Translations under genes and position numbers: made by a program
DNA from: Henriciella sp.
Lineage (GTDB): Bacteria > Pseudomonadota > Alphaproteobacteria > Caulobacterales > Hyphomonadaceae
DNA length: 64,000 bases
Assembly: GCA_021776655.1 (NCBI GenBank)
Contig: JAJFFK010000023.1
Coordinates: forward strand, 1-64,000
Direction: 5' to 3'
Part shown: positions 1-64,000 of the stretch, in pieces
Layout of the letters: each line of letters opens with the position of its first letter
Position numbering within the stretch: the stretch's first letter is position 1
The notes under the pieces: generated by a model
Databases searched by the model: none
What the model saw: the letters and a program-made list of their open reading frames with translations, nothing else
What the model was told of the DNA's origin: nothing

Positions 1-141
1 AAGGTTGAGTGTTTCTTCAGCAAGATCAAACACTTCAGAGCCATTGCAACCCGGTACGAGAAATACGCTGAAAACTATCTCGCCCTCGTAAAACTCGCCG
101 CAATCAGAATTTGGCTTCGGTTTTATGAGTCGGTGACCTAG
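1..141 (+). mobile_element. C-terminal end of an IS5-family transposase (cut by window edge)
   Basis: Frame 1 is open from the first base to a TAG at 139-141 and encodes 46 residues with the C-terminal signature of IS5/IS427-type DDE transposases: the ERFF-like block (VECFFSKIKHFR), the ATRYEKYAENY segment and the IWLRFYESVT tail. The DDE glutamate helix is therefore visible; the rest lies before the window. The transposase stop overlaps the stop of the convergent gcrA gene: the four bases CTAG at 138-141 supply both TAG codons. IS5 relatives often duplicate a CTAG-like target, so these bases may be the target site, but the other IS end is not visible. Whether the element is intact cannot be judged. 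Confidence 0.75.
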
Positions 142-671
142 CCCGCGATCTTGCGAACATAGTTATATTCGACTTTCTTGCGCTCGCGTTTACGAGCCGG
201 TTGGAAGGCCACTTTGCCATGCTCTTCGCAATATGGGCCAGAGGATGATTTACGGCCACAAAAAGCGAATTTTGGATCCGCCGGATCACCGATCGGCCAT
301 TTGCACATACTGTCGCGCAGGGTGAGGATCGTCGCCGCCTCACCATCTGACAAGCGTTGCGGCGGTAGAGCGGCAACCATTGCAGCCTTCTCAGCCGTGC
401 GCAGCGGCGCATCGACACCCGCGACAGGACGCATTGGCCTTGGCGCAACCACCGAACCATCCGGTTGCAAACGCGGCTTCGGCCGGGCCAGGCGCGGTGG
501 ACGCTTAACCGGGCGCGACGGCGTGGCGCGGCCAGACAGACCAAGCCGGTGAACCTTGCCGATCACGGCATTGCGGGTCACCCCGCCAAGCTCTTTTGCG
601 ATTTGGCTCGCTGAGTGCCCTTCGGCCCATAGTTTCTTGAGCACTTCAACACGATCTTCTGTCCAAGCCAT
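138..671 (-). CDS. gcrA: GcrA-family cell-cycle transcriptional regulator
   Basis: GcrA binds sigma-70 holoenzyme and activates promoters carrying methylated GANTC sites during the alphaproteobacterial cell cycle. The 177-aa product begins MAWTEDRVEVLKKLW and has the family's N-terminal helix-turn-helix with GGVTRNAVIGKVHRLGLSGR (residues about 24-43), a basic proline-rich linker, and the C-terminal sigma-binding part with CKWPIGDP and a cysteine/histidine cluster (FCGRKSSSGPYCEEHGKVA). Length agrees with other GcrA proteins. The start at 671 was chosen over an upstream in-frame codon because the family N-terminus starts exactly there and a GGGGAGAG ribosome site precedes it. An IS5-type transposase ends on its stop codon, so the last few residues could be altered relative to relatives. 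Confidence 0.95.
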   Translation of the reverse strand: MAWTEDRVEVLKKLWAEGHSASQIAKELGGVTRNAVIGKVHRLGLSGRATPSRPVKRPPRLARPKPRLQPDGSVVAPRPMRPVAGVDAPLRTAEKAAMVAALPPQRLSDGEAATILTLRDSMCKWPIGDPADPKFAFCGRKSSSGPYCEEHGKVAFQPARKRERKKVEYNYVRKIAG

Positions 672-712
672 TTTCTCTCCCCGCTTTTCAGCAACCCCTA
701 GATGTTGATTTT

Positions 713-828
713 GAGTCTGCTCACCAGACCCAGCTTTCGCTACATGTCGTATCAGAGACGAAACGAAACACAAGATACGGGGTTGTGCAATCCACAGGCA
801 ATCAATATCTGGTGCTTGCTGTGGATAA
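713..828 (-). promoter_or_regulatory. gcrA upstream region with DnaA box and GANTC site
   Basis: The 205-bp gap between the divergent gcrA and the ABC-2 permease gene holds a perfect DnaA box, TGTGGATAA at 820-828 (complement TTATCCACA), and one CcrM methylation site GAGTC at 713-717, about 45 bp before the gcrA start. In Caulobacter gcrA transcription is activated by DnaA and affected by CcrM methylation, so this combination fits gcrA control. A second partial box-like TCCACA lies near 791. No CtrA site (TTAA-N7-TTAA) was found. Which of the two divergent genes each site serves is inferred. Confidence 0.55.
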
Positions 829-876
829 CTCAAAAAAAGTTCGCCAAACGCACTGTCAGCACCTACATAGCTGGCC

Positions 877-1707
877 ATGACTGAACGTACCTTACCCACT
901 TCCTCCCCGCAGCCTCGCTCTTACGGGGCGATAAACGGACTGGGCCTTTGGACTCTCTACAAGCGCGAAGTTGGACGGTTTTTGAAGGTCTGGATGCAGA
1001 CCCTGTTTGCACCGGTGATCACAACACTGTTGTTCATGACCGTGTTCAAACTCGCCTTTGGCGATCGCGGCGAATTGCGCGGTGATTTTGCTGGCTTGAG
1101 CTATAATGATTTTCTCGCACCGGGCCTGGTGGTGATGTCGGTCTTGCAGAACGCGTTTCAGAACTCGTCCTCGTCGCTGACAATATCCAAGGTTCAGGGC
1201 AGTCAGGTTGATTTCCTGATGCCGCCTTTGTCACCGCTGGAGCTGACCTTTGGTTTCATCTTTGGCGCCGTGACGCGCGGCGTCATGGTTGGTCTGATCG
1301 CAGCGGTCGCTATTCATCTCAGCGGACTGGCAGACTTGAGCATTGTGCATCTCTGGCCGGTGATCTGGTTTTCCTTGATGGCGGCAATTTTCCTGGCTGC
1401 AATTGGCACAATGGGCGGCATCTGGGCCGACAAGTTCGATCACTTAGCCGCCGTGACCAATTTCGTGATTGTGCCGCTGACTTTCCTGTCTGGTACATTT
1501 TACGACATCAATGTCTTGTCCGAACCGTTCCGCAGTATCGCGCATTTTGACCCGATTTTCTATCTGATTGATGGCTTCCGCTACGGTTTCCTCGGCGCGG
1601 CGAACTCTAATATTGGTGTTGGCATGGCGGTCACAGGTGGGGTCGCATTTGCGGCCTCAACCGGCGTCTGGTGGATGCTGAAATCTGGCTATAAGTTAAA
1701 GGCATAG
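877..1707 (+). CDS. ABC-2 type transporter permease
   Basis: This 276-aa inner-membrane protein has about six hydrophobic segments after a soluble N-terminus, the layout of ABC-2 permeases of the YadH/NodJ type that export polysaccharides, lipids or drugs. Recognisable features are TLYKREVGRFLKVW at the start of the transport domain, the LFAPVITTLLFMTVF first membrane helix, and the PLTFLSGTFYDINVLSEPFR segment typical of the family's fifth helix and loop. The ATG at 877 opens the frame. No ATPase partner is encoded beside it, so the cognate ATP-binding subunit must be elsewhere or shared. It is followed after 10 bp by a small membrane protein gene and then an ABC-F gene, all on the same strand. 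The substrate cannot be named. Confidence 0.85.
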   Translation: MTERTLPTSSPQPRSYGAINGLGLWTLYKREVGRFLKVWMQTLFAPVITTLLFMTVFKLAFGDRGELRGDFAGLSYNDFLAPGLVVMSVLQNAFQNSSSSLTISKVQGSQVDFLMPPLSPLELTFGFIFGAVTRGVMVGLIAAVAIHLSGLADLSIVHLWPVIWFSLMAAIFLAAIGTMGGIWADKFDHLAAVTNFVIVPLTFLSGTFYDINVLSEPFRSIAHFDPIFYLIDGFRYGFLGAANSNIGVGMAVTGGVAFAASTGVWWMLKSGYKLKA

Positions 1708-1717
1708 GGAGAAACAT

Positions 1718-2095
1718 ATGTCAGAAGCTGAATTCATCACCACTGGATATCATGGGCTGCAAACCGGAATATTGGGTGTAACTGCAATTTTCACACTGGT
1801 CTTCGCGTATCTTGGTGGATTGCATTTATTCCTACGCAAAGAGCCATTGCTGACGCGAATTGCTGTCTTTACGATTTTCGTTGGTGCCTATTTATTTGTG
1901 AACATTTTTCTCTATTCAGCCGCTTTGTTCGGACAGGAATGGCTGGACCTGCGCATACAGGCTGTAGCATTAGACCCAGCGGATTACGGCTTCTATGAGG
2001 GAAATAGTGTCACTATCATGCGGATCACATGGGGGATCATTGCATTGGGCACCCTCGCCTTCACAACAATTGATACTTTCCGCTCCAAAACCTAG
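1718..2095 (+). CDS. Small membrane protein of unknown function
   Basis: The 125-aa product has three to four hydrophobic helices (around residues 17-38, 48-72 and 98-118) and no motif I recognise. A good ribosome site (GGAGAAACAT) precedes the ATG. It sits 10 bp after the ABC-2 permease gene and 15 bp before the ABC-F gene, so the three are probably cotranscribed. Codon use resembles the neighbours, though the gene is slightly poorer in G+C. It could be an accessory subunit of the permease, but nothing in the sequence shows that. Confidence 0.7.
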   Translation: MSEAEFITTGYHGLQTGILGVTAIFTLVFAYLGGLHLFLRKEPLLTRIAVFTIFVGAYLFVNIFLYSAALFGQEWLDLRIQAVALDPADYGFYEGNSVTIMRITWGIIALGTLAFTTIDTFRSKT

Positions 2096-2110
2096 GATTT
2101 TACGACTGAC

Positions 2111-3910
2111 ATGGCACAGCTGCCCGTTCTCTCAATGACCGATGTGCGGCTGTCTTTTGGCGGGGCGCCGCTCTTTGAAGGCGTGATGTTTACGCTGGTC
2201 AAGGGTGAACGCGCTGCGCTGGTCGGGCGCAACGGCGCTGGCAAGTCAACCCTGATGCGCGTTCTGACCGGGCAGTTCGGCCCAGACAGTGGTAAGCTCT
2301 GGTTGATGCCGGGACTTAATATTGTTGCAGTGGAGCAAGAACCTGACCTGTCGGCGTTTGACACTGTGCTCGATTATGCCGCGCAAGACCTCGACGCGGT
2401 GTGGATGGCTGAGTCCGAGCTTGGCCTGTTTGATGTCGATCCGAACGCTGACCCGAAAACCCTGTCTGGCGGACAGACGCGGCGCGCGGCGCTGGCCAAG
2501 GCGTTCGCCCGCGACCCGGATGTTCTGTTACTGGACGAACCGACCAACCATCTCGATGTGCCGATGATTGAATCGCTGGAATCGCGTCTAAAATCGTTCC
2601 CCGGCGGGGTCCTGCTGGTCAGCCACGATCGCCGCTTCATGGAGAATGTCACAACCAACACATTGTGGCTGCGCGACGGCAAGGTGATGAAATCGCCGCG
2701 CGGGTATGGTTATTTTGATGAATGGGCGGCGGAGATCGAAGCTTCGGAAGAAAAGCTTCTGACCAAGATGAAAACCCAGATGAAGGCCGAAAACCGCTGG
2801 CTCGCCCGCGGCGTGACCGGCCGCCGGGCGCGCAATATGGGCCGGTTACGCAAGCTGCAGGGGATGCGGGCAGAGCAAGCAGCGCTGCGAACCTCGGTCA
2901 ATACCGCCCATGCAACCGCCGGGATCAGTGCGCAGGTTGGCGACAATCAAAGCCGCAAAGTGTTGGAAACGCGTGGGCTCTCAAAATCATTTGGCGATCT
3001 GAAAATTGTCGAAGACCTGTCGATGAAAATCCTGCGCGGTGACCGGATCGGCTTTATCGGGCCAAATGGCGCGGGCAAGACCACGCTGATCAAACTCTTT
3101 CTGGGGCAGCTCGCCCCTGACCAAGGCAGTGTGAAGCTCAACTCTGCGCTAAGCGTGACTTACCTTGATCAAACCCGCGACACGCTAAAACCCGGCGACA
3201 CGCTGTGGGAAGCGCTGACCCCATCTGGCGGCGACAGCATCATGGTCCAGGGTCATCCACGTCATGTCGCCGGATATGCCAAGGATTTCCTGTTCAAACC
3301 GGCACAGCTGCGCCAGCCTGTCGCTGCCCTGTCCGGCGGCGAGCGCAACCGTCTAACCCTGGCCATCGCATTGGCCAAAGCCGCCGATGTTCTGGTCCTC
3401 GACGAGCCAACCAATGATCTCGACATGCAGACATTGGAACTGCTCGAAGACATGCTGCTCGGCTTCGAGGGCACATTGTTACTGGTCAGCCATGACCGGG
3501 CCTTCCTCGATGCCACGGTGACCTCTTGCCTGGTGCCGGTTGGCAAGGGTCAATGGCTTCAGACCGCAGGCGGGTGGAGCGATGCACGCAACCAAATTGC
3601 ATCTAGATCCACGGCAAGTGCGGCGAAGAAAAAACCGGCGGCGGCGGCAAACTCCAGCGAGGCGAAACGCCCCATCAAACTGACCTTCAAGGATCAGCAC
3701 CGCCTGAAACAGGCCGAAACCGCGATCCCGCGCCTGACCGTAGAAATTGAAACGCTGCAACAAGACCTCGCCGATCCTGAGCTGTTCAACCGAGCCCCAG
3801 ACAAGTTCAATACCTTGTCGGCGCGCTTGCAATCAGCGCAGATCGAGCTTGACCGGGCTGAGAGCGAGTGGATGGAAATCGAAGAGCTGAAAGAAGGTTT
3901 GACGCGCTGA
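2111..3910 (+). CDS. uup: ABC-F family ATPase, Uup-like
   Basis: Uup-type ABC-F proteins are soluble tandem ATPases that act on ribosomes or nucleic-acid structures, not in transport. The 599-aa product has two ABC cassettes: Walker A GRNGAGKST near residue 39, signature LSGGQ near 118 and Walker B LLLDEPTNHLD near 139; then GPNGAGKTT near 318, LSGGE near 411 and LVLDEPTNDLD near 431. The linker between the cassettes is rich in basic residues (RGVTGRRARNMGRLRKLQ). After residue about 520 comes the Uup-specific C-terminal coiled coil (LTFKDQHRLKQAE ... SEWMEIEELKE), which separates it from EttA, YheS and YbiT. The N-terminal cassette is shortened relative to E. coli Uup. The gene is the last of a three-gene plus-strand run. 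Confidence 0.9.
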   Translation: MAQLPVLSMTDVRLSFGGAPLFEGVMFTLVKGERAALVGRNGAGKSTLMRVLTGQFGPDSGKLWLMPGLNIVAVEQEPDLSAFDTVLDYAAQDLDAVWMAESELGLFDVDPNADPKTLSGGQTRRAALAKAFARDPDVLLLDEPTNHLDVPMIESLESRLKSFPGGVLLVSHDRRFMENVTTNTLWLRDGKVMKSPRGYGYFDEWAAEIEASEEKLLTKMKTQMKAENRWLARGVTGRRARNMGRLRKLQGMRAEQAALRTSVNTAHATAGISAQVGDNQSRKVLETRGLSKSFGDLKIVEDLSMKILRGDRIGFIGPNGAGKTTLIKLFLGQLAPDQGSVKLNSALSVTYLDQTRDTLKPGDTLWEALTPSGGDSIMVQGHPRHVAGYAKDFLFKPAQLRQPVAALSGGERNRLTLAIALAKAADVLVLDEPTNDLDMQTLELLEDMLLGFEGTLLLVSHDRAFLDATVTSCLVPVGKGQWLQTAGGWSDARNQIASRSTASAAKKKPAAAANSSEAKRPIKLTFKDQHRLKQAETAIPRLTVEIETLQQDLADPELFNRAPDKFNTLSARLQSAQIELDRAESEWMEIEELKEGLTR

Positions 3911-3934
3911 GCCGGCCCCTTTGCAGGCACCTCA

Positions 3935-4024
3935 CAGATTGATTTCGCTCACGGCTATTCCTCGCTGAAGCGAAGGCCTGCACGGGCGCGACGCATGAGC
4001 GCCGGGCCGAACTTGCGACCGGGG
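3935..4024 (-). repeat. Dispersed 90-bp repeat, copy A
   Basis: Read on the minus strand this segment matches 6570-6659 of the plus strand at 73 of 90 positions counted by eye with no gaps. Shared blocks include CCGGCGCT, ATGCG, CGCGCCCG and the strongest one, AATAGCCGTGAGCGAAA. The copy begins about 25 bp after the uup stop. A shorter version of the last block recurs at 40471-40488. It does not have transposase sequence or clear terminal inverted repeats. Confidence 0.7.
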
Positions 4025-4035
4025 TAATACCTCAT
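3955..4035 (-). CDS. Possible 26-aa small protein inside the dispersed repeat
   Basis: On the minus strand an ATG at 4035 opens 26 codons reading MRYYPGRKFGPALMRRARAG and then LRFSEE before TAG. A GGAGAG ribosome site lies six bases upstream of the ATG. The second repeat copy (6570-6659) keeps the same reading frame and stop, with PALMRRARAG unchanged and several differing residues elsewhere, but lacks a start codon. The product would be strongly basic. I do not recognise it. It may be a true small protein, a translated leader, or a chance frame in a structured repeat; the conserved stop and frame argue mildly for translation. Confidence 0.3.
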   Translation of the reverse strand: MRYYPGRKFGPALMRRARAGLRFSEE

Positions 4036-4050
4036 AGGACACTCTCCATT

Positions 4051-4090
4051 TGTCATCCCGGAATTTTCACTGGAAAATATCCGGGACCCA
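4051..4090. repeat. Intergenic palindrome (hairpin)
   Basis: The arms TCCCGG...ATTTTC and GAAAAT...CCGGGA pair around an ACTG loop with one unequal bulge, giving a stem of about 12 pairs inside 4051-4090. It lies between uup and the convergent SDR gene. The form (CATCCCGGAA ... ATCCGGGACC) resembles short palindromic repeats scattered in other alphaproteobacteria. It lacks a T-run, so terminator activity is uncertain. Confidence 0.5.
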
Positions 4091-4131
4091 GCACAGTGAG
4101 TAAACGCAAAACCTCATCAACAAAATACGCG

Positions 4132-4896
4132 CTAGCCTTTATACGCCCGGTTGAGTTTCTGCATGCCAGATATCCAGCGATCATAATCATTGGCCTTGTT
4201 GCGCATATATTTCAGCACTTCAGGATGCGGCAGCACCAGAAACGTCTCCGCCTCAATTGTGCGCACACAGGCCTCGGCAACCTCGCTCGGCTCCATCATG
4301 CCATTGATGCTGGCGACACCGTCCGGATTGCCCGCCGTCATTGCGGTTCGGACCGCTTGCGGGCAAAGCACCGAGACCTTGATCCCGTCATCACCATGGG
4401 TCAGCGCCAGCCATTCAGCCAAGCCAACCGCCGCATGCTTGGTCACCGCATAGGGCGCCGATCCGATCTGTGACAGCAGGCCCGCCGCCGACGCTGTGTT
4501 CAGAATATAGCCCTCGCCGCGCGCAATCATCCGTGGAATTACATGCCGCGCCGCCCAAACATGCGCCATCACATTCACATCCCAGATCGTCTGCCATTTA
4601 TCATTTGAAACTTCAGCGCCGCCGCCTGCACCAATCCCGGCATTTGAGCAGAACAGATCAATCGGACCATGCTCGCGCTCGACGCTGTCGATCAGGTGCT
4701 TGATGTCTTCTTCTTTGCCAACATTGGTGGTGAATGCGACGCCATTGACCGCTTTGGCCGTTTCAGCTGCGCCATCGCCGTTCAGATCGGAGCAGACAAT
4801 CAGCTTGGCGCCTTCACTGTGAAAGCGCAGCGCAAGTTCACGCCCGATCCCACTTGCTGCCCCGGTTATAACAATCGTCTTGCCGCGAATTTCCAT
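4132..4896 (-). CDS. SDR family oxidoreductase
   Basis: A 254-aa classical short-chain dehydrogenase/reductase. The Rossmann motif TGAASGIG is at residues 11-18, the NAG motif (SNAGIGAGG) near 83, and the catalytic YAVTK (Tyr and Lys four apart) near 153, preceded by a serine-containing LNTASAAG strand. Length is typical. The acidic residue after the second strand (SDLN near residue 38) suggests NAD(H) over NADP(H), as an inference. The ATG at 4896 follows GAGGAG. The substrate cannot be deduced; the gene stands alone between a repeat region and the divergent serine hydrolase. Confidence 0.9.
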   Translation of the reverse strand: MEIRGKTIVITGAASGIGRELALRFHSEGAKLIVCSDLNGDGAAETAKAVNGVAFTTNVGKEEDIKHLIDSVEREHGPIDLFCSNAGIGAGGGAEVSNDKWQTIWDVNVMAHVWAARHVIPRMIARGEGYILNTASAAGLLSQIGSAPYAVTKHAAVGLAEWLALTHGDDGIKVSVLCPQAVRTAMTAGNPDGVASINGMMEPSEVAEACVRTIEAETFLVLPHPEVLKYMRNKANDYDRWISGMQKLNRAYKG

Positions 4897-5087
4897 ACCA
4901 GCTCCTCATGCTCAATCAGGTTCACAAGCATAAACACTCGCAACGCATCGGACCATAGGTGCCGGGGCGTCATACCACGCAGTGCAAACTTGTTTATGGC
5001 TTTGTCGCCTCTTGCCGTAATTCCGCCGCTTGAGCGTTTTAGCCAAACCAGATTAGCTAGTGGTGAAATCTATTTCGGAGTATTTCT

Positions 5088-6542
5088 ATGCGGCTCATTC
5101 CTCTTCTCGTCAGCGCGTTGGCGCTCACCATTTCACCTCAAGCTTTTGCCCAGAATGAAACGGTGAGCGAGGCAACCAAACAAGCCTTTGCGGCTGGCTA
5201 TAAGGCCTTGTTCACCTGTTCGGCTACGTTCAATGCCGACCAGACACAGCCGGTGATCGATGCAAATGAGCTTGATGGCATCTATCAAGGCTATCGCCCG
5301 TTCATGCGCGACCTCTCAAACGCCAATATCAATGAGCGCCGCCGCACAGTATCAGTCCGGTTTGACCCGGACATGCCACCGCGCATTGCTGCCTGGCGAT
5401 CTGGCATGGGTTGCTCCCTGCTGCCGGTTGGCGCAGGTCCAAAAGCGGCCCAATGGTTACCGCGATTTGCCGCGACACCGCCAAGCGCTGCGCGTGATAT
5501 CTCAACCGCCCTCGGCGACAGCGTGGTTCTAACCGAGAACACTTTGGCGCTTGATCGATTGGAGGCTCCTGTCAGCTTTGCGTTTGATGGTGATACTTAC
5601 GGCGCAGGCACACGCAGCAGCGCGATTGTCGTCGTCCACAAGGGCCAAGTGATTGCAGAGCGTTATGCCCGCGGCATGGATGCCAATAAGCCGCAGCGCA
5701 CATGGTCGGTTGCCAAATCCCTGACCGCAACCGTCATGGGCGCGGCGATTGAGGACGGCCTGGTCGGCCTCGATAACACAGCCGTCATCAGAGATTTCAA
5801 CCTTGGCGGCGACCCGCGCCGGGTGATCACTTTGCGCCACCTGCTCAACATGGCCAGCGGTCTGGAATCAGGAACGCGCGGGTCTCGCACAGATCGGGTC
5901 TATTTTGGCGGCGTCAAAGTCATGGATATGGTTCGCGCGCGCTTGCTGGAAGCTGAACCGGGAACACGGTTCAAATATTCCAATTATGACAGTCTGATCG
6001 CCATGCGATATTTGCGCGAAGCGATCGACGATGACGGCGCTTATTTTCGCTATCCTTACGAGGCTGTGCTGAACAAGATTGGTGCCACGCATACGATTCT
6101 GGAAACCGATTGGGATGGCGACTATATCGCCTCCTCGCAGGTTTGGATGACGGCCCGCGACATGGCCCGGTTGGGCCAACTATACCTACAGAATGGCAAC
6201 TGGTCAGGTGAACAGATCCTGCCGGTCAACTGGGTCGACTATGTCTCTCGTCCAGCGCCCGCGCAACCGGCTGGTGATGGCTTCGGTTATGGCGGGGCGT
6301 TCTGGCTACTTGGTGGCCATGAGGGCGCACCAGATGATGCTTATGCTGGCTTGGGCAATCGCGGTCAGCATATGGTGATCATCCCATCGCGCGATCTGGT
6401 AATTGTACGGCGCGGCTATGATGTTGCCGGGCAACCGTCTTTCAATATCGCAAAGCTAAGCGCAGACATCGTCGCTGTTCTGGACCGGATCGAGGCGGAA
6501 AAGCTTGCTGCTGAACTGGCGGATCTAGAGGCCGATGAGTAG
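5088..6542 (+). CDS. Secreted serine hydrolase of the class C beta-lactamase fold
   Basis: The 484-aa product starts with a signal peptide (MRLIPLLVSALALTISPQAFAQ, likely cut after AFA). The beta-lactamase/esterase domain follows: SVAKS near residue 207 gives the SxxK nucleophile and lysine, YSNYDS near 297 the YxN motif, and GNRGQHMVIIPSRD near 438 corresponds to the region of the third motif. Such enzymes (COG1680) act as esterases, peptidases or amidases in the periplasm; true beta-lactam hydrolysis is not implied. The first 140 residues form an extra N-terminal region with two cysteines. A GGAG site stands 8 bases before the ATG. Confidence 0.88.
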   Translation: MRLIPLLVSALALTISPQAFAQNETVSEATKQAFAAGYKALFTCSATFNADQTQPVIDANELDGIYQGYRPFMRDLSNANINERRRTVSVRFDPDMPPRIAAWRSGMGCSLLPVGAGPKAAQWLPRFAATPPSAARDISTALGDSVVLTENTLALDRLEAPVSFAFDGDTYGAGTRSSAIVVVHKGQVIAERYARGMDANKPQRTWSVAKSLTATVMGAAIEDGLVGLDNTAVIRDFNLGGDPRRVITLRHLLNMASGLESGTRGSRTDRVYFGGVKVMDMVRARLLEAEPGTRFKYSNYDSLIAMRYLREAIDDDGAYFRYPYEAVLNKIGATHTILETDWDGDYIASSQVWMTARDMARLGQLYLQNGNWSGEQILPVNWVDYVSRPAPAQPAGDGFGYGGAFWLLGGHEGAPDDAYAGLGNRGQHMVIIPSRDLVIVRRGYDVAGQPSFNIAKLSADIVAVLDRIEAEKLAAELADLEADE

Positions 6543-6569
6543 CACGGGGGAAGTCTAGGCGGGTTAGCT

Positions 6570-6659
6570 CCCCGGTTGCAAGCGCGATCCGGCGCTAATG
6601 CGCCGCGCCCGCGCAGGCACTTGCGTCAGCAAGAAATAGCCGTGAGCGAAAACAAACAG
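6570..6659 (+). repeat. Dispersed 90-bp repeat, copy B
   Basis: This is the second copy of the element at 3935-4024, in opposite orientation, 28 bp after the serine hydrolase stop. It keeps the in-frame PALMRRARAG coding stretch and the following TAG of copy A but has a stop codon (TAG) where the ATG region would be. Both copies sit immediately downstream of a plus-strand gene, copy A pointing toward it and copy B away from it. Confidence 0.7.
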
Positions 6660-6685
6660 ACCGTTTCTATGTTCGACGAAAGTGT

Positions 6686-7354
6686 TTACCCAACCGGCTC
6701 AAGCAGTGCTGTGATCCGCTGCGAGATTGTCTCATTAAACGACTGCATCATGGCTGAGCCAGATATCAGCATATCAAAGCCTTCAACATAGGTGCGCCCA
6801 TCCGGTGCCCGCGCGCAGGTGACCTGCATATCGAACTGTTTGATCTTGGCAACAAGCATCGGCTTATAGGGTTTTGGCAGCACCATACTGAAGCCGAGTA
6901 TCGCCCCATCCGCCTTGGCGAGGGTTATCTCGCCATCGACCTTCCGCATCATCTTCTTTTCGGTTTTATCCGCGTCTGCGTCAGGCAGCGGCGTGAAAGT
7001 ATAGGTCGCACTGGTCTCAGTCTGTGCTTGCAAGGATGCATCATCAGGGACATTCTCAGAGAAGTCCAGGCACCAGATATCCCCGTCCGCACTGGCCTCC
7101 ATTTCGTTCAAGCCGTCTCTAAAGCCATCCGACCAATCGACTTCAAGCGGCGAAGCTATTTGAATGCGTTGCCCCTCTGGTTGGCTCGGATCGACCTGTC
7201 CGACAGCGGTTACGCCTTTGGTCGCGTAGATCATCTCATAGGCATAAATCGGCCCATCTTTTGACTGCGCCCGCATCTTATCCAGCAATGGGTCAGCCAG
7301 TGCAGGGCCAACCATCAGGACTGTCGCAGCTATCAAGTATATTGGTTTGGTCAT
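6686..7354 (-). CDS. Secreted protein of unknown function
   Basis: The 222-aa product begins with a probable signal peptide (MTKPIYLIAATVLMVGPALA) and is otherwise soluble. It contains a conserved-looking region of alternating strands with ATYTFTPLPDADADK and a final amphipathic helix (MQSFNETISQRITALLEP). One pair of cysteines (near 96 and 181) could form a disulphide in the periplasm. I do not recognise a family. It stands between the repeat copy B and the ECF41 operon on the same strand as the latter, 98 bp downstream of it. Confidence 0.7.
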   Translation of the reverse strand: MTKPIYLIAATVLMVGPALADPLLDKMRAQSKDGPIYAYEMIYATKGVTAVGQVDPSQPEGQRIQIASPLEVDWSDGFRDGLNEMEASADGDIWCLDFSENVPDDASLQAQTETSATYTFTPLPDADADKTEKKMMRKVDGEITLAKADGAILGFSMVLPKPYKPMLVAKIKQFDMQVTCARAPDGRTYVEGFDMLISGSAMMQSFNETISQRITALLEPVG

Positions 7355-7452
7355 GTTGAAATCCGTTCCATTTCCCTCACCAAACCCGAACTGAGCTGAA
7401 TGTCAGATGAAACTTGCGTAAGATACCGTAGATTGGGCTAGTCGCACTAGGC

Positions 7453-8325
7453 TCAGACCCCGTCGATCGGTAGCTTATCCGGATTGCGCATCACATAGAG
7501 CCAGTTAATCTGGCCCATAGCATCGAGGCCCAGGGTCAGGATCATGTCAGTTTGGCCATCTATCCGGTGAATGATGGCGGGCTTTCGGTTGGCCATTCCA
7601 AACTCAATCGATCCGCCTGGTGGGTTGCCGAATTTTCGCCAAATCGAAGCGATCACCTGCACGATTTCCTGTGGGCCGACCAGAACTCGCCGCGCCGCAC
7701 GCGCTTTGGAGCCACCATCCGAGATAGCAATTGCTGTCGGCGCAAACAGTTTCATAGAGGCTTCGAAATCTTCGGCTGCCACGGCACTGAAAAATCGTGA
7801 AATCAAATCCCGCACTTGTTCAGGTGGCACGTCAAATCGCGGCCCGTTTTCCTGCAACCGCTTATGCGCCCGACTAACCATCTGGCGACACGCCGCCTGG
7901 CTTTTGCTCAGCGCCGCAGCGATCTCATCATACCCCGCATCAAAGGCTTCGCGCAGAATAAACGCCGCGCGTTCTTGCTCGCTCAAACGCTCCATCGCCC
8001 AGAGCAGGGCGAGTTCACATTCCTGGGCAAGCTCAAATCGGTCCTCAACCCCGGTGGATGTTTCCATCAGCGGTTCCGGCAACCATGGACCGACATAGGT
8101 TTCACGCTGTTTGCGGGCTGATTTCAGGGCGTCAATCGCGATATTGGTGGCCACCCGCCGTAGCCATGCCGCCGGATTGTCAAGATTGATATGGTCAGCC
8201 TTCATCCAACGCAGCCAGGTATCCTGTACAGCGTCCTCTGCCCCAGCCCGCTCTCCGAGCATACGATAGCAGAGCGCTGTTAATTTCGGGCGCTCGGCCT
8301 CAAACAGCGCTACAGGGTCTGTCAC
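7453..8325 (-). CDS. ECF41-family RNA polymerase sigma factor with SnoaL-like C-terminal domain
   Basis: The 290-aa protein joins ECF sigma regions 2 and 4 (region 2 with CYRMLGERAGAEDAVQDTWLRW near 19-40; region 4 with REAFDAGYDEIAAALSKSQAACRQMVSRAHKRL near 125-157) to a C-terminal domain of about 120 residues. The three ECF41 marker motifs are present: WLPEP in the linker, a DGGSK variant of DGGGK, and NPDKL near the C-terminus. In ECF41 factors this extension replaces a separate anti-sigma factor and tunes activity. The start overlaps the previous gene by 4 bp (translational coupling). The operon promoter carries the ECF41 target sequence, so the factor probably controls its own operon. 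Confidence 0.93.
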   Translation of the reverse strand: MTDPVALFEAERPKLTALCYRMLGERAGAEDAVQDTWLRWMKADHINLDNPAAWLRRVATNIAIDALKSARKQRETYVGPWLPEPLMETSTGVEDRFELAQECELALLWAMERLSEQERAAFILREAFDAGYDEIAAALSKSQAACRQMVSRAHKRLQENGPRFDVPPEQVRDLISRFFSAVAAEDFEASMKLFAPTAIAISDGGSKARAARRVLVGPQEIVQVIASIWRKFGNPPGGSIEFGMANRKPAIIHRIDGQTDMILTLGLDAMGQINWLYVMRNPDKLPIDGV

Positions 8326-8864
8326 GGCACCCGCCCAAGTACGATTGTCGTATCGCCTAACGTCAGACGGGAGCAGGCTGCACCATGCCCTAAACCGCGC
8401 TTGAAGATGGGATAGAACCGCCCAGATGCCGCTGCAAATGCTGCGGCTATCACCGCTTTGGAACCGTATTTTTGCTCAATTTCCGCGCGCAAATCGTCAG
8501 CCCCAAGATCACCGGAAATCGCCGCATCAGCATAGCGAAAGCCAAGTCCGACATCCCCGGCCTCTACCGCTCGACCTTCAGTGCACATTTGCAGCCTTGA
8601 TCGGTCAACCCCCGCCTCCATAGCCAGATCTACAACCAGCTGGGCGCAAGGACCGCAATCGCCGTCCAGGGTTGAGGCCAGAAGTGCGCCGCACCAAATT
8701 CCCTGCGCCGCCTTTGGCCCACGATATTGACTGATCAAAGGAAAAGCGAACAGACGTAGCCCCGCCGACGACGAGGCATCAATCACATCCTCCATATAGT
8801 CGATGTCATAATCATACTTCTTACCGAACGCGCGCGCGCCGCGCCGCAAAAACCAACGTATCAT
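8322..8864 (-). CDS. AhpD/carboxymuconolactone decarboxylase-like protein, ECF41 partner
   Basis: The 180-aa soluble, helix-rich product has a CGPCAQL motif near residue 71, matching the CxxC helix start of the AhpD/carboxymuconolactone decarboxylase superfamily, though the usual histidine three residues after the second cysteine is not seen. ECF41 sigma factors are generally encoded beside a carboxymuconolactone decarboxylase, oxidoreductase or epimerase, and this gene occupies that position, overlapping the sigma gene by 4 bp and the upstream membrane gene by 1-4 bp. It may be a peroxide- or quinone-linked redox protein. The family call rests on a short motif plus context and is moderately sure. 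Confidence 0.55.
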   Translation of the reverse strand: MIRWFLRRGARAFGKKYDYDIDYMEDVIDASSSAGLRLFAFPLISQYRGPKAAQGIWCGALLASTLDGDCGPCAQLVVDLAMEAGVDRSRLQMCTEGRAVEAGDVGLGFRYADAAISGDLGADDLRAEIEQKYGSKAVIAAAFAAASGRFYPIFKRGLGHGAACSRLTLGDTTIVLGRVP

Positions 8865-9247
8865 CAGCTTTTTGCCGCCAGCTTAATCCGGCGTGCGGCG
8901 ACCATGGCCATCCAAGCCGGTAGCTGAATTCCAAACAGGTTCACCAGTGCAACCTCGTCCACTGGTAGTCCGCGCCCAAACCAGATCCAGATGTGAAACG
9001 CGGCATGAAGGCAGGGCCATAGCGCGCCAAGCACCAAGGCCGTGCGATCTTGCTTTGCCGCCCCCCAGACCAATGCCCCACCACTGACCAGGAAGGCCAA
9101 TCCGGCATCACGAATGAAATGCAGATTGAACGGCCCCATCATCGCAACGCCAGGGGTCAAGTCGTAAAACGACTGCGGCGCCAGAAACATATAAATCGCG
9201 GTTAGGACGTACAAGCCGCCTATGGCATATAATATTGTTCGCATCAT
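8864..9247 (-). CDS. Four-helix membrane protein, first gene of the ECF41 operon
   Basis: A 127-aa protein with about four membrane helices (residues 3-22, 40-60, 66-88 and 100-118) and no recognised motif. The start at 9247 is chosen because GGAGAG lies five bases upstream, whereas the longer frame would start inside the promoter. Its stop overlaps the start of the AhpD-like gene. It is probably cotranscribed with that gene and the sigma factor, so a role in the same stress or redox response is inferred. Histidines and tryptophans in AAFHIWIWFGRG are notable. Confidence 0.75.
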   Translation of the reverse strand: MMRTILYAIGGLYVLTAIYMFLAPQSFYDLTPGVAMMGPFNLHFIRDAGLAFLVSGGALVWGAAKQDRTALVLGALWPCLHAAFHIWIWFGRGLPVDEVALVNLFGIQLPAWMAMVAARRIKLAAKS

Positions 9248-9273
9248 CAATTCTCTCCATGTCTCTAAATAAG

Positions 9274-9300
9274 GACGAGATAGCCCAGAGTTTTGTGACA
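9274..9300 (-). promoter_or_regulatory. ECF41-type promoter of the sigma-factor operon
   Basis: Read on the minus strand this is TGTCACA (9300-9294), a 16-base spacer, then CGTC (9277-9274). That is the published ECF41 consensus in sequence and spacing. Transcription would start about 20-25 bases before the ATG at 9247, leaving room for the GGAGAG ribosome site. It indicates autoregulation of the membrane protein / AhpD-like / ECF41 operon. Confidence 0.8.
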
Positions 9301-9396
9301 AGGCCGCGGACCATTGCGCTCAAGTCAATTTCACAGCCATACATTCACTTCAGAAAAGTGATAGCCTGGCCTTGCGCGCAACAACCAGAACCTGGG

Positions 9397-9795
9397 TTAT
9401 TTGCCGCTCGTTTTAGCAACTAGGTCAGAAATTTTCTGAGGCAAGGTGTCACCCAGAGCCGGCTTTTCAATCACATCGCTAAAGCCGGCCTCAATAGCTC
9501 TTGCTCTCAGCGTGTTTGAAAACAGCCCGGTCACCAGTAAAGCCGGCACCGCTAGTCCAGACTGGCGCAGCCGCTTAAGCAAGACCAAGCCATCCACGTC
9601 CGGCATCTTGTAATCAATCAGCAAACAATCAGCGTCCGGTAGCGTGCGGCGGTTCAACAACTCGGTGCCTGTACGGAACACTTGAACCGAAAATCCGCGC
9701 GCGCGTAAAAGCAGGGCCATAGAGCGTCGAACATTCTCATCGTCTTCGACCAGTACGATCTTAGCACGCTGTGCAGACGAGACCTGAGGGAACAT
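9397..9795 (-). CDS. Stand-alone response-regulator receiver domain
   Basis: A 132-aa CheY-like receiver with no output domain. Acidic pocket EDD near residues 17-19, phospho-acceptor aspartate in LLIDYKMPDVDG near 60, the conserved threonine in LLVTG near 88 and lysine in IEKPALG near 111. It lies 34 bp after fixJ on the same strand and most resembles FixJ-type receivers. Single-domain receivers in fix clusters (as with FixT-like or FixJ-like proteins) can act as phosphate sinks or inhibitors of FixL; that role is inferred here. Confidence 0.88.
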   Translation of the reverse strand: MFPQVSSAQRAKIVLVEDDENVRRSMALLLRARGFSVQVFRTGTELLNRRTLPDADCLLIDYKMPDVDGLVLLKRLRQSGLAVPALLVTGLFSNTLRARAIEAGFSDVIEKPALGDTLPQKISDLVAKTSGK

Positions 9796-9829
9796 CAGGA
9801 AACGCTAAACTGCATACAAAACCCGGTCT

Positions 9830-10468
9830 TTAAGTAGTGCTACCTACGCTATCGCCAAAGCCAACCCCGGCGACAAACGCAATCTTCAGCGCTGCAGACA
9901 GGCTGCTAGCGGAGAGCTTCTCCATCAAGTTCGCTCGGTGAATTTCAACGGTCCGCGCGGAAATCGATAGATCGTTCGCAATTTCCTTATTCGTCAAACC
10001 GTCAACCAGGCGCGCTAATACTTCGCTCTCTCTTGGGGTCAGGCGCGCCAAGCTCGCTTCGGCCTCGCGCTTACGGCTGGATTGGGATTGACGGTCGTCG
10101 ACACCGGAAAAAGCTGCATTGATCGACGCCAGCAAGGCTTGTTTTTCGTAAGGCTTCTGGACAAAATCTACGGCGCCCGCCTTCATCGCCTTGACCGCAA
10201 CAGAGACATCGCCATGCCCGGTCAGAATGATGATCGGCATATCAACATGCATCTCATTCAACACGGCCTGAACTTCCAACCCATCCATTTGCGGCATCCG
10301 GACATCGAGCAGAATACAGCCATGATCATCGGCGCTGATCTGTTCAATAAAGACCGTACCGCTTTCATAGGTCTTCACCACAAACCCTTCATGGCGCAGC
10401 ATGAAGCTTGCCGAGTGGCGGATCGCTTCGTCGTCATCGACAAGATGTAAAACACGATTATCGGTCAT
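9830..10468 (-). CDS. fixJ: FixJ-type response regulator
   Basis: A 212-aa two-domain regulator. The receiver has DDD at residues 11-13, phospho-aspartate in ILLDVRMPQMDG near 55 and LTGHGDVSVAVKAMKAGAVDFVQKPYE, a hallmark of the FixJ/TtrR group. The LuxR-type helix-turn-helix follows (LTPRESEVLARLVDGLTNKEIANDLSISARTVEIHRANLMEKL, near 143-185). FixJ phosphorylated by FixL switches on fixK and microaerobic genes such as ccoNOQP. Its start overlaps the 3' end of the fixL-like gene by 11 bp. The neighbouring cbb3 cluster is the expected regulon, but no FixK gene is in the window. Confidence 0.9.
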   Translation of the reverse strand: MTDNRVLHLVDDDEAIRHSASFMLRHEGFVVKTYESGTVFIEQISADDHGCILLDVRMPQMDGLEVQAVLNEMHVDMPIIILTGHGDVSVAVKAMKAGAVDFVQKPYEKQALLASINAAFSGVDDRQSQSSRKREAEASLARLTPRESEVLARLVDGLTNKEIANDLSISARTVEIHRANLMEKLSASSLSAALKIAFVAGVGFGDSVGSTT

Positions 10469-11591
10469 TTTTCCCTTCGCGGTCAGTCGCCTTCAATGTG
10501 AAACAGAAACATGCCCCACCCTGGGTCGCAGGTTCAGCCCATATATGCCCGCCATGGCCCTCTATTATCGTCTGACAAATAGACAGACCCAAACCCATAC
10601 CAGACGGCTTGGAGCTGTTAAAGGTCTGGAATGGTGCGTCATACTCACCGTCGCTCAAACCTGGCCCGTTATCGCACACTTCAACAATGACAAAGCCTTC
10701 ATCACCGACGCGCGCATTTATGCTGATCTGTGGATTGGGTGTGTTTGCCATTGCTTCCAGAGCGTTTTTTACCAGGTTGATCAAAACCTGCCTGATTTGC
10801 ACGCGATCAGCGAGAACCATTGGCAGATCAGCGGCCGTCTGTACGCTGATCTTTGGCCTGGGCCCCGCAATCCCGATCTTGGCAAGTGAGGCCGCATCAC
10901 CGATCAGCGGTGCCAGATCTGTCGGCTGCGTCTCGATCTTGCCGCTTGAAACGTAGTCACGCAAACGCCGGATGATCTGACCGGCACGAATAGATTGGGC
11001 TGAGGCTTGGTCCAGGGCATCTCGAACCACCGCGAGAGTCTCCGGATCAGGCGAGCTTAACAGGTCACGCGCCGCCTCAAGATAGTTGGCGACAGCGGTT
11101 AGCGGCTGGTTCAGCTCGTGCGCCATCGCCGCTGCCATGGTTCCAATTGCGCTCAATCGAGAAAAGCTGGTCAATTCAGCCTGCATTTCTTTGATCCGGT
11201 GTTCTGCGGCCTGTTGTGCGCTGACATCGCGAATATAGCCAGTGAACAAGCACTCCGAACCGATCTTGGCCTCGCCGATTTTCAGATCAACCGGAATGAT
11301 GTCGCCACTTGCCAAGCGCGCATGTACCACCCGGCCAAAGCCCATGATCTGTCCCTCGCCGGTGTCCAGATAGTTGCTGACATATTGATGATGATGGTCC
11401 TGGTCGGCCGCCGACATCAGCATTTCAACATTCTTGCCAATCACGTCCTCAGCTGAGTACCCGAACAGGTCTTCTGCAGCCGCGCTGAACGCAACGATCT
11501 TGCTCTGCTTATTCATCACAATCATCGCATCTGGAACAGATGCCAGTATCGATTGCAACAGGGTGCGCAACGATAGATCATCATTCATCAT
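10458..11591 (-). CDS. fixL: FixL-like heme-PAS oxygen-sensor histidine kinase
   Basis: A 377-aa soluble kinase (from the ATG at 11591, which follows GAGAGG). A PAS domain covers about residues 10-125, followed by a HisKA domain with the FixL-type H-box AAAMAHELNQPLTAVANYLE and an HATPase domain with N box LINLVKNALEAM and DNGPGLSDG. Within PAS, histidine 67 and arginine 87 have the same 20-residue spacing as the heme ligand His200 and Arg220 of Bradyrhizobium FixL, and the flanking YVSNYLDTGE and ECLFTGYIRDVS match FixL heme domains. It should therefore bind heme and be inhibited by oxygen. No membrane helices are present, unlike Sinorhizobium FixL. Confidence 0.9.
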   Translation of the reverse strand: MMNDDLSLRTLLQSILASVPDAMIVMNKQSKIVAFSAAAEDLFGYSAEDVIGKNVEMLMSAADQDHHHQYVSNYLDTGEGQIMGFGRVVHARLASGDIIPVDLKIGEAKIGSECLFTGYIRDVSAQQAAEHRIKEMQAELTSFSRLSAIGTMAAAMAHELNQPLTAVANYLEAARDLLSSPDPETLAVVRDALDQASAQSIRAGQIIRRLRDYVSSGKIETQPTDLAPLIGDAASLAKIGIAGPRPKISVQTAADLPMVLADRVQIRQVLINLVKNALEAMANTPNPQISINARVGDEGFVIVEVCDNGPGLSDGEYDAPFQTFNSSKPSGMGLGLSICQTIIEGHGGHIWAEPATQGGACFCFTLKATDREGKNDR

Positions 11592-11619
11592 AGGCAGCCT
11601 CTCAGGCCAACTCAGTCCG

Positions 11620-11877
11620 TCAGGTCGCCGCGCTCCAGCCACTGTCTGCGCGTTTCGTGAACAGTTCGATCGCCAGGATAATCAACCCGCCAATTGCCAG
11701 ATAGCAGCCCCAACAATGAGCTTGCTGCCAAACTGGCAGATCAAGCCGAATGGTGAAATTCTGTCCCAAGCATCCCGGAACCGAGAGGGTCGCCATGGCA
11801 TTGCCATGCATCCAAGCTTTCCCAGCCCCGACCAGAACGACCATCGCAATGAAAAACAGTCGAAGTTTCCGGTGCAT
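11620..11877 (-). CDS. Small membrane protein upstream of fixL
   Basis: An 85-aa product with an N-terminal hydrophobic helix (LRLFFIAMVVLVGAGKAW) and a second near residues 60-75 (YLAIGGLIILAIEL). Between them lies a CLGQNF...QQAHCWGCY stretch with three cysteines and a histidine, suggestive of metal or heme contact or a disulphide in the periplasm. The start at 11877 is chosen because AGGAGG precedes that ATG by five bases. It lies 28 bp before fixL on the same strand and is probably the first gene of the fix operon. I do not recognise a family. Confidence 0.65.
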   Translation of the reverse strand: MHRKLRLFFIAMVVLVGAGKAWMHGNAMATLSVPGCLGQNFTIRLDLPVWQQAHCWGCYLAIGGLIILAIELFTKRADSGWSAAT

Positions 11878-11946
11878 AGCCACCTCCTGATCTGACTTCG
11901 ATTATCTATCGGATGCGGCTAGCCCGCACATAGGTAGTTTCCCTTA

Positions 11947-11989
11947 TTCAGCCTGAATTTGACGCTCAGTAAGTAACGCACAGGCTGAA
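11947..11989. promoter_or_regulatory. Inverted repeat in the ccoN / fix-operon divergent promoter region
   Basis: TTCAGCCTG (11947-11955) and CAGGCTGAA (11981-11989) are a perfect 9-bp inverted pair with a 25-bp loop, 42 bp before ccoN. Inside the loop TTGACGCTCAGTAA is only a weak match to the FNR/FixK box TTGAT-N4-ATCAA. The pair could be an operator for either divergent operon or an mRNA leader hairpin. Confidence 0.35.
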
Positions 11990-12030
11990 GCGCGCGCCTG
12001 ATCTGGGCGCTAGTAAAGGGTGCCCAAAAC

Positions 12031-13710
12031 ATGACCCAGGCGATCGGTAATTTCAGACGAGCCAATGCCAGTCTTTTTGCGGTCGGGGCTTTGCTGGCAG
12101 TGTTCCTGCTGCTCGCGGTCCTGATGGCTGCAAATGCTAAAGACCCGGGCATGACAATTCAGGCTTGGACCTTCGTGGCCCTGGCCGGAACGTTTCTAGT
12201 TGGGATGTGCATGTGGGCGGGCAATCCCCCAGAGAATGATCCGTTCGATGATACCGAGTATGAAGACGGCATCATCAAATGGGGTGTCTTTGCCTCAATG
12301 TTTTGGGGGCTCGTCGGCATGTTGGTCGGTGTGGTTATTGCCTTGCAGCTGACCTGGCCGAACCTGTTCTATTTCCCTGAACTGGGCTGGACCAATTTTG
12401 GCCGTTTACGACCGCTTCACACATCCGCTGTGATTTTCGCGTTTGGCGGCAATGTTCTGATCGCCACGAGTTTCTACGTGGTTCAGCGCACATGCCGGGC
12501 CCGTCTAGCGGGCGGCATGTGGCCATGGTTCGTGTTTTGGGGCTACCAGATATTCATCGTTCTGGCGGCCACCGGCTACCTGCTCGGCGTCACCCAATCG
12601 AAAGAGTATGCTGAGCCGGAATGGTATACTGATCTCTGGCTAACCCTGGTCTGGGTGACGTATCTTCTGGTCTTCCTGGCAACGCTATGGAAGCGAAAAG
12701 AGCCGCATATTTACGTCGCCAACTGGTTTTATCTGTCCTTCATTGTGACGATTGCGATGCTGCATATCGTCAATAATCTATCGATTCCAGTGGATCTGGC
12801 TGGCACAAAAAGCGTGCAAGTCTTTTCCGGCGTTCAGGATGCGCTGACCCAATGGTGGTATGGCCATAATGCGGTCGGCTTCTTTTTGACCACCGGGTTT
12901 CTGGCGATCATGTATTATTTCATCCCGAAACGAGTGAATCGTCCGGTCTATTCCTACCGCCTATCAATTGTACATTTCTGGTCGCTGATCTTTATCTATA
13001 TTTGGGCCGGCCCTCACCACCTGCATTATACCGCACTGCCACAATGGGCACAGACGCTCGGCATGGCCTTTTCGATCATGCTATGGATGCCAAGTTGGGG
13101 CGGGATGATTAATGGTGTGATGACGCTCTCAGGCGCTTGGGACAAGCTGCGTACGGACCCGGTTGTACGAATGATGGTTGTTTCATTGGCGTTTTACGGC
13201 ATGGCGACCTTTGAAGGTCCACTGATGAGTGTTCGCGCTGTCAACGCCCTGTCGCACTATACTGAATGGGGTATTGGGCACGTCCATTCCGGGGCGCTCG
13301 GCTGGGTTGGATATATCTCATTTGGAGCCCTGTATTGCTTGACACCGTGGCTCTGGAAACGGCGCGGCCTATACTCGACCAAATTGGTTGAATGGCATTT
13401 CTGGATTTCGACGATTGGGATTATTTTCTACATCGTCTCAATGTGGTTTGCTGGTGTTTTGGAAGGCCTGATGTGGCGTGCTTATAATGAGTTTGGCTTC
13501 CTGGAATATAGCTTCGTCGAAACAGTCGAGGCCAAGCATATCAGCTACATCATCCGCGCCCTTGGCGGCCTACTTTACTTTAGCGGCGCTGGGGTCATGG
13601 CCTATAATCTGGTGCGTACAGCGCTCGGACATGGTGAAGCCAGCGCGGCTGAAGCCACAAAGCCGGACGTGACATCAGACAGCGAACCATCGCTGCAACC
13701 GGCCGAATAG
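12031..13710 (+). CDS. ccoN: cbb3-type cytochrome c oxidase subunit I
   Basis: CcoN is the catalytic subunit of the high-affinity cbb3 oxidase and holds the low-spin heme b and the heme b3-CuB oxygen-reduction site. The 559-aa product has 12 or more membrane helices. Histidine ligands are seen in [15 protein letters not shown] (heme b), [10 protein letters not shown] (CuB, with the nearby tyrosine-type crosslink region), the AGPHHLHY pair (CuB) and [12 protein letters not shown] (hemes). The N-terminus carries an additional hydrophobic segment before the core, and the C-terminal 25 residues are an unconserved tail. It begins the ccoNOQP-GHIS run. Confidence 0.97.
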
Positions 13711-13722
13711 GAGAATTGAGCG

Positions 13723-14490
13723 ATGGAAATTCTCGATAAACACGGCGTAATGGAGCGCCATTCGCTGCTCCTCACGGTCGGCATCCTGATCGTCGTTTCA
13801 ATCGGCGGGATCATTCAACTTGCGCCGCTTTTCTATATGGAAAACACCATTGAGAAAGTTGATGGCATGCGCCCCTACACGCCACTAGAGCTAACCGGCC
13901 GCGATATTTATGTGCGTGAAGGCTGCTATGTTTGCCATTCGCAAATGGTCCGCCCATTGCGTGATGAGGTCGAGCGCTACGGGCATTATTCTCTGGCCGC
14001 TGAGAGCATGTATGATCACCCCTTCCAGTGGGGGTCGAAACGCACCGGACCTGACTTGGCGCGTGTTGGCGGGAAGTATTCAGCTGAATGGCAGGTCGAT
14101 CACTTGAAAGATCCGCGCGCGCTCGTGCCTGAATCTGTGATGCCGCCATATGCTTTCTTGGCCAAACGAAAATTGCGGTTTGCCAATATAGAAAACCGCT
14201 TGAAAACCGAGCGTATTGTAGGTGTCCCTTACACTGACGAGATGATTGCTGGCGCGCGCGAACACCTGATTGCACAAGTTGATCCCGAAGCTGATTTTGA
14301 TGCCCAGGATGACCTGATTGCACTCTACGAAACAGCAGCAGGTCGCCAGGGCACTGTCGAAATTCGCGATTATGATGGTGACCCCGACACGATCACAGAA
14401 ATGGATGCATTGGTTGCCTACCTTCATATGACCGGCACGCTGGTCGATTTTTCCACTTACGAAGCTGAAGATCTCAGCAATCGCCGTTAG
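13723..14490 (+). CDS. ccoO: cbb3-type cytochrome c oxidase subunit II (monoheme)
   Basis: A 255-aa membrane-anchored cytochrome c. One N-terminal helix ([23 protein letters not shown]) is followed by the c-type heme site CYVCH near residue 67 in the family context [26 protein letters not shown], and by a distal methionine candidate in [11 protein letters not shown]. CcoO passes electrons from CcoP to CcoN. AGGAGAATTGAGCG precedes the ATG and the gene starts 12 bp after ccoN. The middle insertion around residues 150-215 is typical of this subunit. Confidence 0.97.
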
Positions 14491-14501
14491 GAGGGCGCCA
14501 C

Positions 14502-14663
14502 ATGTATGAAGCCCTATCCAGTTTCGCCCAGACCGGTGGCCTGATCTATTTCGTGGTCATGTTTGGCGTCGCTCTGACCTACGCCTTGTGGCCGCGCAAC
14601 CAGGAAACTTTTGACAAGGCAGCCCGGCTACCGCTTTCAGATGGAGGCCCTGGCGATGAGTGA
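14502..14663 (+). CDS. ccoQ: cbb3-type oxidase small subunit CcoQ
   Basis: A 53-aa protein read directly from the sequence between ccoO and ccoP: MYEALSSFAQTGGLIYFVVM, then a continuing membrane helix (FGVALTYALWP), then a polar tail RNQETFDKAARLPL. This is the pattern of CcoQ (one helix and the ALWPxN-x-FD-x-AA motif). CcoQ stabilises the CcoNO-CcoP interaction. GGAGGGCGCC lies just before the ATG. The end overlaps the ccoP start by 8 bp. Confidence 0.92.
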   Translation: MYEALSSFAQTGGLIYFVVMFGVALTYALWPRNQETFDKAARLPLSDGGPGDE

Positions 14664-15540
14664 CCCGTCAGAGGATATTGACGCACATAGCGGGGTTGAA
14701 ACCACCGGGCATTCCTGGGACGGGATCAAGGAATTGAACAACCCGCTGCCGCGATGGTGGCTGATCTCTTGGTACATTTCGATTGTCTGGGCCATCGGTT
14801 ACATGATCGTGATGCCAGCCATTCCGGCCTTGCCCGGCATGGGCACCAATACGCTCGGCGTGTGGGGGCAGTCTGATCGAACGAATGTCGCCACTGCTGT
14901 GACCGAGTTGAAAACGGAACGGCAAGCAAGTTCCATCACATTGCTTGATGCATCACTGGAAGAGATTGAAAGCGATCGTGAATTGCAGCAATTCGCACTG
15001 GCAATGGGTGAGAGCCTGTTCGGAGACAATTGCGCCACCTGCCACGGCGCGGGTGGGCGCGGGGCCAAGGGGTATCCGATTTTGGCTGATGATATCTGGC
15101 TGTGGGATGGTACGCTCGATGGTATCGAGACAACCCTGCGCTATGGCATTCGCCATGACAGCAATGATCAGACAAGGTTTTCTATGATGCCCCGATTTGG
15201 ACGCGACGGAATTTTGACATCTTCACAAGTCGACGATCTTGCCGAATATGTTCTGAACTTTTCCGACCGCTCTCACGATCATGCAGCGGTGACCCGCGCC
15301 GCGCCGATCTGGCAAGCTCAATGTGCCAGCTGCCACGGCGAGATCGGCACAGGGGACCGCTCTGTTGGGGCCCCAAATCTCACCGATGCAGAATGGTTAT
15401 ATGGCAGCGAGCCTCGGGATATTCGCGAGACGATTTACAATGCGCGCAATTCGCATATGCCCGCCTGGGAGGGCCGACTTGACGATGCCTCAATCAAGGC
15501 GCTGGCTGTCTATGTCCACACGCTGGGCGGGGGTGAATAG
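14656..15540 (+). CDS. ccoP: cbb3-type cytochrome c oxidase subunit III (diheme)
   Basis: A 294-aa diheme cytochrome c anchored by the helix in LPRWWLISWYISIVWAIGYM (near residues 32-52). Heme sites are CATCHG near 126 and CASCHG near 221, each followed by a methionine ligand candidate (MMPRFG and HMPAWEG). CcoP receives electrons from soluble cytochrome c and delivers them to CcoO. The start at 14656 was preferred over a codon 45 bases upstream because MSDPSEDIDAHSGVETTGH has the family N-terminus and GGAGG lies eight bases before it. Confidence 0.96.
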   Translation: MSDPSEDIDAHSGVETTGHSWDGIKELNNPLPRWWLISWYISIVWAIGYMIVMPAIPALPGMGTNTLGVWGQSDRTNVATAVTELKTERQASSITLLDASLEEIESDRELQQFALAMGESLFGDNCATCHGAGGRGAKGYPILADDIWLWDGTLDGIETTLRYGIRHDSNDQTRFSMMPRFGRDGILTSSQVDDLAEYVLNFSDRSHDHAAVTRAAPIWQAQCASCHGEIGTGDRSVGAPNLTDAEWLYGSEPRDIRETIYNARNSHMPAWEGRLDDASIKALAVYVHTLGGGE

Positions 15541-15549
15541 GAGTATCGC

Positions 15550-17019
15550 GTGACCAAGGTCACTCTCAACCTGCACCCGTCAGCTGGCAAAGGTGGCCCA
15601 ACACCGCCGCCCGCAAAGCCGCTATACGAGAAGCGTCGCCAAATCTACCCGAAACTTGCCCACGGAAACTTCCGGATGGTCAAATGGGTCGTGATGGCGG
15701 TTTCTCTAGGCGTATATTACCTGATTCCATGGCTGCGCTGGAACCGTGGTGAAGGCATTCCAAACCAAGCTGTGCTGGCTGATTTTGGTAGCGAGAAATT
15801 CTACTTCTTTTTCATCGAGATCTGGCCGCAAGACATTCACTATCTCGCTGGTCTGCTGATCTTCGCATCGCTTGGTCTATTCCTCGTGACATCACTGCTT
15901 GGCCGGGTCTGGTGCGGCTATACCTGCCCGCAAACGGTTTGGACGGATCTCTATATTTGGGTCGAGCGAGCCTTTGAGGGCGACCGGGCCGCGCGCATCC
16001 GGCTCGACAAGGCCCCGATGAGTGCCAACAAGTTGATCCGCAAGACCGGCAAGCACGTAGTCTGGCTCATCATCGCGTTTTGGACCGGCGGCGCATTCAT
16101 CCTGTATTGGCACGACGCACCAACAGTTGCGCGTGGCTGGTTCACAGGTGAGGCACCCCTATCAGCCTATTGGTTTGCCGGCATTTTGACTTTGATGACC
16201 TACTTTCTTGCCGGTTACCTGCGCGAACAGGTTTGCACCCACATGTGCCCCTGGCCGCGTATTCAGGGCGCGCTGACAGACGAGCATGCGCTGAACGTAA
16301 CCTATCGCTATGATCGCGGCGAACCCCGCGCACCGCATCGCAAAGGCGAAAGCTGGGAGGAGCGCGGCGATTGTATTGATTGCAATCAGTGTGTTCAGGT
16401 CTGTCCAGTGGGGATTGATATCCGCGACGGACCACAGCTGGAATGCATCCATTGTGCGCTTTGCATTGATGCCTGCGACCAGATGATGACCCGGATCGGG
16501 CGTCCAACGGCCCTGATCGCTTATGATACCGATGTCGCCGTTGCGACCCGCGCGGCGGGTCAAACACCGCCTAAGCATCGTCTGCTGCGCGCGCGCACAT
16601 TGCTCTATACCGGACTGCTGGTGATTATTGGCGCGCTCATGGTCTTTGGTCTGTCGACCAAGGCGACATTCGAGGTGAACATCCTCAAAGACCGGTCGCC
16701 GCCCTTTGTGCGCCTGTCGAGCGGTGACATCCGCAACGGTTACACATTGAAATTGGTCAACAAGACCACGATATCTCGTGATATGACCCTATCGATTGAA
16801 GGGCTGGATGAAGCCACATTCAGGATTATTGGCATTGACCCTGAAGGTGTCACCAGCCTGAACCTGCAAGTGCCTCCACACGGTGTTGATCGCTATCGCA
16901 TACTGGTGACTGCACCGGCCAATGACAGCGACCCGCAAACCACGTTCACGCTGCATATTACCGACACAGAAAATGGCGAGAGCCACGCGAACCGAACCTC
17001 GTTCAGGAGGCCGAACTAA
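15550..17019 (+). CDS. ccoG: Cytochrome c oxidase accessory protein CcoG (RdxA/FixG)
   Basis: A 489-aa membrane iron-sulphur protein implicated in copper reduction for cbb3 assembly. Five hydrophobic segments flank two cysteine clusters: a VWCGYTCPQTVWTD motif near residue 119 and EQVCTHMCPWPRIQ near 228, then a 2[4Fe-4S] ferredoxin domain CIDCNQCVQVCP...CIHCALCIDACDQ (near 275-315). The C-terminal third is the immunoglobulin-like FixG_C domain. The start codon is GTG at 15550, behind AGGAGTATC; the gene follows ccoP by 9 bp and its TAA shares a base with the ccoH ATG. Confidence 0.95.
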   Translation: MTKVTLNLHPSAGKGGPTPPPAKPLYEKRRQIYPKLAHGNFRMVKWVVMAVSLGVYYLIPWLRWNRGEGIPNQAVLADFGSEKFYFFFIEIWPQDIHYLAGLLIFASLGLFLVTSLLGRVWCGYTCPQTVWTDLYIWVERAFEGDRAARIRLDKAPMSANKLIRKTGKHVVWLIIAFWTGGAFILYWHDAPTVARGWFTGEAPLSAYWFAGILTLMTYFLAGYLREQVCTHMCPWPRIQGALTDEHALNVTYRYDRGEPRAPHRKGESWEERGDCIDCNQCVQVCPVGIDIRDGPQLECIHCALCIDACDQMMTRIGRPTALIAYDTDVAVATRAAGQTPPKHRLLRARTLLYTGLLVIIGALMVFGLSTKATFEVNILKDRSPPFVRLSSGDIRNGYTLKLVNKTTISRDMTLSIEGLDEATFRIIGIDPEGVTSLNLQVPPHGVDRYRILVTAPANDSDPQTTFTLHITDTENGESHANRTSFRRPN

Positions 17020-17525
17020 TGCCCACGACTATGACGCCTGCATCCTCACGCCCCAAGAAGGAACTCACTGGTCGCCATGTCCTGTATTGGATGGTCGGGT
17101 TTTTCGCGATCATGTTCGTCGTAAATGGTATTTTTCTATTTCACGCGATCACCAGCTTCCCCGGCGAGGACGTGAAGAAATCCTACCTTCAGGGCCTGAC
17201 CTATAACCAGACGCTCGACGCGCGCGCGCGGCAAGTTGATCTCGGCTGGCAAGCTGAGATAGGCGTCACAGATGGCACACTTATCTTGCAACTCGACGAC
17301 AAATATGACGTCCCCGTATCGGGCCATGAGGTTATTGGCTCGCTACGCCGTCCGGCAACACAGCGCGCCGATATCAGTCTGCATTTCAACGCCGGACGAA
17401 ACGGCGTGTACACAGCCGATACAGGCGCCATCGAACCGGGCCGCTGGGACGTACGACTAAATGTGTCTGATCCCGACACCGGTCAGATTGTCTTCTCGGC
17501 GCGAAAAACAATTATTGTCAGATGA
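17019..17525 (+). CDS. ccoH: FixH/CcoH family protein
   Basis: A 168-aa protein with one N-terminal membrane helix (LYWMVGFFAIMFVVNGIFLFHAI) and a periplasmic domain with the FixH pattern (FPGEDVKKSYLQGLTYNQTLDARARQVDLGW). CcoH is needed for stable cbb3 assembly and associates with CcoN or CcoI. Its start overlaps the ccoG stop (TAATG) and its stop overlaps the ccoI start (ATGA), so the three are translationally coupled. Confidence 0.93.
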   Translation: MPTTMTPASSRPKKELTGRHVLYWMVGFFAIMFVVNGIFLFHAITSFPGEDVKKSYLQGLTYNQTLDARARQVDLGWQAEIGVTDGTLILQLDDKYDVPVSGHEVIGSLRRPATQRADISLHFNAGRNGVYTADTGAIEPGRWDVRLNVSDPDTGQIVFSARKTIIVR

Positions 17526-19744
17526 CGGCACTCGCTGCACCTCACGCCGATGGATGCCCATCCGGCCTCGCCCCGCCAGACGGCTCGCAACAAGACGATG
17601 TCAGCGCATTTGTCCGGCGTACGAAGGGAGTCAATCACCTCGACCTGCTGGTGCGCGGGGCCAAATGCGGCGGATGTCTGTCCAAGATTGAAGGCGCAGT
17701 CAATGCTCTATCAGGGGTTGATACCGCCCGGCTCAACCTTTCTAACGGTCGTATGTCGGTGACCTGGCAGGGCGCACTCACCGGTCATCAGATCACAACG
17801 TCGATCGCGTCGCTGGGCTATGGCGTCAGTGCCTATAGCGGTGAGGCCGTCGCTTCCACCGAACAGACAGAAGAGCGCCAGCTCCTGATTGCCATGGGCG
17901 TGGCAGGCTTTGCTGCGGCCAATATCATGCTGCTCTCGATCTCAGTCTGGGCCGGGGTTGGCGAGATGGGCAGCGCGACACGCCAGACGATGCACGCCAT
18001 ATCCGGGCTCATCGCCTTCCCGGCTGTGCTGTTTTCTGGCCGCCACTTTTTCAAATCTGCATGGGCGGCGCTCAAGCATCGACACGTCAATATGGACGTG
18101 CCGATTTCACTCGCCGTCATTCTGGCCTTCTCGACCAGCGTTTGGGAGACAATGGCCGGGGGTCCGCACGCCTATTTTGATGCCTGTGTAATGCTGCTTT
18201 TCTTCTTGCTGATCGGGCGCTTCCTCGATGCAAGACTGCGCCGCCGAGCCTATGCTGCGGCGCATGATCTGGCGGCCTTGCAAAACCGGTCCGTTACACG
18301 AATTGATCAAACCGGTGCAGCTTCGGCGGCGCGCGCGGAAAATATCACAGCCGGTGATCAACTCTTGCTCGCCTCGGGCGAACGCGCCGTGATCGACATG
18401 CAGATCATCCACGGTGACAGCGAAGTTGATGAAAGCATGGTCACCGGCGAAAGCCTGCCCAATCGAATATTGCCGGGAGCAACCCTGTACGCCGGGTCGG
18501 TCAATCTCGGCCAACCCCTGACCGGCACCGCACTGAAAGCAGCTTCTGATTCAGTCTTGTCTGATATTGCCCGCATGTTGGAGGCAGGCGAGCAGCGTAA
18601 ATCAGCCTATCGCAAGATCGCTGACCGGGCTGTCTCTCTCTATGTCCCCTTCGTCCATACGACCGCTGCACTGGCCTTCTTGAGTTGGCTTGTGATCGGC
18701 GGCGATGTCCGCGTCGCCATCATGATCGCTGTTTCAACCCTGATCATCACGTGTCCCTGCGCTCTCGCGCTGGCCGCCCCGGTTGCACAAGTTGTCGCGT
18801 CTGGCCGCTTGTTCAAGTCAGGTATTTACCTGAAATCCGGCGATGCCCTGGAGCGAATTGCTGCGATTGATCATATCGTCTTTGACAAGACCGGCACGCT
18901 GACGATTGGTGCACCGCAATTGATCGAGGGTGATGCCAGCGCAGCGGCCCTGCCAGAAGCTGCCCGGCTCGCCCGCGCCAGTCGCCACCCGCTATCGCGT
19001 GCTTTGGTAGCCGCTGCCGGACCGGGTGACATTGCACCCTCGGTCACCGAACAGTCTGGTCTCGGTCTGGAAGCCGACATAGACGGCGTTCACTACCGCC
19101 TGGGATCGGCAGAATGGGTCGGGATAGACAAGCGGTCAGCCAGCGATGGGCCAACCTTGTGGTTCGCGGCAGGCGATGCGGCTCCAGTGCAATTTCGCTT
19201 CATTGACAAGCCTCATTCAGACGCCGCCGCCACGATCAGGCAACTCAAGAGTATGGGCATTGGCGTCGAGATATTATCCGGGGATAAGCCGCAAGCCGTC
19301 TCTACCCTCGCCGTGCAACTCGAGATCGAAACCTGGACAGCAGAGGCGACGCCGCAAAGCAAGGCTGACCATCTGGAAACCTTGCGGCAGGCCGGCAAGT
19401 CTTTGTTGATGGTCGGCGACGGGTTAAATGATGCCGGTGCGATGTCACTCGCGTATGCTTCGCTAGCGCCAGGCGGCGCGATGGATATCAGCCAAGCGGT
19501 GAGTGATGCGGTCTATTCCGGCGGGATCAGTTCAATTCTTGAAATCCTCAAGACCTCGAAGCTTGCCCGCCAAACCATGTTGCAGAATTTTGGCCTTGCA
19601 GCGGTGTATAATCTCATCGCTGTGCCGATCGCGGTGACCGGGCATGTGACGCCGCTGATCGCCGCGATTGCAATGTCCGCATCGTCACTGATCGTGACCC
19701 TAAATGCCTTACGCATCTCCCTGCCAAAGCGGGCCACAGCATGA
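17522..19744 (+). CDS. ccoI: Copper-exporting P1B-type ATPase for cbb3 oxidase assembly (CcoI/FixI)
   Basis: A 740-aa heavy-metal ATPase. An N-terminal metal-binding domain contains GAKCGGCLSKIEGAV near residue 46, the transmembrane transport site is TCPCALALAAPVAQ near 410, the actuator loop is MVTGES near 304, phosphorylation occurs at the aspartate of FDKTGTLT near 456, and the hinge is MVGDGLNDAGAM near 637. CcoI delivers copper to the periplasm for the CuB centre rather than giving general resistance. Position between ccoH and ccoS separates it from CopA. The start overlaps ccoH by 4 bp and the end overlaps ccoS by 4 bp. Confidence 0.95.
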   Translation: MTALAAPHADGCPSGLAPPDGSQQDDVSAFVRRTKGVNHLDLLVRGAKCGGCLSKIEGAVNALSGVDTARLNLSNGRMSVTWQGALTGHQITTSIASLGYGVSAYSGEAVASTEQTEERQLLIAMGVAGFAAANIMLLSISVWAGVGEMGSATRQTMHAISGLIAFPAVLFSGRHFFKSAWAALKHRHVNMDVPISLAVILAFSTSVWETMAGGPHAYFDACVMLLFFLLIGRFLDARLRRRAYAAAHDLAALQNRSVTRIDQTGAASAARAENITAGDQLLLASGERAVIDMQIIHGDSEVDESMVTGESLPNRILPGATLYAGSVNLGQPLTGTALKAASDSVLSDIARMLEAGEQRKSAYRKIADRAVSLYVPFVHTTAALAFLSWLVIGGDVRVAIMIAVSTLIITCPCALALAAPVAQVVASGRLFKSGIYLKSGDALERIAAIDHIVFDKTGTLTIGAPQLIEGDASAAALPEAARLARASRHPLSRALVAAAGPGDIAPSVTEQSGLGLEADIDGVHYRLGSAEWVGIDKRSASDGPTLWFAAGDAAPVQFRFIDKPHSDAAATIRQLKSMGIGVEILSGDKPQAVSTLAVQLEIETWTAEATPQSKADHLETLRQAGKSLLMVGDGLNDAGAMSLAYASLAPGGAMDISQAVSDAVYSGGISSILEILKTSKLARQTMLQNFGLAAVYNLIAVPIAVTGHVTPLIAAIAMSASSLIVTLNALRISLPKRATA

Positions 19745-19911
19745 CAGTTATTATCTATTTGATCCCGGTTGCGCTTGGCCTTGGCGGGCTTGGACTTGCT
19801 GGCTTTCTGTGGGCCGCATCAAGTGGCCAATTTGATGACCCCGATGGCGCCGCAAACCGGATCCTGATCGACGAAGATGTGCCGCTGGTCGACAAGATCA
19901 CCAAGACCTAA
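19741..19911 (+). CDS. ccoS: cbb3-type oxidase assembly protein CcoS
   Basis: A 56-aa protein read directly from the sequence, starting at the ATG that overlaps the ccoI stop. It has one helix (VIIYLIPVALGLGGLGLAGF) followed by the CcoS pattern LWAASSGQFDDPDGAANRIL, with the conserved GQFDD-x-G-x-x-R-IL core. CcoS is required for insertion of heme b and CuB into CcoN. It closes the ccoNOQP-GHIS cluster. Confidence 0.94.
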   Translation: MTVIIYLIPVALGLGGLGLAGFLWAASSGQFDDPDGAANRILIDEDVPLVDKITKT

Positions 19912-20092
19912 TCGACCAACGGCGATTTAGGGTCAGGACCTATTAATTTGGTGCTTTCTATGGTCTCACTTTCCGCGCTGGACGGCGTCGAAAACGCTTG
20001 AAAATGCTCGCAGCTTTTGTCACTCATGAAAACCTTGGCGTTGCGGCAATTGGCGACTTATGTTCAGCCTATATCGGTGGGAGTCTTGGAAG

Positions 20093-20794
20093 ATGTCTGT
20101 TCCGAATACGATCAAGGTCGATGTTCATATCTGGACACTCGATGTTTCTGACGCAGAGCTTGCCGCGCTGGAGCGTCTGTTATGCGCCGATGAACGCACA
20201 CGTGCAGCGCGATTTTTCCACCGTCAAGACGCGGCGCGATGGACGGTGTCGCGGGGCCGTATGCGTCAGGCATTGGGCGCGGCAACTGCATCTGATCCGG
20301 CGTGCCTGATCTTTGCAGAAGAACCACATGGGCGTCCGACGATGTCTTGCGGCGATAGCGCCCTGTCATTCAATCTCTCACACTCTGGCGCATTAGGGTG
20401 TTTGGCACTCTGCTGGCAAGCCCGTGTCGGCGTCGATATTGAACAGACCAGATCATTGAACGAAGACGAGATGAACTGGCCCCTGTCCGCCGCTGAACGA
20501 TCCGTTCTTGCAACCTGCTCAAGGGCAGCAAAGACTGATCGGTTCTTCCGGTTCTGGACGCTGAAAGAAGCTTTCATGAAGGCCGATGGACGGGGGGCCT
20601 CGCTGCCAACGGACAGCTTTGATATCGGTTGGAGCGATGCTGGCGATGCGCGCTTGCTACAGCTTCACGATCAGCCAGAGGCGCCGGCACAATGGCGATT
20701 TTCCGAGCACAGCCCATTGCCCGACTACCACGCTGCATTGGCCGCAAAAACAGATGGCCACGCTGTTTCTGTGGCGTGGCATGATATATGCTAG
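20093..20794 (+). CDS. Sfp-type 4'-phosphopantetheinyl transferase
   Basis: This enzyme moves phosphopantetheine from CoA to the serine of carrier domains. The 233-aa product has the family core: LSFNLSHSGALGCLAL near residue 93, VGVDIEQTR near 114 (magnesium-binding aspartate and glutamate) and the FWTLKEAFMKADGRG block near 157-171 (WxxKEaxxKa). Length and the first motif place it with the broad Sfp/EntD type rather than AcpS. The ATG at 20093 is chosen because the preceding in-frame ATG has no ribosome site; the choice is not certain. It is followed 176 bp later on the same strand by the NRPS-PKS genes, whose two carrier serines are the obvious targets. Confidence 0.93.
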   Translation: MSVPNTIKVDVHIWTLDVSDAELAALERLLCADERTRAARFFHRQDAARWTVSRGRMRQALGAATASDPACLIFAEEPHGRPTMSCGDSALSFNLSHSGALGCLALCWQARVGVDIEQTRSLNEDEMNWPLSAAERSVLATCSRAAKTDRFFRFWTLKEAFMKADGRGASLPTDSFDIGWSDAGDARLLQLHDQPEAPAQWRFSEHSPLPDYHAALAAKTDGHAVSVAWHDIC

Positions 20795-20812
20795 TTAACG
20801 AGATATCGATTT

Positions 20813-20852
20813 GTTCAATCTACGCCGCTGCTTGGGTCGATTTGGATTGAAC
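20813..20852 (+). promoter_or_regulatory. Inverted repeat before the NRPS-PKS operon
   Basis: GTTCAATC (20813-20820) and GATTGAAC (20845-20852) form a perfect 8-bp inverted pair with a 24-bp spacer in the 176-bp gap before the NRPS gene. The gap is visibly richer in A+T than the genes on both sides, and no terminator-like hairpin with a T-run was seen. The pair may be an operator; this is inference. The NRPS ATG at 20971 is preceded by GAGGGACAA. Confidence 0.35.
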
Positions 20853-20970
20853 TAGTCATTGCGATTGGGCCAGATCTTCCGATCTCGGATAATCCATCGC
20901 TAATTTGGCTTGATTTTATGAACCAAATCCTAGGGCCAATGGTTTATACGGGTAGAATGACGAGGGACAA

Positions 20971-23900
20971 ATGGTAGAGTTGCGGGCTGTATTCATTGGG
21001 ACGGGGCGATTGCTTATCGCCTGCGCAGAGCAGTGGACCGCGAGCGGCCACACGCTGCACGGCGTAATATCCGACTGTCCAGATGTCTCCACTTGGGCGC
21101 GCGAGAATCAGATCCCGCGCCTATCTGTCGCCGAAGATCAGACCGCTTGGTTATCACGCGCGCCGTTCGATTACCTGTTCAGCGTGATCAACCATGCGAT
21201 CATTCCATCGGAAGTTCTGGCGCTGCCACGCCGCCGTGCGATCAATTATCACGATGCGCCGCTGCCGCACTATTCCGGCTTTAACGCGACCTCATGGGCA
21301 ATCATGGAGGGGGCCAAGCAACATGGCGTGACCTGGCATGAAATGTCGGACGCAGTAGATAGCGGCGGTATTCTGGTTCAGAAAATGATCGATATCACGC
21401 CTAATGATACCGGTTTCACACTTGGCGTGAAATGTATCGAAGCGGGCCTTGAAAGCTTCACAGAGCTGCTCGGCTTGCTCAGTGGTGAAGCGACAAGTGG
21501 CCGCCCCATGCCGGTGCAGACGCAAGGGCCACGTCAGGATTTTCACCTGCGCTCCGACCGTCCTGAGCTTGGCTTGATTGATCTGGCACAACCAGCAAGC
21601 CATTCGCACGCCCTGATCCGCGCGCTTGATCTCGGCATGGATGACAATTGGATGTGCCGCCCGAAATTGGCGCTGTCAGACCGTATGCTGGTCATTGGCG
21701 AAGCCAAGATCACACAATCGAACGGCGCATCTGCTGGAGAAGTGCTGGCGATGAATACAGACAGCCTGACCGTGGCGACCAGCGATGACGCCCTGATCTT
21801 GCGCGATCTGACTGACGTGTCCGGCTCACCTGTCGATCTATCCAGCCTTGGCTTACAGGTTGGCCAGACCCTCGCGCCTGAACTGGCGCTTGTCAGCGAC
21901 GCCGCCGCAGCCTTTGATGCTAAGCGCAGCAAGTCTGAGCGTTTCTGGGTCAAGCGGTTGGCCAGCCAGCATGGCCCGGCACTCGCCGAACTGATCGCGC
22001 ATAACGGACCTGCGACCCCAGCCGTGGATCAACGCACATTGCCCGCGAACCTCGGCTCAGTTGCCCCCCTTGCTGCACTGGCGACCTATCTTGCGCGCAC
22101 CGGAGAAGAGGCTGCTTTTGATGTCGCCCGTCATCAATCGGCACAAGCCGATCACCCAAGCGCCTATGCAACGGCGCTGCCTTTGCGCCTCACACCGGAC
22201 TTGAGCGCGACGTTCACCAAGCTCTGCCAGCACGTGACCGATGAGCAGGCGCTGCAGGACAAACATGTCACTTATGCGCGTGATATTCGCCTGCGCTATC
22301 AGGCTTTACGCGATATCGCGGATCAGACCGACGCGCTGACCATCGGGGTTCGCCAGGCAGACGCCCTCGCGCTGGCCCCGCATCAAGCGCTGGTTGAGGG
22401 CACTCACCTGACACTCGTACTGGGCGAACCCGGACAGGCATTTGGTTGGGTCTATGACCAGAGCGCGATGTCGCAAGTCGCCTTCACAGCCTTCGCTGAC
22501 CGTATAGATACGCTGCTTGCCGATGTGGCGGCCCACCCAGATCACACGCTTGGCGACTTGCAAATCCTGCCCGCGCCGGAACAAGAATGCTTGCTGACGA
22601 CCTGGCAGGACACCGCTGTGCCATATGACGACACTGCCTGCATCCACACATTGTTCGAGGCGCAAGTCGCCCGCACACCGGACGCGGCGGCGATCGTCTT
22701 CAATGATGATAGCCTGACCTATCGCGAGCTTGACCTGCGGGCCAATCAGGTCGCCCAGCGCCTACAGTCTGAAGGGATCGGTCCCGACGATCTGGTTGCG
22801 ATCTGTATCGAGCGCTCGCTTGACCTGATGATCGGACTGCTGGGGATATTGAAAGCTGGCGGCGGCTACGTGCCGCTGGACCCGGTCTATCCACGCGAAC
22901 GCCTTGGCTTGATGCTCGAGGACGCGAAGGCGAAAGTCGTGCTCACACAGCGCCATCTGAGTTCACGATTGCCGACGCATGGCGGCGCTCAAATCGCGAT
23001 TGAAGATATCGCAATCGATGGCTCTGGAGCGCGCCCAGCCTCCGCTGTGACTTCGAACAATCTGGCTTATGTGATCTTCACATCAGGCTCCACCGGTCGC
23101 CCGAAAGGCGTGATGGTTGAGCACCGCACGGTCGCAAACTTCTTCACCGGCATGGACCAGGTGATCGGGACAGACCCCGGTGTCTGGCTCGCGGTAACCA
23201 GCGTGTCGTTCGACATCTCCGTGCTTGAACTTTTCTGGACCCTGGCCCGTGGGTTCAAGACCGTGATCCAGGCCGAAAGCGACCGTACATCCCTGGTCAA
23301 TGGAGCAGATGATGCGACCGCGCAGGTCACGGCCACATCCCAACCGATGGAATTTGGCCTGTTCTATTTCTCCGCCGATCAAGGCAGCGCCGAGCCCGGC
23401 AAAGCTTACCGCTTATTGCTGGAAGGTGCACGCTTTGCCGATGCAAACGGGTTTAGCGCCGTGTGGACGCCGGAACGTCATTTCCACGAATTTGGCGGAC
23501 TTTATCCCAACCCCGCCGTGACCACCGCCGCCCTCGCAACGATCACCAAGAATGTTGCGCTACGGGCAGGCAGCTGCGTCTTGCCGCTGCATAATCCGCT
23601 ACGTGTTGCCGAAGATTGGGCCGTGATTGACCAATTGTCAGGTGGCCGGGTTGGCTTGTCCTTCGCCTCTGGCTGGCACGTCAATGATTTCGCCTTCATG
23701 CCGGACAATTACGAGCGCCGCCGCGAGATCATGCTGGAGAGCATCGAAATCGTAACCAAGCTATGGCGCGGTGAGGAGGTCACCGTTCCAAACGGCAATG
23801 GCGACCCGATCTCTGTCAGCGTTCTACCGCGTCCGGTACAGGAAAAGCCACCCATGTGGATTGCCGCAGCAGGCAGCCCCGACACCTTCAAGATGGCAGG

Positions 23901-26835
23901 CCGGATCGGGGCCAACATTCTGACCAATATGCTCGGCCAAAACCTTGACGATCTCCGCGACAAATTTGCCGCTTACCGCACCGCCCGCGCCGAGGCCGGG
24001 TATGATGGTCCCGGCAATATCACCGTGATGCTGCACACATTTGTCTGCGAGGACACCGCCAAAGCCAAAGAGATCGCCCGCAAGCCGTTTTGCGACTATC
24101 TGATGAGTTCGTTCGATCTGGTCAAAATGGCCCCGACAATGTTCCCGGCTTTCCGCCAGCCGTCACGCAGCGGCGGAGATGATCTCGATACAAGCGCCTT
24201 CACCGAAGAAGACATGGAAGCCTTGATGGACCATGCCTTTGATCGCTATTTCGAAACGGCCGGCCTGTTTGGCTCCCCCGAAAACGCACTGGCAATTGTC
24301 GAGAAACTCAAATCCATCGGCGCGAGTGAAGTTGGCTGCCTGATTGATTTCGGGGTCAACCCCGAGATCGTGCTGGCAAGCCTGCCCCACCTCAACCGGC
24401 TGCGCCAACTGGCCAATCCAGCCCATGAAGCAGATTTGAGTGAGACCAGCTCGGTCGCCGTTGATTATACTTTGGCCGAACAAATCAGCCGTCACAGTGT
24501 CACGCATATGCAGTGCACACCATCAATGGCGCGCCTGTTGATCAGTGACCCGGATGGCCTGGCCAGCTTCAGACAGCTTGACCATTTACTGCTCGGCGGC
24601 GAAGCCTTGCCGCAAGATCTGGTCGATCAGATACAACCCGTGATGACCGGCCAGCTACACAATATGTACGGCCCAACTGAAACGACGATCTGGTCAACGA
24701 CGTCCACGATTACCACCGATCAGCCGATTACGATTGGCCACCCGATTGCCAATACCGTGATCCGCATCCTTGATCGCCAGGGCCAGCTTGCCCCGGCAGG
24801 TGTGGCAGGGGAGCTGTACATTGGCGGCGCCGGTATCGTACGTGGTTATCTTGGCCAGCCTGAGCTGACGGCGGAGCGTTTTATCGCTGACCCATACAGG
24901 CCGGGCGAGCGTCTCTACCGCACCGGCGACCTTGCGCGCTATACGACAGGTGGGGCGCTCGACTTCCTTGGCCGCCTTGATTATCAGGTCAAGGTCAATG
25001 GCTACCGGATTGAGCTGGGTGAGATTGAAACCGTTCTGGGCCGCCACAACGCCGTCTGGCAAAGTGTCGTCAGCGCGCGTCACGACAACGGCACGCCCCA
25101 ACTGGTTGCATATCTCAAGACCACAAGTGATGCCGCATCCGGATCGGACAGCAATCATGTCGCGCGTTGGCAGGCACTATGGGACGACGCCTACCGCCAG
25201 ACCGAAACGACAAATGATCCAAGGTTTGATATTTCCGGCTGGAATGACAGCTATAGCGGCGCGCCGATTGCGACTGATCAGATGCGCGAATGGCTGGACC
25301 AGACCGCGCACAATATTCTCGCTCTGTCGCCGAAGCGCGTGCTTGAAATTGGCTGCGGCACCGGCATGGTCCTGTTCGCAACATTGGCGGAACTTGATCA
25401 CTATACCGGCCTCGACCTGTCATCGCATGCGCTCGAGACAATCGCCGCCAACCTGACCCACGCCGAGCGCCAGAAAACCACGCTGTTGCAACAGCCTGCC
25501 CATAGGCTGGACCAGATCAGCGCCGAGACATTCGATACGGTGGTGATCAATTCGGTCGCCCAATACTTCCCCGATAGCGCCTATCTTGCCGATGTCATTG
25601 CGCGCGCCTGTGATCAAGTTAGCGATGGCGGTCATATCTTCCTCGGCGACATTCGCAGCCGCGACCATGTCGACGCCTTCCATACCGCGGTCGAGCTGCA
25701 TCAGGCCCCCGGAGACCTAACCAGCGACGCTATATCAGCACGCATCGACAAACGAATTGCGCAAGATAACGAACTGGTCGTCTCGGAAAGCTGGTTCCAC
25801 GCGCTGGTCCGCGACCTGCCACGCCTGACCAGGGTTGAGATCAATCTCAAACGCGGGCTGGCCAGCAATGAGATGATCGATTTCCGCTATGATGTGGTGT
25901 TGCATGTTGGCGGTGCGGCCGAGGCGGCGGTGGATCTACCGCCTGTAAACAATACCAAAACCCTGGCAGAGATCAAAACGGCGCTGGCCGACACGCCGCC
26001 AGTACTGTGGCTGACCGACCTGCCCAATGCTCGCCTGTCAGGCCTTTACAAAGTGCGGGCGGCAATGGCCCAGACTGTAAACGCTGACGCGCTGCGCCAG
26101 ACCTTCGCCGCGTCGGACGCTGAAGCCATCAATCCGGGGGCGCTGGTCGAACTTGACCCCGATTATGATGTCACAATCGTCTGGGCCCGTTCAGGTAATC
26201 CGGACCTATTCGATGCAATACTGCGCCATAAAAGCCTCGGCCCGGCGCGGGTACAGATGCCGGCTCCGGCTCACGATCAGGCGCTGGCAACCTATACCAA
26301 TCAGCCCGCCGAACAGGTCACAGACCGGGGCGCTCTGTTTGACGGTTTGCGCACCCATCTGCGCGAGGTTCTGCCCGACTATATGATCCCATCTGCGTTT
26401 GTCGTGATGGACGCGTTCCCATTGACCCCGAACGGCAAGATCGATCGCAATGCCCTGCCCGCGCCAGGCGCATCAATCGCCCGCTCAGCCGAGGTCTATG
26501 TCGCCCCGACGAACCAACTGGAAGAAACGATTGTCGACATCTGGAAGGATTTGCTGGATATTGAAAAAGTTGGTCTACGCGACAATATCTTTGATCTTGG
26601 GGCCAATTCCCTGCTGACGGCGCAGGCCAATCAACGCCTGTCCCAACGTCTGGATCGCAAAATCTCGCTGGTTGCGATGTTCCGCTATCCAACCATCGAA
26701 GCGCTGGCCGGTCATCTCGGCGGTGATACCGCTGCTCCAGGAGCGACAAGCAAGCGAACAGAAGACCGCGAGGGTCGGCGCAAGGACGCCGCCTCCCGTC
26801 GCCGTGAACTACGTGAAAGGCGTCAAGGCGCATGA
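20971..26835 (+). CDS. NRPS: formyltransferase / partial condensation / adenylation interrupted by monooxygenase and methyltransferase / carrier
   Basis: A 1954-aa loading-type NRPS. Domains in order: formyltransferase (1-310; catalytic Asn92, His94, Asp130 with the same spacing as in Fmt); C-terminal lobe of a condensation domain (324-535; no HHxxxDG anywhere); adenylation part 1 (553-776, TSGSTGRPKG); luciferase-like monooxygenase of the MupA/Atu3671 type (about 790-1150, starting MEFGLFYFS); adenylation part 2 (YGPTETT near 1234, GRLDYQVKVNGYRIELGEIE near 1335); SAM methyltransferase (about 1397-1650, VLEIGCGTG near 1457); adenylation end (LTPNGKIDR near 1817); carrier (LGANSLL, Ser1880); basic charged tail. 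Pocket residues align to D-I-L-Q-L-G-M-I-W-K, matching the glycine code. The stop overlaps the PKS start by 4 bp. Confidence 0.93.
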   Translation: MVELRAVFIGTGRLLIACAEQWTASGHTLHGVISDCPDVSTWARENQIPRLSVAEDQTAWLSRAPFDYLFSVINHAIIPSEVLALPRRRAINYHDAPLPHYSGFNATSWAIMEGAKQHGVTWHEMSDAVDSGGILVQKMIDITPNDTGFTLGVKCIEAGLESFTELLGLLSGEATSGRPMPVQTQGPRQDFHLRSDRPELGLIDLAQPASHSHALIRALDLGMDDNWMCRPKLALSDRMLVIGEAKITQSNGASAGEVLAMNTDSLTVATSDDALILRDLTDVSGSPVDLSSLGLQVGQTLAPELALVSDAAAAFDAKRSKSERFWVKRLASQHGPALAELIAHNGPATPAVDQRTLPANLGSVAPLAALATYLARTGEEAAFDVARHQSAQADHPSAYATALPLRLTPDLSATFTKLCQHVTDEQALQDKHVTYARDIRLRYQALRDIADQTDALTIGVRQADALALAPHQALVEGTHLTLVLGEPGQAFGWVYDQSAMSQVAFTAFADRIDTLLADVAAHPDHTLGDLQILPAPEQECLLTTWQDTAVPYDDTACIHTLFEAQVARTPDAAAIVFNDDSLTYRELDLRANQVAQRLQSEGIGPDDLVAICIERSLDLMIGLLGILKAGGGYVPLDPVYPRERLGLMLEDAKAKVVLTQRHLSSRLPTHGGAQIAIEDIAIDGSGARPASAVTSNNLAYVIFTSGSTGRPKGVMVEHRTVANFFTGMDQVIGTDPGVWLAVTSVSFDISVLELFWTLARGFKTVIQAESDRTSLVNGADDATAQVTATSQPMEFGLFYFSADQGSAEPGKAYRLLLEGARFADANGFSAVWTPERHFHEFGGLYPNPAVTTAALATITKNVALRAGSCVLPLHNPLRVAEDWAVIDQLSGGRVGLSFASGWHVNDFAFMPDNYERRREIMLESIEIVTKLWRGEEVTVPNGNGDPISVSVLPRPVQEKPPMWIAAAGSPDTFKMAGRIGANILTNMLGQNLDDLRDKFAAYRTARAEAGYDGPGNITVMLHTFVCEDTAKAKEIARKPFCDYLMSSFDLVKMAPTMFPAFRQPSRSGGDDLDTSAFTEEDMEALMDHAFDRYFETAGLFGSPENALAIVEKLKSIGASEVGCLIDFGVNPEIVLASLPHLNRLRQLANPAHEADLSETSSVAVDYTLAEQISRHSVTHMQCTPSMARLLISDPDGLASFRQLDHLLLGGEALPQDLVDQIQPVMTGQLHNMYGPTETTIWSTTSTITTDQPITIGHPIANTVIRILDRQGQLAPAGVAGELYIGGAGIVRGYLGQPELTAERFIADPYRPGERLYRTGDLARYTTGGALDFLGRLDYQVKVNGYRIELGEIETVLGRHNAVWQSVVSARHDNGTPQLVAYLKTTSDAASGSDSNHVARWQALWDDAYRQTETTNDPRFDISGWNDSYSGAPIATDQMREWLDQTAHNILALSPKRVLEIGCGTGMVLFATLAELDHYTGLDLSSHALETIAANLTHAERQKTTLLQQPAHRLDQISAETFDTVVINSVAQYFPDSAYLADVIARACDQVSDGGHIFLGDIRSRDHVDAFHTAVELHQAPGDLTSDAISARIDKRIAQDNELVVSESWFHALVRDLPRLTRVEINLKRGLASNEMIDFRYDVVLHVGGAAEAAVDLPPVNNTKTLAEIKTALADTPPVLWLTDLPNARLSGLYKVRAAMAQTVNADALRQTFAASDAEAINPGALVELDPDYDVTIVWARSGNPDLFDAILRHKSLGPARVQMPAPAHDQALATYTNQPAEQVTDRGALFDGLRTHLREVLPDYMIPSAFVVMDAFPLTPNGKIDRNALPAPGASIARSAEVYVAPTNQLEETIVDIWKDLLDIEKVGLRDNIFDLGANSLLTAQANQRLSQRLDRKISLVAMFRYPTIEALAGHLGGDTAAPGATSKRTEDREGRRKDAASRRRELRERRQGA

Positions 26836-29800
26836 CCGATCAATCCGACGATTCCCTCCGCGACGATCCCGAGATCGCAATTATTGGCATGGCCGGGCGC
26901 TTTCCCGGGGCGAACAATATTGATGCGTTCTGGGAAAATATCAGAGACGGGGTTGAGTCGATCCTGCCGCTCAGTGACGAGGAATTGCTCGAAGCTGGCG
27001 TGACCCGCACTGAGCTGTCCGACCCCAACTATGTCAAAGCCTGCCCGATCCTTGAGGATGTCGACAAGTTCGATGCCAGCTTCTTTGGCTTCAGCCCGCG
27101 CGATGCCTCGGTGATGGACCCGGCCCATCGCCTGTTTCTGGAGATCGCCTGGGCAGCGGTTGAGCATGCCGGATATACGGCGCTACCGAACGAGGGTTCG
27201 GTTGGCGTTTTTGCCGGGGTCGGCGCGCCGCTCTACATGATCGAGAATGTTCGCACCAATCCCGAGCTGATGCGGTCGATGGGCGAGTTTCTGGTGCGCC
27301 ATACTGGCAATGATATGAATTTCCTGGCGACCCGTGTGTCCTATGAAATGGACCTGCGCGGGCCAAGCATGAATGTGCAGACCGCCTGTTCTTCGGCGCT
27401 GACCTCATTGCATCTTGCCGCCCAGAGCCTGCGCCTCGGCGAATGTTCGATGGCGCTGGCGGGTGGATCGACCGTCCTGTTTCCGCACAATCGCGGATAT
27501 ATGTATCAAGAAGGCGAGATTTACTCGCCGGATGGCCATTGCCGCCCGTTCGACGCAAAAAGCGCTGGCACCGTGTTCGGCAGCGGCGCAGGTGTGGTTG
27601 TTCTGAAACGCCTCTGCGACGCGCTGGATGACGGCGACACCATCCACGCTGTGATCAAAGGCTCTGCGGTCAATAATGATGGCGCCGTCAAAGTCGGTTA
27701 TCTTGCCCCCGGCGTAGAAGGCCAGGCCGAGGTTATCCGCGCCGCCCTTGCCGACGCCAAGATTGGCGCTGAGACCGTCACCTATATCGAAACCCATGGC
27801 ACCGGTACGTTGGTCGGTGATCCGATCGAAGTTGAGGCTCTGAACGAGGCGTTCAGTGACGCAAGTACAGCGCCGGCCTCTTGCGGTATCGGGTCGGTAA
27901 AATCCAATATTGGCCACCTTGGCGAGGCTGCGGCCGCGGCATCGCTGATCAAGGCGGTTATGGCTCTGAAACACCGCCAAATGCCGCCCAGCCTTGGCTT
28001 TGAGACCCTCAACCCGGCAATTGATTTTTCCGAAAGCCCGTTCTTCGTCAATGACACATTGCGCGACTGGACCTCCACATCCGGCCCGCTGCGCTGCGGC
28101 GTGACAGCGCTTGGGGCTGGCGGCAGCAATTGCCATGTCATTCTGGAACAAGCGCCCGAGCCAATCCCCGGTGAGGATGAACGCACCCAGCAACTTCTGG
28201 TGCTCAGCGCCAAGACCAAAGCCGCGCTTGATCGAGCGTCTGACAGGCTTGCCGATGCGTTGGAAGCTGATCCCTCTATCGATCTTGCCGACGCGGCCTA
28301 TACGCTGGCACTTGGTCGCCGCACGATGCCGCACCGCCGGGCTCTGGCTGCACGTGACAGAGCCGATGCGATTGACCAATTGCGCACGCGTAAACCACAA
28401 CGCATGGTGACTGATCAGGCCGAAGGTGGTGTGGCCAAAACCGTTTTCATGTTCCCGGGCGGCGGCGCGCAATATGCCCGCATGGGATATGAATTGTACA
28501 CTGAGGAACCGGTCTACAAGCAAGCTATTGATGATTGTCTGGCCATCATCAATCCGAAATTGGGCCGCGATCTTGGCGCGCTGATGTTCGCCCCTGCCAA
28601 TCAGATCGAAGCGGCGACCCGCACGCTGGAGCAGCCCTCGCTGACCCTGCCATCGCTGTTTGCCACCGAATATGCGATGGCCTGCCTGTTCAAGCATTGG
28701 GGCATGAACCCCGACGCGATGATTGGCCATTCAATGGGCGAATATCTCGCCGCATGTCTGGCTGATGTGGTCAGTCTGGAAGATGCGATCAGCTTGGTCA
28801 TGCTGCGTGGGACATTGTTTGAAAAAGTTGCGCGCGGGCGCATGCTGGCTGTGCCACTGCCTGAGGCGGAGGTGCGTGCCGCCGCGCCGCAAGAGATTGA
28901 CATTGCCGCCGCCAACGCGCCGGACCTGTGTGTTGCGTCTGGCCCTATCGCCGCAATAGAGGCGCTCGAAACGGCGCTCGCCGCCCACGACGTCGAAACA
29001 ACCCAGGTTCGCATCGATGTCGCGGCCCATTCACGTATGCTGGATCCGATCCTGGGAGAGTTCCGCGCCTTATGCAAAACGATCCGGTTTAGCCCGCCAC
29101 AGCTACCTTTTGTCTCAAATGTCAGCGGCACCTGGATCACCGATGCAGAGGCCTGCGACCCGGAATACTGGGTCACACATCTGCGCTCAACCGTGCGCTT
29201 TGCCGATGGCGTAAAAACCCTGCAATCCTTAGGGAATCCGGTTCTGCTTGAGGTTGGGCCGGGTCGAACATTGTCAATGTTGGCAAAAGCTCAAGACGAG
29301 CCGATGCGCCATGCCTTCAACACCATGCGCCACCCGCAGGAACCGGCCAGTGATCTGGCTTATGCGCTGACCAGTTTCGGACGCCTCTGGGCCGCCGGAG
29401 CGGATGTCGAGTGGAGCGCTTTCTACACCGACCAGTTACGCAATCGCATCGCGCTGCCAACCTATCCGTTTGAGCGCCAGAGCTACTGGATCGAACCGGG
29501 TACAGCCAATGCGCCTGCGGCGTCACAAGATCTGATCAAGCGTCCGGACCTGCAAGACTGGTTCTACAGCCTGGGGTATTGCCAAGCGCCATTGGTTGAG
29601 ACCTCAGATGAGGCCGACACCAAAACCTGGCTTGTCCTGTCAAGCAATGGCCGCGATGGTCGCAATCTGGCGCGCGCGCTAGCCTCGCAACGGATGACCC
29701 CACAACAGGTGACCCAAGTGCGTCATGGCAGTAAACTTGCCCTGCATAGTGATGGGGTCTGGCGCTGTAATTTCGACGACCCTGAGCAATATGTCGCCTT

Positions 29801-32800
29801 GCTTGAGGCGGTTGAGAAGACCAGCGGCTGTCCCGATCATGTTGTTTTCATGGCGGCAGAAACGCGCCGCAACGCCTCAAATCCGCAAAACATGCCAGGC
29901 CTAAATGAGCATTTCTTCCATCCCGCATACCTGGTTCAGGCGCTTGGCGGATTGTCTGGCGAGGCGCAGTTCTCCTTGGTCACTTCCGGCCTGTCGGGAA
30001 TTGATGGCGAGACCGTTCGCCCTGAAGCGGCGCTTGCACTCGGCCCGGTTCTGGTTGCACCGCGTGAGCTTGAGAACTTGCAAGCGCGCTGCATCGATCT
30101 TCCGCGCAAAACTCTGTTGCGGGGCCAGCACAAGAACCTGACCACGCGCCTGATCGCAGAATTACGCACGCAAACCGATGATCAGATCGTTGTCCTGCGC
30201 TCTGACGAGCGCTGGGTGCGGCAAATCCAGCCGCTGCCACTCTGCGAAATCGCTGAAAATACATCCGCAGAGGACTGGCTACGCGAAGATGGCGTCTATC
30301 TGATCACCGGCGGTCTCGGCGGAATCGGGCTTGAGGTATCCGAACATCTGGTGCGCCGCAAACCGGTCAAACTCGTGCTACTCGCGCGTGCTGAACTGCC
30401 TGATGAGGCGCAATGGGATACAATCCTGGAGACCTCTGGCTCCAGCCGTGTGGCCCAACGCATTGCCCGCGTGCGAAAATTACGCGCGATGGGCGCGCAG
30501 GTTATGGTGGTCACGGGCGATCTCACTGACCCCGCCAGTTTGCGCAGCGCTCTCGACACGGCCCGCGCCACGTTCGGGCCCCTGAACGGGGTCCTGCACG
30601 CAGCAGGTGTGATGGACGACGCACCGCTAATGGCCAAGACAACCGAAGCGATGACGCAAGTTCTGGCGGCAAAAGTTGGCGGCACGCTGGCTCTGGATAG
30701 CTTGATCACTGAACCCCTCGACGCGTTTATCATGTTCTCTTCGGTGGCCTCTTTCCTCGGCCTGCCGGGCCAAATTGACTATACCAGTGCCAATGCTTTT
30801 CTGGATGCGTTTGCATGTGAGCGCGCGCAACGCGCCAGCGGTCGTACCTTGGTGATCAACTGGAATGCCTGGCGCGATATCGGCATGGCCGCCGCCCAAC
30901 ACGATCAGAACCAGCACGGGCGCGAGCCTGACATGCCGAGCCAGCATCCCGCGCTTGATGGCTATAGCGATCTTGGCGAACAACGCCTGGTCACTGCCAC
31001 GTTCAGCCGCGATGATGACTGGCTCCTGTCTGAACACGTGGTCAAGGATGGCACCGTACTTCTACCCGGGACAGCATTTTTGGAGCTGGCCCACGCGGCC
31101 TATTGCGAAGGCCGCGAGCCCGGCCCGGTTGAACTGACAAATCTGACCTTCCTGTCGGCCTTTATCGCTGATCCCGGCGCGCCAAAACGGCTGAGCATCC
31201 AGCTCACACCCAATGAAACCGGGCACGACATCGCGATGTATGCCGGGGCAGACCTGTCAGCGACCCCGCTGGTCATCGGAGAGGCCCGGCCATGCACGGC
31301 GGCACTTCCTGCTGCGCTTGACCTACCGGCGCTCGGCGCACGCTGCACGACCCGCGAATGGACGTCTCCGGATGGCTTTCTTGATCAGAGCTTCATGGAT
31401 TTCGGGCCGCGCTGGGCCAACATGCTCAAGGTACAGTATGGCCACAGCGAAGCCTTGCTGGAGCTGCGCCTTAGCGATGATTTCAAATCTGATCTTGATG
31501 GCTACGCCCTGCATCCGGCCTTGCTCGACATGGCCACTGGCGGCGCGCAGGCTTTGATCAAGGATATTGACCTGGCCAAGGATTTCTTCGTGCCGATGGG
31601 CTATGAGCGGGTGCGGGTCTTCGCCGCGATGCCGCAACACGTGTTCAGCCACGTGCGCTGTCTACACGCAACTGATAAGGCTCTGGCTTATTTCAATATC
31701 ACTTTGACCGATGCCAGCGGCCAGGTGTTTGCTGAAATTTCCCGCTTCACCATGCGCCGCATCGAAACCGGCGCAACCTTGGCACAGAATGCCCAGCGAG
31801 ACGGCCAGGCCGCTCATCAGAGCCGTGATGATGCTATGGCCGCAATCCTGCGTGAAGCCATCACAGTGCCAGAGGGCCTTGATGCGTTTGACCGGATTAT
31901 GGCTCAGCCGGGACTAGTCCAGGTCGCCGCCTCTTCGGTTGATGTTCAGCTATGGAGCCGCCAACTTGCGGCGAGCGCAACAACCGCAGACCGAGAGGCA
32001 AATCCTGAAGGCTTCCAGCGCCCTGAACTCGATGAGGATTATGCCGCGCCGGTCTCGTCAGTGGAGAAAACCCTGGCCAACATCTGGGCCGGTTTGCTGG
32101 GTGTGCGCCAAGTCGGGATCAATGATGACTTCTTCGAGCTTGGCGGCAACTCGCTGGTCGGCGTGCGCTTGTTCGCCGCCGTTCGAAAGAAATTCGACGT
32201 CGCGCTACCGCTCGCCACCTTGTTCGAAGCCCCAACAATTGCACAATTGGCTGAGCTTCTGCTCTCGCGCGGGGTCGAAGGAAATACCGCTATAGATGAG
32301 GCAACCCCGGACTGGTCTCCATTGGTCAAGATTAGAGCCGGTAATGTTAATCTGCTCCCACTTTACTGCACGCATGGCTCTCGCGGTAATGTCCTCGTGT
32401 TTAAAAATCTGGCGGACCGTTTAGCTCACAACCGCCCGGTCTATGGCTTGCAGGCGCGCGGCGTCGATGGCGTACTGGCCCCCGATGAGTCGATTAATGC
32501 CATGGCGACACGCTATGTTGAGGCGATAAGAACCGTCCAGCCCCATGGGCCATACTTGCTAGCCGGCAATTCGGGAGGCGGTGTTATTTCCTTTGAAATG
32601 GCACAAATCCTGACTCGCGAAGGTGAGATCGTCGAACTCGTCATGATGATCGACTCACTGGAACCAACCGAGATGCGCGAGCCGATCACCTGGTTAAATC
32701 GCTTCAGATATCTGCACCGTGTAAAACCGCAGCGTTTCATCAAACTGCCAAGTGTCGTCTGGCAATATCAGATCAAACCCAGACTGTATAAACTTCTTGG

Positions 32801-33146
32801 AAAGACAATTTCAGAACCCAAACTAACTCTGCTTGAAGAGGCTGGAGAGACCGTTCATCAAGCCTACTTCCGGAGCCAGGATGCCTACTCGCCTGAGCCT
32901 TATAGCGGTGATGTTCTGGTCATTGTTGCCAAGGATGCCCGCATGCATTTCCTGCGCAGCGGCTCACATCTTGGCTGGCAAAACTATGTCAGCGGAAAAC
33001 TGCTCAGAGCTGAAGTAGATGCTGAGCATTTAAGCTTGTTCAGTGAGCCATCAGTTTCACAAATGGCAACGGCATTTGATGACACTATCAGCGCCGAATA
33101 TTGTGTTGAGCAAACCCTGTCCAAAATTGAGAAATCTCGGGCCTGA
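26832..33146 (+). CDS. Type I polyketide synthase KS-AT-KR-DH-carrier-thioesterase
   Basis: A single-module, 2104-aa PKS. KS covers residues 14-440 (Cys186 in QTACSSALTS, His322 in ETHGTG, His362 in NIGHLGEA). AT covers about 535-830 (Ser634 in GHSMGEY; the AAHS-type specificity motif leaves the extender unclear, malonyl- more likely than methylmalonyl-CoA). A structural half-KR leads to the catalytic KR (TGGLGGIG near 1160, Tyr1317 in QIDYTSAN). DH follows, instead of preceding, KR (His1402 in SEHVVKDGTVLLPG, Asp1566 in HPALLD). Carrier Ser1774 is in LGGNSL. Thioesterase has Ser1914 in AGNSGGG, Asp1941 and His2066. KS accepts the aminoacyl chain from the upstream NRPS; TE releases the product. 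No enoyl reductase is present. Confidence 0.95.
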   Translation: MTDQSDDSLRDDPEIAIIGMAGRFPGANNIDAFWENIRDGVESILPLSDEELLEAGVTRTELSDPNYVKACPILEDVDKFDASFFGFSPRDASVMDPAHRLFLEIAWAAVEHAGYTALPNEGSVGVFAGVGAPLYMIENVRTNPELMRSMGEFLVRHTGNDMNFLATRVSYEMDLRGPSMNVQTACSSALTSLHLAAQSLRLGECSMALAGGSTVLFPHNRGYMYQEGEIYSPDGHCRPFDAKSAGTVFGSGAGVVVLKRLCDALDDGDTIHAVIKGSAVNNDGAVKVGYLAPGVEGQAEVIRAALADAKIGAETVTYIETHGTGTLVGDPIEVEALNEAFSDASTAPASCGIGSVKSNIGHLGEAAAAASLIKAVMALKHRQMPPSLGFETLNPAIDFSESPFFVNDTLRDWTSTSGPLRCGVTALGAGGSNCHVILEQAPEPIPGEDERTQQLLVLSAKTKAALDRASDRLADALEADPSIDLADAAYTLALGRRTMPHRRALAARDRADAIDQLRTRKPQRMVTDQAEGGVAKTVFMFPGGGAQYARMGYELYTEEPVYKQAIDDCLAIINPKLGRDLGALMFAPANQIEAATRTLEQPSLTLPSLFATEYAMACLFKHWGMNPDAMIGHSMGEYLAACLADVVSLEDAISLVMLRGTLFEKVARGRMLAVPLPEAEVRAAAPQEIDIAAANAPDLCVASGPIAAIEALETALAAHDVETTQVRIDVAAHSRMLDPILGEFRALCKTIRFSPPQLPFVSNVSGTWITDAEACDPEYWVTHLRSTVRFADGVKTLQSLGNPVLLEVGPGRTLSMLAKAQDEPMRHAFNTMRHPQEPASDLAYALTSFGRLWAAGADVEWSAFYTDQLRNRIALPTYPFERQSYWIEPGTANAPAASQDLIKRPDLQDWFYSLGYCQAPLVETSDEADTKTWLVLSSNGRDGRNLARALASQRMTPQQVTQVRHGSKLALHSDGVWRCNFDDPEQYVALLEAVEKTSGCPDHVVFMAAETRRNASNPQNMPGLNEHFFHPAYLVQALGGLSGEAQFSLVTSGLSGIDGETVRPEAALALGPVLVAPRELENLQARCIDLPRKTLLRGQHKNLTTRLIAELRTQTDDQIVVLRSDERWVRQIQPLPLCEIAENTSAEDWLREDGVYLITGGLGGIGLEVSEHLVRRKPVKLVLLARAELPDEAQWDTILETSGSSRVAQRIARVRKLRAMGAQVMVVTGDLTDPASLRSALDTARATFGPLNGVLHAAGVMDDAPLMAKTTEAMTQVLAAKVGGTLALDSLITEPLDAFIMFSSVASFLGLPGQIDYTSANAFLDAFACERAQRASGRTLVINWNAWRDIGMAAAQHDQNQHGREPDMPSQHPALDGYSDLGEQRLVTATFSRDDDWLLSEHVVKDGTVLLPGTAFLELAHAAYCEGREPGPVELTNLTFLSAFIADPGAPKRLSIQLTPNETGHDIAMYAGADLSATPLVIGEARPCTAALPAALDLPALGARCTTREWTSPDGFLDQSFMDFGPRWANMLKVQYGHSEALLELRLSDDFKSDLDGYALHPALLDMATGGAQALIKDIDLAKDFFVPMGYERVRVFAAMPQHVFSHVRCLHATDKALAYFNITLTDASGQVFAEISRFTMRRIETGATLAQNAQRDGQAAHQSRDDAMAAILREAITVPEGLDAFDRIMAQPGLVQVAASSVDVQLWSRQLAASATTADREANPEGFQRPELDEDYAAPVSSVEKTLANIWAGLLGVRQVGINDDFFELGGNSLVGVRLFAAVRKKFDVALPLATLFEAPTIAQLAELLLSRGVEGNTAIDEATPDWSPLVKIRAGNVNLLPLYCTHGSRGNVLVFKNLADRLAHNRPVYGLQARGVDGVLAPDESINAMATRYVEAIRTVQPHGPYLLAGNSGGGVISFEMAQILTREGEIVELVMMIDSLEPTEMREPITWLNRFRYLHRVKPQRFIKLPSVVWQYQIKPRLYKLLGKTISEPKLTLLEEAGETVHQAYFRSQDAYSPEPYSGDVLVIVAKDARMHFLRSGSHLGWQNYVSGKLLRAEVDAEHLSLFSEPSVSQMATAFDDTISAEYCVEQTLSKIEKSRA

Positions 33147-33184
33147 AGCGAACCGGCATATGCTCCAGCAATAGACGCGGCGAC

Positions 33185-34657
33185 TTAGTCTGCGCCTCTT
33201 TTCAAAAACAGCACCCGCACATCATTGATCAAGCCATCAACAATTGGACGAAACAATAGCGCCAATGACAGACCATAGGTGAGCACTCCGACTGGGACTA
33301 AAATCAACAATTGAACCGCACTCGGAGTTGCAGCCAAACTCGGCATCATAACCTGCGCGAGAATCAGCGCCGCAGCCATCAATACCGTCGAAACCAATTG
33401 TGGAGCGAGCACACGCCAAAGCTTTGCCATATTCAGGTTCAAATGGCGAAGAACTTCCATCTGGAACGGAAAGAAAAAGACAATATTAGCAATCAGGTAA
33501 GCGCCCGCCATGGCTGGTAAAGTGCCAATATATATGCCGATAGAAAAGGCGAACAAAAAGCCGACAGTCCGGATCAGCGCCCACCTCAGCAAGACATCTG
33601 CACGCCCTAACGCCTTCCAAACCTCATTCGTAATCGCGGCGAGTGACTGCAAAACGCCAACGAAAACTAGTATCGTTAGGATTGGACCAACCGCATCCCA
33701 CTGTGGCCCAAACATCAGGGCGACAAAGGGCGTCGCGACGATCGCCAGACCGGTCATCATCGGAAAGACAAGTGTACTCAGCACCGACAAAGCTTTCAGG
33801 TAAACTACGCCAAGCTGGGCCCGGTCATGCTTGAGTTTCGCCAAAGCTGGATATAGCGCGAAACTTGCCCCATTCCCCAATGTATGAACGGGCATCAGCA
33901 TCACCTGATACGCCCGGCCATAATATCCAAGCGCGGCAGAGTCCATAAAGCGGCCAATCAGTATGTTGTCTGTATTGCGGTTTATGAAGCCGACAAAAGC
34001 GGTCCCGGTCAAACCTAGCGAGAAAGGCAGAACCTGAATAATTTCATCCGCCTTATAGAGTAATTTTATCGGCGCATGATGACAGAGTAACCCACCAATC
34101 ATTTTCACCAGATAATGGGTTATTTGCTGCCAGACTAAAGCCCATATTCCGAACCCTTTCAATGCAAGCACAATCGCAACAATCGCCGAGATTATGGCTG
34201 CACTCGCATCGATAATGGCAATCGTTCGAAATCTGAAAGAGCGTTGCAGCCAGGCCATCGGCACAAGAAAAACGCAGTGCATGAGCAATACGCACGACAA
34301 CCCACGTACCAAAGACTCAACAACCGGCTCATTAAAGAAAATCGCAATCCAGGGTGCGACAGCGAAGACCAGTAATGTCAGACAGCCCCCGAGCGCGAGA
34401 TTGGTCCAGAACGCACTCGACCAAAATGCCGCCGATGGCTCGTCAGCGCGCACCAAAGCAGCTGAAATACCGAGATCGTTGAACATGGTGAAAAATGCCA
34501 CAAATGCCATCGCCATCGCGACCAGACCGAAATCTGCAGGGGTTAAGAGACGCGCAAGGATCGGCAAAACAATGATAAATTGAAGGGCTGTTTTAGAGAC
34601 CGCTACTGTGACATTAATCACAACACCATTGGCCGTTTTTCGTGCGAACTGGTTCAT
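33185..34657 (-). CDS. Wzx/WzxC-like polysaccharide flippase
   Basis: A 490-aa membrane protein with about 12-14 helices, of the polysaccharide-export branch of the MVF/MATE-like superfamily. The N-terminus (TALQFIIVLPILARLLTPADFGLVAMAMA, residues about 23-51) is the WzxC pattern, followed by FNDLGISAALV. Such proteins flip lipid-linked oligosaccharides to the periplasmic leaflet. It converges with the PKS gene, 38 bp apart, and is somewhat poorer in G+C than the core genes (28 of 60 in one sampled line). It could serve the exopolysaccharide genes elsewhere; a role in exporting the NRPS-PKS product cannot be excluded but nothing shows it. Confidence 0.88.
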   Translation of the reverse strand: MNQFARKTANGVVINVTVAVSKTALQFIIVLPILARLLTPADFGLVAMAMAFVAFFTMFNDLGISAALVRADEPSAAFWSSAFWTNLALGGCLTLLVFAVAPWIAIFFNEPVVESLVRGLSCVLLMHCVFLVPMAWLQRSFRFRTIAIIDASAAIISAIVAIVLALKGFGIWALVWQQITHYLVKMIGGLLCHHAPIKLLYKADEIIQVLPFSLGLTGTAFVGFINRNTDNILIGRFMDSAALGYYGRAYQVMLMPVHTLGNGASFALYPALAKLKHDRAQLGVVYLKALSVLSTLVFPMMTGLAIVATPFVALMFGPQWDAVGPILTILVFVGVLQSLAAITNEVWKALGRADVLLRWALIRTVGFLFAFSIGIYIGTLPAMAGAYLIANIVFFFPFQMEVLRHLNLNMAKLWRVLAPQLVSTVLMAAALILAQVMMPSLAATPSAVQLLILVPVGVLTYGLSLALLFRPIVDGLINDVRVLFLKRGAD

Positions 34658-34936
34658 AATTGAAATACGGCGTCCTAGAATGGGATTCTGATGGTCAAAT
34701 CCGTGATTAGAAAGTTATCGGTCCTGCATCAATGCCTATAATATGCCACTTCGGTGTGAAAATCGCATTTATATCATAGGCGCAGAGATCGAATTTTCCC
34801 GCTGCTCGCACCGTAAAGATGGCGACCGTCGCCAAGAGATTATGCCGGCTCATCACAAACTCTTGGCGCAAAGACTCCAAACCTGCCAAAAGTCAGTTAA
34901 GCTTGCTTTCGACTTGCAAATTGGAGCCTATGCGAC

Positions 34937-36085
34937 ATGCACCGCCTATTCATAGCCGCCCTGACTTTCGGCCTGCTGACCGCTTGCGGAAAACCAACTC
35001 CGGTTGACCTGCCTGCGCAAACCTTGGTCACGCCGCCAGCCATGCGCGCCGTCAATGACCGCTTCGCCCGCCTGGCGCTCAATTGCGTTCATCGTGAATA
35101 CCCCAACAAGATCAGCCATGTGCTGACCTCGGATGCAGACGTGGCCGCGCCGCACCTGCTGACGCCCGCTTTCTATGGCTGTTTTGATTGGCATTCAGCG
35201 GTGCATGGCCATTGGCTACTGACGCGGATACTCAAAACCGATCCGAGCACACCGATGCGGGCTGAAATTGAGGCCGCCTTGTCGCAGAGCTTCACGGTTG
35301 CCAATATGACTGGCGAGCTGGCTTATTTTCAAGCTGATGGGCGCACCGGGTTTGAGCGACCTTACGGCATTGCCTGGTTTCTGCAATTGATCGCGGAGCT
35401 TGACGAAAGCCATGATCCGGTTCTGCAGGCCTGGCGTGAAACCCTGCGACCACTTGAAGATGAGATCGTGGCGCGGATCACAGACTGGCTGCCCAACCTG
35501 TCTTATCCTGTCCGCCTTGGTACCCATAACCAGACCGCCTTCGCTTTTGGCCTGATGCTGGACTATGCCCGCACCGTCGAGAATGTAGCTTTCGAAACTC
35601 TTCTGGTCAGCCGTATCCGCGAGTTTCATCTCACGGATGTAAACTGCCCGCTGGCCTATGAGCCGTCCGGTGAGGATTTTCTGTCACCTTGCTTGATGGA
35701 AGCCGATCTGATGCGCCGCGTGCTTAGCCGCGACGCGTTTTCCGGCTGGCTGATCCGGTTCCTGCCGACGCTGCCAACCGATGGCTCAACCGACTGGCTC
35801 ACGCCCGGCATCGTGCGCGATGCCAGCGACGGCAAACTGGTCCATTTGGACGGCGTCAACCTGTCTCGCGCCTGGGCATTGGAGGGGATCGCGGCGGCGC
35901 TGAACCCGGACGACCCACGCCGCACCGCCCTGCTCGCCTCGGCTCGATTGCATCGCGGAACCGGTCTGGCAGCGGTGTCAGAGGAACACTATTCCGGAAG
36001 TCATTGGCTCGCCAGCTTCGCCACTTACCTGACCACTCAGCGCGGGATTACCGGCGCCGGGCAGCCAGAAGATTCCACTCCGTGA
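34937..36085 (+). CDS. DUF2891 lipoprotein
   Basis: A 382-aa predicted lipoprotein: signal MHRLFIAALTFGLLTAC with lipobox LTAC at residues 14-17. The remainder matches the DUF2891 family by its HREYPNKISHVL, CFDWHSAVHGHWLL and HNQTAFAFGLMLDYA blocks and by the C-terminal EEHYSGSHWLASFA. The fold is expected to be an alpha/alpha barrel resembling glycan-degrading enzymes, but no activity is established. The last codons overlap the GTG start of the NRAMP-like gene (GTGA), so the two are coupled. The 279-bp gap upstream is A+T-rich, holds divergent promoters by position, and no gene. Confidence 0.85.
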   Translation: MHRLFIAALTFGLLTACGKPTPVDLPAQTLVTPPAMRAVNDRFARLALNCVHREYPNKISHVLTSDADVAAPHLLTPAFYGCFDWHSAVHGHWLLTRILKTDPSTPMRAEIEAALSQSFTVANMTGELAYFQADGRTGFERPYGIAWFLQLIAELDESHDPVLQAWRETLRPLEDEIVARITDWLPNLSYPVRLGTHNQTAFAFGLMLDYARTVENVAFETLLVSRIREFHLTDVNCPLAYEPSGEDFLSPCLMEADLMRRVLSRDAFSGWLIRFLPTLPTDGSTDWLTPGIVRDASDGKLVHLDGVNLSRAWALEGIAAALNPDDPRRTALLASARLHRGTGLAAVSEEHYSGSHWLASFATYLTTQRGITGAGQPEDSTP

Positions 36086-37290
36086 AGCTATCGCTGGGTC
36101 CGGGGGCGCTCGTCGCAGCGGCGTTTATTGGTCCCGGCACCGTCACGGCTTGTACCCTGGCCGGGGCGAATTTCGGCTATGCTTTGGTCTGGGCGCTGGT
36201 CTTTGCCACTGTCGCAACTGTCATCCTGCAAGACATGGCCGCGCGGCTTGGGGTTGGCGCGCGGCTTGGCCTCGGCGAGGCGCTGATGCAATCGGTTGGT
36301 ACGGGGCCGCTAAAATGGGTGGTTGGACTATTGGTGTTTGCCGCCTTGGCGATTGGTAATGGTGCCTATGAGGCGGGTAATCTGGCGGGCGGCGCACTTG
36401 GCGCTGAGGCTATATTTGGTGTCGACGGCATAGATCGTCGCCTGATCATTCTGGCGCTCTCTCTGCTCGCCGCAGGCGCGCTGATTCATGGCAAATATAA
36501 ACGCCTCGAACAGCTTCTGATCAGCCTGGTTCTGGTGATGAGCGCCGCTTTCATCCTCAGCGCGATCATTGTGCGCCCTGACCTGACCGCGTTTGCCGCT
36601 GGCCTAATACCGAGCATTCCAAGCGGCGGATTGCTAACCACAATCGCGCTAATCGGCACCACCATCGTGCCGTATAACCTGTTTCTGCATGCCGCCGCCA
36701 CGCGTCAGAAATGGGCCAGTGTCGACGGCGTAAAAGCCGCCCGGACCGACACAATGGTCTCGATCGGGTTTGGCGGCTTGGTCTCGATCCTGATCATCGC
36801 CACGGCCGCAGCCGCCCTGTTCCAATCGGGTATCAAAGTCGAGAATGCCACCGATATGGCGCGCTCAATTGAACCGGCCTTTGGTACAGCTGCGCGTTAT
36901 CTGGTTGGGATTGGTTTACTGGCGGCGGGCCTGACCTCGGCGATCACCGCGCCCATGGCCACCGCATACGCTTTGAGTGAAATGCTCGGCGGTGACCCGG
37001 CCCGGCGCAAGACCTTGTTCCGCTACACGGCGCTGGCGGTTGTGATCGCCGGGGCAGGTATCAGCCTGCTCGGCCTGAAGCCGGTTTCGCTGATCCTGAT
37101 CGCCCAATATGCCAATGGCTTGCTGCTGCCAATCATTGCGATCTTCTTGCTGATCGTGATGAACCGCAAAGCCTTGCTCGGCGAGCACGCCAATGGGCTG
37201 GCGTCAAATCTCGCGGGCGGCGCGGTCGTTGCCGTAACCCTCGGTCTGGGCCTGCGTGCAATCATGCGGGCAGCGGGAGTTTGGCCATGA
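36082..37290 (+). CDS. NRAMP-like divalent cation transporter (YcsG type)
   Basis: A 402-aa protein with about 11 helices. Its first helix reads FIGPGTVTACTLAGANFGYAL where classical NRAMP proteins have DPGN, and helix 6 reads TTIVPYNLFLHAA where MntH has MPHNLFLH. The missing aspartate and changed Met-Pro-His ligands mean that manganese/iron transport should not be assumed. The same variant clade includes B. subtilis YcsG, encoded with YcsF and KipI-KipA, as here. The start is GTG at 36082, overlapping the DUF2891 stop; the N-terminal extension in the open frame is out of keeping with the family. The stop overlaps the pxpA ATG. Confidence 0.85.
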   Translation: MKLSLGPGALVAAAFIGPGTVTACTLAGANFGYALVWALVFATVATVILQDMAARLGVGARLGLGEALMQSVGTGPLKWVVGLLVFAALAIGNGAYEAGNLAGGALGAEAIFGVDGIDRRLIILALSLLAAGALIHGKYKRLEQLLISLVLVMSAAFILSAIIVRPDLTAFAAGLIPSIPSGGLLTTIALIGTTIVPYNLFLHAAATRQKWASVDGVKAARTDTMVSIGFGGLVSILIIATAAAALFQSGIKVENATDMARSIEPAFGTAARYLVGIGLLAAGLTSAITAPMATAYALSEMLGGDPARRKTLFRYTALAVVIAGAGISLLGLKPVSLILIAQYANGLLLPIIAIFLLIVMNRKALLGEHANGLASNLAGGAVVAVTLGLGLRAIMRAAGVWP

Positions 37291-38033
37291 CAGACTGGAT
37301 TGATCTCAACGCTGACCTGGGTGAGGGCGAAGCGCATGACGCTGAGATCATGCACTATGTCACCAGCTGCAACATTGCCTGCGGCGGCCATGCCGGAAGC
37401 ACAGACAGCATGATCACGGCGCTGTCGCTGGCCAAACTCCACCATGTCGCCGCTGGCGCGCACCCGTCCTATCCTGACCGCGAAGGGTTCGGACGGCGCG
37501 ATATGGATATGTCCCTGGCTGAGCTGGAGGTCGCGCTGAGCGCCCAAATCAGCGCACTGAAGCAAATCGCAGACCAGCGGGCTTTCCCGATCAGCCACCT
37601 GAAACCACATGGCGCGCTGTATAATCGCGCCGCGAAAGACCGAACGCTGGCCGTCTTGCTGGCCCAACTCACCGCGAAACTCCTGCCCGATGCAAAGCTT
37701 GTCGGCCCCCCCGGATCTGCGCTGGAAGCCACGGCGCAGGCGGCGGCTTTGCCTTATGTCAGCGAAGGGTTCACTGACCGCGCCTATCTCGATGACGGTT
37801 CGCTGGTGCCGCGCGATCAGCCCGGCGCCGTGCTCGAAACCAACGCTGCACGCACACTCCAGGCGCTTGCCATCGCCACCACACAAAGCGTGACCAGCCT
37901 GAACGGCGAGACTATTCCCTTGCGCGTCCAAACCCTCTGCCTGCATGGTGACAGCCAAGGCGCGCTCAGCTCCGCCCGCACGATCCGCGCCGCGCTCGAC
38001 GCCGCTGGCATAGAGGTCCGCGCGCCGCAATGA
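37287..38033 (+). CDS. pxpA: 5-oxoprolinase subunit A (LamB/YcsF family)
   Basis: PxpA with PxpB and PxpC hydrolyses 5-oxo-L-proline to glutamate using ATP. The 248-aa product has the family N-terminus DLNADLGEGEAHDAEIMHYV and NIACGGHAGS near residues 27-36, HPSYPDREGFGRRDM near 59, and the SHLKPHGALYN block near 105, with the histidines and aspartates typical of this TIM-barrel fold. The ATG at 37287 is preferred over the TTG six bases earlier because it overlaps the transporter stop and matches the family start. The end overlaps pxpB by 4 bp. Confidence 0.93.
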   Translation: MTDWIDLNADLGEGEAHDAEIMHYVTSCNIACGGHAGSTDSMITALSLAKLHHVAAGAHPSYPDREGFGRRDMDMSLAELEVALSAQISALKQIADQRAFPISHLKPHGALYNRAAKDRTLAVLLAQLTAKLLPDAKLVGPPGSALEATAQAAALPYVSEGFTDRAYLDDGSLVPRDQPGAVLETNAARTLQALAIATTQSVTSLNGETIPLRVQTLCLHGDSQGALSSARTIRAALDAAGIEVRAPQ

Positions 38034-38656
38034 CCGACGCGCGCATTCAGATCATCGCTGAGGACGCTGTCGCCTTGCGCGTCGATACGGCGATGCGCGC
38101 CCAGATGCTCGCCGTACAGCTGCGCCAAACCGGCAACTGGCGCGAAGTGGTCCCCGGCTTGAACAGTGTTACGATCCGGTTTGATCCGGCGATAACTGAC
38201 CTCCGGTCGGCATCGCAGCAGCTGATCAATGCGCTCGATTGCAATCCCGGCTCGCCCGCTTCGACACCCGACACGCTCGAAATCCCGGTCCAGTATGGCG
38301 GCGCAAACGGCCCGGACCTCAGCGATATTTGCGCCCGCCTGAAGCTTTCAGAAACAGCCTTCATCGCGCGCCATAGCGCCCCAACATACCGAGCCGAGAT
38401 GATCGGCTTCACCCCCGGCTTCGCCTATCTCGGCGGGCTCGACGAAGCCCTTGTCGTTGCAAGACGCACCGCGCCGCGCAATCATGTCCCGGCAGGATCG
38501 ATCGGGATTAGCGGGCTCTATAGCGGTCTCTACGCCATGCCCGGTCCCGGCGGTTGGCCATTGATCGGGCGCACGGATAAGCTTTTGTTCAATGCCGGTT
38601 CTGACGACCCGTTCGTGATCCAGCCGGGCCAGCTGATCCGTTTCGTTCCGGTATGA
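38030..38656 (+). CDS. pxpB: 5-oxoprolinase subunit B (KipI family)
   Basis: A 208-aa protein with the allophanate-hydrolase subunit 1 domain: the N-terminal part ends in SVTIRFDP near residue 46, then IPVQYGGANGPDLSDICARL, EMIGFTPGFAYLGGLDE near 124-140, and RNHVPAGSIGISGLYSGLYAMPGPGGWPLIGRT near 148-180. This half-enzyme partners PxpC in the ATP-dependent step. Its B. subtilis homologue KipI was first named as a sporulation-kinase inhibitor, which is not relevant here. Coupled to both neighbours by 4-bp overlaps. Confidence 0.93.
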   Translation: MTDARIQIIAEDAVALRVDTAMRAQMLAVQLRQTGNWREVVPGLNSVTIRFDPAITDLRSASQQLINALDCNPGSPASTPDTLEIPVQYGGANGPDLSDICARLKLSETAFIARHSAPTYRAEMIGFTPGFAYLGGLDEALVVARRTAPRNHVPAGSIGISGLYSGLYAMPGPGGWPLIGRTDKLLFNAGSDDPFVIQPGQLIRFVPV

Positions 38657-39594
38657 GCGTCACAATCGAGACACCCGGCTTGCAAACAACATTGCAAGGA
38701 TGTCCGCGAACCGGTTATCGCCATATGGGCATGCCCTGGTCAGGCCCAGCCGACAGTTTATCGGCAGCGCTCGCCAATCGACTTGTCGGCAACGCGCCCG
38801 ACGCCGCTACACTTGAGATCACCTATGGCGGGCTGGCCCTGACATTCGACACACCTGTGTGGTTCGCTCTGACCGGGGCCGCCGCGCAGGCGCGCCTCAA
38901 TGGCCTGGCTATACTGCCGCACAAGACCCTGCACGGCCCCGCCAAATCAACCCTGCACATCGACATGGCCAGCCACGGCACCCGCCTGTATCTCGCCATC
39001 GCTGGCGGCTGGATTGGCGAAGCTGTCCTCGGCTCGCCCTCGACCTATATCCCGGCCCGGCTTGGCGGGTTCAAAGGCCGTGCCTTGCAGTCTGGTGATC
39101 AGCTGACCACGCCCGCACAGCCGGACAGATTACCAGCCCTGACTACCCCGCAGAACCTGCGCCCCCGCATGACCGACAGCTGCGTCTTGCGCGCCTACCC
39201 GTCGGCAGAGTTTGGGCAACTCTCGCCCGCCTCGCAGACGTCACTGTTTGGGCAATCCTTCCGGGCCAGCGCGCAAATCGACCGTATGGGCATGACGCTT
39301 GAGGGAGAAACGCTGGAGATCAGCAGCGACGGCAAAATGAAAAGCGCTGCGGTCTTTCCCGGCACCGTACAATGCCCGGAAAATGGCCAGCCGATTATCC
39401 TGCTGCCAGATGCCCAGACCACAGGCGGTTATCCCCGTATCGCTCATATTGCACGCTGCGACCAGCACCTGCTCGGCCAAATCAGACCGCGCAGCAAAGT
39501 GCAACTGATCCGGCGCACGACGCAAGCCGCGCTGAAAGACTATGCGGAGAAATCTGCCCTTTTGTCGAAATGGCTGCCGGGTTTTGTATTATAG
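38653..39594 (+). CDS. pxpC: 5-oxoprolinase subunit C (KipA family)
   Basis: A 313-aa biotin-dependent-carboxyltransferase-like (allophanate hydrolase subunit 2) protein. Family blocks: PGLQTTLQGCPRTGYRHMGMPWSGPAD near residues 6-32, NRLVGNAPDAATLEITYGG near 38-56, IAGGWIGEAVLGSPSTYIPARLGGF near 115-139, and LPDAQTTGGYPRIAHIARCDQHLLGQ near 255-280. Length agrees with KipA. It is the last gene of the DUF2891 / transporter / pxpABC operon and is followed by a nested palindrome. Confidence 0.93.
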   Translation: MSVTIETPGLQTTLQGCPRTGYRHMGMPWSGPADSLSAALANRLVGNAPDAATLEITYGGLALTFDTPVWFALTGAAAQARLNGLAILPHKTLHGPAKSTLHIDMASHGTRLYLAIAGGWIGEAVLGSPSTYIPARLGGFKGRALQSGDQLTTPAQPDRLPALTTPQNLRPRMTDSCVLRAYPSAEFGQLSPASQTSLFGQSFRASAQIDRMGMTLEGETLEISSDGKMKSAAVFPGTVQCPENGQPIILLPDAQTTGGYPRIAHIARCDQHLLGQIRPRSKVQLIRRTTQAALKDYAEKSALLSKWLPGFVL

Positions 39595-39603
39595 AGAGGG
39601 TTT

Positions 39604-39723
39604 GGTTTTGCCTCGCGCTAAGCGCCTTCGGCGCAGCGAGGCGAAGCCGGAGCGGGTGACCTGCTTCGCGAAGCGTGCCCGCAGGGCTTAGCGTTTCGCA
39701 AAACCTGAGAGCGCGAGGCAAAA
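39604..39723. repeat. Nested palindromic element between convergent genes
   Basis: The outer arms TTTTGCCTCGCGCT (39606-39619) and AGCGCGAGGCAAAA (39710-39723) are perfect 14-bp inverted repeats. The left arm region 39604-39623 also pairs with 39686-39705 at 16 of 20 positions. Inside are the hairpin GCGCC-TTC-GGCGC (39622-39634) and the 12-bp palindrome GCTTCGCGAAGC (39663-39674). It fills almost all of the 130-bp gap between pxpC and the convergent transaldolase gene, ending one base before the latter's stop codon. It may act as a bidirectional terminator or be a miniature mobile repeat. Confidence 0.7.
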
Positions 39724-39724
39724 C

Positions 39725-40378
39725 TCAAGTAATGCTCTGCCCGGTCTTGCCCCAGTCGGCGAGGAATGCCGCCAGGCCCTTATCGGTCAGTGGATGGGCG
39801 ACCAGCGCATCAAACACATTTGGCGGGATCGTCGCGACATCGGCGCCGAGCATCGCGCATTCCTGCACATGTTTCGGCCCACGGATCGAGGCGGCGAGGA
39901 TCTGTGTCTCAAACCCGTAATTATCATAGATCACCCGCAACGCTTCGATCAGGTCCATGCCATCCATGCCAATATCATCAAGCCGGCCAAGAAATGGCGA
40001 AATATAAGTCGCGCCCGCTTTCGCCGCCAGCAGCCCCTGATTAGCGCTAAAGCACAGCGTCACATTGGTTTTGATGCCTTCTTCGGTGAACGCTTTACAA
40101 GCCTCCAACCCGGCCATGGTCAGCGGGATCTTGACCACGACATTGCCCGCAATCCTGGCCAATGTGCGGCCCTCGATTAGCATCTTGTCGGCTTGCGTCG
40201 CGGTCACTTCGGCGCTCACCGGACCATCGGTGATGGCGCAGATCTCAGCGATCACTTCTTTAAAGTCGCGGCCGCTTTTCATGATCAGAGACGGGTTTGT
40301 CGTGACCCCATCAATCAGGCCAATTTTCTGCAGGCGAGCGATCTCACCTGTATCTGCTGTATCAACGAAAAACTGCAT
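39725..40378 (-). CDS. fsa: Transaldolase / fructose-6-phosphate aldolase-like
   Basis: A 217-aa small transaldolase (TalC/FsaA type). N-terminus [27 protein letters not shown] near residue 26-32, the Schiff-base lysine in VVVKIPLT near 85, and the later [14 protein letters not shown] near 131 all match. The enzyme transfers dihydroxyacetone units between sugars in the pentose-phosphate pathway, or cleaves fructose 6-phosphate; sequence alone does not decide. The ATG at 40378 follows GGAGAGAAAG and gives the normal length. Confidence 0.92.
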
Positions 40379-40448
40379 CTTTCTCTCCAATCAAGTCACG
40401 CCGCCTGCCTATCAGACAGCACCGTGAAAGCCCATGACAAATTGCCAA

Positions 40449-40521
40449 GATTTCCTGATCGATCCGAAACAGCCGTGAGCGAAAACAGCCAGGCCGGGGG
40501 CTTCGGATCAGTCAGGAAATC
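40449..40521. repeat. Stem-loop carrying the dispersed-repeat core
   Basis: Arms 40449-40468 and 40502-40521 pair at 18 of 20 positions (GATTTCCTGA...GATCCGAA). The loop contains AGCCGTGAGCGAAAACAG (40471-40488), the most conserved block of the 90-bp repeats at 3935-4024 and 6570-6659. The right arm covers the last codons of the aminotransferase gene. There is no T-run, but the structure could end or slow transcription before the downstream transaldolase gene. Confidence 0.6.
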
Positions 40522-41656
40522 CCTGGCCCCAGCGCCGCTGAACCCGTCTCCGAAACAGAAAATCTGGCAGACGTGAGGTCAGATCAATCCGGCAGGTACG
40601 GGCCAGTATATCCAATGACCGCGCACACATATCGACATCATAGGTGATCTCTCGATTGGCCCATGCCCACGGGTTCATCTTGGGATGGAAGGTTCGCTGG
40701 TTCAGGATCGGTGCCCAATTGGTGTACACATGTTTGGAATTATCGTTGAGCACATAGGCCCCGCCGCGCCCGGCAAACGCTTGTGCGGCATCTGCGGTCT
40801 CGAACAGAACGGTCAGGCTGACGCCATTATCAGGGTCATGGTGCAGGGAGATTTGCAGCCCGTCATGGCCTGCCAACACTTCTGCAACCATCGCCCGGCG
40901 GCGTTTCAAGCGCGCCAGCATAGGCCCGAGCTTTGACAATTGAACACCCAGCATCGCGCCTTCAATCTCGGTCACCCGCATATTGTTGCCAACGAAGGTT
41001 TCAAGATTGTAGGTCTCGTCATGGCCGCGCATCGAGGCACCAAGATCGTGATAGTTTCGCGCCCGCGCAAACAGGGTAGGGTCGCTGGTCAGAACCGCGC
41101 CGCCTTCGCCAATATTGATATTCTTGTATGTGTTGAAACTGAACGCGCCAATGTCGCCAATCGCGCCGCAATACTGGTCCTTGTAGCGCACCCCGACCGC
41201 CTGACAGGCGTCTTCGATGACGATCAGATCATGCTTTTTTGCAATCGCCATGATCGCGTCCATATCGCACGGGACATTGATCATGTGCACTGGAATAATC
41301 GCTTTGGTATAAGGCGTGATCTTGGCTTCGATATCGGCCGGATCAATCGTCAGGCTCTCGTCAATATCGACCAGTATCGGCACCGCCCCGACCATGACCG
41401 GGGCCGTCGCTGTCGCCATCCAGGTATAGGCCGGCACCAGAACCTCATCGCCCGGCCCGATCCCGGCGGCGGCCAGTGCGCACATCAATGCGCCGGTCCC
41501 GCCATTCACCGTCAGCACATGATCGGCCCCGGTCAGATCACTCAGGCGTTGTTCAAACGTCTGGGTAAATCCGTCTCTGTTGCCATAGCGCAGCATCTCT
41601 CCGCCAGCGATCACACGCCCGGCGGCAAACCATTCCCTCAGACCTAGTTTGGCCAT
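40508..41656 (-). CDS. DegT/DnrJ/EryC1/StrS family aminotransferase
   Basis: A 382-aa PLP enzyme of the sugar-aminotransferase type. GGTGALMCALAAAGIGPGDEVLVPAYTWMATATAPV lies near residues 53-87, the aspartate pair of VIEDACQAVG near 149, and the PLP lysine in SFNTYKNINIGEGG near 183. Family members add amino groups to keto-sugars of nucleotide-linked intermediates or to cyclitols. The substrate is unknown. The ATG at 41656 has GGAGAG six bases upstream; the ATG six bases earlier is too close to that site. The last residues lie in a large stem-loop. A sugar-dehydratase gene is at 50864-52744 but not adjacent. Confidence 0.9.
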   Translation of the reverse strand: MAKLGLREWFAAGRVIAGGEMLRYGNRDGFTQTFEQRLSDLTGADHVLTVNGGTGALMCALAAAGIGPGDEVLVPAYTWMATATAPVMVGAVPILVDIDESLTIDPADIEAKITPYTKAIIPVHMINVPCDMDAIMAIAKKHDLIVIEDACQAVGVRYKDQYCGAIGDIGAFSFNTYKNINIGEGGAVLTSDPTLFARARNYHDLGASMRGHDETYNLETFVGNNMRVTEIEGAMLGVQLSKLGPMLARLKRRRAMVAEVLAGHDGLQISLHHDPDNGVSLTVLFETADAAQAFAGRGGAYVLNDNSKHVYTNWAPILNQRTFHPKMNPWAWANREITYDVDMCARSLDILARTCRIDLTSRLPDFLFRRRVQRRWGQGFPD

Positions 41657-41724
41657 ACGCATCTCTCCAGATTGAGCACTATCTGCATCCCGGCCTATTG
41701 TGCAAATATCATACCCGTTCGGGC

Positions 41725-42444
41725 TCAGTCAGCCGCCAGCGTCGCAATCAGAAAATCCGACAACTGATCGGCCATCCGTGCGACACCGTCGCCGGTTGGA
41801 TGCAAGCCATCGCGCTGTAGCAAGCCCGGCTGATCACGCACCCCTTGCAACATAGCCGGATAGAGCGGCACCCCATAGGTTGCAGACAGATCTGGATAGA
41901 TCGCCGCATAGGCCGCATCCCGGCTGCCTTCGGGCGCATCACTGCGCGGCTCAAGCCCGGCCAGAATGACCGCAATCGCGTCGCCTTGCGCGCGCTCAAT
42001 CACGGCGGCAATATTGGCGCGTGTTGTATCCGCGCTGAGGCCAAGCAAATAGTCATTGGCACCAAGTGCAATCACCAAAATGTCCGGATCCGCAGACGCC
42101 ACGCTCCAGTCATAGCGCGCCAGACCATTGGCGCTGGTATCGCCCGACACCCCGGCATTGATCACCGTGATATCCAGACCTGCACGGCTTAGGCGCTCGC
42201 CGATCTGTTCCGGCAAGGCAAGGTCAGGTGACAGGCCAAACCCGGCGGTCAGACTGTCACCCAGCATCACCAGCACGCGGCCTTCGTGGACGGTTGGTGT
42301 CACGGCAACAGGGGCGGCGACCGGCTGGGCAACAGGGGCGGCGACATCCGCCACCGCCGCAACGGGCGCTGGCTCGCCGCCGCCGCTACATCCGGCCAGA
42401 AACAGGCTCGCCGCAATCACACTTGCCTGAACCAGAGCTTTCAA
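41725..42444 (-). CDS. tesA: SGNH-type arylesterase lipoprotein (TesA-like)
   Basis: A 239-aa GDSL/SGNH hydrolase: GDSLTAGFG near residue 64 carries the catalytic serine, GVSGDTSANG near 98 the glycine block, LGANDYLLG near 127 the asparagine and DGLHPTGDG near 217 the Asp-His pair. TTG at 42444 is chosen as start because GGAGAG precedes it and the protein then begins with a lipoprotein signal LKALVQASVIAASLFLAGC (lipobox LAGC). A longer reading would have no signal peptide. The residues after the cysteine are alanine/proline-rich. The gene is divergent from YbbA/YbbP-like genes, the same set as E. coli tesA-ybbA-ybbP. Confidence 0.88.
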   Translation of the reverse strand: MKALVQASVIAASLFLAGCSGGGEPAPVAAVADVAAPVAQPVAAPVAVTPTVHEGRVLVMLGDSLTAGFGLSPDLALPEQIGERLSRAGLDITVINAGVSGDTSANGLARYDWSVASADPDILVIALGANDYLLGLSADTTRANIAAVIERAQGDAIAVILAGLEPRSDAPEGSRDAAYAAIYPDLSATYGVPLYPAMLQGVRDQPGLLQRDGLHPTGDGVARMADQLSDFLIATLAAD

Positions 42445-42555
42445 ATCAACTCTCCACTTGCGCTTAGAGGTTTTCCGTTTATCGATAAGGACACATGTGC
42501 CCTGAATTGCCAAGGCGTTCAAATCATTTCTCCAGGAGAGAGGATAATTTCCAAC

Positions 42556-43221
42556 GTGACGCAAGCGCTTTGCCTCAAAAACGTCTACCTGACCTTGTCG
42601 GCGCAATCCGGCCCGGTCGAGATATTGAAAGGCGTCGATTTCAGCGCTGACAAGGGTGAAAGCGTAGCGATTGTCGGCCCGTCCGGGTCAGGGAAATCCT
42701 CGCTTATTGCGGTTGCGGCTGGTCTTGAACAAGCGACCTCTGGCGAGATAACCCTGCTCGGCACCTCGCTTAGCGGACGTAGCGAGGACGCGATGGCGCG
42801 CCTGCGCCGGGGCCGCGTCTCGATGGTGTTTCAGTCCTTCCACTTGCTGGCGACGATGACCGCTTATGACAATGTCCGCGCGCCGCTGGAAATCGCGCGG
42901 CTCGACCGCGTCAACACAAAGGCCAATGATGCGCTGGTCGCGGTTGGGCTGGCCGATCGGATGCGCCACTATCCCGGCCAGCTATCTGGCGGGGAACGCC
43001 AACGCGTCGCGGTGGCCCGCGCGCTCGCCTCAAATCCAGATATCGTTTTCGCTGACGAGCCGACCGGCAATCTTGATAGCGAGACCGGCGCCGGGGTCGC
43101 TGATCGTCTGTTTGCCATCGCGGCGGAGCGCGGCGCGACGCTGATCCTGGTCACGCATGATCTTGAACTGGCCCGGCGCGCCGACCGGATCGTCACCATG
43201 CATGCTGGCCAGATCGTATGA
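42556..43221 (+). CDS. ybbA: ABC transporter ATP-binding protein, YbbA/LolD type
   Basis: A 221-aa ABC ATPase of the MacB/LolD group. Walker A GPSGSGKSS near residue 43, Q-loop MVFQSFHLL near 95, signature LSGGERQRVAVARAL near 143 and Walker B IVFADEPTGNLDS near 164. Partner of the large FtsX-type permease that overlaps its end by 4 bp. Start GTG at 42556 gives the normal family length; frames upstream run into the divergent esterase promoter. Proteins of this pair are mechanotransmission-type transporters without a known substrate. Confidence 0.9.
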   Translation: MTQALCLKNVYLTLSAQSGPVEILKGVDFSADKGESVAIVGPSGSGKSSLIAVAAGLEQATSGEITLLGTSLSGRSEDAMARLRRGRVSMVFQSFHLLATMTAYDNVRAPLEIARLDRVNTKANDALVAVGLADRMRHYPGQLSGGERQRVAVARALASNPDIVFADEPTGNLDSETGAGVADRLFAIAAERGATLILVTHDLELARRADRIVTMHAGQIV

Positions 43222-45749
43222 ACCGGGTTGCCGCCCGGATTGCCTGGCGTGAGCTGGTTGGCGGCTTCAAGGGCTTCTGGATCTATCTTGCGTGCCTCGC
43301 TTTGGGCGCAGCGGCGATTGCCTCGGCCGGTTCGGTCACTGAAGTGTTTACACGCGGCCTGGACAGCGAAGCGCGCGTTCTGCTTGGCGGCGACGCGATG
43401 TTCACCGCCGCCCAGCGCCGCGCCGATCGCGATGAGCGCGCTTATATCGACGCCCTTGGCCAGGTCTCGGAGAATGTCTCGCTCGACGTTATGGGTCGCT
43501 TCAATGAGCGCCGCCAGCAAGTTGACATCACCGCCGTCGATAGCGCTTTTCCATTGCTCGGTGAGGTCACGCTGTCAGGCGGAGCAACCGCCCTGCCTGA
43601 TGCGCTTGCCCTGACTGACGGCCTGTGGGGCGTGGTGGTCAGCGCGTCCTTCCTGGAGGCGTTCAATGCCAAGATCGGCGACACGGTTGAGATCGGCCCG
43701 GTCCGGGCAGAGATCCGTGCCCGGCTCGACGGCGTGCCTGATCGGTTCGGCACGCCCGGTACGTTCGGCCCGGCGGCGCTGATCCATATTGATGGCCTGA
43801 TCCAGTCAAACCGGCTGGAGACCGGTCAACTGTTTCGCTCGCGCCTGCTGGTTATGCTGACCGAAGACACACCAATAGACACGGTCAAATCCAAGTTTGA
43901 AGCCGCCTTCAGCACGGCAAATTTGCGGATCCGTGGGCCGCAGGACGCGGTCGACGGCCTGCAAGGCCTGCTGACCACGCTCAACTCTTTTCTGGCGATT
44001 ATCGGCATTGCCTCACTGATCGCGGGCGGGGTCGGCGTCTCGCAAGCGACATCGGCCTTTCTCGACGCGCGCACCGATTCAATTGCCGCCCTGAAAGCGC
44101 TTGGTGCAGACAGCGCGACCATTCGCGGCGCTTACATATTGCAGCTTGGCGCATTGGCGCTGATCGGATCGCTGGCTGGTGTCGCCATCGGCGCAGCGGC
44201 GCCTTATTTGCTCGCCGCGTTTGCAGGCGGCAATATCCCGCTGCCGCAAGCGCTGGGTATCTATCCTGCGCCGCTGCTCAAGGCGCTGGTGCTTGGCATC
44301 CTCGCCGCCGCCGTGTTTGCCTTGCCCGCAATTGGCCGGGCCCGCGCGACAAGACCCTCGGCGCTGTTTCAAAGTCTCAGTCTCGAAGACCAGACCAGGA
44401 CGCCGTGGTTTGAGCGCTTGCTTTCGCTGGCGGCGATGGCGCTGCTGGTGGTGATCGCCGTCACCACTAGCGACCATGCCGGGCTAACCCTCGGTCTGTT
44501 GGCCGGAGCAATGCTCGCCTGGGGCCTGTTCCTGCTGGCAGCGCAGGGCATCAAGCGCCTGGCCGCTCTGCTTGCCAAGACCGCACGCGGCCTGCGCCGC
44601 CTGACCCTGTCCAATCTTGGCGGGCCGGGCTCGCTCGCGCCGACCATTGTTCCAGCGCTCGGGCTTGGCCTGGCCCTGCTGACACTGGTCGCCTCGGTTC
44701 AGGCCAATCTGCTCAACCAGATCACCGAGACTGCCCCGGCCAATGCGCCGTCGATGATCTTCTCGCAAATCCCGTCTGATGACATCGCCGCGTTTGACCA
44801 GCTAATCGCCGCGCAGGGCGTGGATATCAGTGACGAAGACGCCTTCCGCCGCGCGCCCTTTCTGCTGGTCCGGGTTGTTGCGTTAAAAGGCGCGCCGCTA
44901 GTGGTTGAGGATGTTGCCGAGGCCGAACGCTGGGTCGTGCGCGGTGAGACCAATGTCACCTATCTCGCCCGCCAACCCGGCGATACAGTGCTTACCCAAG
45001 GTGAGTGGTGGGCCGATGACTATGCCGGACCCTTACGAGTTTCGGTTGAGGCGGATGCCGCCGCCGGGCTCGGTCTTACGCTCGGCGATACAATCGGATT
45101 TCGGGTCTTTGGCCGCGAGGTTACCGCCACGGTCACGTCGCTGCGAACGGTCGATTGGGGCACGTTCGGGATCGGTTCGAACACCGCCTTCATCTTCTCT
45201 CCCGGCACATTAGAGGCGGCCAAGCCTTACCATGTCGCCATCGCCAAAACCACGCCAGAGGCCGAGCAACCGATTATTTCCGCGCTCGGCGACACCTTGC
45301 CGCAAGTTGTGGTGTTCCAGACAAGACCAGCGCTGGAAACCGCCGCGCGCCTGTTTGGCGATATCGCGGTTGCCGTGAACGCCGCCGCCGGAGTGGTCAC
45401 GATTGCCGGACTGCTTGTCTTGCTTGGCGCGTTTGCCGCGATGGCGCGCAAGCGTCGGCACGAAGCGGCCTTGCTCAAGACATTCGGCGCGGCGCGGCGC
45501 GAAGTTCTGATGCTCTATGCCGGGGAATTTGCCATTACGGGCGGGGCAGGCGCAGTGATCGGCGCGCTGCTTGGCGTTGGCGCAGCCTATCCAATTGTGG
45601 TCAATGTGTTTGAGGCGACGTGGACTTGGCCGTGGGCTGAACTGGCCTCGATCATCGGTCTTGCCCTGGCCATCTCGGCGATTGGCGGCGCAATTGTTGG
45701 CCTATCGACCTTGGCTCACCCGGCGGCAAGGGTTCTACGGTCCGCCTGA
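43218..45749 (+). CDS. ybbP: FtsX-like ABC permease, YbbP type
   Basis: An 843-aa inner-membrane permease with two FtsX-type domains and about ten helices: a first helix at residues 18-38, a group near 255-370, another near 395-440, 475-500 and the final three (about 715-835). Two large periplasmic domains lie between. The blocks AWRELVGGFKGFWIYLACLALG, GGVGVSQATSAFLDARTDSIAALKALGA and MARKRRHEAALLKTFGAARREVLMLYAGEF are typical of YbbP. It pairs with the ATPase and, as in E. coli, with the TesA-like esterase next to them. Confidence 0.92.
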   Translation: MNRVAARIAWRELVGGFKGFWIYLACLALGAAAIASAGSVTEVFTRGLDSEARVLLGGDAMFTAAQRRADRDERAYIDALGQVSENVSLDVMGRFNERRQQVDITAVDSAFPLLGEVTLSGGATALPDALALTDGLWGVVVSASFLEAFNAKIGDTVEIGPVRAEIRARLDGVPDRFGTPGTFGPAALIHIDGLIQSNRLETGQLFRSRLLVMLTEDTPIDTVKSKFEAAFSTANLRIRGPQDAVDGLQGLLTTLNSFLAIIGIASLIAGGVGVSQATSAFLDARTDSIAALKALGADSATIRGAYILQLGALALIGSLAGVAIGAAAPYLLAAFAGGNIPLPQALGIYPAPLLKALVLGILAAAVFALPAIGRARATRPSALFQSLSLEDQTRTPWFERLLSLAAMALLVVIAVTTSDHAGLTLGLLAGAMLAWGLFLLAAQGIKRLAALLAKTARGLRRLTLSNLGGPGSLAPTIVPALGLGLALLTLVASVQANLLNQITETAPANAPSMIFSQIPSDDIAAFDQLIAAQGVDISDEDAFRRAPFLLVRVVALKGAPLVVEDVAEAERWVVRGETNVTYLARQPGDTVLTQGEWWADDYAGPLRVSVEADAAAGLGLTLGDTIGFRVFGREVTATVTSLRTVDWGTFGIGSNTAFIFSPGTLEAAKPYHVAIAKTTPEAEQPIISALGDTLPQVVVFQTRPALETAARLFGDIAVAVNAAAGVVTIAGLLVLLGAFAAMARKRRHEAALLKTFGAARREVLMLYAGEFAITGGAGAVIGALLGVGAAYPIVVNVFEATWTWPWAELASIIGLALAISAIGGAIVGLSTLAHPAARVLRSA

Positions 45750-45767
45750 AGGCAATAGGTAATTGAT

Positions 45768-46379
45768 ATGAAACTCTATGACTATAAAACCGCCCCGAAC
45801 CCGCGCCGTGTGCGGATATATCTCGCCGAAAAAGGCGTCGACATTCCGCTCGTCAATGTCGATATTACCAAGCGCGAACAAAAGACGCCTGACTTTCTCG
45901 TCAAGAACCCGGTCGGCTCAATCCCCGTGCTTGAGCTGGATGACGGCACTTGCATCTCTGAATCCGTCGCGATCTGCCGCTATATCGAGGCGCTCCACCA
46001 AGAGCCGCCATTGTTTGGGCGCACGCCGGTTGAGAAAGCGCTGATCGAGATGTGGCTACGCCGGGTTGAGTTGAATGTGATGATGCCAATTGGTCAGGTC
46101 TGGGTGCATGCAAGCCCATTTACGGCGCACCTGCTGACCCAGATTCCGGACGCCGCTGACCTTGGCCGCAAACGCGGCGAGTTTGGGTATCAAATGCTCG
46201 ACGATCAACTTGCCAAGACCAGCTTCATTGCCGGTGATGATTATTCGGTCGTCGATGCGGTGGCGCTGGCGACAATTGATTTTGCCGCCGGACTGGTTGG
46301 GTTCCCGTTTAGTGATGATTTGCACAACCTGAAACGCTGGCACGACGAAGTTTCAGCCCGGCCTAGCGCCGAGGCTTAA
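45768..46379 (+). CDS. Glutathione S-transferase family protein
   Basis: A 203-aa GST. The thioredoxin-like N-domain starts MKLYDYKTAPNPRRVRIYLAEKGV with a cis-proline in GSIPVLELDDG near residue 53 and the ESVAICRYIE glutathione-contact segment near 65. The all-helical C-domain follows, with the N-capping box region YSVVDAVALATIDFA near 155. The catalytic residue near position 10 is APNPRRV, without cysteine. The stop overlaps the stop of the convergent mnmC gene by 4 bp. Substrate unknown. Confidence 0.9.
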   Translation: MKLYDYKTAPNPRRVRIYLAEKGVDIPLVNVDITKREQKTPDFLVKNPVGSIPVLELDDGTCISESVAICRYIEALHQEPPLFGRTPVEKALIEMWLRRVELNVMMPIGQVWVHASPFTAHLLTQIPDAADLGRKRGEFGYQMLDDQLAKTSFIAGDDYSVVDAVALATIDFAAGLVGFPFSDDLHNLKRWHDEVSARPSAEA

Positions 46380-48223
46380 CTTACGCCGCGTTTGAGATCG
46401 CGCAAGATCTGGCGCAGCGGCGACACCATCTTCATAGCATCCAATGCGGCTGGCACCGGATCGCCGAACATCTGCGCCGTCAGGATCGCGCCGGCCCATG
46501 GCCCCCATGTGAACCCGCGTGCGCCAAATCCGCCCGCCAGATAGATGCCGTCAATTTCCGGGGCAGGTTCATCGACGGCCACCCCGTCTTTCAGACCCGC
46601 ATGGATCTGCCGTGCAGCAGGCGCATCAATCAGTCGCCCGATCACCGGCAGTCGATCCGGCGTGCTGGCCCGTATCCCGGCACGCGATTGCACATTTGAG
46701 CGCGCAGCTTCCTGCTGCCAATAGGGATTAAGCTGCGCCAGGGCCGCCGCGTTTTCGGTCCTCGCCGCAGCGCTGGTCTGCGTCGGGTCGCCACGATGCT
46801 CACCAAACGTCGCGCCCCATAATCGATCATATCCGCTGGCCAGCGCGTAATGGCTCCGCACCGTCGCGGATGGCGGCGCATCGAGCTTGCTCGTCAGCCA
46901 TTCAATTTGGCCCGCACGCCCCTCTAGCCGCAACCATGGAAACATCTCGTGCATGGCCCAGCCATTGGCCAGAATGATCGCGTCAAACACCTCTCCCGAC
47001 ACCGTTCGCGCCATCAGATCAAGGCTGATCGCCTGCCCCCAACGCAAATCCGCCCCGTCGAGCAGGGCCGGAAGCAAAAGCGGCGGACGCAGGATCATTG
47101 CGCGTTTGTGCAACACCCCGTCGGCGATGGCTTCAAGCTGTTCCAGGCCGAGCGGCGGATCGCTTAGCATTTTGGCAAATCGACCCGCCTCTTTCTCGTC
47201 GCGCGGACGGTGGGTGACTGTAACCGTTTCAACCCCCGGCAATCGGTCATAGGTATTTTGCGCGGTCAAATAGGCATCCAGTACCAAGCGCCCATCCACC
47301 GCGTCACCAGCATCAAGGCGCGGCATAACCAGCGCCAATGGATTGCCGCTCGTGCCCTGCGCGGGACCACTGGCCTGGTCGAACACGGTCACCTCGGCGC
47401 CCCGGACAAGAACCGCCTGCGCCGCGCTCGCACCGGCAATCCCGGCGCCAATAATCGCAATTTTTTTGAGGCTCCGGGACCACGCACCAATCCGACGCTC
47501 ATCTAGCAGGTTTGCGGCACTGTTGCGGCGGTATTGAGCTGCCAATTTATGCCGTTTTCGGCCATGTCCGGGCAATTTCACCACGCTGAACCCGGCCGCG
47601 TCCAGACCTCGCCGAACTGCGCCAGCAGCCGTAAATGTTGCGATTCTCGCACCCTGTACGCAGCGTTCCGCAACCAGTGGCCACAGGCGATCCTCCCACA
47701 TCGCGCCATTCTTCGCCGGGCTAAACCCATCCAGAAACCAGGCATCAGCAATAAGCGAACTTTGCTGCAAAGTGTCAATTATCTCCCCGATATGCAGGGT
47801 TAAAGACAGCCGCTCTTCCGGCCACACCACACGGCGAACCCCCTTCGCCCGCACCGGCCATTTATGCAGTAACATGGCGCTTAGCTCAGCCAGTTCGGGC
47901 CAAAGAGACAGGGCGCGTTTCGCGTCTTCGCGCGCCAGTGGATAGCCCTCGAAACTGACGAAATTCAACCAGCCACCTGTAGGCCGGTTGGCCCGCCACA
48001 TCTGCCATGTGGCCAGAAAGTTCAAGCCTGTTCCAAAGCCCAGTTCAGCGATTGTGAATTGGTCTTTGCCCCGCCAAGCATCCGGCAATCCACAGCCCGC
48101 CAGAAACACCGCGCGGCTTTCAGCCAAACCATCCTCGCGGCTAAAATAGACGTCGCCGACGCGCGCATTCAGCGGCGTTCCGTCGTCTCTCCAAACCAGA
48201 TCAGGGCGCGGCGGCAATCTCAT
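46376..48223 (-). CDS. mnmC: Bifunctional tRNA 5-methylaminomethyl-2-thiouridine synthase MnmC
   Basis: A 615-aa fusion enzyme that finishes the wobble uridine of some tRNAs: the FAD oxidase removes carboxymethyl groups and the SAM methyltransferase adds the methyl. The methyltransferase comes first (LVWRDDGTPLNARVGDVYFS near residue 9, AELGFGTGLNFL near 59, DAWFLDGFSPAKNGAMW near 158). The oxidase follows with a dinucleotide site IAIIGAGIAGASAA near 254 and a C-terminal GLYLAGGFGARGFTWGP-like block (here YLAGGFGARGFTWGP) near 561. Length is near that of E. coli MnmC. Confidence 0.93.
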   Translation of the reverse strand: MRLPPRPDLVWRDDGTPLNARVGDVYFSREDGLAESRAVFLAGCGLPDAWRGKDQFTIAELGFGTGLNFLATWQMWRANRPTGGWLNFVSFEGYPLAREDAKRALSLWPELAELSAMLLHKWPVRAKGVRRVVWPEERLSLTLHIGEIIDTLQQSSLIADAWFLDGFSPAKNGAMWEDRLWPLVAERCVQGARIATFTAAGAVRRGLDAAGFSVVKLPGHGRKRHKLAAQYRRNSAANLLDERRIGAWSRSLKKIAIIGAGIAGASAAQAVLVRGAEVTVFDQASGPAQGTSGNPLALVMPRLDAGDAVDGRLVLDAYLTAQNTYDRLPGVETVTVTHRPRDEKEAGRFAKMLSDPPLGLEQLEAIADGVLHKRAMILRPPLLLPALLDGADLRWGQAISLDLMARTVSGEVFDAIILANGWAMHEMFPWLRLEGRAGQIEWLTSKLDAPPSATVRSHYALASGYDRLWGATFGEHRGDPTQTSAAARTENAAALAQLNPYWQQEAARSNVQSRAGIRASTPDRLPVIGRLIDAPAARQIHAGLKDGVAVDEPAPEIDGIYLAGGFGARGFTWGPWAGAILTAQMFGDPVPAALDAMKMVSPLRQILRDLKRGVS

Positions 48224-48252
48224 GCCAAGCGCCTTAGCCTGTCTTCCGCCTG

Positions 48253-48663
48253 CTAGCTAGCAGCTTCCAACGCCCGCTGCTGGTCAATCCAGTCAGGATC
48301 AATGTTTAGCTTCTTGGCGATCTTGTCAGCGCCCGCAACAACCCGCCAAAACGGACTGACTTCAGACGGAGGTATGCCATCCGCCATGTCTTCCAGCGCC
48401 GCCTCCGCCACAATTCGAACGAAGATTGATGACGATAGCGGACAAGCTCCATCACAGGCTTCTCGCGTGGCCAAATCAGCGCGCAATTGCGGGATCGTAC
48501 GGGTTTCACCATGTGGGATGTCGCGAATGTAGGCATCAACAATCTGCGGCGTGGCCACGAGCATTTTCTCGCCCGGTTGCATTCCGCCAAAGGCCTTGTC
48601 CAAAACAATTTTTCTGTGCGTTTTCTCTACAGCCAGTTTCTCTCGTGCGGTTTTTTTACCCAT
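48253..48663 (-). CDS. Conserved-looking small protein, possibly alkyltransferase-like
   Basis: A 136-aa soluble protein. An IPHGETRTIPQLRADLATR segment near residue 49 resembles the PxGxTxTYGxLA motif of O6-alkylguanine alkyltransferases and alkyltransferase-like proteins, but no PCHR active-site motif follows; instead there is DGACPLSSSIFVRIVAEAAL. The N-terminus is basic (KKTAREKLAVEKTHRKIV) and the C-terminus ends in a helix DPDWIDQQRALEAA. GGAGG precedes the ATG. Function is not known to me; the fold suggestion is weak. Confidence 0.6.
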   Translation of the reverse strand: MGKKTAREKLAVEKTHRKIVLDKAFGGMQPGEKMLVATPQIVDAYIRDIPHGETRTIPQLRADLATREACDGACPLSSSIFVRIVAEAALEDMADGIPPSEVSPFWRVVAGADKIAKKLNIDPDWIDQQRALEAAS

Positions 48664-48743
48664 ATCCGAGCCTCCCGATCCAAGCTCAGCCTAGCACAGT
48701 TCGCTGACACCTATTAGCAGTATCCACGGGAAATCGAACTTTT

Positions 48744-49184
48744 TCAATCCGCCCTATAGTCAAACGGTTTCAGCTGCTCAACCACATCCGGAATAGGGCG
48801 GCGTACACGGCCATCGGGGTGGATCATCACGGCGGTAACTTTCGCCTCAGCGATCACGTCCGCGCCGCACAGGCAGGTCTGCGCAAAGTACATTCGAACA
48901 CCGCGCACACCCAGGCTTCGCGTCCGGACATCCAGTAAATCGTCGACTTTCGCGGCTTTCTTGTAATCAACATTCACGTTGGTCAATGTGAACGCCGCAG
49001 GATCTGGCCTTTGCAGTAAATATTGATGACTGACACCGGCATCACGCAAGAAATCGGACCGCCCGCGCTCAAAAAACCGAAGGTAATTTGCGTGATACAC
49101 CATGCCGGTAAAATCGGTGTCCTCATAGTAGACCCGAAGTTTCAGCCAGTGCTGATTTCTCTCGTCAAATGATGCTGTTTTCAT
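48744..49184 (-). CDS. ybgC: YbgC-type acyl-CoA thioesterase
   Basis: A 146-aa hot-dog-fold thioesterase. The motif VYYEDTDFTGMVYHANYLRFFERGR near residues 18-42 carries the catalytic aspartate (EDTD) and the His-containing YHANY of the YbgC/4HBT family. It hydrolyses short-chain acyl-CoA or hydroxyacyl-CoA. In many proteobacteria it begins the tol-pal operon; here it follows purH by 9 bp and tol-pal is not in the window. The ATG at 49184 is used, the TTG before it is less likely. Confidence 0.92.
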   Translation of the reverse strand: MKTASFDERNQHWLKLRVYYEDTDFTGMVYHANYLRFFERGRSDFLRDAGVSHQYLLQRPDPAAFTLTNVNVDYKKAAKVDDLLDVRTRSLGVRGVRMYFAQTCLCGADVIAEAKVTAVMIHPDGRVRRPIPDVVEQLKPFDYRAD

Positions 49185-49193
49185 CAAAATATC

Positions 49194-50780
49194 CTAGTGC
49201 CGGAAGTGGCGCATACCGGTCAGAACCATCGCCAAACCGGCCTCATCTGCAGCCGCGATCACGTCGTCATCGCGGATTGACCCACCCGGCTGAATAACCG
49301 CAACAGCGCCAGCCGACGCAGCTGATAACAGCCCGTCAGCAAAGGGAAAGAAGGCATCTGATGCGGCGACACAACCTTTGGTTAGCGGGTCACCCCAGCC
49401 GCCTGTTTCGGCTGCATCTTCGGCCTTGCGCGCGGCAATTCGGGCACTGTCAATTCGGCTCATCTGGCCTGCGCCAATGCCGACAGTTGCCCCATCCCTG
49501 GCATAGACAATCGTGTTGGATTTGACGTGCTTGGCGACCCGCCATGCGAATAGAAGATCATCCAATTGTTGATCTGTCGGCGCGATCTTTGTGACAATTT
49601 TCAAGTCGTCCCTTGTGATCCGGCCAAAGTCGCGGTCTTGCACCAACAGACCGCCCGCAACTGTCTTAATCGTCATGCCGGGAGCGCTCGGATCAGGTAA
49701 TCCATCCGTGATCAGCAGGCGCAAATTCTTTTTCCTGGCAAAGATCTCCAGCGCCGCCTCATCGGCGCCTGGCGCGATCACGACCTCGGTAAAGACTTTG
49801 ACGATTTCAGCCGCCAGCGCGCCATCCAGAGACCGGTTCAGCGCAACAATTCCGCCAAAAGCCGAAATTGAATCGCACGCGAGCGCGGCGCGATATGCCT
49901 CAATCGCATCGGCACCTTGCGCCACGCCGCACGGATTGGCGTGCTTGATGATCGCCACAGCTGGCACGTCATCACCAAGCTCTCCGATCAACTCATAGGC
50001 TGCGTCTGTGTCGTTTATATTGTTATAGGACAGCGCTTTGCCTTGCACCTGGCGCGCCGTGGCGACGCCGGGGCGGTCTTCGCCGGTGACATAGAACGCC
50101 GCTTTCTGATGCGGGTTTTCGCCATAACGCAGCCTTTCCTGCAACCGGCCGCCAAACCCGCGCCAGTCCGGCGCTGTCTCATCAATTTGGCCTGCATACC
50201 AGTTCGAGATCGCGGCATCATAGGCGGCTGTGCGGGCATAGGTCTTGGCCGCCAGCCATTTGCACACATCTGCCGTGACATGCCCGTCATTGGCGTCCAT
50301 CACGCCCAGTACCCCATCCAGATCAATACTGTCGGTACAGACCGCAACATGCGCGTAATTCTTCGCTGCCGCCCGCAACATGGCCGGCCCGCCAATGTCG
50401 ATATTCTCAATGCAGGCTTCGAAATCGCCGCCCGCAGCGACCGTCGCTTCGAACGGGTAGAGGTTGATATAGACTAGGTCGATCGGCTCGATGCCATGGC
50501 GCTCTGCGTCGGCGACATGGCTCGCATTGTCGCGCAGATACAGTAGCCCGCCATGCACTGCCGGGTGCAGCGTCTTGACCCGGCCATCCATCATCTCAGG
50601 ATACCCGGTTAGATCAGCCACGTCTTTCACCTCCAAACCAGCGGCTTTCAATGCCTTCGCCGTACCGCCAGTTGATACCAGTTCGACACCATGAGCGACC
50701 AAGGCTCTGGCGCGTTCAACCAATCCCTGTTTGTCAGAAACTGAGATCAATGCGCGGCGGATGGCGATCATTTGGGTCAT
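49194..50780 (-). CDS. purH: Bifunctional AICAR transformylase / IMP cyclohydrolase
   Basis: PurH performs the last two steps of IMP synthesis. The 528-aa product has the IMP cyclohydrolase domain first ([65 protein letters not shown], residues about 8-78) and the transformylase domain after it ([14 protein letters not shown] near 217, [11 protein letters not shown] near 275 with the catalytic Lys-His pair). Length is normal. It is preceded by the CapD-type gene and followed by ybgC. Confidence 0.97.
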
Positions 50781-50863
50781 TGTACGGCCTTGAAGTTTGA
50801 GAACTGGACAATCCGCGTTCGGGTATCACGGTAACGCCTCGCGTCAACAGAGCAGGCTGCGAC

Positions 50864-52744
50864 CTATTCTTTGCATTCGGGAGGGGCATATTCAGGCACA
50901 AGCCTGGAGAGTAAATGTAAAGCCATCTGGCGATCGCGAGATGACGCGACCGTCAATAATTCCTGCAACCTGTCTTGAAAGCCATCTGGCTCCTCGCTGC
51001 GGGCCTGAACGGTGATCTTGTGCAGTCCATCAATCCCGGTATCCAGCAGACGTTCATGCGCATAGGTCAGTTCTTCGTGCAGTTTTTCGCCGGGTCTCAG
51101 CCCTGTCGTTCGAACCTCGATATCCTGATCGGGTACCATGCCCTTCATCCGGATCATCGCCTCGGCCAGCGCGCGAATACGAATCGGTTCGCCCATATCC
51201 AGTACATAAAGCGACGCCTCGCCTGCCACACCATTGTGCGCGGCCCCTTGCAGGACCAGAGACGAGGCTTCCTCAACGGTCATGAAATAACGTGAAACCT
51301 TGTCATCAGTCAGCGTAATCGGCCCGCCTGCCGCAATCTGGCGCTCGAACAATGGCACCACTGACCCTGAAGAGCCTAATACATTGCCAAACCGAACCAT
51401 CGACACGGCGAGCTGCGTCCCATGAACGCGGTAGGCGACCGATAGTTCGGCCAAACGCTTTGTCGCGCCCATGACATTATCTGGATCCACCGCTTTGTCG
51501 GTTGAGATAAAAACAAAGCGCTCAACCCCGCAGGCAATTGCGGCATCAACAGCGTTGGTCGCGCCGCCAACATTGGTCAGGATGGCCTCACACGCATTCA
51601 TCTCCATCAAAGGCACGTGCTTGAGCGCCGCAGCATGGATCAGGATTTCAGGCCTGGCGGCCTCGATACATTGGTGTAACCGCGCCGGGTCACGCACATC
51701 GCCGATCTGCGCAACGATGTCGAGATCAGGAAATTTCTCGCGAAGGGTTAGATCGATTGAATACAGATTATACTCGCTGGCATCATACAAAGTCAGCTGC
51801 GCGGCTCCCAGTTGCGCCGCCTGCAGCGCCAGTTCCGATCCAATCGTTCCGCCCGCACCAGTAACAAAAACCCGTTTGTTTCGCAGTAGGTTTGACACCG
51901 GCGCTTGATCAAGCTGACGCATCGGGCGTGACAGTAGATCAGTCGGGCGTACAGGCTGCATATGCAAGCCTTCCGCGCCGAGACCGAGCGCCATGACCTC
52001 CGCGCCAGATGCGGCCGCTTCTTTGAGAATTGCGCCCATCATCGCGCGCTCACGAACATCGCCGGTAACCGCGACCCAAGGCATCCGGCCATAGCGTACA
52101 TTCAGCAGGCTCAACACTTTGCCTAACTCACTCAGGCCGCCCATCACCGGGACACCGCGGATCGCCCGGCCAGGCTCTGCGCCATCGGTTTCCAGCAAGC
52201 CAAGAACCCGCACCGGCGCGCCACCTTTAGCTGCGCGCAATTCACGTAACAGATCTGCGGCACGGCGCGCACTCGAGACCAAAACAACCAGCGGAGCGTC
52301 CCGCCGTACGGCTGTGAATATCTGGAATGGCCGCCGGGTTGACAGCGACAAGGCATACATCCGCCCGACAAAGATCACCGTGACCCAGATCACCAAAGCC
52401 ATTATGAAACTGGACCTTGGAAAACCGATCAACCGGTTCCAGACGAACAGGACAGGCAGGAAAATTAGCGCGGTTAAACCCACAGCTTGAATGATCCGCA
52501 CCGCATCTGGCCAGCCGGAATGCCGCCAGACCTGACGATGAACGCCAATGCTGTAAAAGGAAAACAGCGCCGCCAACCCGAACACAATTGCCGCGACGGC
52601 ATTGGTTATCAAGGCATTATTCGGTGCCCCCTCTGTCACAGCCCAGCTCAGATGAACCGCAACAGCCATGGAAATTGCGCCCGCCAGAACATCGAACCCC
52701 AGCGTCAGGATCATCGCGCGGCGCGCCTCTCCACGCGGCGTCAT
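50864..52744 (-). CDS. Membrane-bound nucleotide-sugar 4,6-dehydratase (CapD/PglF/WbpM type)
   Basis: A 626-aa protein with four to five N-terminal helices (residues about 10-120), a first Rossmann-like domain (LVVLVSSARRAADLLREL near 155) and a C-terminal SDR domain: VTGAGGTIGSELALQAAQLGA near 296, the STDKAVDPDNVMGATKRLAE block near 416 with the modified Ser-Met-Lys-type catalytic residues of this family. It makes a 4-keto-6-deoxy sugar from UDP-GlcNAc (or a relative) for surface glycans. Its start overlaps the heparinase-like stop by 4 bp. It interrupts a housekeeping order (rsmB, rpe, heparinase-like, purH). Confidence 0.9.
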   Translation of the reverse strand: MTPRGEARRAMILTLGFDVLAGAISMAVAVHLSWAVTEGAPNNALITNAVAAIVFGLAALFSFYSIGVHRQVWRHSGWPDAVRIIQAVGLTALIFLPVLFVWNRLIGFPRSSFIMALVIWVTVIFVGRMYALSLSTRRPFQIFTAVRRDAPLVVLVSSARRAADLLRELRAAKGGAPVRVLGLLETDGAEPGRAIRGVPVMGGLSELGKVLSLLNVRYGRMPWVAVTGDVRERAMMGAILKEAAASGAEVMALGLGAEGLHMQPVRPTDLLSRPMRQLDQAPVSNLLRNKRVFVTGAGGTIGSELALQAAQLGAAQLTLYDASEYNLYSIDLTLREKFPDLDIVAQIGDVRDPARLHQCIEAARPEILIHAAALKHVPLMEMNACEAILTNVGGATNAVDAAIACGVERFVFISTDKAVDPDNVMGATKRLAELSVAYRVHGTQLAVSMVRFGNVLGSSGSVVPLFERQIAAGGPITLTDDKVSRYFMTVEEASSLVLQGAAHNGVAGEASLYVLDMGEPIRIRALAEAMIRMKGMVPDQDIEVRTTGLRPGEKLHEELTYAHERLLDTGIDGLHKITVQARSEEPDGFQDRLQELLTVASSRDRQMALHLLSRLVPEYAPPECKE

Positions 52745-54468
52745 GACGATTTAACCTTCAGGAAGGCCCAACGGACACAGTTGGGCGGGGCCGAGCCATC
52801 GCTATCTGGGTGCGCTTTGCCGCTCAAGACGATCTGCTCGCTGTGCTCCACAATTCCGCGCCCAAGATAGATTGTCGGTTCAAGTCTGGCCCGCGCGTGA
52901 GTGGTCTTGAAGCGCCATTTCACCCCAAGTTCACTGGTCAGTATGATCGCATCGCCAGAGGTCATAGCCGACACAGTTGGATGCAAGTGAAACCGGATGG
53001 CATATGAAATCTGCCGGTCAGTGTCAGCTGCTCCGGCTGAAACCGGCCTGGCAAGTGAGTCTTCCCCGGTCAAACGTCCCCCATCTCCAGACATGAACAG
53101 ACGCCGTCTATGCAGTAGGCCGAACGCGATCTTGTAACCACCATGTTGGGCATCTAACCAAATTTCATCCGCTTCTTCCAGACGTTTGGCTGAAATACCG
53201 CTTGGTCCCGATGGATAAAGCAGTCCTGTCTGCTCATTGGTCAAGAAACGGCAAGCATCTTCACCTTCCAGGATCAGTGTCGAATGTGCGTCGGAGCGTC
53301 GGACAGCGGCCTGAAAGTCGATATCGACTTCGGGGCTACACCCGCACGATGTCACGATACGGGCAGGCCCATCGTGAAGCTCAAACCCCAATGGTCCGGC
53401 ATGAGCCTTGTCACCAAATGGCGGTTCGGGGGCTTGCCCGGCATCAAGGATCAGACAGGTCCCGTTCTTTTCGAGTTTATGAAACCCGGATTTCGGGGCG
53501 ACACTGAACCGGCGCGGTTCCACCGGAAGGTGCGACAGAACGGCGTCAATCGCTTCGGGCCATCGTTCATCGCCGTCATTAAACGCAGCCAAGCCGCTAT
53601 CACCGGCCTTGAAGAAAGCGACCATGCCGCCAACCCGGCTGATCCAGCGGCTGAGAAATTCTGGCACATCACGGTCGCTTCGGCTCAGCAAATCCTGCAA
53701 CGCAATCAAATCGGCCAGGCAACGTGCGGCGCGGGCCGGTGACCGGCTGACATGTCCGCCATCCAACAGGAATTGCGCCGTGCAAGCGTTCTCTAGTCGA
53801 AGTTCGGCGGCCTCCAACTCTTTGCCATGTGCCAGACATATCGCATAGGCGACACCAAGAACGCTGCCGCGCCAGCTGGCATTAGGCTCAACCTCATTGT
53901 CGACAGTCGCCAGGACATGCCGCGCCTGACGCCCTAAAGCTTCCATCCGTATAGCGCGCGCATCCACGTCGCCCTGTTCAAACAAGGCAAATCCGCATTG
54001 CAACCAGTTCCAAACCCGGTCAGCCGCGCAGCCTGTGCGCCATGAAAAGCCGTCGAAACGCCCGAAATTGTCGATCCAGTCATCGACAAGCAAACGCGCC
54101 CGGTCCGCCCCTGCTTCGCCTTGCGTGAACAAATCACCGAGCCAATCAAACCGATGCAGACGGTCTGCGAAGTGAAGACCCGGCAAGGTCTGGGTCCACG
54201 GTGCTGTGCCCTCGGGCAGAACAATCCGATCCATGCCAATCCGCCATATTCCCTGCATCAACATGGAGCCGCGCAAGTCGTCGGGTGGGATAATCTGGTG
54301 CAAATGCAGACCAAATCCGTAAGGTGCCCCGCCGGCGATCTTCATGCGATGAACAGGTGAGGCTTTCGCGTCCTCTCCTGGTGAGCCGCGCAACCGCTGC
54401 CAAAGCGCTTGATCTTCCTCGACACTATGGCGGGGTTTAGCGCTTTTCTGTTCTAATGCATCGCTCAT
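52741..54468 (-). CDS. Heparinase II/III-like protein
   Basis: A 575-aa protein with an N-terminal alpha/alpha barrel (WIDNFGRFDGFSWRTGCAADRVWNWL, near residue 125) and a C-terminal beta-sandwich heparinase II/III-like domain with FGDKAHAGPLGFELHDGPARIVTSCG near 345-370. The family includes polysaccharide lyases; members in alphaproteobacterial rsmB-rpe-purH neighbourhoods are of unknown substrate. No signal peptide was found. The ATG at 54468 is chosen since the longer frame overlaps the rpe gene; ribosome site weak. Confidence 0.85.
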   Translation of the reverse strand: MSDALEQKSAKPRHSVEEDQALWQRLRGSPGEDAKASPVHRMKIAGGAPYGFGLHLHQIIPPDDLRGSMLMQGIWRIGMDRIVLPEGTAPWTQTLPGLHFADRLHRFDWLGDLFTQGEAGADRARLLVDDWIDNFGRFDGFSWRTGCAADRVWNWLQCGFALFEQGDVDARAIRMEALGRQARHVLATVDNEVEPNASWRGSVLGVAYAICLAHGKELEAAELRLENACTAQFLLDGGHVSRSPARAARCLADLIALQDLLSRSDRDVPEFLSRWISRVGGMVAFFKAGDSGLAAFNDGDERWPEAIDAVLSHLPVEPRRFSVAPKSGFHKLEKNGTCLILDAGQAPEPPFGDKAHAGPLGFELHDGPARIVTSCGCSPEVDIDFQAAVRRSDAHSTLILEGEDACRFLTNEQTGLLYPSGPSGISAKRLEEADEIWLDAQHGGYKIAFGLLHRRRLFMSGDGGRLTGEDSLARPVSAGAADTDRQISYAIRFHLHPTVSAMTSGDAIILTSELGVKWRFKTTHARARLEPTIYLGRGIVEHSEQIVLSGKAHPDSDGSAPPNCVRWAFLKVKSS

Positions 54469-54487
54469 TGCGCGACCCCAAACTACT

Positions 54488-55156
54488 TTACTCACTCGCG
54501 CCTGAACGCAGCGCTGCAATATTTGCAGCATACTGATCCGGTCCACCCCTAAATACCGCCGATCCAGCAACAATTGCCGTTACCCCAGCTGAAATGACTT
54601 TTGCCGCCGTTTCCCGGTTCACACCGCCGTCAACTTCCAGAACGATATCACGCCCGCTGGTATCAATCTTCTTGCGCAAAACCTCGATCTTTCGCAACTG
54701 GCTATCGATGAAACTTTGCCCGCCAAAGCCGGGATTAACCGACATCACAAGGATCAGATCAATATCGTCAAGCACCGGATCGATCACTTCTGCAGGTGTT
54801 CCCGGATTGAGCGCCAGTCCGGGCTTCATCCCGGCGGCCTGAATCGCTTGCAGGGTGCGGTGCACATGCGGGCCAGCTTCGGGGTGAAATGTCAGAATAT
54901 TCGCGCCGGCTTTCGCATAGGCGTCAATATACGGATCAACCGGTGTAATCATCAGGTGAACGTCGAAGGGCTTCTTGCTGTGCGGTCGCAATTTTTCAAT
55001 AATCGGCGGACCAAAGGTCAAGTTAGGAACAAAATGCCCATCCATCACGTCAATATGGATCATATCTGCGCCAGCGGTATCAATCCGCTGGATTTCGACC
55101 CCTAATTCAGCAAAGTCAGCCGATAGAATCGAAGGGGAAATCAGCACTTCAGACAT
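54488..55156 (-). CDS. rpe: Ribulose-phosphate 3-epimerase
   Basis: A 222-aa TIM-barrel epimerase of the pentose-phosphate pathway and Calvin cycle. Metal-binding residues are in the family motifs [11 protein letters not shown] near 9, [17 protein letters not shown] near 34-50, DVHLMI near 64, [14 protein letters not shown] near 138 and LEVDGGVN near 173. Length is typical. It starts a run with heparinase-like, CapD and purH genes. Confidence 0.96.
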
Positions 55157-55229
55157 GCTCGACGCCTATATTGAAACCGCTGCCAGCACAAGGCTGACAG
55201 CGGCATCCAATTGTGACTGTCGCAAACGC

Positions 55230-55739
55230 TTAGTAAGCAGGCGGTGCATATGTCGCCGGTGAGACGAAGACACCGTCTTGGCGGAACGCTACATTCACTA
55301 ATTGCCCAGGCTGAACTGCAATGTCAGCCGCCTGTACGATTTCCTTCAGATCACCGTTGCCAAAGTCAATTGTCACTGCGACACCTTGTTTGGTGCTCAT
55401 GGCTTGACCCGCAGCATTGCCAGCTAGGCCGCCAAGCACCGCGCCGCCAATCGCGCCAGCAGTATTGGCTTTGTCGCCGCCGCCAAGTTCAGACCCGGCC
55501 AGGCCGCCGAGGACCGCGCCGGTTGCAGCGCCAAGCAGTGAGTTGTTTGGCTTGATGGTGACCGCCCGTACAGACACAACCGTACCTTGGCGAACTGTTG
55601 ACGCATAACCTTGAGCAGAGGAGCTTACGGTATTTGCGCTTGGACCAGTTGCACACCCGGCCAAAGCCAGAGTGAGAGCGGCAAATGCGCCTGCTGCGAA
55701 TTTCTTGGGTGCCTTCAAGGCAGTGATTTGAAAAGACAT
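55230..55739 (-). CDS. Glycine-zipper outer-membrane lipoprotein (SlyB-like)
   Basis: A 169-aa lipoprotein. Signal MSFQITALKAPKKFAAGAFAALTLALAGC with lipobox LAGC near residue 26; then a glycine-zipper domain (GAATGAVLGGLAGSELGGG and GAIGGAVLGGLAGNAAGQA, residues about 73-118) and a C-terminal beta-domain (VAVTIDFGNGDLKEIVQ). This matches the 17-kDa surface antigen/SlyB family, which stabilises the outer membrane. The ATG at 55739 follows AAAGGAG; the longer frame lacks a signal peptide. A near-match to a CtrA half-site lies upstream, but was not accepted. Confidence 0.85.
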   Translation of the reverse strand: MSFQITALKAPKKFAAGAFAALTLALAGCATGPSANTVSSSAQGYASTVRQGTVVSVRAVTIKPNNSLLGAATGAVLGGLAGSELGGGDKANTAGAIGGAVLGGLAGNAAGQAMSTKQGVAVTIDFGNGDLKEIVQAADIAVQPGQLVNVAFRQDGVFVSPATYAPPAY

Positions 55740-55854
55740 AAGTTGTGCTCCTTTGCACGAGTTGACCTGCACATCATGCATTCTAGTGCTGAACTCTATA
55801 TGAACCCCGCGTGGCATCTTTGGGGCAAGGTTAACGAAATCTATTACAGTTTGG

Positions 55855-57138
55855 TCAGGATGAACGGGTCAAGCGCGCAATAAAAAATGCATCATGGGCA
55901 AAATCACCGCCCGGCAAAGTCACCAGATCCCCGTCAGCGGTCAAACCCGCTTCGAACCCCGGCACTTCGGTCGCTGATATTGGCTGACGGTCAAGCCCGC
56001 CGCCAGCCAGCACCGCTTCAATCACGGCTTTGCCTTCACGCGGTAACGGCGAACAGACGCAATAGACGACCGTTCCGCCCGGCTTCAGCATTTTCAGCGC
56101 AGCCCGCAGCAGACGTTCCTGAAAAGACGGGAAGCGCTGAATATTCTCTTTCGACTTGATCCAAGCCCCTTCAGGATGACGCCGTAATGTCCCGAGCGCC
56201 GAACATGGCGCATCCAGCAAGATACGGTCAACCAGATCTGGCGGCTGCCAGGTCGTCGCATCTGTCTCGACAAATGTGACCTCGCCAAACCCGGTGCGCT
56301 GAAGGTTTCCCAATAGCCGCTTCATGCGCGGCTTGGATCGATCAATCGCTGTTACTTGCGCACCAGTGGCCGCCAACTGCATCGTTTTGCCACCTGGCGC
56401 CGCGCAAATATCCAGAACCGTTTCATCGGCCTGCGCGCCGAGCAATCGCACCGGCAGGGTCGCTGCGATGTCCTGAACCCACCAGTCGCCGTCTTCGAAG
56501 CCTGGCATAGCTTCAACCTGACCAGCATCAACTTTCACAGATGTCCCGCCAAGCACCGTGCCGTCGACGCGCTGTGCCAAAGCCGCCGCATCGCCGTCTT
56601 TTGGTGTGAGGTGCAGCGATGGCTGATGGGTTTGCGCGTCGGCCAATTGCCGCGCGCCCGCTTCGCCCAGCTGTTCAATTATATCGGCCTTGAGCCAATC
56701 TGGCCAAACTGCCTCTATTGGTGCGGCATCAAAGGCCTCACGGCTGGCCACGGTTTTGCGTAAGACAGCGTTTAGAAACCCGGTTGCTCGCTGTGCACGC
56801 GGCCACATCTTGGCGGCTGAAACGGTCTCCCCAACCACAGCATGGTCCGGGGTTTCCAGTATCCAGGCTTGCGCCGCGCCGACCCTTAACAGAGCCCGCG
56901 CGGGCGGTGTTGCGGTGTCTAAGGCGCGATCCAGAAAGGGCGCGAGACCAATATCAATCCGGCCGGCCTGGCGCAGCACGGCGCTTGCCATCGCCCGGGC
57001 GAAACCGCGATCTGATCCGATCAGTTTGTCATAAGCCTCACTGGTCACCAGCGCCTCATCCAAGGTGCGGCGCTCATCCAGTACAGTGATCAGAAGTTCG
57101 GCTGCGGCCAGGCGCGCGCTTGCGCCGCTCACCCCCAA
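55855..57138 (-). CDS. rsmB: 16S rRNA m5C967 methyltransferase
   Basis: A 427-aa RsmB-like protein. The NusB-like N-terminal domain (residues 1-130) has [32 protein letters not shown] and [21 protein letters not shown]. The C-terminal SAM domain has [17 protein letters not shown] near 240, [17 protein letters not shown] near 308 (first catalytic Cys) and [12 protein letters not shown] near 357 (second Cys). The family stop-codon neighbour htpX overlaps its start by 10 bp. Genes htpX and DUF1674 next to it match the usual alphaproteobacterial order. Confidence 0.95.
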
Positions 57139-58028
57139 GGCCCTGCAACGCGGCGAGCAGCAGGTGTCCCGGATGGCGCATCGACGCCCATCTCAGCGGC
57201 CAGTTTGCGCAAGGCCTCAATCCGGTTGGCGGTTGCAGGATGGGTGGAAAACAATTTATCACTCTTTCTGCCAGACAGCGGGTTCATGATATACATATGG
57301 GCCATTGCCGGGTTCTCTTCTGCACGTCGGTTCACAATTGACCGTGCGCCCCTGTCTATCTTTTCCAGCGCCGATGCAAGCCAGAAAGGATTACCGCAAA
57401 TCTCTGCGCCGCGCCGATCGGCCTCATATTCACGCGAGCGACTGATCGCCATCTGAACCAGACCGGCGGCCATGGGTGCGAAAATCATCACCGCAATTGT
57501 CCCAATGATGCCATTGCGGCCTCGGCCAAAGAACATCGCAAACGTCGCCAACATGCCAATCGCGCCGGCAAAAGTCGCGGTGATCGTCATGGTCAGCGTG
57601 TCGCGGTTTTGTACATGCGCCAGCTCGTGTGACATCACCCCGGCCGTTTCTTCACGGGTCAGCATGTTGAGCAGACCCGTGGTGGCGGCAACTGCGGAAT
57701 GTTTCGGATTGCGCCCGGTCGCAAATGCATTCGGCTGCGGTGTATCCATGATATAGATTTTTGGCTCTGGCAGGCCTGCCGCTTCGGCCAATGCTTTGGT
57801 GTCGCGGGCAAATGTTCGGATCATCGGATTGCGGTCCTGATCGGTGACCTCTTTTGCACCCTGCATACGCAGCACGATCTTGTCAGCATTCCAGTACGAA
57901 AACAGATTCATACAGGCGGCAATCGCGAACGCGATAGTCATGCCCATCGTGCCGCCAACAATGAAGCCAACAGCCATAAACAAAGCCGTCATCGCGGCCA
58001 GCATCATAAAGGTCTTCATCATGCCCAT
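57129..58028 (-). CDS. htpX: HtpX membrane zinc metalloprotease
   Basis: A 299-aa inner-membrane protease of heat-shock and membrane quality control. Two N-terminal helices (7-27, 30-46) and two central ones (near 144-164, 176-196) surround the zinc motif [10 protein letters not shown] near 132-141; the third ligand is in [13 protein letters not shown] near 202. The start at 58028 has AAGGAG eight bases before it. Overlaps rsmB by 10 bp. Confidence 0.95.
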
Positions 58029-58116
58029 GCATCAGACTCCTTGATCGCGTCACCGCAAAACGTCACTGTGTCATTGGTTATATATTTTAAGGTTAACAAA
58101 AGCGGGAGTCCTGTTC

Positions 58117-58347
58117 ATGTCAGATGACAAAAATATCACAAATGAAGACCTCCCCCCGCCTGCGCTTCCGGCGGTGCCCCCAGCCGCACAACGAGCGCTG
58201 GCTGAAGCGACCGCGCGCCGCGCCAAACAAGACGCTCACGAAGCCGAGCTGGAAGCCAAGCGAAGCAAAGAGCAAGGCGGCCCTCGCCATATCGAACCAA
58301 CCCGCTACGGCGACTGGGAACGCAAAGGCATCACTTACGACTTCTGA
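58117..58347 (+). CDS. DUF1674 protein (SdhAF4-like)
   Basis: A 76-aa soluble protein with a proline-rich N-terminus, a charged helix (ARRAKQDAHEAELEAKRSKEQ) and the conserved C-terminus RYGDWERKGITYDF. DUF1674 proteins are related to the mitochondrial succinate-dehydrogenase assembly factor Sdh8/SDHAF4. It is divergent from htpX and ends 3 bp before the convergent ccmI stop. Confidence 0.88.
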   Translation: MSDDKNITNEDLPPPALPAVPPAAQRALAEATARRAKQDAHEAELEAKRSKEQGGPRHIEPTRYGDWERKGITYDF

Positions 58348-58350
58348 TCT

Positions 58351-59259
58351 CTATTCAGATAATGTGAGCCCCTGCGCGGCGACGGCATCAATCACAAAAG
58401 CGCGCTTGTCGGGCTGGTCTTCAAAGACCCGCGCGGCCTCTGCCAGATCAGCGCTCGCCGCCTCGATCTGGCCCATCACAATCCGCGCCCGGATAAGCCG
58501 GACCCAGCCGTCCGGATCATCCGGCGCTTCAGTCAAACGCTCGGCCAGTCCCGCCACCATGCCATCGATCATCTCCTGACGCTCATCTGCACTCATCGCT
58601 TCGGCATTAGCAATCGCGGCAGCGTCCGGGCCAGGCGCCGCCGCCAGCCTGTCGACAAAGGCCCGCGCGCCAGCATACTCATCCACTATAGCCGCATTCT
58701 GAGCGCCAAGCTGCAGCGCGGTCTCATACGCCGCAAACGCCTCGTCATAACGATCAAGTGTCATCAGCGATCGCGCCAATAAGACATAACCTTCAGCGGG
58801 CGGCGTCGGATCAGCAGCGAGTTTGGTCTGTAACTCGACAACCAGGTCTTCCAGCGCCAACACGCCCGGTTCGGCGTCTACGATCTGCTCGTCGCCGCGT
58901 CCTGAATGTTGCAGCGCCGGGGTGCCCAATTCCAGATACAAGCCAATCGTCGCAACCCCAAATAGACCTGCCACAATCAGCCCAGTGCGGCGAGGCATCA
59001 GGCTAGTCACAGCGCCGTCACCTGATGCACCATCCAGCAAGGCAAGCACCCGTAGCTCCAAGGCCCGGCGGGTCTCATTGGCGACATTTTCGGTCAGTCG
59101 CCCAGCCGCCAGTTCGCGATCAATCTGTGCCAATTGCGCCCGCGCTTCGACCAAAGCCTCATCCGCGCCGGGCCCCGCCTGATCAGCTGCACGCCAGAAC
59201 GGGACTGTCAGATAGGCCAGCACCAAAGCGAGCAACACCGCAAGCATCAGCCAGATCAT
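58351..59259 (-). CDS. ccmI: Cytochrome c maturation protein CcmI (CycH)
   Basis: A 302-aa apocytochrome c chaperone. N-terminal membrane helix MIWLMLAVLLALVLAYLTVPFW, a coiled-coil segment (LVEARAQLAQIDRELAAGRL) matching the CcmI family, a second helix near 90-108, and TPR-like repeats (TPPAEGYVLLARSLMTLDRYDEAFAAYETAL). CcmI holds the CxxCH-containing apoprotein for CcmF/CcmH. Start overlaps ccmH stop by 4 bp. Confidence 0.92.
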   Translation of the reverse strand: MIWLMLAVLLALVLAYLTVPFWRAADQAGPGADEALVEARAQLAQIDRELAAGRLTENVANETRRALELRVLALLDGASGDGAVTSLMPRRTGLIVAGLFGVATIGLYLELGTPALQHSGRGDEQIVDAEPGVLALEDLVVELQTKLAADPTPPAEGYVLLARSLMTLDRYDEAFAAYETALQLGAQNAAIVDEYAGARAFVDRLAAAPGPDAAAIANAEAMSADERQEMIDGMVAGLAERLTEAPDDPDGWVRLIRARIVMGQIEAASADLAEAARVFEDQPDKRAFVIDAVAAQGLTLSE

Positions 59260-59747
59260 GATCCAGCCTCATCATCATCCATTTGCCCAAGGGCGGCACG
59301 GACACGCGCGCGATCCGCCTCACTGATGACCCGGCGACCAATTGCCCCGGCTTGTTTTGACCGAGACGCCCGCAAGAGGAACCAGAGACCCGTACTGGCC
59401 AGCAGCAGCAGAGGCCCGAGCCAGAGCAACCACGTATTCTTCTGAAACGGCGGGCGCATCAGCACATAATCGCCGTAACGCACACGCAGATATTCACGCA
59501 CCTCAGCGTCACTGTCGCCGGCCAGAATGCGCTTGCTCACCAGATTGCGCATATCAGCGGCCAGCGGCGCGTTTGAGTCGTTGATCGACTGGTTCTGGCA
59601 GACCACGCAGCGCAATGTTTTCGAGATTGTCTCAGTGCGCGCTTCGACCTCCACCGGGTTGATCTGAGGGGCGATCACCGGGTCGGTCTGCGCCAATCCC
59701 AATCCAGCTTGAAAGCAAAGGGCAAGCGAGAGGAGAAGCCCGCGCAT
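59256..59747 (-). CDS. ccmH: Cytochrome c maturation protein CcmH (CycL)
   Basis: A 163-aa thiol-disulphide protein: signal peptide (MRGLLLSLALCFQAGLGLA), the LRCVVCQNQSINDSNAPLAADMR motif near residue 45-67 with the redox pair CVVC, and one C-terminal helix (NTWLLWLGPLLLLASTGLWFLL near 104-125). It reduces apocytochrome cysteines for heme ligation. Follows ccmG directly (stop and start adjacent). Confidence 0.95.
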   Translation of the reverse strand: MRGLLLSLALCFQAGLGLAQTDPVIAPQINPVEVEARTETISKTLRCVVCQNQSINDSNAPLAADMRNLVSKRILAGDSDAEVREYLRVRYGDYVLMRPPFQKNTWLLWLGPLLLLASTGLWFLLRASRSKQAGAIGRRVISEADRARVRAALGQMDDDEAGS

Positions 59748-60296
59748 CTACTCGGTCTCCTCGGCAATCGCCTGCACAATGGGCGCAATCGTGGTCACCC
59801 AGACCTCATCCGTGATCGGTCCAAACTGTTTGTACCGGATGCGGCCATCCGGGCCTATGATAAAGGTTTCTGGCGCGCCCGTGACGCCAAGTTCAATCGC
59901 CAATTCGCTTTCATCATCGAAAGCGATTTTTGTATATGGGTCGCCAAACCGCTCCAGCCACGCCAGCGCATCGGGGCGCGTATCACGCCAATTTAGACCG
60001 ATGATCTGAACCGCGCCGAGTTTGGAAACTTCCATCAGCGTGGCGTGTTCCGTAATACAGGCCGCGCACCACGACCCAAACACGTTCAGCAAGGTGGTCT
60101 GGCCCATCATATCCCATTTGGACACTGTCGCTTCTTCGACATGTAACTCGCTAAGAGCAAAATCCGGCAATTGGCGATCAATCATTTCAGTTGGGATGAT
60201 CCGGGGGTCGCGCTGCAATCCAATCGCCAGAAAGACCACAATAATGATGAATATGACAATCGGAACGGTTCGTACAAGCAAGGTTGACATCTTCAT
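59748..60296 (-). CDS. ccmG: Thiol-disulphide oxidoreductase CcmG/DsbE
   Basis: A 182-aa membrane-anchored thioredoxin: helix TVPIVIFIIIVVFLAIGL near residues 8-26, then LLNVFGSWCAACITEHATL with the active-site WCAAC near 78, and the family's ELGVTGAPETFIIGPDGRIRYK (cis-proline). It keeps the apocytochrome heme site reduced. The ATG at 60296 follows GGAGTGAGCAG; the longer frame overlaps ccmF and lacks family sequence. Confidence 0.93.
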   Translation of the reverse strand: MKMSTLLVRTVPIVIFIIIVVFLAIGLQRDPRIIPTEMIDRQLPDFALSELHVEEATVSKWDMMGQTTLLNVFGSWCAACITEHATLMEVSKLGAVQIIGLNWRDTRPDALAWLERFGDPYTKIAFDDESELAIELGVTGAPETFIIGPDGRIRYKQFGPITDEVWVTTIAPIVQAIAEETE

Positions 60297-60300
60297 CTGC

Positions 60301-62280
60301 TCACTCCGCCGCAATGCCGGTCGCTGGGGCCGCAGCCGATTTCGGACGCAGCGCAAACCGCCGGTCCGCGAGCGAGACAAACCCGCCCGCCGCCATGAAC
60401 AGTGCGCCGAGCCAGATCCAGATCACCAGCGGATGATAATACACCCGCACGATCCAGCCCTCAGCCGCATTGCCTTCGCCAATCGCAGCATAAAGCACAC
60501 GCGCTGCGCTGACATCCATCGCGCCTTCTGTGGTGATGTTGCGCTCAACCGGATAGAAGCGCCGCTCAGCGTTTAGTACTGCCACCAGGCGGGTCCCGCG
60601 CCGAACAATCATCCGCGCGCTCTCGGCCTGATAATTCGCGCCGCGTGTCGCCCTGACCTCATCCAGACGAAAATCATAGCCTGCCACCGATATCTGTTCA
60701 CCGATCCGCAGTCGGTCAACGCTCTCCTGCGCCCAGACCGACATGCCAGTAATACCGATCACGGTGACGGCCAGCCCGATATGCGCCAAGGCAAAGCCAT
60801 GCGCAACGCCGGGTAATTGCCGAAACCGCTGCCATAGGTTTGCGACCGTACTCGCCGATCCGCCAAGACGTAATTTGCCAGCATAATTGAAACTGGCCCC
60901 GGCGATCAACCAAGCCGCAAGGCCCAGTCCCAAACCGCCAAACACGTGTTTGCCAAACAGTCCCACCAGACCCGCAACAGCGCCTGCCACGCCAATCATG
61001 ACGAGCAGTTTCGGGCCTAGCCGTGAGAGCTGATCCCGGCGCCATTTCAATAGTGGTCCGATCGCCATGAAGACGATCAGCAAAGCCATGATCGGCGCAA
61101 ACACCATGTTGAAATAAGGTGGCCCGACCGTAATCTTGGCGCCGGTCAAGGCATCGATGATCAAAGGATAGAAGGTCCCTAGAAACACCGTCGCCGTCGC
61201 GCAGATAAGTAGAATATTGTTCAGCGCCAGCCCGGTCTCCCGGCTCTCCATCTCAAAACCAGCCCCGTGTTCAATCTGGCCAGAGCGCAGTGCATAGAGC
61301 AGTAATGCGCCGCCTGTAGCGAGCCCCAGCAAGACCAGAATGAACATGCCCCGGCCCGGATCAACCGCAAATGCGTGAACACTGGTCAGCACGCCAGAGC
61401 GCACAATGAACGTGCCTACCAGGCTGAGCGAGAAGGTCAGAATTGACAGCAATAGCGTCCAGCGCATGAAACTGCCGCGCGATTGGGCCACCAGAGTTGA
61501 ATGCAGCAAAGCTGTCCCGGCGAGCCACGGCATGAACGAGACGTTCTCAACCGGATCCCAGAACCACCAACCGCCCCAGCCCAGTTCGTAATAGGCCCAG
61601 ACACTCCCCAGCGCGATGCCGATGGTCAGGAATGACCAGGCCAAGAGCACCCAAGGCCGCACCCAGCGCGCCCACATCGCATCCACGCGGCCCTCAATCA
61701 GCGCCGCCACGGCGAACGAGAAGGCGACCGAAAACCCAACATAGCCCAGATAAAGAAATGGCGGATGGAAGGCGAGGCCGGGATCCTGCAAGAGCGGATT
61801 GAGCCCTGCGCCATCCAGCGGCGCAGGTGACAAGCGCGCAAACGGATTTGAGGTGAAAATCAAAAAGGCGGTAAAGCCTGCGCCGACCAGGCCCTGAACA
61901 GCGATTGCGCGTGCGCGCAGCCCGGCAGGCAAGGTTTGGCCAAACCAGACAATTGCCGCACCAAATACGGCCATGATCATCACCCAAAGCAGCATCGACC
62001 CTTCATGATTGCCCCAGGTTCCGCTGAACTTGTAGATCAGCGGCTTGGTCGTGTGCGAATGGCTGGCCACCAGCTTCACCGAGAAATCGGAGGTCATGAA
62101 CATCAAAGCCAGCAGCGCGAACGCCAGAACACAAAGCAATGCCTGTGCAATCGCAGCGCGCTCTGCAAAAGCGATCAATTGCGGTTGACGAATGTGAGCG
62201 CCGCGCAGGCCCGACCAGGCCTGCAGCAGACCCAGTAAAAGGGCCATAATCAGCGCAATCTGACCGATCTCAGCGAGCAT
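60301..62280 (-). CDS. ccmF: Heme lyase subunit CcmF
   Basis: A 659-aa protein with about 14-15 helices. The tryptophan-rich WWD motif GWGGWWFWDPVENVSFMPWL is near residue 235, and histidines in the helices around it (KPLIYKFSGTWGNHEGSMLLW near 83, DPGLAFHPPFLYLGYVG near 165) are candidate heme ligands; a large C-terminal periplasmic domain precedes the last helix. CcmF attaches heme to apocytochrome with CcmH and CcmI. CcmE, often next to it, is not in the window. Confidence 0.95.
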   Translation of the reverse strand: MLAEIGQIALIMALLLGLLQAWSGLRGAHIRQPQLIAFAERAAIAQALLCVLAFALLALMFMTSDFSVKLVASHSHTTKPLIYKFSGTWGNHEGSMLLWVMIMAVFGAAIVWFGQTLPAGLRARAIAVQGLVGAGFTAFLIFTSNPFARLSPAPLDGAGLNPLLQDPGLAFHPPFLYLGYVGFSVAFSFAVAALIEGRVDAMWARWVRPWVLLAWSFLTIGIALGSVWAYYELGWGGWWFWDPVENVSFMPWLAGTALLHSTLVAQSRGSFMRWTLLLSILTFSLSLVGTFIVRSGVLTSVHAFAVDPGRGMFILVLLGLATGGALLLYALRSGQIEHGAGFEMESRETGLALNNILLICATATVFLGTFYPLIIDALTGAKITVGPPYFNMVFAPIMALLIVFMAIGPLLKWRRDQLSRLGPKLLVMIGVAGAVAGLVGLFGKHVFGGLGLGLAAWLIAGASFNYAGKLRLGGSASTVANLWQRFRQLPGVAHGFALAHIGLAVTVIGITGMSVWAQESVDRLRIGEQISVAGYDFRLDEVRATRGANYQAESARMIVRRGTRLVAVLNAERRFYPVERNITTEGAMDVSAARVLYAAIGEGNAAEGWIVRVYYHPLVIWIWLGALFMAAGGFVSLADRRFALRPKSAAAPATGIAAE

Positions 62281-62357
62281 CAGAATTTCCCTACGACTTG
62301 CTTGAATGCAATAGAGCGCTGGCCACCTTTAACAAGTGTGTCGAATTGGCCGTACAG

Positions 62358-63257
62358 CTATTTGCCGCCGTACAATTCCTGCTCTTTAATGCGTAGGGTG
62401 GATGCGCAAGCTCCGGCATGAAAGACCGCGCGTAGAAACCAGAAATTACGATGGCTTGGAAAGGGCAAACTTACCAGCCCGGCACCAACACAGACGCCAC
62501 ACTTTAGGGCTGACAATAGCGTAAGCTTAACCCGTACCAGGCGCGCCGTGTCCGGCAAAGCGTGTAATCCATAACTGATACCAGATCTGAATTTTCGGCT
62601 TTTTAGCCAGCTAAATGTCAGGCGTCCAGCTGGGACAGGTTCATGTGAGATGGCTTTATCTGCAATTCCAAGCTTGGCACCGGCGCGCCAGATCCGATAG
62701 AAAAACTCTGTATCCTCACCGCCTGTCCGGCCTTTCTCCAGTAAAAATCGCTGACCCGCAATCATCGGTGCGCTGACCCGGATCAAGGCGCTGCCAGCAT
62801 GGCCCGTCTGTACCACACCATCACACCGTTCCGGGACACTGGTGTGATAGTCACGGCGAACAATCCAGGCGGGGGCATCCGCACCATAGGTCGCGATAAC
62901 TGGGCCGAACACAGCATCACATGTCTCGGCCTTGGCCGTTGCGACCAAATGCATGATCCAATTGGGCTCGGCAATTTGATCATCATCAAAAAAAGCCAAC
63001 CAATCGCCGCGCACAGCGTCCAGGCAAGCATTTCGTACAATCGAAATATTCCGGGCCGGGGCGTGAATATATTTGACCGGCAGAGCTATCGTTTCAGCCG
63101 CCGCCTCAACCTGTTTGCGTGCCGATGGCGTGTCATCATTATCCGCGACGATGATTGCAAGACTGACCCCATTCGGCACAATCTGGGCATCCAACGATCT
63201 CAAAGCCTCAATAATCGAGGCCCGACGAAACGTGCAGACGCAAATGTCGATATGCAT
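62358..63257 (-). CDS. Family 2 glycosyltransferase, ExoM-like
   Basis: A 299-aa GT-A glycosyltransferase. MHIDICVCTFRRASIIEALRSLDAQ begins the domain; VADNDDTPSA near residue 40, DWLAFFDDDQIAEPNW near 90 (DxD-type metal site), and GRTGGEDTEFFYRIWRAGAKLG near 182 (ED catalytic region) match ExoM, which adds a glucose to succinoglycan. A likely acceptor helix follows with a C-terminal hydrophobic stretch. The ATG at 63257 is used, not the TTG at 63269. It probably belongs to an exopolysaccharide locus beginning at the right edge. Confidence 0.87.
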   Translation of the reverse strand: MHIDICVCTFRRASIIEALRSLDAQIVPNGVSLAIIVADNDDTPSARKQVEAAAETIALPVKYIHAPARNISIVRNACLDAVRGDWLAFFDDDQIAEPNWIMHLVATAKAETCDAVFGPVIATYGADAPAWIVRRDYHTSVPERCDGVVQTGHAGSALIRVSAPMIAGQRFLLEKGRTGGEDTEFFYRIWRAGAKLGIADKAISHEPVPAGRLTFSWLKSRKFRSGISYGLHALPDTARLVRVKLTLLSALKCGVCVGAGLVSLPFPSHRNFWFLRAVFHAGACASTLRIKEQELYGGK

Positions 63258-63503
63258 GATCTTGGTCAATCCGATTAAGTTGAGACAAATCTAAGCAAGC
63301 CTAATGCCAGATGGAACCGCCTCGCAGCAACGTCAATTAGAGGCTCAAGCGAGACTTGTAATCCCTCCGGCCCTGGCAAGCCATCAAGGGTTTTCAAACG
63401 GACTCGATTATGATGTTGAGCGGGTATGAAATTTGAAAATATGAGCGGTCCGCGATTTAGCCAAACCCGGCGAGTGTCCAATTTCTGATGAAAACCATGA
63501 CAG
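63258..63503. other. Intergenic region between ExoM-like and beta-barrel genes
   Basis: This is the larger part of a 321-bp gap between two divergent genes. No coding frame with a ribosome site or family resemblance was seen. It contains A+T-rich stretches (for instance around 63420-63440, TGAAATTTGAAAATATGA), which could hold an enhancer site for the sigma-54 promoter at 63504-63518, but no clear inverted repeat for an activator was recognised. Confidence 0.4.
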
Positions 63504-63518
63504 TGGCACACATATTGC
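63504..63518 (+). promoter_or_regulatory. Sigma-54 (RpoN) promoter
   Basis: TGGCAC, five bases, then TTGC, a perfect match to the -24/-12 consensus TGGCAC-N5-TTGC with the invariant GG and GC at correct spacing. Transcription would start near 63530, giving a leader of about 50 bases to the ATG at 63579, which has AAGGTGG upstream. Orientation and position fit the beta-barrel gene only. Confidence 0.8.
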
Positions 63519-63578
63519 GTTAGGACTGATAAATATGACGCATTGAGCGTTCGGTCGGTTACAAAAAGGTGGTTCGTA

Positions 63579-64000
63579 ATGAGTGTGATTGTACGTATTG
63601 GGGTTCTGGGTGCTCTCGCAGGTGGCCCGCTTCTCGGGCTGGCGCAGGCCCAGCAAAATTATTACAGCCGGGACAAGTATGAAGCTGTCACGGATCGAAG
63701 CCAGCCGGAATTTGATCCAACAGCAGTCCGGGTCGGAACCTTCCTGGTCAACGCCAATGCGCAAGCCAGCGTTGCCCTGACTGACAACGTCTTTGCTTCA
63801 AATACAAATACACAATCGGACACAATCGTTCGGGTCGGCACTGCGGTTGCAGGACAAACCGATTGGAGCAATCACGAAGTTGGTTTCCGTGTCTCGGCGT
63901 TTCGCAATGAATTTCTCGATACGAACAGTGAATCAAACACTGACCTGAGGGGCAGCTTACGCGGACGTTTGGATGTCACACGGCAGTTTTCAGTGAGCGC
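63579..64000 (+). CDS. Outer-membrane beta-barrel protein (N-terminal part)
   Basis: The reading frame starts MSVIVRIGVLGALAGGPLLG with a signal peptide probably cut after LAQA, and continues without stop for 140 codons to the window end. After a short tyrosine-rich stretch come alternating strands (VRVGTFLVNANAQASVALTDNVFAS; GFRVSAFRNEFLDTN; LRGSLRGRLDVTRQFSVS), the pattern of the beta-barrel proteins found at the head of exopolysaccharide loci. Family and role are inferred. It follows a sigma-54 promoter and is divergent from an ExoM-like gene. Confidence 0.7.
   Translation, partial: MSVIVRIGVLGALAGGPLLGLAQAQQNYYSRDKYEAVTDRSQPEFDPTAVRVGTFLVNANAQASVALTDNVFASNTNTQSDTIVRVGTAVAGQTDWSNHEVGFRVSAFRNEFLDTNSESNTDLRGSLRGRLDVTRQFSVS

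Follow-up and report, generated by a model that had tools for sequence, protein, structure and literature searches.

A two-protein NRPS-PKS line in Henriciella sp. and its possible role in exopolysaccharide decoration

Gene layout and domain content

The window, meaning the whole stretch of 64,000 nucleotides analysed, carries a PPTase gene followed by genes for an NRPS and a type I PKS (Table 1). The original prediction had described a PPTase, an NRPS and a PKS of the lengths given in the table, and all three open reading frames were located where it had placed them, the PPTase start that it used (20093) being an internal ATG. The NRPS and PKS frames do overlap by 4 bp (ATGA), as it had noted, and no frameshift breaks either gene; internal stops are absent (0) from the frames of PPTase, NRPS and PKS. 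A scan for promoters and terminators gave numbers at or near chance (7 found against 7.1 expected, and 16 against 13.7).

Table 1. Features of the locus, numbered by their positions in the window
Feature	Position	Strand	Basis
PPTase, Sfp/HetI-type 4'-phosphopantetheinyl transferase	20060..20794	+	PF01648 E 2.4e-17
NRPS, 1954 aa, F-(C remnant)-A[LLM, MT]-PCP	20971..26835	+	ORF, Pfam/NCBIfam
Formyltransferase (F) domain; N92, H94, D130	20971..21855	+	PF00551 4.8e-19, PF02911
Condensation-domain remnant or linker	21928..22605	+	inside NF047350 match; no HHxxxDG
Adenylation (A) domain, N part (a1-a4); pocket D748, I749, L752	22654..23289	+	PF00501 562-773
MupA/Atu3671-family FMN-dependent luciferase-like monooxygenase (LLM), insert a4/a5	23347..24405	+	TIGR04020
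Adenylation domain, middle part (a5-a8); pocket Q1181, L1207, G1209, M1232, I1240, W1241	24472..25170	+	
SAM methyltransferase (MT), insert a8/a9, motif at residue 1459	25315..25674	+	PF08242 1.1e-13
Peptidyl carrier domain (PCP), S1880	26524..26718	+	PF00550
Type I PKS, 2104 aa, KS-AT-KR-DH-ACP-TE	26832..33146	+	ORF, Pfam/NCBIfam
Ketosynthase (KS), C186/H322/H362	26871..28001	+	
Acyltransferase (AT), GHSMG and VAAH motifs	28443..29279	+	
Ketoreductase (KR), K1281/S1304/Y1317/N1321	30291..30878	+	
Dehydratase (DH), H1402/D1566	30945..31775	+	
Acyl carrier domain (ACP), S1774	32070..32261	+	
Thioesterase (TE), S1914/D1941/H2066	32358..33101	+	
Wzx-type polysaccharide flippase, convergent with PKS	33185..34657	-	PF13440 4.5e-79
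Family 2 glycosyltransferase, edge of second EPS piece	62358..63269	-	PF00535

The NRPS opens with an F domain whose triad N92/H94/D130 is present in the window and in 73/73 selected NRPS; in a 23-row alignment N92 and D130 were invariant and H94 was changed in one row only (L044 of G399). Its sequence resembles ArnA (E 2.8e-15) and further formyltransferases more closely than LgrA (E 2.1e-5). Since its nearest solved relatives include sugar formyltransferases, a sugar is conceivable as substrate and may be the alternative to a PCP-bound amino acid. The partial condensation domain originally proposed is best described as a remnant or linker, because the HHxxxDG motif is absent from NRPS residues 301-560, so that the protein lacks a canonical elongation module, and because searching the window's genome with PF00668 (E<=1e-30) gave no condensation domain. 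A full condensation domain was dropped for the same reasons.

Both the formyltransferase and the doubly interrupted A domain of the original prediction were recovered by Pfam and NCBIfam. The first insert, residues 793-1145, lies between FDIS (747) and YGPTE (1233) and reaches 483.5 bits against TIGR04020 (curated cut-off 244.45), with an E value of 4.1e-107 to the PuwE domain structure 6KET; the glycine-type A domain thus carries its monooxygenase in the a4-a5 interval. The second is a methyltransferase with the SAM motif EIGCGTG, its region matching the interrupted A-MT structure 5WMM (E 1.5e-51). The specificity code of the A domain is D I L Q L G M I W K, a glycine code, consistent with the glycine loading suggested earlier. 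Variation among 73 homologs is confined to positions 299 and 330 of this code, D748, I749 and L752 being unchanged, and of the solved structures the second A domain of LgrA comes nearest to this A piece. The carrier serine S1880 is conserved in 73/73 selected NRPS, and where several carrier domains had been announced for this protein, Pfam and NCBIfam find one.

The PKS domains were assigned with the same two libraries, and motif inspection found all catalytic residues of both proteins kept. The original chemistry is partly supported: formylation, oxidation and methylation, as well as a single reducing and dehydrating extension, would be consistent with the intact F triad and active sites.

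Conservation and genomic setting

The line is not the isolated oddity that it had been taken for. A whole-NRPS protein search of genome contigs gave 13 pattern matches, 0 of them confirmed; a search with an F-domain alignment (A1) then found relatives, at least 574 stretches encoding one. A full F-A(LLM)-PCP protein occurs in 62 of the best 80 loci, with a PKS in the fetched stretch for 53 of those 62, a figure that may undercount the PKS, which a long ORF on the antisense strand can mask where GC content is high. Locus L076, with a 2127-aa ORF on the opposite strand, was taken as such a case. A methyltransferase-less two-protein line recurs in Alpha-, Beta- and Gammaproteobacteria, Myxococcota, Planctomycetota, Chloroflexota and Gemmatimonadota, and the Deinococcus version has F as a separate ORF and no methyltransferase. 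NRPS and PKS are co-inherited, their distances being correlated over 49 pairs (r 0.953; 0/999 permutations as high). Across 73 NRPS and 52 PKS there is almost no variation in pocket and active sites, which over so many phyla suggests a single shared product core. In listings of papers, no published description of this two-protein line was found.

Within the genus, the NRPS was located in 5/28 other genomes. Every copy adjoins EPS genes, namely flippases, glycosyltransferases or a Wzc-like gene, the copy of G011 being split across two contigs. A PPTase counterpart (37-38% identity) stands 5' of the NRPS in G008, G015, G024 and G028. The flippase next to the PKS in the window is 56-58% identical to the PKS-nearest flippase of these four genomes and 25-27% to their second flippase. 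The original prediction overlooked the EPS link, which is visible in this flippase and in the synteny of relatives.

In the window's contig, reciprocal best hits with four relatives show that their EPS block is divided, one piece lying at 20.06-34.66 kb and the other, 28 kb away, at 62.36-84.27 kb. The first consists of PPTase, NRPS, PKS and flippase. The second begins with a family 2 glycosyltransferase, the reciprocal best hit of a gene within the cassette block in four relatives, and runs past the window to about 84.3 kb of the contig, with EPS genes at 64-85 kb. It holds Wzc-, Wza- and Wzy-type genes of the polymer pathway, and the only PF02397 initiating sugar transferase of the genome (E<=1e-10) lies at 80.6 kb. 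The cassette is hence linked to a Wzx/Wzy-type EPS cluster (flippase, glycosyltransferases, initiating transferase, Wzc/Wza) both in the block of the genus and in the split form.

On the other side, cbb3/fix genes (12031-19744) stand 5' of the PPTase. The original prediction had drawn attention to this position, which is correct; its relevance did not hold, since the cassette of relatives sits amid EPS genes instead. A functional cbb3 link was therefore dropped, and the neighbourhood looks incidental.

Linkage to polysaccharide genes and proposed function

Glycan-type neighbours were recognised at 48/80 best loci against 2/21 control stretches, a rough comparison, since Alphaproteobacteria supplied the control stretches and most of the genes used to train the HMMs. 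By group they accompany 34/41 alphaproteobacterial loci but only 14/39 others (p 0.025 for the latter against the controls). Among nine other genomes of the class with a match, EPS neighbours are clear in four (G082, G213, G310, G388), few in G340 and not recognised in G399, while G293, G308 and G364 are short contigs or other architectures. In 11/14 plasmid regions opened, among 30 listed of 2510 records, the NRPS type lies near polysaccharide genes, Deinococcus included; in an Aliiroseovarius plasmid region no glycosyltransferase or flippase was seen. As relatives of the enzyme pair often stand amid surface-sugar genes, the acyl group may decorate the outer coat rather than act in a drug-like manner.

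A different reading is that the line yields a small free secreted metabolite (a signal, a metal ligand or a reactive enamide) and came to adjoin EPS genes through shared variable islands or plasmids. We consider this fairly unlikely. It would agree with the thioesterase at the PKS end, with the many plasmid-borne copies among the records listed, and with the 25/39 non-alphaproteobacterial loci lacking glycan neighbours; likewise, no glycan gene was recognised in the flanks retrieved for the Myxococcus loci, and one of these loci (L113) has an alpha/beta hydrolase between PKS and NRPS. Against it, genus relatives keep their order with EPS genes, and even the split block of the window stays on one contig. 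Furthermore, one of the second-piece genes is present in 8/29 genus genomes, comprising all 6 NRPS carriers plus G023 and G027 (0/21 others), a co-occurrence of 6/6 versus 2/23 (Fisher 5.9e-5, a value that ignores shared ancestry). Also against a free metabolite, 26/32 loci in which a recognised PKS precedes the NRPS have a family 2 glycosyltransferase between the two. In annotated records the ends of this gene overlap its neighbours (on the NRPS side in one record, on both sides in another) or sit 2-3 bp off.

The same arrangement would suit a small glycosylated compound or lipid-anchored glycoside made with the neighbouring glycosyltransferase and flippase, in which case the PKS might iterate to a polyene. 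The best NCBIfam model of the PPTase, HetI (NF042922; 118.5 bits, under the model cut-off of 370), points in this direction too, HetI being linked to heterocyst glycolipids. The Wzc-, Wza- and Wzy-type genes speak for a polymer instead, and we regard a glycoside as quite improbable. It is highly improbable that the line is decaying or idle in the window's genome: the cassette is separated from the remaining EPS block, and the window shows no counterpart of the two alpha/beta hydrolases that separate the PKS from the flippase in G008 and have homologs in the matching position of G015 and G024, but frames are open, catalytic residues are kept, NRPS and PKS retain 55-58% identity to relatives over nearly their full length, and G028 also lacks such a hydrolase within its 39.9 kb.

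We thus lean towards the view that this dedicated, conserved two-protein line supplies an exopolysaccharide with a single small acyl group. In the best reading, a small enoyl group derived from N-formylglycine, or from a glyoxylyl unit, would decorate the EPS, and we infer the chemical steps, the acceptor sugar and the transfer as follows. The PPTase would arm both carrier domains, and the A domain would load glycine onto the PCP. The F domain would formylate the glycine nitrogen, and the LLM would hydroxylate the alpha carbon using FMNH2 and a reductase from elsewhere. The embedded methyltransferase, present in the window's clade, may methylate the nitrogen or cap the new oxygen. The PKS would add one extender, probably malonyl, which KR and DH would reduce and dehydrate. 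The TE would then pass on the product, a (formamido)(hydroxy)butenoyl group unless the carbinolamide collapses in the way described for myxothiazol, which would leave a 4-oxobutenoyl group. One of the EPS-pathway enzymes would attach this group to a sugar in the lipid-linked repeat unit, and the neighbouring flippase would export the unit.

Two observations speak against this view. G027 keeps counterparts of the flippase, the glycosyltransferase and the family 2 glycosyltransferase although the 20 kb retrieved contain neither NRPS nor PKS, so that its EPS pathway does not need the line, and no acyltransferase was found to recur across the loci. A conserved, cassette-adjoining gene at 77957-79144 of the contig, with no Pfam or NCBIfam match, was considered for the acyl transfer and became a weaker candidate because its relative in L069 carries E...GR.IAEAM, a motif typical of GT-B glycosyltransferases.

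Somewhat less confidently, we would extend this to all carriers, with a cross-phylum modular NRPS-PKS of almost invariant pocket acting as a polysaccharide-decorating pathway that fixes a reactive formamido- or oxo-butenoyl group on exopolysaccharide. If so, assembly-line chemistry would serve cell-surface polymers rather than secreted natural products, and the butenoyl group would perhaps give cross-linking or adhesion, so that the line may bear on how bacteria stick to surfaces. Orphan marine alphaproteobacterial NRPS-PKS clusters of this type would then be surface-polymer genes, misfiled by cluster-mining programs.

Comparison with known systems

A chain-start F domain with A and PCP is shared with LgrA of linear gramicidin (F-A-PCP) and CongA of conglobatin (F, glycine A, PCP). 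Unlike these, the present line has a condensation remnant separating F from A, its A domain houses both a monooxygenase and a methyltransferase, and one PKS module follows. The methyltransferase after a8 is also found in 5WMM, presumably TioS, whereas the A domain here is interrupted twice and of glycine type. For conglobatin, glycine was proposed to be formylated and then passed to the PKS (PMC4504003).

The glycine modules of myxothiazol and melithiazol are reported to have a monooxygenase between a4 and a5 (PMC10204066), and by description it is a flavin monooxygenase at the same place as here. Their module ends the chain by carbinolamide cleavage, while the NRPS module here starts the line, with an F domain preceding and the PKS following, and by domain order it is no terminal chain-cleaving (amide) module. 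By name and match the LLM belongs to the family of the MupA and PuwE monooxygenase domains. MupA is reported to alpha-hydroxylate a carrier-bound thioester (PMC10952193) and PuwE has been proposed to 2-hydroxylate an acyl chain (PMC4219810). MupA works in trans on a beta-keto thioester and the PuwE domain lies inside a PKS-NRPS hybrid, both unlike the LLM within an A domain.

A type I PKS gene within a polysaccharide biosynthesis and export cluster is described for RkpA/WcbR, where the passages available mention no NRPS partner or F domain, unlike the present line (PMC3908369); the likeness, by description only, is that of a PKS amid polysaccharide genes.

Architecture and active sites

The assembly line is real, intact and widespread, and in Alphaproteobacteria it is strongly tied to exopolysaccharide (EPS) genes. 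Our analysis confirmed the gene order of the original prediction, including the 4-bp overlap between the NRPS and PKS genes, and bore out the proposed PKS domain order. For the NRPS, the formyltransferase (F) domain, partial condensation domain and doubly interrupted A domain were recovered, while the plural carrier domains proved to be a single PCP. A luciferase-like monooxygenase (LLM) is inserted between a4 and a5 of the A domain and a methyltransferase between a8 and a9. The cassette does lie behind cbb3/fix genes, with mainly housekeeping genes downstream.

Coordinates of the cassette and of other features discussed (window positions unless a contig or locus is named)
Feature	Location	Strand	Remarks
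Whole cassette	20060-33146	+	
PPTase	20060-20794	+	
NRPS	20971-26835	+	F, condensation remnant, twice-cut A domain, one PCP
PKS	26832-33146	+	KS-AT-KR-DH-ACP-TE
Polysaccharide flippase	33185-34657		convergent with PKS
DegT-type sugar aminotransferase	40508-41662	-	amid unrelated genes
Second EPS piece	62.4-84.3 kb of the window's contig		largely outside the window
Sulfotransferase-family gene	C16 (same contig) 77103-78029		beyond the window
Two BD-FAE hydrolases	L030 (G008) 11489-13562		between PKS and flippase
F-A(LLM) and NRPS/PKS proteins	L056 (Aliiroseovarius) 15007-28746		beside nos genes
Tandem F-A-PCP-TE proteins	L102 (Pyrinomonadaceae) 9980-20275		beside Wza- and Wzc-like genes
PUFA-synthase-like cluster	G000:C19 (window's genome), L170 5375-19038		

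Active sites were compared in 73 NRPS and 52 PKS sequences from the window, four genus relatives (G008, G015, G024 and G028), and those of 80 named loci and seven annotated reference regions that were retained by a filter on length or domains; domain presence in this set partly reflects that selection, and G015 and locus L069, whose contigs are equally long and whose ranges overlap, are most likely one contig counted twice. The F triad and the PCP serine were invariant, as were D, I, L, Q, G, M, W and K of the A pocket; pocket position 299 was variable (M 41, L 17, F 12, C 2, A 1), and at position 330 of the 73 sequences 65 have I and 8 have V. Likewise invariant in the PKS were KS Cys-His-His, AT Ser and His, KR Lys-Ser-Tyr-Asn, DH His-Asp and the ACP serine, while the TE serine was found in 51/52 and the TE histidine in 45/52, with a gap in 7. 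The genes and domains are intact, with their catalytic residues kept in the window and invariant or nearly so in homologs. A relative in another genome of the class (G399), outside the 73 NRPS, carries Phe for the F-domain His.

The window's genome also holds a PUFA-synthase-like cluster, comprising a PfaD-type protein, PfaA-like pieces and a 2040-aa KS/FabA-like protein, together with a second HetI-like PPTase.

Distribution of the line

The same domain order was sought elsewhere in Hyphomonadaceae; a whole-NRPS search gave matches in 5/28 other genomes of the genus and in none of eight genomes from other genera of the family. Across the order, only A-domain matches were obtained, in two of 24 genomes, and the F part plus linker matched 10/385 genomes of the class, counting the window's own. 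F-domain alignment against genome contigs returned at least 588 stretches, at least 574 of them confirmed, which does not support the notion of a one-off line.

Locus analysis covered the best 80 of these at least 574 stretches. The full F-A(LLM)-PCP protein was present in 62, ten were cut by an end, five were complete ORFs in which no LLM was recognised, and three lacked an F ORF. A PKS was found within the fetched stretch in 53 of the 62. Both proteins occur in Rhodobacterales, Methylobacterium, Phenylobacterium, Ramlibacter and Caldimonas, among others, and also in a gammaproteobacterium, Myxococcus, Planctomycetota, Chloroflexota and Gemmatimonadota. In a Deinococcus plasmid version the F domain is a separate ORF. 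In a Pyrinomonadaceae locus (L102), no monooxygenase was recognised in the two tandem proteins. Among the 62 full loci the methyltransferase was restricted to L069 and L070, which form a single clade together with the window and four relatives from the genus (support 1.0). NRPS and PKS distances were correlated (r 0.953, 49 pairs; 0/999 permutations as high): the two are inherited together, as a unit.

Association with exopolysaccharide genes

In G008, G015, G024 and G028 the cassette adjoins flippases, glycosyltransferases and a Wzc-like gene, as it does in G011 over two contigs; a polysaccharide deacetylase is also nearby in G008, G015 and G024. In the window's contig this block is split: by reciprocal best hits, PPTase, NRPS, PKS and flippase correspond to one end of it and genes of the second piece to the remainder. 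The latter carries Wzc-like, Wzy-like, Wza-like, sulfotransferase and glycosyltransferase genes, as well as the genome's sole PF02397 initiating transferase. A second-piece gene was found in 6/6 genus genomes with the NRPS, in two without it and in 0/21 others (Fisher 5.9e-5, uncorrected for ancestry). In G027, which has this gene and no NRPS, flippase, glycosyltransferase and GT2 counterparts are present at 49-50% identity, and the cassette was not found in the 20 kb fetched.

Of all genes in the EPS block, the one of the sulfotransferase family shows the strongest conservation, sharing 65-67% identity with four relatives; this suggests that the EPS is sulfated. The DegT-type aminotransferase, reciprocal best hit of an aminotransferase at the EPS-block edge in three relatives (33-40% identity, 258-278 residues), may be a further scattered EPS gene. 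Homologs of the BD-FAE (feruloyl-esterase-like) alpha/beta hydrolases of G008 occur in G015 and G024, with a partial one in G011, and in Myxococcus L113 an alpha/beta hydrolase lies between PKS and NRPS. Such recurrence of hydrolases would be in keeping with an ester-linked acyl group.

Of 30 plasmid matches listed, 14 regions were examined. In 11 of these an NRPS of this type lies close to EPS genes; four of the 11 were labelled only by phmmer and one, from Methylobacterium, was counted on thin evidence. In two others (Burkholderia glumae, Streptomyces) the assembly-line genes are organised differently, and that of Aliiroseovarius has no EPS neighbours. Here a 3082-aa NRPS/PKS comes after the F-A(LLM) protein, and the annotation of 34 kb shows neither glycosyltransferase nor flippase; this is a similar starter protein put to a different use. 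Regarding the nine other class genomes with a match, EPS neighbours were clear in four, few in one and not recognised in one, the remaining three being short contigs or other architectures.

Among the best 80 loci, at least one glycan-type gene was present in 48 and at least two in 36; among 21 control stretches the corresponding counts were 2 and 0. Grouped by record name, 34/41 alphaproteobacterial and 14/39 other or unassigned loci had such neighbours. Where a PKS was recognised upstream of the NRPS, a GT2 gene lay between them in 26/32 loci; the six exceptions include three of Myxococcus type (L107, L113, L132), and no glycan genes were recognised in the Myxococcus loci.

Proposed chemistry and known systems

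All chemical steps of the line are our inference. The A pocket code, by the standard code table, we take to be that of glycine, and among solved structures the A piece comes closest to the glycine-specific second A domain of LgrA. The F domain is closer in sequence to ArnA (E 2.8e-15) and to other formyltransferases than to that of LgrA (E 2.1e-5) and may act on a sugar, though being fused to A and PCP favours an amino acid bound to a carrier. The AT motif ends in AAH in 51/52 PKS and not in AFH, an ending tied to malonyl-CoA in one source (PMC3908369).

The A domain would load glycine, which would be formylated and then alpha-hydroxylated; the PKS would extend it once, with reduction and dehydration, and the acyl group might be transferred to a sugar, the step with least support. 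From the precedents of PuwE, MupA and myxothiazol/melithiazol, two routes are therefore conceivable: nitrogen would be kept, giving a formamido-hydroxy-butenoyl group, or the formamide would be shed, leaving a glyoxylyl start and a 4-oxobutenoyl group. The methyltransferase of the window's clade argues for nitrogen being kept, or for the new oxygen being capped.

This combination of parts and polymer context was not found in the literature searched; the parts are of known kinds. The nearest solved relative of the LLM is the monooxygenase domain of PuwE, which is proposed together with an aminotransferase for 2-hydroxylation of the puwainaphycin acyl chain (PMC4219810). For MupA, alpha-hydroxylation has been shown on a beta-keto thioester carried by an ACP, the reaction using FMN and an external reductase (PMC10952193). 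In myxothiazol and melithiazol, a monooxygenase at the same A-domain place as the window's LLM adds a hydroxyl to glycine, giving a carbinolamide that is then cleaved (PMC10204066).
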